Positions 1 to 24,945 of a stretch of DNA of 24,945 bases are shown here, one piece after another; position 1 is the stretch's first letter, and each line of letters starts with the position of its first letter. This DNA comes from a virus. The notes below the pieces were generated by a model, which saw only the letters and a program-made list of their open reading frames with translations, was not told where the DNA came from and ran no database searches. A program made the translations under genes and the position numbers. The stretch spans positions 1 through 24,945 of IMG/VR virus record IMGVR_UViG_3300012525_002487; one strand, given 5' to 3'.

Positions 1-156
1 GAAGAGTATAAAGATCTCTATAACAAAGAAACCTGGGAAAAGAACTACTTCAAGTACGTCAGAAAATACGACGAGGCTTGGAGGAAAAAATACAAAGCTC
101 TATATCAATCTATTCACAAAGAACAAGAACTATGGAAGAAGGAATTAACATCTTAA
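1..156 (+). CDS. C-terminal end of an unidentified protein (partial)
   Basis: Reading from the first base, frame 1 is open for 51 codons and stops at TAA 154-156. The start lies outside the window. The peptide is rich in Lys, Glu, Tyr and Trp (for example YKDLYNKETWEKNYFKYVRK) and looks helical and charged. Because it lies two genes upstream of a portal gene, the end of the terminase large subunit is a reasonable guess from phage gene order, but no terminase motif is visible in the fragment. The next gene's ATG lies inside it, giving a 25-base overlap. The call of a real coding frame rests on its openness, phage-like composition and tight overlap with the next gene. Confidence 0.5.
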   Translation, partial: EEYKDLYNKETWEKNYFKYVRKYDEAWRKKYKALYQSIHKEQELWKKELTS

Positions 157-326
157 CCTCTGGTTATAACATAAAAGTCGAAGGAGCCGAAGAACTTATT
201 TCAGAATGGGAACAAGGCAAACTTACAAAAGAAGAACTTACCGAACGACTAATGAATTTAGAAACAGTTCTTATAGACTTGACTAAGGTAATCGACCCTA
301 GTGAGTTTAAAGATAGCGAAGAATAA
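132..326 (+). CDS. Small acidic protein of unknown function
   Basis: This is a 64-aa protein starting at ATG 132 and ending in a highly acidic tail (PSEFKDSEE). A longer reading from TTG at 78 is possible, but it would add 18 residues that only shadow the upstream gene, so the ATG is preferred. The middle part (EELISEWEQGKLTKEELTERL) is predicted helical by eye. The gene overlaps the end of the preceding frame by 25 bases and ends 16 bases before the portal start, so all three are probably co-transcribed. There is no good Shine-Dalgarno sequence, which suits translation coupled to the upstream frame. I do not recognise the family. Position before a portal suggests a packaging or morphogenesis accessory, which is inference only. 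Confidence 0.6.
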   Translation: MEEGINILTSGYNIKVEGAEELISEWEQGKLTKEELTERLMNLETVLIDLTKVIDPSEFKDSEE

Positions 327-342
327 TGTGTGAAAATACCAA

Positions 343-2229
343 ATGAGCTCTGAAAATCCCCAAAGACACATAAAATCTGGGTTTTTCGACCGGTATTTTT
401 CCCTGGGCGTTTCTCAAGGCAACCTGGCTGGATATAAGTCTGATCCTTATTCCTACTCAGGTGCGCCTTATCTCACTAACGGAGTAGTCCTTCCGCGTAG
501 AGATGATATCCTTCTAGAAGAAGGTGGTGGTGGCCCTAGGGCTATTGAGAAATACATGAGGCTGTTTAATGACAGCCAAATTCTTGCGGCCTGGGAAAAG
601 CTCATCGGTGAAATTGTACAGAGACCGTGGGAGGTATATCCCGCCTCTGACTCCTCAGAAGATGAGGAAGTAGCAGAGTTCGTTCGCCAAGTGATTAACC
701 GCATGGGTAGTAATACTCGGCAGTCATACGGCAAAGAATCATTAGTAGCGGCAAACTCAGGGTTTGATACGTTTATCCGCGGAATGTGCGAATCAATTAT
801 TCTCGGTATGGCCGTGAGTGAGATTTGCTGGATGAGACAGGGCAAATACATCGTGCCCTCTGAGATTAAAGTCCGTGACCCACGTAGGTTCCTTTTCAGA
901 CTCAACGAAGACGGAACAGTAAGCCCAAGATTGATTACTATGTTCTCGCCGGTGGAGGGCATGGGTATTCCGCTTCGCTCAATGATTATGCATAGGCACT
1001 GGGCCTATAGCAACTTCATGGATGTTCATGGCTCAGGGTTAGGTAGGCAATTATACCCACTGGTTGAGTTCAGAAGAACACTACTCAACTTCTGGCTGCA
1101 ATACGCCGATAAGCATACCACCCCAACCGCGGTAGGTAAGTTCAGCCTTGGCACTCCAGAAGAAGAGGTAAATGCCCTATTTACGGCTCTTCAGCGTCTT
1201 GGTCAAGAGACCGCGGTAGTCCTTCCCGATGAGATGGATATTCAGTGGTTGGAGAGCAACGGCCGCCCTGAACTATATAATCAGTTAATCAGCTACATTG
1301 ATCAGCAAATTAGCTTTGTAATCAATGGCGAAACAACAGTTGGCCAAGAGACGGGAAGTGTTGGCTCATTTGCCCGCGATCAAATCGCCGACTCAGTGCG
1401 CATGCGTAAAGCCAAGGCGTTCTCTGAAGAGCTTGATGAAACAATTAACTCAACATTAGTTCGCTGGATTGTAGAGCTCAACTATCCTGGCAAAAACCCT
1501 CCTCGATTGGCCCGTAACTTCGAAGATCTTAAACAACGTGAAGATCCAGTACGTATGGTACAGGTTCTGTCTCAGCTAGGAGCACTTGGTTACCAAATCG
1601 AAGATGTAGATTGGCTCAGAGAAAAACTCAATATTCCTTCTCTGGTAAAACAAGAAATGCCAGAAGGAGGCATGATGGGAGGTATGATGCCGCCTATGGA
1701 CGGAGGAGCTGCTCCGGCTCCAGATGGCGAGGAAGAGGCTCCAATGGCGGAAGACATGGAGTTTGGCTCAGAGCTCATGAAGTTGTTTGACTTTGAAGAG
1801 CCATCTGAAAAACAAAAAATCTCTCAGACGATTGCTTCTAACTTTAAGGGCAGTCTTGATGACGTTGGATTCCAGCGTATTGTTACAGACTCCACTGGCG
1901 ATGAGATGGCGATCTCTAAGCTTGATATTGATGAGTTTACATCTCCAGGTGAGATTGTGTTTGTCATCGATAGGTTCTTTGAAGAGATCAGAAATCTTCG
2001 CCGGATTCCTCCAGAAGCTCAAGCGGTTAAATCTAAGCATGAGACAGAATTACAGAGATTTAAAGCACTTATCGAGCAGGAGAGTTTGTCGGAAGAGGAT
2101 TCTTCTGATCTTGTGAAGTTATATCATAGCGTATTCAGACTTAATAGATACGCAGTTCATAGAGAAGCAGTAACACTTGACCCAGAGTCCAAAGGCTACT
2201 GGAGATGGTTTGATCCCTATTTCCAATAG
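343..2229 (+). CDS. Portal protein, DUF935 / Mu gp29-like
   Basis: This 628-aa protein would form the dodecameric ring at the capsid vertex through which DNA is packaged and to which the tail attaches. Residues about 70-430 fit the DUF935 (Mu gp29-like) portal family. Visible markers include a stretch around residues 228-270 with GLGRQLYPLVEFRRTLLNFW followed by HTTPTAVGKF, and near 330-355 the GETTVGQETGSVGSFARDQI segment, which resembles the family's Gly/Ser/Thr-rich loop. After about residue 440 comes a flexible Met/Gly/Pro/Ala/Glu-rich linker (EGGMMGGMMPPM), then an extra C-terminal domain of about 150 residues rich in charged helices and ending in GYWRWFDPYFQ. That tail is longer than I expect for the family core. 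ATG 343 has no clear Shine-Dalgarno; it follows the small gene by 16 bases. The family call is from recognition of motifs, not a search. Confidence 0.88.
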   Translation: MSSENPQRHIKSGFFDRYFSLGVSQGNLAGYKSDPYSYSGAPYLTNGVVLPRRDDILLEEGGGGPRAIEKYMRLFNDSQILAAWEKLIGEIVQRPWEVYPASDSSEDEEVAEFVRQVINRMGSNTRQSYGKESLVAANSGFDTFIRGMCESIILGMAVSEICWMRQGKYIVPSEIKVRDPRRFLFRLNEDGTVSPRLITMFSPVEGMGIPLRSMIMHRHWAYSNFMDVHGSGLGRQLYPLVEFRRTLLNFWLQYADKHTTPTAVGKFSLGTPEEEVNALFTALQRLGQETAVVLPDEMDIQWLESNGRPELYNQLISYIDQQISFVINGETTVGQETGSVGSFARDQIADSVRMRKAKAFSEELDETINSTLVRWIVELNYPGKNPPRLARNFEDLKQREDPVRMVQVLSQLGALGYQIEDVDWLREKLNIPSLVKQEMPEGGMMGGMMPPMDGGAAPAPDGEEEAPMAEDMEFGSELMKLFDFEEPSEKQKISQTIASNFKGSLDDVGFQRIVTDSTGDEMAISKLDIDEFTSPGEIVFVIDRFFEEIRNLRRIPPEAQAVKSKHETELQRFKALIEQESLSEEDSSDLVKLYHSVFRLNRYAVHREAVTLDPESKGYWRWFDPYFQ

Positions 2230-2237
2230 TGCATATA

Positions 2238-2246
2238 GTTTAAATA
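2238..2246 (+). promoter_or_regulatory. Putative intergenic regulatory element, GTTTAAATA variant
   Basis: The sequence GTTTAAATA lies in the 51-base gap between the portal and the tail tube candidate, 43 bases before the next ATG. Its GTTTAAA core recurs in four other gaps of this window. The TTTAAATA part is one base away from the T4 late-promoter consensus TATAAATA, which is known from T4-like phages; whether this phage uses such promoters is unknown. Confidence 0.3.
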
Positions 2247-2280
2247 GTTATTAGAAATATTGCATTATACATAACGTACT

Positions 2281-2709
2281 ATGTTAGCATATAAGCCAAT
2301 TACTCAAGCCCAGTACTGGATCCAGGCTTCCCCCTTCCAGCACTACTTCACTACTTTCTCTGGAATCAGAGACACCTCTGGTACTACACAGTATGCCGAC
2401 GGTGTAAGAGGTCGTATTTTCCAGCTCAAGGGTCCTCGTACTCTTGCTGAAGTAACTCTTTCTGTTCCTTTCGACCCAGAAAAGCACGCCGATATTGTTG
2501 ACTTCTGGAAGACATACGATTGTTCATATATCACCCTTACAGTGACTCCTGTCAGCTGCGGTGAAGATCCAAGCCCACTTGGCAATAGAACAATTACAGT
2601 TCCCGATGCTCAGATTACATCACTGAACTTTGGTCAGGCAGACAGATCATCTACAAACGTATCGACTCTAGAGCTTACATTTGTAATGGATACATTTACC
2701 TATAACTGA
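2281..2709 (+). CDS. Putative tail tube (major tail) protein
   Basis: This 142-aa protein is a compact, beta-rich protein without a signal peptide or membrane segment. Its pattern fits phage tail tube subunits: an N-terminal hydrophobic strand with FTTFSGIRD, a Tyr-Ala-Asp-Gly segment before GPRTLAEVTLSVPFDPEKH, a Trp in DIVDFWKTY, and a C-terminal strand pair that begins RTITVPDAQITSLNF and ends VSTLELTFVMDTF. Tail tube proteins stack as rings to form the DNA channel of the tail. The gene follows the portal after a 51-base gap carrying a putative promoter element, and there is no strong Shine-Dalgarno before ATG 2281. Alternatives are a head-tail completion protein or another small beta-barrel virion protein. 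I am moderately sure that it is virion-structural and less sure that it is the tube. Confidence 0.6.
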   Translation: MLAYKPITQAQYWIQASPFQHYFTTFSGIRDTSGTTQYADGVRGRIFQLKGPRTLAEVTLSVPFDPEKHADIVDFWKTYDCSYITLTVTPVSCGEDPSPLGNRTITVPDAQITSLNFGQADRSSTNVSTLELTFVMDTFTYN

Positions 2710-2721
2710 TATAGGTATATA

Positions 2722-2785
2722 ATCGGGGGCGATGAAATGCAGATAAAAAATAGCTACGTAGTACGCGTAAACCCGCCCCTTCGAT
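2722..2785 (+). other. Imperfect inverted repeat in the leader of the cysteine-rich gene
   Basis: In the 96-base gap between the tail tube candidate and the next gene, ATCGGGGGCG (2722-2731) can pair with CGCCCCTTCGAT (2774-2785). That gives four and six base pairs separated by a TT bulge. The loop of about 42 bases contains the short palindromes TACGTA and ACGCGT. There is no T-run after it, so it does not look like a standard terminator. A structured leader or a processing site is possible. It ends just before the GGAG Shine-Dalgarno at 2791-2794. Confidence 0.35.
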
Positions 2786-2805
2786 TTGCCGGAGATAGAT
2801 AATCT

Positions 2806-3822
2806 ATGGTAAACTTATTCGGACAACAAAAGTGTCTAAATGAGGACCAAGTAGAGAGCCTTAAAGCCGTTAATATAAATACAGATCCTGTCTCTCCCAC
2901 TGACTCTTGTAAAGATAAAAATTCTTGCGGTATATCATTGCAAGAATTGTTGGATACCTATGAGTTTTATGAGTTTCAGAAGGGGGTATATAAGTCATGG
3001 GGCGGAATAGACTTTCCTTGGAAAATAACCCCTAGCACTTTTAACCTTAATTACGCAGAGACAAATGACAAATGGTCTATCTCTTTATATAGAGAAACAA
3101 TTGCGTATTTCGTAGGAGATCGGGTCTTATACATAGAGGACGACGGATATTTGATATCACTCTATGAAGCAACAGAAGATATCCCAGCTCTTTCTCCACC
3201 TTTAGATAGAACTAAGTGGGATAAAGTTTGCAGCATTAGAGTTTCAGAACCTGCGCAGCTACCCACAATAGAAGAACTAAAAGAAAGATATAGACCATAT
3301 GTTCTTGATTTATATCTTGAGAATTGGGGCGAAGCTGAGTCAAATTGGAACGAGGATCTTATTGTTCCAGATAGTGACCACTGGGAAACTTATAGAATTA
3401 AAAAAGACTATTATTACAAGCCCGGTGACTTTGTCCTAATAGAATCCGAGTGTAGTGATGCTTTTTGTCTTTGGATTAATATTAAGCCTATTCCAACTGG
3501 TGAATACTACGCAAGAGCTCATGCCAAGTTCCCGTATGATGAGCCGGTTGCCGATGATAATGGCGTAAAGTACTTGTATTGGGATAAGTTATATTGTGTT
3601 AACTCTGGGTATAATAAATGTTTAGGTCCGCAATCTGCCACAGGATTGCCAAATTATCAGTTTGTACAAATTGGATCAGAAGGTCATTACGTAGAGCAAC
3701 CTATTCCTTATTACGATTTAAAAGGTAACACCCTTTGTTGCGATAATCACGAGGACCTAAATGAAGCAGCAAAGATACAAACAAGAAAAGTATTAACTCA
3801 AGAAGAAATTGATAGCCTATAA
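2806..3822 (+). CDS. Cysteine-rich virion protein with carbohydrate-binding-like modules
   Basis: The 338-aa product has ten cysteines, far more than its neighbours, including CKDKNSC near residues 35-41 and a CC pair near the C-terminus. Residues about 98-143 (YFVGDRVLYIEDDGYLISLY, then ATEDIPALSPPLDRTKWDKV) resemble the short Trp-containing modules of the chitin/carbohydrate-binding CBM5/12 type: a Y-x-x-G-D-x-V strand, an aromatic Tyr, then a Pro and a Trp. A second, degenerate copy may lie at about 205-235 (YYYKPGDFVLIESECSD). A good Shine-Dalgarno, GGAG at 2791-2794, supports ATG 2806. The gene sits between the tail tube candidate and fibre genes and ends 14 bases before the next gene, so a tail, baseplate or fibre-attachment role is likely. 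I do not recognise the full-length family; the module comparison is by pattern only. Confidence 0.55.
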   Translation: MVNLFGQQKCLNEDQVESLKAVNINTDPVSPTDSCKDKNSCGISLQELLDTYEFYEFQKGVYKSWGGIDFPWKITPSTFNLNYAETNDKWSISLYRETIAYFVGDRVLYIEDDGYLISLYEATEDIPALSPPLDRTKWDKVCSIRVSEPAQLPTIEELKERYRPYVLDLYLENWGEAESNWNEDLIVPDSDHWETYRIKKDYYYKPGDFVLIESECSDAFCLWINIKPIPTGEYYARAHAKFPYDEPVADDNGVKYLYWDKLYCVNSGYNKCLGPQSATGLPNYQFVQIGSEGHYVEQPIPYYDLKGNTLCCDNHEDLNEAAKIQTRKVLTQEEIDSL

Positions 3823-3836
3823 GTTTAAGGTAAGAT

Positions 3837-4670
3837 ATGGCAAACGTATTTGGTGGTAATAGCTCCTCTGGAAATTGTGGCCCTAGCGGTGGTGGTATAA
3901 TTCAATCACCTAGACAACAGGTTGTTCCGTCTAGAGTTGTAGAGTCTAATCCAAATGTTTTTAGAGGCGGTACACAATCACCCGGCTCAATTAACCTAAG
4001 AGATTTTTACACAAAAAGAGAAGTTGATAAGTATTTAGATACAAAAGCAGACACTTCTAGTGTATATCAAAAAAATGCTTTATACACAAAACTAGAAATT
4101 GATCAGCTTATTGATGATCTAAACTTATCTGCATATGCATCTACTACTTATGTAAATAGTAGCGTATCTTCTCAATTTAGCCAAATCAATACGACCCTAG
4201 CAGAGAACTACTATCAAAAATCTGTTCTATATACAAAAACAGACGTAGATGGGTTGATTGCTGCGTTATCTATTACCGGAGACTACGTTTCTAAGTCGCC
4301 AACAAGTCTCACAGACGTAACAATTGATCCCGACTCTAATAACTTACCAGTAAGTTTAATTGTTCGTTCTTCAAACAACTCTGCAACTACAGAAGTTCAG
4401 AGATGGGAGAATTCTGCCACAGATTACCTCGGTGCAATTTACGCCGATGGTAAGGCAAAATTTGTAAATAAAGTATTTATAGGTGAAAATGTAAATACAG
4501 GAGAGGTTGCTCTTAATGTCAATAAGAAACGCATTGGCGACGTTGCCGATCCTGTAAATGAGTTTGATGCTGTAAATAAGCTCTACATGGAAACGTTTAT
4601 CACTGAGACAATTGATAATGTTCTCCAAGAATCCGATGAAAATTACTTAGTTGACGCTTTAGAATACTAA
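3837..4670 (+). CDS. Fibre-shaft protein with coiled YTK-x-(E/D)-(V/I)-D repeats
   Basis: The 277-aa product begins with a Gly/Ser-rich disordered region of about 25 residues. It then shows repeated heptad-like units: YTKREVDKYLDTKADTSSVY at about 58-77, YTKLEIDQLIDDL near 83-95, and YTKTDVDGLIAAL near 132-144. Such units are typical of trimeric fibre shafts. The last 60 residues include IGDVADPVNEFDAVNKLYME, which matches a common fibre signature where a D-P-x-x-x-x-D-A-x-N-K-x-Y segment precedes the terminus. AAGG in the TTTAAGGTAAGAT leader gives a usable Shine-Dalgarno for ATG 3837. The gene stops one base before the next ATG, so the two are likely translated together. Likely a short fibre, whisker or fibre connector; which one cannot be decided here. 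Confidence 0.65.
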   Translation: MANVFGGNSSSGNCGPSGGGIIQSPRQQVVPSRVVESNPNVFRGGTQSPGSINLRDFYTKREVDKYLDTKADTSSVYQKNALYTKLEIDQLIDDLNLSAYASTTYVNSSVSSQFSQINTTLAENYYQKSVLYTKTDVDGLIAALSITGDYVSKSPTSLTDVTIDPDSNNLPVSLIVRSSNNSATTEVQRWENSATDYLGAIYADGKAKFVNKVFIGENVNTGEVALNVNKKRIGDVADPVNEFDAVNKLYMETFITETIDNVLQESDENYLVDALEY

Positions 4671-4671
4671 A

Positions 4672-6684
4672 ATGGCAGGTTCACCAAGAGACGTAATCCT
4701 TCACAGAAGGTCTCAAGTTTTTAATAAAAGACCACTTTCCACGGACATCCAAGCCGGTGAGATTGCCGTAAATTACGACGAAGATGATATCTCTCTATAC
4801 ATTAGAGATAATCAAAACGATATTAGAAAAGTCGGTGGGGTTTTTTATTCTGCGGATCCACCAAACCCATCTGTAGCAATCGATGGCTGGCCAGATCTGT
4901 CTCATGGTGAGCTATGGCTAAAGAAACAAGATCCTTTAGACCCAGAAGGTAAAGTACAACTCTGGGTGTGGAATAAATACACCAACGGAGGTGCTGGTGA
5001 CTGGATTCACATCGGAGCCGGAACTTATGCAATCCTTGATGATTACTTAGATCAATTTAAAGACGGGGCAGATGGCGAAGATTATATTCACACAGAAAGA
5101 AACAGACTTAAGATAAATGATAAGACCGCGCTGAGAGGATACGCAACCACTATCCCTTCGGATGATGAAACAGATGTCTCCAAAGCAAATACTCTTGTCA
5201 TCAATGACGAGCACAACTTTGCCACCGGAGTTTTGCTTAATGCAAATAATCTTGTAATCGATTCTTCTGACATCGATGTTACTTCTGACGTGGTCACATT
5301 TAACTCAGAGTCGGCAATATCTTTTCAAACAGACTCTGTTACAGGAGCTACTGAATCCACATTCACATACAATGATCACGGGTTTTTCAACGGTGAAGAA
5401 ATATTTGTAGATCAGTATCTCAACGACGGAACAACACCCGGCGGCGTGGCTTCTGGTAACTATACTGTGGCTGAGGCTACGCTGCATACCTTTAAGCTCT
5501 ATGACGGAAGTAGTAATGTGCTTGCTACAGGAAACGTAAAAATTTCCTATTCTCCTAAGCTTATTTTAGATCAGAACTATAACGTAATTCAGTCTGGGAA
5601 TTTTAAAGTTAAAGAATTGGCCGATACTCCAGACACCTCTCAAATTGCAGAAGGCCGCTGGGATATTTATCAAAACACTCTTAATGGTAACGTAAGAGTA
5701 TATAGTCGGACTAATGGTGTTGTTTCAGAAGTGGGTACGTCTTCTGTGACCATTAACGTCAAAAACTCTGGAGGAGGGGCGATACCTGCGCTTACCCCCG
5801 TGTATTTTGTAGGTTTTGACCCGATCAAGAAAATGGCGACCGTCGGCATTGCTGATGCTGGCGCTAACTCTAGAATGAATGCCATTGGGGTCACTAACGC
5901 CGAAATCCCGGCAAATGGCTACGGAGTTGCAACGGTATACGGAGAGATGGTCGGTGTAGACACGACCGGGATCACTGGTGAGATTGGCGGGGCAGATGAC
6001 TCTGGAAGAATACTTTATGTGGCAAATGGTGGCGGGTTGACATTTACCCCACCGTCTGTCGTTGATGGCATAAGACAACCAGTTGCAATCTTATTCAACG
6101 AAGATGGCGCCAGCGGGAGGTTATTTGTAAACCACCCAGATGTTAATGATGTTGCTCAGCTTCAAGATGGGTATATGTGGATTGGGGTCACGGGCGATAA
6201 TGCCGTAGCTCATAGAATTAACACATATAATTTCAGCACATTTGTTGCTCAAGATGGGGAGTATGAGATCAATCTCTCCGACGAGATTAAGTTTGGTGCG
6301 TATGATTTTCTTTGGGATGGCAACTCTGCAAGTAAGACTCAAACCAAAGTAAGCACTTCTGATCAACCAGCAGGGACATCTTTCTCCACTTCTACAGTAA
6401 TTGATTCCTTCTCTACAACATATCGTTCTGCTAAGTTTTTTATTCAGTTAAGCCTTGGCGGCCCAGGTTTCACTCCAAATTACCAAATTATTGAGTTTTT
6501 TGTGGTGCACAATGGCACCGATGTTGATCTTGTGGATTACGGCACAGCATCTACGCTTAATGCCCGTATGGGAGATTTTTCTGCTGGGATTAATGGATCT
6601 AATGTTGAGATATACTTCTCTAGATACGAAGCCACTAAAGGCGAGATTGAGATAAAGGCTGTAAGAACTGCTGTACTTTCATAA
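4672..6684 (+). CDS. Tail fibre protein with conserved N-terminal anchor and beta-rich C-terminus
   Basis: The 670-aa product opens with a phage fibre anchor motif: VILHRRSQVFNKRPLSTDIQ, then AGEIAVNYDEDDISLYIRD, within residues 8-45. This resembles the H-R-R-S...P...L..GE.A.N pattern of many tail fibres. Residues about 360-475 form a beta-rich domain (VKNSGGGAIPALTPVYFVGF...GVTNAEIPANGYGVATVYG) like the capped-barrel segments of head- or tail-fibre proteins. The last 120 residues (SAKFFIQLSLGGP, IIEFFVVHNG, MGDFSAGINGSNVEIYFSRY) match a beta-sandwich that I recall from marine phage fibre proteins. The gene starts one base after the previous stop. It is followed by a 67-base gap with a putative promoter element. 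A receptor-binding or structural fibre role is the best reading; no enzymatic motif was seen. Confidence 0.75.
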   Translation: MAGSPRDVILHRRSQVFNKRPLSTDIQAGEIAVNYDEDDISLYIRDNQNDIRKVGGVFYSADPPNPSVAIDGWPDLSHGELWLKKQDPLDPEGKVQLWVWNKYTNGGAGDWIHIGAGTYAILDDYLDQFKDGADGEDYIHTERNRLKINDKTALRGYATTIPSDDETDVSKANTLVINDEHNFATGVLLNANNLVIDSSDIDVTSDVVTFNSESAISFQTDSVTGATESTFTYNDHGFFNGEEIFVDQYLNDGTTPGGVASGNYTVAEATLHTFKLYDGSSNVLATGNVKISYSPKLILDQNYNVIQSGNFKVKELADTPDTSQIAEGRWDIYQNTLNGNVRVYSRTNGVVSEVGTSSVTINVKNSGGGAIPALTPVYFVGFDPIKKMATVGIADAGANSRMNAIGVTNAEIPANGYGVATVYGEMVGVDTTGITGEIGGADDSGRILYVANGGGLTFTPPSVVDGIRQPVAILFNEDGASGRLFVNHPDVNDVAQLQDGYMWIGVTGDNAVAHRINTYNFSTFVAQDGEYEINLSDEIKFGAYDFLWDGNSASKTQTKVSTSDQPAGTSFSTSTVIDSFSTTYRSAKFFIQLSLGGPGFTPNYQIIEFFVVHNGTDVDLVDYGTASTLNARMGDFSAGINGSNVEIYFSRYEATKGEIEIKAVRTAVLS

Positions 6685-6698
6685 CCTCCCGTTCTTTT

Positions 6699-6718
6699 GT
6701 TTAAAGTCTTAAATAGAC
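6699..6718 (+). promoter_or_regulatory. Putative intergenic element, GTTTAAAGT followed by a GTCT/AGAC inverted repeat
   Basis: GTTTAAAGT at 6699-6707 runs into GTCTTAAATAGAC at 6706-6718, whose ends GTCT and AGAC are inverted copies. It lies in the 67-base gap before the 78-aa gene, with 53 bases from the motif start to the ATG. CTTAAATA inside it resembles the T4 late-promoter box TATAAATA. The same core precedes four other genes in the window. Confidence 0.35.
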
Positions 6719-6751
6719 AATATACAATTTGGCACAGGGGACAGTGAACCT

Positions 6752-6988
6752 ATGGCAACAAATAAGCATTTTCACGTCAGGCATGGCTTGACTGCGGGTA
6801 CTGGAGTAGATAGCAGCGGAACTCCAACCAGAGAGGTAATTACAAACACTGGTCAGTTAGTTGATGTCGGGGATCTTACAGCATTAACTACGAGCGTTAA
6901 GACAAATGTAGTCGCTGCAATTAACGACTTAAATAGCGGCAACGCAACTGTGGACGATGTCATTGCCTTGGCAATTGCACTAGGATAA
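6752..6988 (+). CDS. Small fibre-associated structural protein
   Basis: The 78-aa product has an N-terminus (MATNKHFHVRHGLTAGTGV) like the anchor of marine phage fibres, and a C-terminal helix-forming part (TTSVKTNVVAAINDLNSG) resembling the K-T-x-x-V-x-A-I-N-x-L segment common at the ends of small phage fibre or baseplate proteins. It is the first gene after a putative promoter element, with a GGGGA stretch upstream as a possible Shine-Dalgarno. It is followed 15 bases later by another small structural gene and then by the 1077-aa fibre, so it may connect or assemble that fibre. Function is inferred from context and sequence pattern only. Confidence 0.6.
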   Translation: MATNKHFHVRHGLTAGTGVDSSGTPTREVITNTGQLVDVGDLTALTTSVKTNVVAAINDLNSGNATVDDVIALAIALG

Positions 6989-7003
6989 GGAAAACAAACT
7001 GTC

Positions 7004-7384
7004 ATGGCAAATACCTTCAAATCATATTCAAAATCATCCGTTGGTACCTCAACTGAAACGGCATATCAAGTTGAACTGGGCGGCGCTTCAGGAAAAACAA
7101 CAATTGTTATTGGCATTTCATTATCAAACATTGCCACCACACCGATTAACGTAGACGTGCAGATTGACCGCCCTGCAACAGGAACAACTGCGGCTCCTTC
7201 AGATGATGTTTACTTGGCAAAAAATATCCCAATTCCGTCTGGCTCGACGTTGGAGATTATGGCCGGGCAGAAACTTATCATGGAATATAACGGCTCGGCG
7301 GGGGCGGGTGATAAGATCACTGTGACCTCAGACACAGTCGACTCTCTCGATGTAATTGTAAACGCTCTAGAAATCACCTCATAA
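7004..7384 (+). CDS. Small beta-sandwich virion protein
   Basis: The 126-aa product has a pattern I recognise from marine phage virion proteins: TTIVIGISLSNIATTPINVD, then YLAKNIPIPSGSTLEIMAGQ, then KITVTSDTVDSLDVIVNALE at the end. Alternating hydrophobic residues suggest a small beta-sandwich without catalytic residues. An AAGGA sequence about 12 bases upstream is a fair Shine-Dalgarno for ATG 7004. It sits 15 bases after the 78-aa gene and 18 bases before the large fibre, inside one apparent transcription unit. A fibre-base, decoration or baseplate component is most likely; the exact position in the virion is unknown. Confidence 0.6.
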   Translation: MANTFKSYSKSSVGTSTETAYQVELGGASGKTTIVIGISLSNIATTPINVDVQIDRPATGTTAAPSDDVYLAKNIPIPSGSTLEIMAGQKLIMEYNGSAGAGDKITVTSDTVDSLDVIVNALEITS

Positions 7385-7402
7385 GAAGGAGTTATATTAA
7401 CC

Positions 7403-10400
7403 ATGGCATATATCGGCAACGACGTAGACGCAATCTTTATCCCCGAGAGTATAAACACCTCGACTAGTCTGAGGATTAATGGTGGTGGATTGACCCAGAC
7501 AGGTGGTGATGTAAACTTTGATAGCGGAACGTTATTTATCGACGAGGACACAAACAGAGTTGGTATTGGCACCATTGACCCACAATACACACTTGACTTC
7601 GGAAAAACATCAGCATCCACCATTCGTCTTATAAGTGAACACAACGGCACTGCAATCCGTGTTGGTGCTGGTGGTGGCGACAATAATGTAACACTATTGA
7701 GAGTTGATGGTGCGGGTGTACTAGATGGTGTTGGAGAATCCGATTCTGCTGCATATGGATTCTCCATTAAGTATATGGGGGGTCGTCTTGGGAATAATAA
7801 CTCGTTGTCTATTTTTTCTGATAATCAAGAAGGGTCTCAAATTGAGGCAGTAACAATATCCCAAGATGGAAGTGTCGGCATCGGGACTGATAATCCACAA
7901 GAAAAATTAGAAATAGAAGAAGGAAATATAAGATTATCTACAGATATTGGAGGAACAGTTCCAAAATATGCTATAAACTGGACTGGCGGTGGTGCTGGTC
8001 AAGTAGCGGTATTTTCCGCAAATACTTCCACTGGCGAAGTAAGAATGGGTGCAGATAATAGTTCTGGAACGTATTTTACTACGTTATATTCTAATGGTAA
8101 TGAAAGACTTCGTATAGATTCAAGTGGATGGGTTGGAATTGGAACGAATGCTCCATTACACACTGATAGTGCCTTAGATATTGAAGGATCAATACCAGTT
8201 CTTAGAATTAGTTCTACTGGAAGTTATGGGGCTTTAACGTTTGCTGATGCTGGCGATGATCATTCAGTTGGTGGTATCGTTTATGATCATACTAATGATT
8301 CTTTAATGCTTTATGGATATAATAATGAAGAAAGACTTCGTATAACTTCTGATGGAGATTTGATACTTAAAACTTCTGGTACAATGCCAGTTGGTAAGTT
8401 TGTTTTTAGGGAAGGATCTGATGATGCTTTTAGTTTTAGAACAACTGGAGCAAATGGAGCATTTGAAATATATGATGAATGGGATGATCAGACAAGATTA
8501 CATATAGATTCAAGTGGCAATGTTGGCATCGGCCTTATAAGTCCAGCGTACAAATTACATGTACTAGGAAAAGCATATCTTGAAGATCTTAATGGGGCTG
8601 TTATAAATAATTCTGGAGCAAATTTTGGTTTTACAGCTTTAACGCTACACAACTCTGGAAGCGCAATAAGTTCTGCCCATAATGCTCAAATACTCTTTGA
8701 TATAAATGGTGGAGCAACTAACGCAACCAGGGCAAAGATAATTGGCGGAAAACAAGATACTGGAACTAGCAGTGGTTATCTTGCATTCCAAACATTAACA
8801 AACGGAGCTTTAACAGAGAAGCTTTTTATAGACTCTAATGGAAATATAAAAATTGATAGTAGTGGTGATGGACAAGATATCCAAATATTACCGCATTCTG
8901 CAAATAGTGGACATGGACAAATTTATTTACGTGGCAATGCATCTGGGGAGTACTCTTCGATAAAATTAAATCACTACGGTTACGCAGATTATGTTATCTC
9001 TGCAGGTCAATCTGGACTTGGATTGTTTAGTATTACTAAAACTGCTGGTGGTTCTGATGGTATTATAATTAATAGCACTGGCAATGTCGGCATCGGCACC
9101 ACAGATCCTCAAAATAAATTACATGTATATACAACTTCTGGAAATAATGGAATAGTAGTAGAAAATGCATCTACAGCAAATATTGCTTTTACTGGTGCTA
9201 AAAATGGAGAAGCCACGGTTCAGATAGGTCAATTTGGATCTAGCGCAACCGGAACTACTTTTGGATTAACTAATTCTAATCTATCGGTCATATATACAAC
9301 ATCATACAGTACAACACATCCATCTGCTCTGGCTATAGGTACTGTTAGTAATATTCCCGTGGTTATTGCCGCAAATAATACCGAAAGAATAAGAATTACT
9401 GGAACTGGCAATGTCGGCATCGGCACTGATAATCCAGCACAAAAACTAGATGTAGGAGGAAATGTGCGTTTAGGAACGCTTTCCGCAGCTGGTGATTTTA
9501 CGGATAGTGGTTCAACTGGTACTCGTCATTTAACCATAGGAGCAGATAATGGAGGGGATGCTTTATTAGTAACTCATGCTTCTGGATATGGCGTTGGTTA
9601 TTTTGGATACGAGGCAGGCGGAGATAGATTGATCATTGCTTGTGATAGTGGTGGAGGAAATAATAAAATAGATTTTTCTGTCAACGCAGGCACAACAGCA
9701 AACGGAACAACTGATAACATCAACGGTATAGCTCCTGCTATGCGAATTGCTGCCTCTGGCAATGTCGGCATCGGCACCGATAATGCAAGTCAAAAATTAC
9801 AAATATATGGATCAGATAGTCAATATATTTCTATAATATCAAGTGACTCTGGAAATACTGGCGTACTTTTTGGAGATTCAGACAGAGTTGATTCTGGTTA
9901 TATACTGTATGGTAACTCATCCGATACACTCATTTTAGGAACAGGCGGAAATATTTCTGGATCTGGAACTGGAAAACTAACAATATTAAGCGATGGTAAT
10001 GTTGGTATTGGCACCGATAACCCCCCAGTAAAATTAGATGTTGATGGTTCACTACAACTAAGGGCATCAGGTAATTATACAACATATGCTACAAGAATTT
10101 ACTCTCGTCTTGATTCTACGCATTGCTCCGTAATTGAATCATATTTGAATAACAGCACAGCGTTTGAAATGATGGGATCTTACGCTGATGCTGGTGGTTC
10201 TAATCCTAGAGTTGTCATATCAGCAGGTGGGCAAAAAGTCGGCATTGGAGTTATTAACCCAAGTTATAACCTTGAAGTAAACGGGTCATTCGCTGCAACA
10301 ACTAAATCGTTTATTATTGACCACCCAACCAAAGAGGGATACAAACTCCGCCATGGCTCCCTTGAAGGCCCAGAAAATGGCGTTTATGTACGAGGCCGGA

Positions 10401-10636
10401 GCACCGAGACAATTATTTCCCTTCCTGATTACTGGGTGGCCTTGGTCGACCCTGACTCAATCACCGTGTCCCTAACCCCCATAGGCCCAAGTGGGGCGCC
10501 GAGGGTTGAAAGAATAGAGAATAATAAAGTATATATCTTCTCTGAAGACTCTCGCCCTCTTGATTATTTTTACATGGTCAATGCAGAGCGCGTAGACGTT
10601 GACCCTCTCGAAATAGAAATCCCACCCACCAACTGA
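7403..10636 (+). CDS. Long tail fibre with nine VGIGT-type repeats and a conserved tip
   Basis: The 1077-aa product is a long trimeric-type fibre. The N-terminus MAYIGN resembles that of the 967-aa fibre at 17580. Nine copies of a VGIG(T) motif, often within GNVGIGTDNPxxKL, occur at about residues 53, 158, 242, 373, 561, 670, 787, 866 and 946. Such units punctuate beta-stranded shafts of phage fibres. The last 110 residues, starting FIIDHPTKEGYKLRHGSLEG and continuing PENGVYVRGRSTETIISLPD, form a conserved tip that in marine phages follows such shafts. A full GAAGGAG Shine-Dalgarno at 7385-7391 strongly supports ATG 7403. The core (about 7890-10270) is AT-rich, whereas the tip-coding end is GC-richer, which suggests modular exchange. 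Repeated DNA around the VGIGT codons is shared with the 967-aa fibre gene. Confidence 0.85.
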   Translation: MAYIGNDVDAIFIPESINTSTSLRINGGGLTQTGGDVNFDSGTLFIDEDTNRVGIGTIDPQYTLDFGKTSASTIRLISEHNGTAIRVGAGGGDNNVTLLRVDGAGVLDGVGESDSAAYGFSIKYMGGRLGNNNSLSIFSDNQEGSQIEAVTISQDGSVGIGTDNPQEKLEIEEGNIRLSTDIGGTVPKYAINWTGGGAGQVAVFSANTSTGEVRMGADNSSGTYFTTLYSNGNERLRIDSSGWVGIGTNAPLHTDSALDIEGSIPVLRISSTGSYGALTFADAGDDHSVGGIVYDHTNDSLMLYGYNNEERLRITSDGDLILKTSGTMPVGKFVFREGSDDAFSFRTTGANGAFEIYDEWDDQTRLHIDSSGNVGIGLISPAYKLHVLGKAYLEDLNGAVINNSGANFGFTALTLHNSGSAISSAHNAQILFDINGGATNATRAKIIGGKQDTGTSSGYLAFQTLTNGALTEKLFIDSNGNIKIDSSGDGQDIQILPHSANSGHGQIYLRGNASGEYSSIKLNHYGYADYVISAGQSGLGLFSITKTAGGSDGIIINSTGNVGIGTTDPQNKLHVYTTSGNNGIVVENASTANIAFTGAKNGEATVQIGQFGSSATGTTFGLTNSNLSVIYTTSYSTTHPSALAIGTVSNIPVVIAANNTERIRITGTGNVGIGTDNPAQKLDVGGNVRLGTLSAAGDFTDSGSTGTRHLTIGADNGGDALLVTHASGYGVGYFGYEAGGDRLIIACDSGGGNNKIDFSVNAGTTANGTTDNINGIAPAMRIAASGNVGIGTDNASQKLQIYGSDSQYISIISSDSGNTGVLFGDSDRVDSGYILYGNSSDTLILGTGGNISGSGTGKLTILSDGNVGIGTDNPPVKLDVDGSLQLRASGNYTTYATRIYSRLDSTHCSVIESYLNNSTAFEMMGSYADAGGSNPRVVISAGGQKVGIGVINPSYNLEVNGSFAATTKSFIIDHPTKEGYKLRHGSLEGPENGVYVRGRSTETIISLPDYWVALVDPDSITVSLTPIGPSGAPRVERIENNKVYIFSEDSRPLDYFYMVNAERVDVDPLEIEIPPTN
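8516..9777 (+). repeat. Near-identical DNA repeats coding for GNVGIGT
   Basis: A 20-base segment beginning GGCAATGTCGGC and ending ATCGGCAC is identical at 9080-9099, 9407-9426 and 9758-9777, with a close variant at 8516-8535. The same 20 bases recur at 19716-19735 in a second fibre gene, with a one-mismatch copy at 20040-20059. Neighbouring sequence has diverged, and other VGIGT units use different codons, so DNA identity here exceeds what protein conservation needs. Confidence 0.85.
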
Positions 10637-10642
10637 GTTACT

Positions 10643-12934
10643 ATGTCACAACACATCGGTCCTAGAACAATCAGCGCTCAAGGCGGCAGTATTAAGCGAG
10701 TAGGGAACTACAGAATCCATACATTCCCCTCTGAATTGGTGACTGATGGATTGGTATTGAGTCTTGATGCTGGTGATCCAAGATCATATCCAAGTAGTGG
10801 AACAACTTGGACTGATTTGAGTGGTAATGGGAATAATGGAACGTTAGTTAACGGACCTACGTATAGTAATGCCGATGGAGGAAGTTTAGTTTTTGATGGT
10901 ACTGATGATGCTATAACTGTTGCAACAGGACTACAAAGTCAGTTGCAATCTGGTGCGACATTGGAAATGTGGATTAAAAAAGATTCTAATAAGAGTGCGG
11001 AATTTTTAAAAGTTGGAGATAGTAATGTTGATGAGCCAGGAGCACAATCTATTTGGTATGCAAGTGGAATTTTAAGATTTCATAGTTTTATAAACGGTGC
11101 ATCTAGAAGACATGTTTTATTGCAGCATACCATTTCTCTTGGCGATGGAAATTGGAGACATATAGTTTGTACATTTAATGGTAACATTGTAGATGGTGGA
11201 ACTGCTTCTCTCTATATCAATGGATCGTTAATAACATCTACTACAAATGAAAGTACTAATTCATCTTTTGGAGCTCCTGGATTTTCTCATACTGGTAGTG
11301 GTTACGCCCACGATGGATCAGCTTCTGTATTAAGAGTATACAACCGCGCCTTATCCGCCGCAGAAGTTGCACAGAACTACGACTCCCTGAGAGTACGCTA
11401 TGGCACATATACCAATACCTTCACGCCTATTTGTGCCGGTGGGGAAGGGAAGGTAGAGGTGCTGTGTGTTGCTGGGGGAGGATCAGCTGGGGGAGCATAT
11501 TATCATGGAGGCGGCGGTGGTGCTGGCGGATTAATTTACAACTCTGCATTTTCTGTTGGTTCAAGTACTGGAGTATCTGTATCTGTAGGTAGGGGTGGTT
11601 ACACTCCATTTAGTGACTCCACCACACACACAAAAGGAGAAAATGGAGTAAATTCTGCATTTGGAACTTTAACCTCAGTTGGCGGTGGCGGTGGCGGAGG
11701 ATTCGCAGGGGCTGGAGAAGGCGGAAAAAACGGAGGCTCTGGCGGCGGTGCAGGAAATAGTTCTGGAAGTGCTGGAGTTGGGGGGTCTGGAACTTCTCTT
11801 CAGGGTAATGATGGCGGAGATACATCTTCTAATACTGGTGGAAATAAAGTTGGTGGCGGAGGTGGTGGTGCTGGCGGACCTGGAGAATTTGGTGGTATAG
11901 CAACTGGAGGTAATGGAGGAAGTGGTCTTGCATATTCTATATCTGGAACTTCGCAGTATTATGCAGGGGGAGGCGGAGGAAGTACAGAAGTAAGTACGCA
12001 ATTTACTAAAGGTGGTTCTGGAATTGGCGGAGATGGTAATTGGAGCGATGGAACAAATGGTATTCCAAATACAGGAAGCGGCGGTGGTGCTGGAGAAAGA
12101 ATATCTCCAGCAATTTCTGGAAACGGCGCTAATGGAACTGTAATCGTCAGATATCCTGCAACCGACTACAACGTCGAGGTACTCGTAGTTGGTGGAGGAG
12201 GATCTGGGGGATCTGGTAGTTTATATGCATATTCTGGCGGCGGCGGAGGTGCTGGAGGATTTATTTATAGATCCTCTATAATAGTATCTTCTGGTGAAAA
12301 CATAAAGATTTCTGTTGGTAAAGGCGGAGCGGGGTTAAGTAGTGCTTCCTATGATCCATCTCCATTTGGTACTACTGGTAATTCAGGATCTAATTCAAGA
12401 TTCGGTAATTTAATTGCCATTGGAGGCGGCGGTGGCGGTGGCGGCCTAACCTATGACGGTATCTCTGGTGGATCAGGTGGTGGTGGCGGTGGTCGTAATT
12501 CTACCGGTGGATCTGGAATTGCTGGTCAAGGTTTTGCTGGTGGAAGTAGTAGTGAACATGGAGATACCACAACTTATGGTGCTGGTGGCGGTGGTGCTTC
12601 AAGTGCCGGTGGAGATGCTAGTAATACAACTACAGCAGCTGGTGGAGAAGGAAAATCAAACTCTATTACTGGTTCATCAGTAACTTATTCTGTTGGTGGA
12701 GCTGGTGGACACAATGCTGGAACTGGAAGCGGTACTCCTGTCACCAACAGTGGATCTGGGTCACGAGGCGGCGTTGGCAACGGAGGTGGTAGTCAATCTG
12801 GAGCTGATGGCATTGTAGTTGTTGCATATAAAGGCCCGCAGAGAGGAATTGGTGGTACAATAGACACTACATCAAGACCCGGCTACACCCTCCATATCTT
12901 CACAACCGCCGGGTCTGATACATTCATACCATGA
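10643..12934 (+). CDS. LamG plus double glycine-rich domain adhesin
   Basis: The 763-aa product starts with IGPRTISAQGGSIKRVGNYR, then IHTFPSE, the usual lead into a phage glycine-rich domain. A LamG/concanavalin-like domain follows at about residues 32-245, with LSLDAGDPRSYPSSGTTWTD, LSGNGNNGTL and LRVYNRALSAAEVAQNYDSL. Two glycine-rich domains follow (about 265-505 and 510-735), each starting with a VEVL(C/V)VxGGG strand and full of GGGGG runs. These resemble polyglycine folds of adhesins such as T2 gp38, as a comparison only. A short IHIF-type strand (GYTLHIFTTAGSDTF) closes the protein. LamG and polyglycine modules commonly bind surface glycans or proteins, so a receptor-binding role is likely. 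The start follows the previous stop by six bases; the end overlaps the next gene by ATGA. Confidence 0.82.
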   Translation: MSQHIGPRTISAQGGSIKRVGNYRIHTFPSELVTDGLVLSLDAGDPRSYPSSGTTWTDLSGNGNNGTLVNGPTYSNADGGSLVFDGTDDAITVATGLQSQLQSGATLEMWIKKDSNKSAEFLKVGDSNVDEPGAQSIWYASGILRFHSFINGASRRHVLLQHTISLGDGNWRHIVCTFNGNIVDGGTASLYINGSLITSTTNESTNSSFGAPGFSHTGSGYAHDGSASVLRVYNRALSAAEVAQNYDSLRVRYGTYTNTFTPICAGGEGKVEVLCVAGGGSAGGAYYHGGGGGAGGLIYNSAFSVGSSTGVSVSVGRGGYTPFSDSTTHTKGENGVNSAFGTLTSVGGGGGGGFAGAGEGGKNGGSGGGAGNSSGSAGVGGSGTSLQGNDGGDTSSNTGGNKVGGGGGGAGGPGEFGGIATGGNGGSGLAYSISGTSQYYAGGGGGSTEVSTQFTKGGSGIGGDGNWSDGTNGIPNTGSGGGAGERISPAISGNGANGTVIVRYPATDYNVEVLVVGGGGSGGSGSLYAYSGGGGGAGGFIYRSSIIVSSGENIKISVGKGGAGLSSASYDPSPFGTTGNSGSNSRFGNLIAIGGGGGGGGLTYDGISGGSGGGGGGRNSTGGSGIAGQGFAGGSSSEHGDTTTYGAGGGGASSAGGDASNTTTAAGGEGKSNSITGSSVTYSVGGAGGHNAGTGSGTPVTNSGSGSRGGVGNGGGSQSGADGIVVVAYKGPQRGIGGTIDTTSRPGYTLHIFTTAGSDTFIP

Positions 12935-13140
12935 TCGAAGAATACTTAGGATTATTCGGAGTTGATATAGCCATTAAGAAGCTCCGCCCAGGTGCTGAGT
13001 TTGCGCTCTACAATACAACAATTACGCATTGGGAGTGTCCTAATGGCTCCACCCCTCCCTCTTGGGAGGAGATTGCAGAGCAAATAGACGCAGATCGGGC
13101 AGAGGCAGAGAGCCTCGCCCTCTCTGATTCCAGCTCATAA
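12931..13140 (+). CDS. XkdW-like small tail protein
   Basis: The 69-aa protein has the pattern AIKKLRPGAEFALYNTTITH, then WECPNGSTPPSWEEIAEQID. This resembles the XkdW family and similar small phage tail proteins: a L-R-P-x-A-x-F segment, a Trp, then a Pro-x-x-E-E-I helix. Its ATG overlaps the stop of the glycine-rich adhesin in an ATGA arrangement, so its translation is probably coupled to that adhesin. A helper or assembly role for the adhesin is plausible from position, but the biochemical role of XkdW-like proteins is not something I can state. The 56-base gap after it contains a putative promoter element. Confidence 0.65.
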   Translation: MIEEYLGLFGVDIAIKKLRPGAEFALYNTTITHWECPNGSTPPSWEEIAEQIDADRAEAESLALSDSSS

Positions 13141-13157
13141 GAAGAAAGAAATTCGTG

Positions 13158-13177
13158 GTTTAAAGTCTTTAAAAGAC
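13158..13177 (+). promoter_or_regulatory. Putative intergenic element, GTTTAAAGT with near-palindrome
   Basis: GTTTAAAGT at 13158-13166 runs into GTCTTTAAAAGAC at 13165-13177, a nearly perfect palindrome. It lies in the 56-base gap before the 155-aa gene and begins exactly 39 bases before the ATG, the same distance as the copy at 16862. No Shine-Dalgarno follows it (the leader is CTCTCCCCCTCCC). Confidence 0.4.
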
Positions 13178-13196
13178 ACAGCACTCTCCCCCTCCC

Positions 13197-13664
13197 ATGG
13201 CCCTATCCGACAAGGACATTGTCATAACACCGAGTAAAGGCTCGGCCGTAGCCTCCCCAAAGATCGTCTTTAGCGCAGCGACTTCCACGTCCCCTGCGCA
13301 GGACATCACTCTCGAAATCTCTCCAAATGGCGGCGCTTCCGACGGCTCCACTCTCACCTTTACTGGAGAAGCCAATGGCACCCTGCTCTCTATCTCCGAT
13401 CTTAGCGGCGGGAGTCTCTTCAGCGTTAGTGGTGAGTCGGGTCTCCCTCTCCTCGATGTCAATGAGACGGGCAATATCAACCTTGGGTTTGCAACAGGGG
13501 CGCTAACACTCCCCTCTGGGACAACCGCAGAACGCCCTACCTCCCCTCAAGCCGGAACATTACGCTGGAATAGTGAGAATGGCGCAATGGAGGCCTATGA
13601 TGGGACAGAATGGGTAGAGCTTATTTCTGACTATGCCCCTAGCGGCTCTACAATTTTAGGTTGA
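13197..13664 (+). CDS. Small fibre-like structural protein
   Basis: The 155-aa product is rich in Ser, Thr, Gly and Ala with alternating strands. Its C-terminal third has TLPSGTTAERPTSPQAGTLR, then WNSENGAMEAYDGTEWVEL, a widespread fibre or tail-spike segment in which the W-N...Y-D-G...W pattern forms a small beta-structure. No membrane or signal segment is seen. The codons are GC-richer than those of the following gene. A promoter-like element lies just upstream, but no Shine-Dalgarno precedes ATG 13197. It ends 14 bases before the giant adhesin, suggesting it anchors or completes that adhesin, which is inference. Confidence 0.65.
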   Translation: MALSDKDIVITPSKGSAVASPKIVFSAATSTSPAQDITLEISPNGGASDGSTLTFTGEANGTLLSISDLSGGSLFSVSGESGLPLLDVNETGNINLGFATGALTLPSGTTAERPTSPQAGTLRWNSENGAMEAYDGTEWVELISDYAPSGSTILG

Positions 13665-13678
13665 GGAGATAATTTATT

Positions 13679-16600
13679 ATGGCAGGCGAACACTTAAAGA
13701 GAACTCATACTTCAACGGGTAGTAAGAAAAAATTTACATATTCTTTTTGGTTTAAAAGTAATATTACTTTTACATCAAACTCATATTTTTTTGGTCTTGG
13801 CGGCGATGGATCAAGTTATGATGACTCAAGATTATATGTAAGTGACGGATCGTCCCGTGCCCTTTCATACGTTGCCTCTGATGTTGGCATTTCTGATGTA
13901 CTTACAGATGACGCAATTCGGGATTATGGTAGTTGGTATCACTTTATGGTTGTAGTTGATACTACTATTGATCATGCCACAAACAGAGTGAAATTATACA
14001 TTAATGGTGTAAGAAAAGATGTAAGTTATACTACTACTGCCGCCCAAAATGCTAATATTTCTCACAACACTGCTGGCGAAATATTGCTACTAGGATCTTA
14101 TAATGGTTCTAGCACCTTTACTGCCGAAGGAAATTACTCGGATGTTTTTAATGTAGATGGTCAGGCATTAACTCCCGATGTGTTTGGTTTCTATAAGGAC
14201 GGAAACGGTTATATCTCTGCCGGGACAACTCAGTCTACCGATTTCAGGCCGGGGCAATGGGTCCCTCACTCCCCTCGCAGAATTAAGTCCGAGATCAACC
14301 GCCGAGGCGGATTTGGAGTTAATGGGTTTTATCTGCCTATGAATAGCTCCAATAATTTTGGCGCGGATTTTCATTGCGAGCCGGATACAATCTTAAAGCT
14401 CAAAAGCTCCCTCCCACAGCCCAAAGCCGAGATCGATGGCGTTGGAGATTATACAGGGGCGCTCCGCGAAGACCCACTCAAGGACTATTTGGTGCTGGCG
14501 ATTCCTGGGGTGAGCGGTGGATTGCAGAATGGTTTTGGAGATTACTCTGCTGCGATTAGAGGCAGTGGAACTCCAAAAACATTAACTTTAAATGGTGGAA
14601 TTGTTACTTCCTCAACTCACTCCTATTATGGAAGTGCTGGATATTTTAATAATGGTGGGGCTAGTGGATCTCAATTTTTAAATTGCACAGACTCTGCTTT
14701 TGCGTTAGGAACTTCTAATTTTACATTAGAAGCTTGGATATATCCGACATCAATATATAATTTTTGGACTTTACTTTCAACAAGACCAAGTGACGGACCA
14801 TTCAGTGATGCATATCATATAGGAATAGATGGAAATGGAGCAATAGGACTTTATAGTGATCAATATGATGTAAAAAGTGCAAATGGAATAATCATCTCTA
14901 ATCAATGGAGTCATATTGCAGCATGTAGAATAGGGAACACATTAACTTTGTATGTTAATGGTGTTGCAGTTGCAGTTAATACAAATTATACAAAGAATTT
15001 AACAAGAAATGCTTTGACTATAGGAAGATTGCAGAATTTTGGTACTAATTTAGAATCTGCAACGGGTTACATACAAGATCTTCGCATCTACAAAGGTGTA
15101 GCAAAATACACGGGTGGTTTTGATGCTCCGAAACCTTATACACCAGTAGGTATTGGAACTTGGAGAGCAGTTCCTGATTGCACTGCGAATAACTTTGCTA
15201 CTTTGAATGCTGTTGATAATAACGGTGGAGTTATTACTAATGGAAATTTAACATACACAGATGATGGTAGTAGCAATTGGAATAATTCAAGAGCAACTAT
15301 TGGTGTTTCAAGTGGAAAATATTATTGGGAAATGAGAGCAGATGCAATAAGTTCTGTCATGTGTGCTTCTATTGCTGGACCATCTGGAAATGACTCTACT
15401 GATGGAGCAAGTTTGGGATTTCTCCCAGGACAATCTGAAGGTGCTGGTGTTACATATTATAATAATGGTTATCTATATCATGCTGATAACCAAGGTGGTG
15501 GATCTGCTTGGGGTGCATCATATGTGAATGGTGATATTATAGGTATTGCTCTTGATCTGGATGATGCTGGTGGCAAGGTTTGGTTTTCTAGGAATGGTTC
15601 TTGGCAAGTATCAGGCAACCCATCAACTGGAGCAAACCCTGCGAGAAGTGACTTAAAAACTTATGCAAATACTTGGTTCCCAATATCAGGAACATATTAT
15701 ATTAATACAGTACAATCATTTAACTTCGGTCAAAACCCAACATTCTCTGGAAACACCACAGCAGGAACCTACACGGACAGCAACGGCAAAGGACTCTTCA
15801 AGTATGAACCTCCAAGTGGTTTCCTAGCATTATGTGAGGACAACCTCCCAGCTCCAACAATTAAAGATCCTGGTGAGCACTTTAAGACTGTGCTTTATAG
15901 TGGTGACAATAGTGCTGGTAGAAGAATTAATGTCGGTTTCCAACCAGATTTTATTTGGTTTAAATCAAGAAATGCAGCAACTTCTCCTGTTCTTGTTGAT
16001 AGTGTAAGAGGATTTGGGCATCTTAATTCTGATGGAACCAATACAGAATCAACTTCAGGAACATTATATGTTGGTGGATATGCAGACAATGGATTTGATC
16101 TGAATGATGGATCGCTTAGTGGTGGCAATACAACTGGAAGAGATTATGTGGCATGGTGTTGGAAAGCAGGTGGGGAGGCAGTGACAAACACTGATGGTAG
16201 TATCACATCACAGGTGAGTGCCAATCAGGATGCTGGGTTTAGTATTGCTACATATACAGCAACTGGAAGCACTGGAAGTATAGGACATGGACTTGGAAAA
16301 ACACCTGCCTTTGTGATTACAAAACACAGAAATCTTGACACTCATTGGAGAATTTGGCATAAAGGATTGAGTGGATATAATTATACTTTATTCTTCACTA
16401 CGGGAGCAGAGCAAGTTCAACCAGCATATAGTGCTTTACCAACAGATAGTGTTATTAATCTTTCTGGCGATTTAACTGGTTCCTATAATTTCGTAACCTA
16501 TTGTTGGGCAGAAGTAGAAGGTTTCAGTAAGTTTGGAAGTTATGTGGGTAATGCAAGTGCTGATGGTCCATTTGTCTATTGTGGATTTAAACCTGCTTGG

Positions 16601-16711
16601 TTGATGGTGAAGAGAGTTACTACTGGCGCTAATGAACCTTGGTCAATTTATGATAGTTCTAGAGGATCAACCAATCCAAATCCTAAAGGTTTATATGCAA
16701 ATATACTTTGA
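13679..16711 (+). CDS. Large LamG/LamG/SPRY adhesin, C-terminus lost to a frameshift
   Basis: The 1010-aa frame carries, in order: a LamG-like domain (about 15-180, starting KRTHTSTGSKKKFTYSFWFK); a linker whose coding DNA is GC-rich (about 160-285); a second LamG domain (about 310-490, with FTLEAWIYPTS and GYIQDLRIYKGVAKYTGGF); a SPRY-like domain (about 530-690, with SSGKYYWEMRADAISS, and VWFSRNGSW); and a DUF7483-like C-terminal domain from about 730 (PDFIWFKSRN, RDYVAWCWKAGG, GHGLGKTPAFVITKHR, CGFKPAWLMVKR). GAGGAG at 13663-13668 is a strong Shine-Dalgarno for ATG 13679. The frame stops at TGA 16709-16711 right after GLYANIL. The expected end of this domain continues in another frame to 16860, so the gene carries an apparent indel. 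It is probably a glycan-binding adhesin of the tail. Confidence 0.82.
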   Translation: MAGEHLKRTHTSTGSKKKFTYSFWFKSNITFTSNSYFFGLGGDGSSYDDSRLYVSDGSSRALSYVASDVGISDVLTDDAIRDYGSWYHFMVVVDTTIDHATNRVKLYINGVRKDVSYTTTAAQNANISHNTAGEILLLGSYNGSSTFTAEGNYSDVFNVDGQALTPDVFGFYKDGNGYISAGTTQSTDFRPGQWVPHSPRRIKSEINRRGGFGVNGFYLPMNSSNNFGADFHCEPDTILKLKSSLPQPKAEIDGVGDYTGALREDPLKDYLVLAIPGVSGGLQNGFGDYSAAIRGSGTPKTLTLNGGIVTSSTHSYYGSAGYFNNGGASGSQFLNCTDSAFALGTSNFTLEAWIYPTSIYNFWTLLSTRPSDGPFSDAYHIGIDGNGAIGLYSDQYDVKSANGIIISNQWSHIAACRIGNTLTLYVNGVAVAVNTNYTKNLTRNALTIGRLQNFGTNLESATGYIQDLRIYKGVAKYTGGFDAPKPYTPVGIGTWRAVPDCTANNFATLNAVDNNGGVITNGNLTYTDDGSSNWNNSRATIGVSSGKYYWEMRADAISSVMCASIAGPSGNDSTDGASLGFLPGQSEGAGVTYYNNGYLYHADNQGGGSAWGASYVNGDIIGIALDLDDAGGKVWFSRNGSWQVSGNPSTGANPARSDLKTYANTWFPISGTYYINTVQSFNFGQNPTFSGNTTAGTYTDSNGKGLFKYEPPSGFLALCEDNLPAPTIKDPGEHFKTVLYSGDNSAGRRINVGFQPDFIWFKSRNAATSPVLVDSVRGFGHLNSDGTNTESTSGTLYVGGYADNGFDLNDGSLSGGNTTGRDYVAWCWKAGGEAVTNTDGSITSQVSANQDAGFSIATYTATGSTGSIGHGLGKTPAFVITKHRNLDTHWRIWHKGLSGYNYTLFFTTGAEQVQPAYSALPTDSVINLSGDLTGSYNFVTYCWAEVEGFSKFGSYVGNASADGPFVYCGFKPAWLMVKRVTTGANEPWSIYDSSRGSTNPNPKGLYANIL

Positions 16712-16860
16712 TTGAAAATGATGTTTCTGGTAGATATAAAGACTTTTTATCTAATGGATTTAAGGTAAGAGGAACTAGTGGAGAACAAAATAGTGATGGA
16801 ATAACTTACATCTTCGCTGCCTTCGCTGAGTCTCCGTTCCAAACTGCAAACGCTAAATAA
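16705..16860 (+). pseudogene. Frameshifted C-terminal remnant of the LamG/SPRY adhesin
   Basis: Reading from ACT at 16705 in the -1 frame gives 51 codons ending at TAA 16858-16860. The peptide includes SGRYKDFLSNGFKVRGTSGE, then ITYIFAAFAESPFQTANAK. The segment DFLSNGFKVR followed by YIFAAFAESPF-x-x-A-N-A is the typical ending of DUF7483-like phage proteins, so this is the missing end of the preceding gene rather than a separate one. Removing the AT repeated in AATATACT at 16700-16707, or adding one base, would restore one continuous protein. TTG 16708 could in principle start it alone, but there is no Shine-Dalgarno. Confidence 0.85.
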
Positions 16861-16861
16861 G

Positions 16862-16870
16862 GTTTAAAGT
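16862..16870 (+). promoter_or_regulatory. Putative intergenic element, GTTTAAAGT
   Basis: GTTTAAAGT follows the adhesin remnant's stop codon by one base and is followed by TTACTAACTATAATTGTC. It begins 39 bases before the ATG of the DUF7936-like gene, matching the spacing at 13158. Its flanks differ from the other copies, so the shared core stands out. Confidence 0.4.
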
Positions 16871-16900
16871 TTACTAACTATAATTGTCTCAAGAAACCAA

Positions 16901-17551
16901 ATGTCTGCTCCTACGCATACTTATACCTGCCCCTCCATCACCACAATCAAGTCACTCGGAGAAGGACTCGATAATGTAGTTACTTCTGCTACAATTTATC
17001 TCACCACAGCCACCACCGCTACCTACACCGAAACTGTCACTGAAACGCAATGGCCAGTGCAAACCGGGACTACTGAAGAGACCTATGAAGAGGTGCAATA
17101 CACCGCTCCTCTTGCCCCACTACCCGATACTCTCACCGAAGTCACTGAGGGCACTGAAGTATTCCGCGAGGAGATCCCACGTACCAAAATTGGCGATGTA
17201 GTAACACTCACTCGCGAGGTCCCTACCTACGATATCCCAGAGCCCATCACAACCTCAACAGACGAAGAACGCACTCGTGAATTCTCTTCCTTTGCCCACT
17301 TTACTGTAGAGTTTGATACAACAAGCCTTGATGCGGAGTCTTTTGTGGCCTACGCCGGACTCACCGAAGAGACCGTGGTTGGTTGGGCAAGGACCCTAGT
17401 CCCAGACACATTCACCGAGGCCGAGACCAAAAACACCCAGAGAGTAGAGACAGAAAGGGATATGTTCCTCAACCCTGAAAAATACGCCAAGGACTCTCCC
17501 GTACCCCCATGGAAAATAGCACAAGATCAGCAGGGCGAGGAAGAGGTTTAA
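16901..17551 (+). CDS. DUF7936-like phage protein
   Basis: The 216-aa product is strikingly rich in Thr and Glu, with an N-terminus like YTCPSITTIKSLGEGLDNVV followed by strand-forming Thr repeats. Its last third has FVAYAGLTEETVVGWARTLV and a helix with repeated charged residues. This matches small uncharacterised proteins common in cyanophage fibre clusters, in which a valine-rich strand, then Y-x-x-L-x-E-x-x-V-x-x-W, then a polar helix occur. The family is usually placed as DUF7936, but I recall this by pattern only. It stands between two putative promoter elements, so it may be its own transcription unit, and its stop codon lies inside the next GTTTAAAGT copy. The role is unknown; a virion or chaperone role near fibres is likely. 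Confidence 0.6.
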   Translation: MSAPTHTYTCPSITTIKSLGEGLDNVVTSATIYLTTATTATYTETVTETQWPVQTGTTEETYEEVQYTAPLAPLPDTLTEVTEGTEVFREEIPRTKIGDVVTLTREVPTYDIPEPITTSTDEERTREFSSFAHFTVEFDTTSLDAESFVAYAGLTEETVVGWARTLVPDTFTEAETKNTQRVETERDMFLNPEKYAKDSPVPPWKIAQDQQGEEEV

Positions 17552-17570
17552 AGTAAACTATATATTATAG
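17546..17570 (+). promoter_or_regulatory. Putative intergenic element, GTTTAAAGT with two small palindromes
   Basis: GTTTAAAGT at 17546-17554 contains the stop codon of the preceding gene and forms GTTTA-AAG-TAAAC (17546-17558). CTATA-TAT-TATAG follows at 17558-17570, giving two adjacent 5-base-pair inverted repeats. The element starts 34 bases before ATG 17580. There is no T-run, so a promoter or operator is more likely than a terminator. Confidence 0.4.
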
Positions 17571-17579
17571 ACGTACGAC

Positions 17580-20483
17580 ATGGCATATATTGGGCGCAAT
17601 CCAGCCATAGGAACACAAAAGGTCCTAGATAGTCTTGAATCACAGTTCAACGGCTCCCTTACCACCTTCGACCTACGCTACGGCGGAAACCCCATCTACC
17701 CCACCCTAAGCTCCTCGCTCATAGTCTCCGTCGGCGGCGTGCTCCAGGAGCCTGGCGAGGCCTACTATGTCTCTTCTGACACCATCGTATTCTCCCAGGC
17801 CCCGGCTACTGGGTTAGATTGCTGGATATTACTCTATAGCGAGTATGGCGCAGCAGCGGGCGGGAGTAGTAGCGGCGGTGCAGTGTCAGTCGCAACGGGC
17901 GAGCCAATGGGCCACGAAGACCGTACCGACTCCGCCATCTCATTCGACAACGCCAGCCGCACCTTTACCATCGCCCCTGCGAGTGGGATATCGGAGTTTG
18001 TGGTCTGGACGAAGGGCACTAAGCGAACCTACTCCACAGCTCAAACAGTACAGATCGGCACCGCCACTGGGCTCTATTACATCTACTTCGATGCGTTTGG
18101 CGTGTTGCAATATCGCACAACGTACTTCGACTGGGACGACGACACCCCAACCGCCTATGTGTATTGGAACGCCACCTCATCAACCGCAGTGTTTGTGGCG
18201 GACGAGAGGCACGGTATTGTGCTCGATTGGCAAACCCATGAGTATTTGCATAGGACTCGGGGTGCGGTAATTGCGAGCGGGTTTTCCATCTCCAACTACA
18301 CGACCACAGGCGACGGAAGCGCAAATGCTGATGCGCAGTTCGATCTTGCCAATGGTACGTTCTTTGACGAAGACCTCGAAGTAAATATTACTCATAGTGC
18401 CACGCCGAGCGCCGGAACGTTCACCCAGGTGCTGACAGGTAATGCCGAGATCCCCGTGTACTATATGAGCGGGAGCGAGGGCGATTGGGTAAGAGACACT
18501 GCGACAGAATTTGCTTGTAAGCAATCCGGCACCACCCTCCAATACAACTCATTGAGCGGGAGCACTTGGTCCACCACGGCGGCGAACGATAACCGCTACG
18601 TAGTGAGCTGGGTGGTAGCGACCAATGAGATTAGCGCTCCTGTTATTGTGGTTCTTGGCCAAGATCAATACAGCTCAATTGGCGCGGCTGAGGAGGCAGT
18701 GTGGGGAGACCTAACCCTCACCAACTTCCCGATATTTGAGTTTAGGCCGTTGTGGAAGGTGATCTTCCGCACCAACTCTACATTCACCAATACCCCCAAC
18801 GCCTATATTGCCAACGTCCTCGATTTGAGAGAGTTCAGCTCAACGGGCATTGCGGGGACAATTGTCTCCGACCACGGGTTGCTTAGTGGCTTGGCAGATG
18901 ACGACCATGCCCAGTACCTCAATACAACGGTCGATAGGACCGGAGTCACCGCCAACATCACCACCACGGGAAATATCAGTGCGGCGAACCTAATCGCCTC
19001 TGGGCAGCTCCAAGGCCCGGCGAACTTTGTCATTGATCCAGCGGCCGTGGGCGACGATACCGGCACCGTGGAGATCAAAGGTAACCTAACCGTCCAGGGC
19101 ACCACCACTACGGTTAACTCCACAACCACAACTGTTAATCAGATCAAGTTAGGTGATAATGATAAGGCGCTGTTCGGCGACGGGGATGATCTACAGATAT
19201 ATCATAGCGGATCGAATAGTTACATAGACGATGTTGGTACAGGAAATCTTATTTTAGGCGCTGCAAATTTCCAGTTGATGAATGTTGCACATACCGAAAA
19301 TTATTTTACTGCAACAAATAATGGTTCTGTACAATTATATTATGACGCAAATTTAAAACTTGAGACAACTTCAACTGGGATTAACGTACAAGGTGATATA
19401 AAACTTAGTGCAAATAATTACTTAGCTCTATCTGAAAAGCTATATGGATATAGCGGATCATTTTCCTCAATTATGGTGGGGAACCCAAGCGATGTAAGAG
19501 GAAATGTCGCATTAGCTGTAGACACTAGTACGATCACCGGTGGTAACTTTAATGGCTACGGGCAGATAATATTTACAAGGCGAGGAGGATTAGCTCCTAA
19601 TAATGCCGGAAATAATTTTATTGGGGTTTACAGTTATAACTCTTCTGATTCATTGATCTTAGGACCAATTACTACTAGTGGTTATACTAGTGGCCCATTA
19701 ACATTAACCTCATCTGGCAATGTCGGCATCGGCACCACAAACCCACTAAAAAAATTACATACTTTAAGCGGAACAAGTGGATACTCCATAACAAATTCAG
19801 AAGATAACTATATTGTTGCTAGATTTGAAGCCGAAGACTCAAGAGTTCAAATTGCCTCTCAAGATACAGGTGATAATGGTTCTTCTCTAATTTTATCAAA
19901 TAGCGATAAACACTGGATAGTAGATGCTAAGGCAGCAGATAAAGATAATCGGTTTGATATCGGATACTATGACTCTAGTGTTTCAGACACTACAGATTGG
20001 AACCAACATAAATCAACGTATTTCACAATAAAAACAACTGGGAATGTCGGCATCGGCACTGATAACCCTTCACAAAAACTTGTAGTATATAATGGAAATA
20101 TAAAATTACAGGGTGAACCAACTAATGTTGCAAATTTAATATTTACTAGAACTGACACTTCTTGGTCTCTTAATAATGAAACAGAATTTAGGATTTATAG
20201 CGGTTCGGGAACAACAGATTCTCCATCAACTCTAAGATTAAATATTAATCACTCTACTGGGCATATCACTCCAGGTGCAGATGCAACCCAAGACTTTGGT
20301 TCTCCGACTAAACGCTGGGCGAATATCTACTCTGCTGACCTCCAGTTATCCAATGAAGGCTCCGCCAACGACGTCGATGGGACATGGGGCGCCTACACCA
20401 TCCAAGAAGGCGAAGAGGAGTTGTTCCTCATCAACCGCCGGAGTGGGAAGAAGTTTAAGTTTGTATTAGAAGAGGTTAAGTAA
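17580..20483 (+). CDS. Tail fibre with VGIGT repeats and VDGTWGAYTIQEGEE tip
   Basis: The 967-aa product starts MAYIGRNPAIGTQ, then has a beta-rich fibre base (LIVSVGGVLQEPGEAYYVSS) to about residue 95. A long beta-stranded part follows to about 430. The motif HGLLSGLADDDHAQYL (about 432-448) is a well-known fibre segment. TVQGTTTTVNSTTTTVNQIK (about 500-520) leads into DDLQIYHSGSNSYIDDVGTG (about 535-555). Two GNVGIGT repeats follow near 714 and 822. The tip (about 896-967) carries ITPGADATQDFGSPTKRWAN, then VDGTWGAYTIQEGEEELFLI, then NRRSGKKFKF. The 5' part is GC-rich and the part at about 19190-20275 AT-rich. The stop is followed three bases later by the next gene. Likely a receptor-binding tail fibre. 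Confidence 0.82.
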   Translation: MAYIGRNPAIGTQKVLDSLESQFNGSLTTFDLRYGGNPIYPTLSSSLIVSVGGVLQEPGEAYYVSSDTIVFSQAPATGLDCWILLYSEYGAAAGGSSSGGAVSVATGEPMGHEDRTDSAISFDNASRTFTIAPASGISEFVVWTKGTKRTYSTAQTVQIGTATGLYYIYFDAFGVLQYRTTYFDWDDDTPTAYVYWNATSSTAVFVADERHGIVLDWQTHEYLHRTRGAVIASGFSISNYTTTGDGSANADAQFDLANGTFFDEDLEVNITHSATPSAGTFTQVLTGNAEIPVYYMSGSEGDWVRDTATEFACKQSGTTLQYNSLSGSTWSTTAANDNRYVVSWVVATNEISAPVIVVLGQDQYSSIGAAEEAVWGDLTLTNFPIFEFRPLWKVIFRTNSTFTNTPNAYIANVLDLREFSSTGIAGTIVSDHGLLSGLADDDHAQYLNTTVDRTGVTANITTTGNISAANLIASGQLQGPANFVIDPAAVGDDTGTVEIKGNLTVQGTTTTVNSTTTTVNQIKLGDNDKALFGDGDDLQIYHSGSNSYIDDVGTGNLILGAANFQLMNVAHTENYFTATNNGSVQLYYDANLKLETTSTGINVQGDIKLSANNYLALSEKLYGYSGSFSSIMVGNPSDVRGNVALAVDTSTITGGNFNGYGQIIFTRRGGLAPNNAGNNFIGVYSYNSSDSLILGPITTSGYTSGPLTLTSSGNVGIGTTNPLKKLHTLSGTSGYSITNSEDNYIVARFEAEDSRVQIASQDTGDNGSSLILSNSDKHWIVDAKAADKDNRFDIGYYDSSVSDTTDWNQHKSTYFTIKTTGNVGIGTDNPSQKLVVYNGNIKLQGEPTNVANLIFTRTDTSWSLNNETEFRIYSGSGTTDSPSTLRLNINHSTGHITPGADATQDFGSPTKRWANIYSADLQLSNEGSANDVDGTWGAYTIQEGEEELFLINRRSGKKFKFVLEEVK
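19190..20275 (+). other. AT-rich core inside the 967-aa fibre gene
   Basis: Composition changes sharply at the DDLQIYHSG codons. As examples counted by hand, 17641-17700 has 35 G or C in 60, whereas 19321-19380 has 19 in 60. Codons change from GCC/ACC/ATC types to AAT/GGA/TTA types and return to the GC-rich style near 20280, where the conserved tip begins. This marks a separately inherited or separately evolving module. Confidence 0.6.
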
Positions 20484-20486
20484 CGC

Positions 20487-21743
20487 ATGGCAATCTACTC
20501 CGACTCAGGGTTTATCACAGCGCGGGATACCCCGCTTATCCGCCCCACCCTCGATCTTAATTTTGCAAGAGAGAAAAGGCTGGATAGTAGGGTGTTGTTT
20601 ACTAGGGATAGTAGTGCAACATACACTGATGAGGATGGCATCATCCGCACTGTTCCAAATAATGTGCCACGCTTCGACCACGACCCGACCACTGGTGAGA
20701 GTCTTGGATTATTGATTGAGGAGAGTAGGACTAATTCTCAGTTAAATTCTCAACCTCAATCTGGATCATTTACTGGTGGTAGTGCCACTATAACTTACAA
20801 TACCGCCACAGCACCAAATGGAGAAACAGAGGCTTGTAGAATTGCTCGTAATGGAACAAATACTAGTATCTCATATTGGAGAACAACCGGAAGTATAACA
20901 TTTGATTCCAACTCTATGGTTCTATCTTGTTGGGCGAAAGGACAAAATGGAAATAATTATTTTGTATGGTCTTTTCAGAATCTTGGTGGAGCAATTGTAA
21001 GAGCAGGATTTCTTTTGACTGGCGACGGAGAAACTCAAATTATTACTAATGGTAATGGCGGTCATACATTACAAATAGAAAAATACCCAGATGGTTGGTA
21101 TAGATGTATTATTATCGGAAATACTCAGTCTTCTGGAACAACCACTCAGTTTTTATATACGGCATCTGCTTATAATGAGGATAGTAGTGCTATTGGAGGA
21201 TCAACTTTAGTCTGGGGATTTCAACTAGAAGCAGGTGCTTTCCCAACCTCCTACATCCCCACCTCCGGCTCTACTGTCACCCGCGCCGCTGACCTTGCCT
21301 CCATTTCTGGCACAAACTTTGCAGAATGGTACAACCCCACCGAAGGTACTGCGTTTGTTGATGTTACAATGCCAAATTCCAAAGGTGCTTATGGAATACC
21401 TTCATATGCTTTTAAATTAACATCCGATTCAAATCGATATTATGGATTTAGCCGAGATAGTGTAGGACCGTATCATTATATAAATACTTCAGATGCAAAT
21501 ACTTATACATTTGCAAATTTGGCATCAGAATATAAATCAATTCTTACAATAAAAGAGGATGATATTAATTCGTACGTTAATGGAAATCAAAATGTAAGCT
21601 TGAGTAGCGTAACTTTATTTACTCCAGATATATTGTATTTAGGATCTACAACTTCAGAAAATGTATTAAACTCGCATATTAAGCAATTTAAATATTACAA
21701 TAGAAGGCTTTCTAACACCCAGCTCCAGGCTTTAACATCATGA
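20487..21743 (+). CDS. Adhesin with LDLNFA/PRFDHDP head and carbohydrate-binding-like core
   Basis: The 418-aa product has a highly recognisable phage head segment at residues 22-83: LDLNFAREKRLDSRVLFTRD, SSATYTDEDGIIR, PRFDHDPTTGESLGLLIEES, then RTN. A CBM-like beta-sandwich follows to about residue 250, ending in the common GFQLEAGAFPTSYIPTSGST then VTRAADLASI. A LamG-like C-terminal part (about 280-418) ends IKQFKYYNRRLSNTQLQAL. These modules are known from tail spikes and adhesins of marine phages and prophages, where they likely bind surface glycans. Composition alternates: the head, and the part around 21241-21300 (39 G or C in 60 by hand count), are GC-rich, while 21541-21600 has 16 in 60. 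The stop overlaps the next start (ATGA). Confidence 0.8.
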   Translation: MAIYSDSGFITARDTPLIRPTLDLNFAREKRLDSRVLFTRDSSATYTDEDGIIRTVPNNVPRFDHDPTTGESLGLLIEESRTNSQLNSQPQSGSFTGGSATITYNTATAPNGETEACRIARNGTNTSISYWRTTGSITFDSNSMVLSCWAKGQNGNNYFVWSFQNLGGAIVRAGFLLTGDGETQIITNGNGGHTLQIEKYPDGWYRCIIIGNTQSSGTTTQFLYTASAYNEDSSAIGGSTLVWGFQLEAGAFPTSYIPTSGSTVTRAADLASISGTNFAEWYNPTEGTAFVDVTMPNSKGAYGIPSYAFKLTSDSNRYYGFSRDSVGPYHYINTSDANTYTFANLASEYKSILTIKEDDINSYVNGNQNVSLSSVTLFTPDILYLGSTTSENVLNSHIKQFKYYNRRLSNTQLQALTS

Positions 21744-22063
21744 CCACCGCCGCCACCTACCTAAAATTCCCTTCTCAGGCCACGTTTGAGGAGCTTATGG
21801 CCGAGGCCGGGCTCACCCACGTCGCCGAGGACGGAACAATATTGCTTTCCCTATCATCCCATGAGCGGACAATTGATGTCATTGGCACCATCTACGACCC
21901 ACCCGGCGAGTGGGGCGCCGATGAGACAACCGGGGAGCCTATTGAGCTCTCCCCACCTGTCCCGCTTGCGGGCTACCATGTCAACATTGCAGGAAACGTC
22001 CCTGATAAGTTGAAAGAGTATATAATCGAGGCGCCCAACACCCCTCACAGAGTATTTTTCTAA
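21740..22063 (+). CDS. Small adhesin-partner protein (unknown family)
   Basis: The 107-aa product has VIGTIYDPPGEWGADETTGE, then LAGYHVNIAGNVPDKLKEYI, and ends NTPHRVFF. The G-T-I-Y-x-P-x-G motif, the G-Y-H-V-N strand and the terminal P-x-R-V-F are shared by small proteins next to tail fibres in many phages. ATG 21740 overlaps the preceding stop (ATGA), so its translation is probably coupled to the 418-aa adhesin. It may be a fibre-assembly helper or a minor tail component; nothing shows which. The gene keeps GC-rich codons, like the conserved head of its neighbour. Confidence 0.65.
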   Translation: MTTAATYLKFPSQATFEELMAEAGLTHVAEDGTILLSLSSHERTIDVIGTIYDPPGEWGADETTGEPIELSPPVPLAGYHVNIAGNVPDKLKEYIIEAPNTPHRVFF

Positions 22064-22072
22064 CGCAAATTT

Positions 22073-24472
22073 ATGGCAGACCAAAGAGCGCTTATTGGAA
22101 CATCGCTAGATCAGGTATCCACAAACGCCATGTTGGGGACTTTGGCATTCCAAGATGCTGACGGAGCGTATATTGAGACAATACGCGGGGCAACGGCGCT
22201 AGAAGGGTTTAATAAGGATATTGCCGATACGGCCGTAGATGTGTTTGTTTACGATACTTCCAAAGACTCCGATGGCGGAGCATGGCGCTATCGCACCCAG
22301 CACACTTCCTGGTACAATGAGACCCTAAATACATCGACGCGCGGAGCGCGAAGAGAGTTTCCTGCTGTTGCTGTGATTGTCACTGATAGTTCATACCATA
22401 TTAAAATTTATGATGGCGATGACCCTGATATGCCATTATGGATGGAGTTTCAGGATATTGTAAATGGCAGCGGATTAATACCGTCTCTGAGTGCTAAACC
22501 TGATTCTATTGCTGCTTTGAATGGGATAATAGCAATTGGAAATTTAGCAGGAACCGTTAATAGTGGTCAAGCAGGTGTTTTAAAACTTAATTTCATTGAA
22601 GACTCTGCTTACAGGCATATGCAATCTGGGTCTTCAACTTATAATGGAAAATGGATAGGGGGAGGACTTGCAAATAGAAATACTGGAACACCAACTACTG
22701 GAAGTTGGGACGATAGTGTTGGTTATATTGTAGATAATGACGTAAACGATGTAGCAATGACGGTCCTCCCAAACGCACCCATTGACTCTACTACTGGACT
22801 TCCAATCCCCACTATTGCCGTTGCGACTGATGGTGGTGTGAGTGTGATTAAGGATGATGGGACTGTAAACAGTGTTTCTCATGCTTACGGGGATTCAATG
22901 AAAATTGATGTTGATGGGGATGTTCTTTTAGCAACTCATAATGGTCCAACTAGTGGTCAGTCTGCTGAAACTTTTAATCTAATAACATTAACACAATTAG
23001 GAGACGGTGGTAGTGGACCTGCTCATGGAGATAATGCTATAGGCACTGATGAAACATATTATGGGTACGGGTCAATTATTAGTGGTGCAAATTACATGCC
23101 TTTTGTAACTCCAAATTTTGGAATTACAGTCAATCCTATAGTAAGAGGTAATGATATTTTCTTTGGAGATGATTTATTAATTCATATTGAAGAAGATAGA
23201 ACTTTTCCTGCAAACGGAATGTCCAACTACATTACTTCTGACTACAACACAGGATGGATGCACGGAGACTGCAAAGGTGCCTTCCTGTCTGATACTGATG
23301 ATACGGATGTAACTGGGACAGAACTATGGCCAGAAGGAGATTTTGCAGATGCTAATGAATGGTCTTCTGCTGCAGCTCAATGGACAATATCTGGTGGAAC
23401 TGCAACAGTTAATTACACTGGTGGTGGATATTCGTTTTTAGGTAGTTCTACCACAACACTAACAAATGGAAAAAAATATATTTTAAGTTTTACTATAAGT
23501 AATTATGGTGCAGGTGGTAGACTTGAAGCAGGTCAAGCAAACTCTAGTAATATTCCAATTGGTTTTAGTGCAAATGGATCATATACTCAACTAATAACTT
23601 ACACTGGAACCACCGGATATGGGTTGGGGATGTATGCTTATGGTGGTGGTACTGTAAATTTCACATTGGATAATTTATTTCTCCGAGAGTTGGAAGAAGA
23701 AGACCGTTCAGTAAACAATACTGGTCTCGCAGTTTACGGAACAATCACCAAGAGTGCCGTTGCCACTGGGGCGGAGTTGGTTGGTTATAGTGGGTTTAGT
23801 GGTAGTAATTATTTGCAAAGTCCGCAAGGATCCATATCCGTAGGGACAAGTGATTTCTGCTTATCTATTTGGTATAAACGTTCCACTGGCGACGAAATTA
23901 ATGTATATTTTGATTTCATTGAAGGTACTACAAATGGATTTAGACTTGTTCCTGGAAACTATATAAATGATATCTATTTGATTAATGGTAATTTTTCAAC
24001 TTATGTAGTATTTCCAGGAAAAGCAATAGGATCAGGTGTATGGACGCATCTATCCGTTGTAAGAGACTATGGAACAAATGTCAAAGTATATCAAAATGGA
24101 ATTTTAGTGGGAACAACAACCACATTTGCGAGCACGAATTATAATGCTGGGGGAGTTTTTAAAGTTAGTGGTTCGCCAGATTCATCAACTTGCATTTCTT
24201 TGATCAGATTATCAGCATCAGCACCTTCCGCAGAACAAATCAAAAAGATGTATGAGGACGAAAAGGTACTCTTCCAAGAGAATGCTGCTTGTACCTTATA
24301 TGGTTCATCAGACGTTGTAACGGCCTTGGCCTACGATGACACCACCTCCTTGCTCCATGTCGGTACCTCATCTGGCCGTTCTGAGTTTAAAGGGCTAAGA
24401 AGAGTGGGTAATACCACAACGGCGGTAACGACCGCCATCTCAGCATCTAATGGCCTTGTAGCGGAACAATAA
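22073..24472 (+). CDS. Multidomain adhesin: propeller-like, CBM-like and LamG domains
   Basis: The 799-aa product has a first half (about 1-415) with repeated strands and segments such as IPTIAVATDGGVSVIKDDGT, which look like blades of a propeller. A CBM4/9-like sandwich follows at about 416-531 (ISGGTATVNYTGGGYSF, NGKKYILSFTISNYGAGG). DRSVNNTGLAVYGTI leads into a LamG domain at about 573-720 (SVGTSDFCLSIWYKRSTGDE, GVWTHLSVVRDYG). The last 70 residues have IKKMYEDEKVLFQENAACTL, YGSSDVVTALAYDDTTSLLH, then VGTSSGRSEFKGLRRV, a conserved ending I recall from several marine phage adhesins. The protein is probably a glycan-binding virion component. The gene starts 9 bases after the previous stop, with no clear Shine-Dalgarno. 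Confidence 0.8.
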   Translation: MADQRALIGTSLDQVSTNAMLGTLAFQDADGAYIETIRGATALEGFNKDIADTAVDVFVYDTSKDSDGGAWRYRTQHTSWYNETLNTSTRGARREFPAVAVIVTDSSYHIKIYDGDDPDMPLWMEFQDIVNGSGLIPSLSAKPDSIAALNGIIAIGNLAGTVNSGQAGVLKLNFIEDSAYRHMQSGSSTYNGKWIGGGLANRNTGTPTTGSWDDSVGYIVDNDVNDVAMTVLPNAPIDSTTGLPIPTIAVATDGGVSVIKDDGTVNSVSHAYGDSMKIDVDGDVLLATHNGPTSGQSAETFNLITLTQLGDGGSGPAHGDNAIGTDETYYGYGSIISGANYMPFVTPNFGITVNPIVRGNDIFFGDDLLIHIEEDRTFPANGMSNYITSDYNTGWMHGDCKGAFLSDTDDTDVTGTELWPEGDFADANEWSSAAAQWTISGGTATVNYTGGGYSFLGSSTTTLTNGKKYILSFTISNYGAGGRLEAGQANSSNIPIGFSANGSYTQLITYTGTTGYGLGMYAYGGGTVNFTLDNLFLRELEEEDRSVNNTGLAVYGTITKSAVATGAELVGYSGFSGSNYLQSPQGSISVGTSDFCLSIWYKRSTGDEINVYFDFIEGTTNGFRLVPGNYINDIYLINGNFSTYVVFPGKAIGSGVWTHLSVVRDYGTNVKVYQNGILVGTTTTFASTNYNAGGVFKVSGSPDSSTCISLIRLSASAPSAEQIKKMYEDEKVLFQENAACTLYGSSDVVTALAYDDTTSLLHVGTSSGRSEFKGLRRVGNTTTAVTTAISASNGLVAEQ

Positions 24473-24475
24473 CCC

Positions 24476-24880
24476 ATGGCAGTCAGAGTTAACAAACCAG
24501 CATTTAATATCAGAGAGAAACTTTCAGAACTCGAGCGGCCTATTGGCCTTAAGGGCGGAGAGATCATGTCGTCAGAAACCGCCCAAGAGGCGAGGGAGTT
24601 GGTCAGTGCTGGTCGGAAGAATTTGATTATTAATGGCGATATGAGGATTGCTCAGAGAGCAACCTCAGCAGATGTTCCCACTGCTGGTGCTATTGGAACA
24701 TTAGATAGATGGAATAGTTGGATTAACTATAATGCTGGGGCAGTTGTTATGTCCCAAGAAACTGATGCTCCTGCAGGATTTTACAAATCTTTGAAGGTCG
24801 TTAGAAATGATTCTTCATCTCCAGCGCAATATTTTTTTTTCTTGGTCAAAAAATTGAAGCACAAAATATTTCACAATTAG
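24476..24880 (+). CDS. Adhesin N-terminus, cut short by a frameshift at a T9 tract
   Basis: The 134-aa frame begins with the conserved fibre anchor MAVRVNKPAFNIREKLSELE, then RPIGLKGGEI, followed by AGRKNLIINGDMRIAQRATS, a very common phage adhesin segment leading into a carbohydrate-binding sandwich. The start, three bases after the previous stop, is supported by that conserved N-terminus. The frame runs correctly to SLKVVRNDSSSPAQY, then passes a run of nine T (24832-24840) and becomes LVKKLKHKIFHN before TAG 24878-24880. The natural continuation lies in the -1 frame and stays open to the window end. The full protein therefore extends beyond this window, either with one indel or with slippage at the T tract. 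Confidence 0.8.
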   Translation: MAVRVNKPAFNIREKLSELERPIGLKGGEIMSSETAQEARELVSAGRKNLIINGDMRIAQRATSADVPTAGAIGTLDRWNSWINYNAGAVVMSQETDAPAGFYKSLKVVRNDSSSPAQYFFFLVKKLKHKIFHN

Positions 24881-24945
24881 AAACAGGAACTTCTTCTGCA
24901 AAACCATTCACTATTTCTTTTTGGGTAAAGTCAAACAGACCAGGC
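24841..24945 (+). pseudogene. Continuation of the last adhesin in the -1 frame (partial)
   Basis: From 24841 the -1 frame reads LGQKIEAQNISQLETGTSSA, then KPFTISFWVKSNRPG, to the last base with no stop. The pattern L-x-Q-x-I-E-x-x-N then FTISFWVKS is the standard strand pair of this adhesin family, so this is the real continuation of the gene starting at 24476. The switch happens at the T9 tract. Seven or ten T would join the two parts in frame. Confidence 0.82.

Follow-up and report, generated by a model that had tools for sequence, protein, structure and literature searches.

The 967-aa tail-fibre gene of an S-TIM5-like cyanophage is most probably a modular gene built by recombination, in which the stretch from the DDLQIYHSG motif to the C-terminal tip has been replaced as a cassette; we put the probability of this reading at roughly 78%. 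The gene lies in a viral DNA stretch of 24,945 nt, referred to here as the window. A composition mosaic and a module architecture were found in the gene itself, and interior exchange at like joints was found in neighbouring genes and in relatives. Cassette exchange between conserved flanks is well supported, and the import of this particular middle, with its donor, we infer. The features discussed are collected in Table 1.

Table 1. Features of the fibre region, in window coordinates
Feature	Coordinates	Strand	Remarks
Neighbouring fibre gene with VGIGT repeats	7403..10636	+	Interior exchange between alleles, window versus G002
Cassette replaced between the window and G001/G002	8118..9757	+	VGIGT motif at each border
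GNVGIGT DNA, right border of the ORF 7403 cassette	9758..9777	+	
967-aa tail-fibre gene, mosaic	17580..20483	+	ORF; PHROG tail-fibre and virion-structural matches; ortholog of S-TIM54 UYE97271.1
N-terminal anchor of the S-TIM5 lineage, aa 1-89	17580..17846	+	80% identity to S-TIM54; 75-76% to S-TIM5, S-TIM61 and S-TIM66
Inserted domain, GC-rich, aa 90-428	17847..18863	+	G042, S-TIM54 and G009 have no such domain between the two flanking modules
Conserved stem, GC-rich, aa 429-535	18864..19184	+	Motifs DDHAQYL and LTVQGTTTTVNS; matches G042 aa 93-139 and S-TIM54
AT-rich middle with two VGIGT repeats, putative exchanged cassette, aa 536-911	19185..20312	+	GC3 of 0.22, with a change point at either end
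GNVGIGT DNA, fibre copy 1	19716..19735	+	Exact 20-mer
GNVGIGT DNA, fibre copy 2	20040..20059	+	One base different
Conserved C-terminal tip, aa 892-967	20253..20480	+	About 76 aa; GC switch at +60 nt; 80 viral loci
Next fibre-like gene	20487..21743	+	GC-rich block of the tip extends into its start; homolog also follows the tip gene in G042

The window was assigned to an S-TIM5-like (Aurunvirus-like) cyanophage because its portal (87.3% identity to that of S-TIM54 over 628 aa), its 142-aa gene and its gene order agree. The order portal, 142-aa gene, structural genes, 126-aa gene, fibre genes is common to the window and the S-TIM5-like phages, and so is the fibre anchor. The window differs from these phages in the inserted domain, the middle and the C-terminus of the fibre, and in having additional fibre genes that separate the ORF 7403-type gene from the anchor gene. 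Synechococcus is the host of the Aurunvirus isolates; the window itself is known from a metagenomic contig alone. Two sister contigs, G001 and G002, carry portals 100% identical to that of the window. The mean GC3 of the upstream genes in G002 was 0.36, so that the fibre exceeds the level of its genome in its N-terminal half and falls short of it in the middle. Elsewhere in the window, a 338-aa structural protein (2806-3822) aligns with the C-terminal part of an S-TIM54 protein of 2140 aa (L287 4126-10548), and the corresponding gene varies strongly in size within the lineage.

The composition of the fibre gene was analyzed by sliding windows and by change-point fitting. A shift in codon style near 19190 and its return near 20280 had been reported in a preliminary description, and both were borne out: near 19190 sliding GC dropped from about 0.55 to 0.34, to rise again near 20300, and the hand counts given there (35 of 60 G or C at 17641-17700, 19 of 60 at 19321-19380) were exact. 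The curve was not smooth. GC3 change points fitted best at nt 19185, with a log-likelihood gain of 62.1, and at nt 20313, with one of 20.2; the largest gain among 5000 codon permutations was 11.5. The change point at 19185 coincides with the opening codon of DDLQIYHSG, and the one at 20313 lies 60 nt into the conserved tip, which starts at 20253. GC3 was 0.64 for codons 1-535, 0.22 for codons 536-911 and 0.67 for codons 912-967. In an amino-acid-matched comparison of codon choice, the N-terminal part and the tip each differed from the middle (z = 11.9 and z = 6.7, respectively) and not from each other (z = -0.14). Amino-acid composition was ruled out as the cause, since the GC3 contrast persisted after this matching. 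A two-state model divided the region into a GC-rich block at 16922-19206, an AT-rich block at 19209-20298 and a second GC-rich block at 20301-20724; the first block begins upstream of the fibre gene and the last one runs into the next gene.

The contrast between ends and interior is not peculiar to the 967-aa fibre gene. In the six ORFs of more than 400 aa located after 7 kb, GC3 of the first and last 40 codons exceeded that of the interior by 0.146 on average, a value reached by 31 of 5000 circular shifts. The ORF at 13679-16711 was an exception, without GC-richer ends, and none of four backbone control ORFs had them. Two small genes between the fibre genes (21740-22063 and 16901-17551) also showed high GC3 (0.64 and 0.50) and adjoin AT-rich neighbours. 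When fibre ends and core were compared across relatives, the number of loci per module was 1 to 10, nine loci having been dropped and replaced by longer stretches. A uniform AT-richness of fibre interiors was ruled out, the GC-rich relatives G035, G054 and G033 being mostly GC-rich there.

The N-terminal half turned out not to be the plain conserved flank that had been assumed, its residues 90-428 being absent from the orthologs in G042, S-TIM54 and G009. The S-TIM54 ortholog, annotated as a virion structural protein, matches the window fibre at aa 1-113 and 455-605, and that of G009 at aa 1-140 and 516-605. In G042 the anchor continues straight into the match of window aa 429-475. The anchor itself was present in 4 of 50 lineage records. 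Relatives of the insert were found at seven loci (32-59% identity), all located in other fibre genes and all with a GC3 of 0.19-0.33; the insert region of the window (aa 96-497) has a GC3 of 0.645, and a GC-rich insert is thus unusual. A Pfam search gave no domain in the anchor, insert, middle or tip.

These observations bear on an alternative in which no recent exchange occurred here, and slowly evolving ends keep GC-ending codons by selection while fast interiors drift to AT. The backbone genes lend it something: compared with G009, identity in segments of 30 codons correlated with GC3 (rho 0.40, p = 6e-4, n = 70), which was 0.49 at identities of at least 95% and about 0.30 at 30-60%. The fibre ends in the window are likewise GC-richer than the interiors, and the tip averages 0.44 versus 0.22 upstream. 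However, the range of backbone GC3 is much smaller than 0.22 to 0.64, a site-level test of conservation against GC3 in the portal gene was not significant (z = 1.17), and the insert is unconserved in orthologs yet has a GC3 of about 0.65. Gradual drift also cannot give abrupt loss of identity between flanks of 97-99%, as described below, and we regard this explanation as improbable. A further possibility considered was that the composition of repetitive interiors, whatever their origin, is shaped by selection acting on translation speed or on mRNA structure. A study of cyanophage S-TIM4 treats non-optimal codon clusters and folding (PMC6224464), and in G042 the core genes have a GC3 of 0.64-0.70, yet two fibre genes are at 0.23-0.25. 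The fibre genes of the GC-rich relatives G035 and G033 are nevertheless mostly GC-rich, and such selection is very unlikely to account for the mosaic.

The tip was treated in the preliminary description as a conserved flank. It did not prove to be a lineage-specific one, as it occurred in 1 of 50 portal-lineage records and is common to Kyanoviridae and Prochlorococcus podoviruses. It was absent from the complete S-TIM54 record. In the window the stop codon directly follows aa 967, and in 79 of the 80 viral loci retained from 151 confirmed ones the tip forms the protein C-terminus, the remaining locus being cut by a contig end. The complete proteins that bear it range from 187 to 1935 aa, and 45 Synechococcus and Prochlorococcus phage records contain it. 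Mean GC3 was 0.44 in the tip versus 0.22 upstream at the 78 of 80 loci where it was measurable. The tip matches the C-terminus of the P-SCSP1u fibre gp28 (PDB 8i4m; E = 1e-42), which differs in giving no strong match to the window fibre outside the tip in a sequence search. The N-terminus of gp28 is docked on the tail, and the distal part is described as not resolved in the structure (PMC10575957). In a tip tree (69 rows, 76 columns) that was poorly resolved, with 27 of 66 inner branches open, the window paired with G042 (support 90/91), the partner being a long branch. The best match of the anchor was S-TIM54 (80%) and that of the tip S-WAM2 (84%), which belong to different phage groups. An AlphaFold2 monomer model of the tip was poor (mean pLDDT 61.6, pTM 0.26).

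The AT-rich middle was also searched for. The part at 19395-20252 had no match among 50,697 phage records, and 19170-20252 gave four candidate stretches in viral_contigs, none of which was confirmed; relatives of the middle were therefore too few to build a tree for comparison with the parts on either side. It shares stretches of 45-47 nt at 89-91% identity with the interior of ORF 7403. As no second allele of the fibre gene's own middle was found in these searches, we infer the exchange within 17580-20483 from the neighbouring genes and the relatives.

Sister contigs provided the closest view of such an exchange. Both G001 and G002 are 99.2% identical to the window over positions 1-8158, after which only short repeats align, and the alignment resumes at 9755. 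From there G002 is 94.5% identical over 1148 nt, and it matches the window at 94.5-96.6% over 9755-10902 and 12809-14638. The interiors of the ORFs at 7403, 10643 and 13679 could not be aligned between the window and G002. At base level, the left border of the ORF 7403 cassette immediately precedes a VGIGT motif, and the right border falls within such a motif; these two were the only VGIGT borders measured at this level, the alignments at the left borders of 10643 and 13679 being out of register and left aside. In the stretch compared, which comprised 84 blocks of 99 nt, GC3 was 0.339 in the 32 conserved blocks and 0.203 in the 52 others, a difference reached by 2 of 83 circular shifts. Near-identical phages with unrelated interiors between conserved flanks were thus observed for 7403-10636 and for the tip family, not for 17580-20483.

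The DDLQ joint was followed in isolates. Between the orthologous fibres of S-TIM5 and S-TIM54, DNA identity was about 0.9 up to the DDLQ motif and 0.35 just past it. GC3 before and after the motif was 0.49 and 0.30 in S-TIM54, 0.49 and 0.25 in S-TIM5, 0.47 and 0.26 in S-TIM66, and 0.56 and 0.35 in G009. The fitted change point fell at codon 153 in S-TIM54 and at codon 226 in both S-TIM5 and S-TIM66, versus codon 170 for the motif in all three, and at codon 141 versus 147 in G009; exact coincidence of change point and motif was seen only in the window. In the comparison of S-TIM5 with S-TIM66, identity is lost near codon 233, close to the change point of both, and returns at 98.5%. These two fibres (L534 and L535; gene at 12001) agree at 98.5% over much of their length; the internal replacement involves about 299 versus 599 nt, and roughly 853 nt of additional sequence forms a second difference. 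A first search for DDLQ-type motifs gave 109 occurrences in other loci, none with a composition drop of more than 0.25.

These isolates also bear on an assembly artefact, in which the metagenomic contig would join two phages within the gene. The window is a contig fragment, but the reading frame is open across both joints, the adjacency of anchor or stem to DDLQ recurs in the isolates S-TIM54, S-TIM5 and S-TIM66 and in G009, and the tip is followed by a 20487-type gene in G042 as well, leaving such a join scarcely credible.

Replacements were searched for among 479 non-contained loci, and 45 in-frame cases were obtained. In 15 of the 39 replacement pairs among tip loci, the right border lay at +2 to +69 nt relative to the start of the tip; the count becomes 12 when L014 and L288, which represent one isolate, are counted once. 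Since all these loci share a conserved tip, any replacement upstream of it would be expected to have its border there. The telling point of these pairs is the unrelated sequence between flanks of up to 97-99% identity. The cleanest pair was ACG-2014e and ACG-2014i: 98.8% identity over 3716 nt, then 297 versus 366 nt of unrelated sequence ending 18 nt into the tip, then 97.6% over 1226 nt. The joints proposed earlier at DDLQIYHSG and at the conserved tip are therefore supported, exchange borders in relatives falling there too. As for a cassette swapped between conserved flanks, the exchange was recovered in relatives and in the neighbouring gene, whereas the N-terminal flank proved to be itself a mosaic.

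Hypervariable fibre regions can also arise by diversity-generating retroelements. The observed changes are whole-segment replacements with a change of length, not point changes, and none of 7 records, among them the complete ones of S-TIM54 and ACG-2014e, contained a reverse transcriptase (PF00078), with 3 of 14 control genomes positive. Mutation of the middle by such an element was rejected as having almost no chance of being correct, the window itself being a fragment.

In G042, the N-terminal part of the ORF 7403-type protein is joined to the tip and the anchor is joined to the C-terminal part of ORF 7403, versus N- and C-terminal parts of ORF 7403 together and anchor with tip in the window. 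Each C-terminus in G042 is followed by the gene that follows it in the window. A crossover between two paralogous fibre genes would produce such an arrangement. The two genes concerned lie in L296 (G042 55000-71905) as ORFs 5515-6075 and 11649-12755, and their layout also suggests block reordering.

The DNA coding for GNVGIGT was examined at the joints. Six copies are present in the window (at 9080, 9407, 9758, 9995, 19716 and 20040), compared with 0 in 100 shuffles, and four of them are one identical GC-rich 20-mer located in two AT-rich genes. A codon-neutral scan returned at least 120 stretches; the 80 listed were used together with the window. Among the matches listed, GC3 of the motif was 0.446 versus 0.296 in amino-acid-matched flanks (81 contigs), and copies within one contig shared codons at 0.669 versus 0.397 expected (29 contigs). 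Codon identity at matching residues was 0.66 within the motif and 0.44 outside it. The exact 20-mer occurred in 98 viral stretches; among the 80 listed, most lie in GC-richer genes (median flank GC3 0.52), and some lie in genes with a GC3 of 0.10-0.23. The GC3 excess of the motif was slight in the most AT-rich contigs (0.22 where the flanks were below 0.20). It is conceivable, though doubtful, that this DNA is kept alike across repeats, genes and phages beyond protein need as a recombination seed for interior shuffling among phages and among paralogous fibre genes, including the C-terminal tip swap between the window and G042. The likeness of the copies may instead be a result of recombination or duplication. 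The data fit a homologous joint, in which cause and result are not separable.

By recombination of this kind, the lineage-specific anchor and stem and the widely shared C-terminal tip would stay fixed, while the stretch from the DDLQIYHSG motif to the tip would be the cassette that is replaced. The joints would be supplied by short sequences that are conserved or repeated, namely the DDLQ module, the VGIGT repeats and the tip start, and the partners may be co-infecting phages or paralogous fibre genes within one genome. The AT-rich middle would most likely come from a pool of AT-rich fibre interiors on which the neighbouring genes draw as well, and the GC-rich parts may have a different history, being longer resident or derived from a different donor. 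The middle and distal part would set phage binding, and the analogy of other fibres suggests a receptor-facing role of the middle.

Phages are well known to alter their binding by swapping fibre parts at conserved motifs. In the distal tail-fibre locus of T-even phages, short conserved motifs inside the gene are reportedly the sites at which fibre segments are exchanged (Tetart et al.). The cyanophage fibres resemble this locus in within-gene exchange at short conserved motifs, the motifs here being the DDLQ module, the VGIGT repeats and the C-terminal tip; borders at shared motifs were seen at VGIGT (2 of 2 for ORF 7403), at DDLQ and at the tip start (the 15 of 39 pairs above). A T-even-type change of specificity by exchange in the cyanophage fibre is putative. 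A search of the open PMC literature for VGIGT together with tail fiber returned no paper, subscription journals being outside its scope. E. coli phage tailspikes are described as having a conserved anchor and an exchangeable distal part, with DNA motifs proposed as recombination points (PMC10408124). The motifs in that description flank the binding domain, whereas VGIGT in the cyanophage fibres also repeats inside and the tip is a conserved end. In marine metaviromic islands, host-recognition genes and gene parts are reported to vary while the genome is otherwise near identical (PMC3909814); that account relies on read recruitment, whereas borders in the window lineage were placed at base level. 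Recombination has also been suggested inside a large structural fibre-associated gene of cyanophage S-TIM4 (PMC6224464).

Less ordinary are the joints that recur from one phage group to another, the C-termini swapped in G042 and a possible seed at the DNA level. An oddity of composition has thus become a base-level map of cut and rejoin sites in marine phage fibres. Because different cyanophage groups, and named isolates as well, use the same joints, change of host contact is testable from a few sister genomes.

Follow-up and report, generated by a model that had tools for sequence, protein, structure and literature searches.

Where a frame break is a singleton and not one of a cluster of homologues interrupted at a shared site, it has been ascribed to an indel mutation or a sequencing error (PMC3711429). 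In Campylobacter phages, receptor-binding genes are known to vary in phase through a homopolymer, there a polyG tract (Sorensen et al. 2021, as cited in PMC10579305). Moreover, slippage at a U run yields the long product of Shigella mxiE, and slippage at an A9 run has been described for Thermus dnaX (PMC1088944). Here we report that the last adhesin gene of a marine cyanophage contig loses its reading frame at a T9 tract, and that this singleton frame break is probably a net -1 indel in the homopolymer, unprogrammed, and due either to a recent slippage mutation or to a contig-end error.

The window, i.e., the whole stretch of DNA that was analysed (24,945 bases), is the complete IMG/VR record IMGVR_UViG_3300012525_002487, which is classed as linear, and its ends are therefore contig ends. 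It is a fragment of a marine Aurunvirus (S-TIM5-like cyanomyovirus): its portal protein shares 84-86% identity with those of the cyanophages S-TIM5, S-TIM54, S-TIM61 and S-TIM66 (genus Aurunvirus), and the gene order is partly kept between the window and these phages. From ~7.4 kb on, the majority of the genes encode adhesin-like structural proteins. Two sister contigs, 3300007345_000067 and 3300006810_000304, are 99.2% identical to window positions 1-8158 without gaps, and both end before the T9 tract; no record of a near-identical phage was found to span the tract. Beyond position 8158 the window diverges from its sister contigs (L085/L087) within an adhesin gene and partly returns at 9407-10902, a pattern that is module swapping in the adhesins of near-identical phages. 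A nucleotide search of phage records returned nothing matching, an exact DNA scan of IMG/VR with two 26-28-base pieces around T9 gave no match, and the last adhesin has no homologue in the complete Aurunvirus genomes of S-TIM5/54/61/66.

The 0-frame ORF of the last adhesin (24476-24880; like all features given here on the + strand) encodes a truncated product of 134 aa and is closed by a TAG stop (24878-24880). The T9 tract occupies positions 24832-24840, ~105 bases from the contig end, and the 0-frame codons here are TAT (24830) TTT TTT TTC. Similarity to the adhesin family is found in the 0 frame 5' of T9 and in the -1 frame 3' of it. Specifically, the -1 frame has its final upstream stop at 24808-24810, is free of stops from 24841 to the window end (24841-24945), and translates 3' of T9 as FLGQKIEAQNISQLETGTSSAKPFTISFWVKSNRPG, which matches the family. 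The frame break is bounded to 24811-24877 (67 bases), and T9, which is the longest homopolymer and the sole run of at least 8 in the window, is the only slippery sequence inside this interval. The first-pass annotation had stated that T9 switches the frame of the last adhesin, which holds, and had named T TTT TTC (24835-24841) as a possible site of -1 slippage; the heptamer is in X XXY YYZ phase.

When ~1.4 Mb of related phage loci were scanned all against all for frame switches, the window break had by far the best support (14 + 5 protein alignments), and the other sense-strand candidates were only two, in locus L128 and in S-TIM54. With the similarity left aside, 35 open codons in the -1 frame would occur by chance with p ~0.03. 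A first-order Markov model predicts, per window, 0.19 T runs of at least 9 and 0.68 runs of at least 9 of any base, and on this model T9 is thus unremarkable by itself. Real related phages have fewer such runs than the model predicts, and A/T runs of at least 9 within a long ORF are absent from ~1.4 Mb (1.36 Mb) of related phage loci; a 9-base run within the 67-base interval is therefore not a coincidence, and we conclude that the frame change was caused by T9 or by the loss of one of its bases.

The 0-frame product comprises a conserved N-terminal anchor and the start of a CBM4-like module. When read through the break, the protein matches phrog_4492 (tail fiber) over residues 42-155 (E 1e-17), and the family match is present on both sides of the break. 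As predicted from its sequence, the gene encodes a tail-fibre adhesin that is mosaic and contains a CBM4-like carbohydrate-binding module, in agreement with its initial designation as an adhesin. The upstream adhesin gene (LamG/ConA-like; 22073-24472), which has a LamG-like domain, was used as synteny anchor for the orthologous slot. In other contigs the slot 3' of this type of gene begins with a shared anchor of about M-x-V-R-V-x-K-x-x-F-N-x-R-E-K-L, followed either by a CBM4-like module (346-417 aa in total) or by an unrelated shorter one (~157-195 aa), and this combination of one anchor with differing modules marks the slot as an exchangeable mosaic adhesin cassette. Loci L161, L168, L169 and L171 have the ~20-residue anchor common to the slot and then unrelated short modules.

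The position of the break within the fold was taken from a structure predicted for the intact homologue L172 (388 aa, mean pLDDT 70). The best Foldseek match of this model to CBM4 structures has an E-value of 1e-6, and CBM_4_9 is matched by three of the 13 aligned homologues. The fold predicted for the adhesin family, as modelled on L172 only, is that of a carbohydrate-binding beta-sandwich. The break maps to approximately residues 121-128 of L172, in a predicted strand, and on this model most of the sandwich and the entire C-terminal part would be missing from the 0-frame product.

The 13 homologues (346-417 aa) are uninterrupted and most lie directly 3' of the same neighbour gene. The genes found directly 3' of homologues of the neighbour are complete, nearly all with AEL at the end, and the ortholog in contig 3300047550_004845 continues in one frame. 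Among 79 homologous IMG/VR loci, the alignments cross the tract position in one frame and no run longer than 6 bases is present at this position. The first-pass annotation had named homologues lacking a T tract at this point as an outcome that would count against it; no homologue has the tract, which argues against a conserved phase switch and against a conserved programmed -1 frameshift. The homologues compared are ~35-53% identical, and at this distance it is a conserved device that is ruled out, not one private to the lineage of the window. The family loop was also used to estimate the original tract length (the mode is 18 residues, the window would have 16 or 15) and favours neither length.

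The best explanation of the break is thus an unprogrammed indel. In the related phages the tail-fibre adhesin is encoded by a single uninterrupted ORF of ~350-415 aa, and in this one contig a net -1 indel at the T homopolymer probably breaks the frame after residue ~119, within a strand of the CBM4-like beta-sandwich, leaving a 134-aa product without most of the binding module. The indel could have originated as a recent DNA replication-slippage mutation in the window virus or in a variant of it, or as an error in the homopolymer, which lies only 105 bases from the contig end, and we consider these two origins about equally likely. By the distinction drawn in PMC3711429, a break that stands alone among intact homologues is best ascribed to a mutational indel or to an error of sequencing, and the good family match of the -1 frame indicates that the break is recent or not real; we infer that the indel has no selected role. 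The first-pass annotation had listed three options without choosing, i.e., a homopolymer indel, phase variation and programmed -1 frameshifting. The first is supported by our data, while the other two, as conserved devices, are disfavoured by the absence of the tract from the homologues; transcriptional slippage at T9 had been omitted and the proximity of the contig end had not been weighed.

Some observations bear on the two origins. The match to the two sister contigs is free of gaps over 8,158 bases at 99.2% identity, which makes an assembly rich in indels throughout less likely and somewhat favours a true variant. The window also contains a second adhesin with a broken frame (LamG + DUF7483; 13679-16860), as the first-pass annotation had noted. 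Its shift is likewise in the -1 direction, at 16687-16711, though without a homopolymer: the 0 frame stops at 16709-16711 and the -1 frame, which continues TLIENDVSGRYKDFLSNGFKVRG...FQTANAK, runs to a TAA at 16858-16860, while its homologues are continuous. Moreover, S-TIM5 gp129 and gp128 (NC_019516.2, L083:7980-14062) correspond to one ORF in S-TIM61 (OP053361.1, L084:8000-14083); three positions differ in this region and one of them is a one-base loss from a G run in S-TIM5. The second broken adhesin and the G-run loss support a mutational origin, and adhesin frame breaks may thus recur for a reason. A structural gene of S-TIM54 (L081 ~34891, OP053362.1, UYE97279/UYE97280) is apparently split by a frame switch and is a single gene in S-TIM66. 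Separately, two IMG/VR contigs contain G runs of 25-26 bases (L102:1-25 and L148:1322-1347), one of them at a contig end; these are probably sequencing artefacts, which suggests that homopolymer errors enter the collection.

Among the alternatives, phase variation survives best but is unlikely. Here the T tract would be a hypermutable switch at which replication slippage toggles the adhesin frame, giving mixed virions with and without the receptor-binding module. A tail fibre with a carbohydrate-binding module is a suitable kind of gene and the tract length is plausible; phase-variable polyG receptor-binding proteins in Campylobacter phages, as cited in PMC10579305, offer a precedent. The length of an intergenic, non-coding T tract also differs between relatives, with T11 in S-TIM5 (NC_019516.2 18637-18647) and T9 in S-TIM61 (OP053361.1 18459-18467). 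However, the tract at the site is absent from every homologue (up to ~50% identity), only a single tract length was seen, and the absence of A/T runs of at least 9 from long ORFs in the ~1.4 Mb of related phage DNA indicates that T tracts are not generally employed in the adhesin genes of these phages. The T9-T11 runs that were inspected in 12 related records either come after hairpin-like intergenic sequence or adjoin genes. If a phase switch were long-standing, or a -1 frameshift programmed, the tract would be expected to be conserved or to recur, and since none is seen both are disfavoured. That T9 reversibly switches one receptor-binding module of a cyanophage with several adhesins, perhaps with some leakage by transcriptional slippage, accordingly has a slim chance of being correct. 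Were it so, a clonal burst would carry virions with different adhesin sets, which would bear on how cyanophages hedge across Synechococcus receptors, and reads showing a mixed T-tract population would amount to a homopolymer phase switch of a cyanophage receptor-binding protein, the mechanism cited for Campylobacter phages.

It is less probable still that the frame is restored by transcriptional slippage, in which RNA polymerase would stutter on T9 such that some mRNAs are in frame and a fixed T9 genome gives some full-length adhesin. In many bacteria a run of nine T is prone to slippage (PMC1088944), and the transcriptional realignment sites listed in PMC3711429 include Tn with n>8. Furthermore, an A/T run of at least 9 is present at the frame junction and downstream structure is not needed. 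Yet T9 is not conserved in any homologue, and some slippage would occur at any T9, so a mutation may be partially rescued without a selected device. Slippage at T9 could rescue some full-length protein if the mutation is real.

Programmed -1 ribosomal frameshifting on T TTT TTC is very improbable. The heptamer is correctly phased, but it appears to be a by-product of the tract: no stimulator was found, neither an SD-like sequence just 5' of the site on the coding strand nor structure in the RNA 3' of T9 (z = +1.1, with only 105 bases downstream covered), as the first-pass annotation had indicated in seeing no clear downstream hairpin, and the site is not conserved, T9 being absent from the homologues. 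A reading of T9 as the U tract of an intrinsic terminator, with the gene truly ending here, has next to no probability and was rejected: several T9-T10 runs in S-TIM-type genomes do directly follow GC-rich hairpin-like intergenic sequence, but there is no terminator-like hairpin 5' of T9 and coding similarity resumes immediately 3' of it.

Returning to the unprogrammed indel and its place among the known systems, the window resembles Shigella mxiE and Thermus dnaX in that a 9-base A/T run lies within a gene whose longer product needs an extra mRNA base; it differs in that the run is not conserved and in that the window is known from DNA alone. With the polyG genes of Campylobacter phages, as cited in PMC10579305, it shares a phage adhesin gene in which the frame depends on how long a homopolymer is, whereas its tract is T instead of G, is not conserved, was seen at one length only, and is without counterparts in the genes of its relatives. 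The window would work like the polyG switch only if the tract length varies in the population, and we do not claim membership in that class. As in CBM4/9-type tail-fibre adhesins of marine phages (phrog_4492; Pfam PF02018), an N-terminal anchor is joined to a beta-sandwich module in a conserved slot 3' of a LamG-type structural gene, while the window copy, unlike these, has lost its frame and is truncated where the contig ends. If relatives lack the tract, a frame lost at a homopolymer close to the end of a single metagenomic contig is accordingly not to be taken as regulation. Finally, no feature was found that distinguishes the adhesin gene of the window from singleton frameshifted genes (in GeneTack terms, PMC3711429), and its break is close to a contig end; it shares with them the intact homologues, the break at a homopolymer and the lack of a conserved site, and on present evidence the window break is ordinary.
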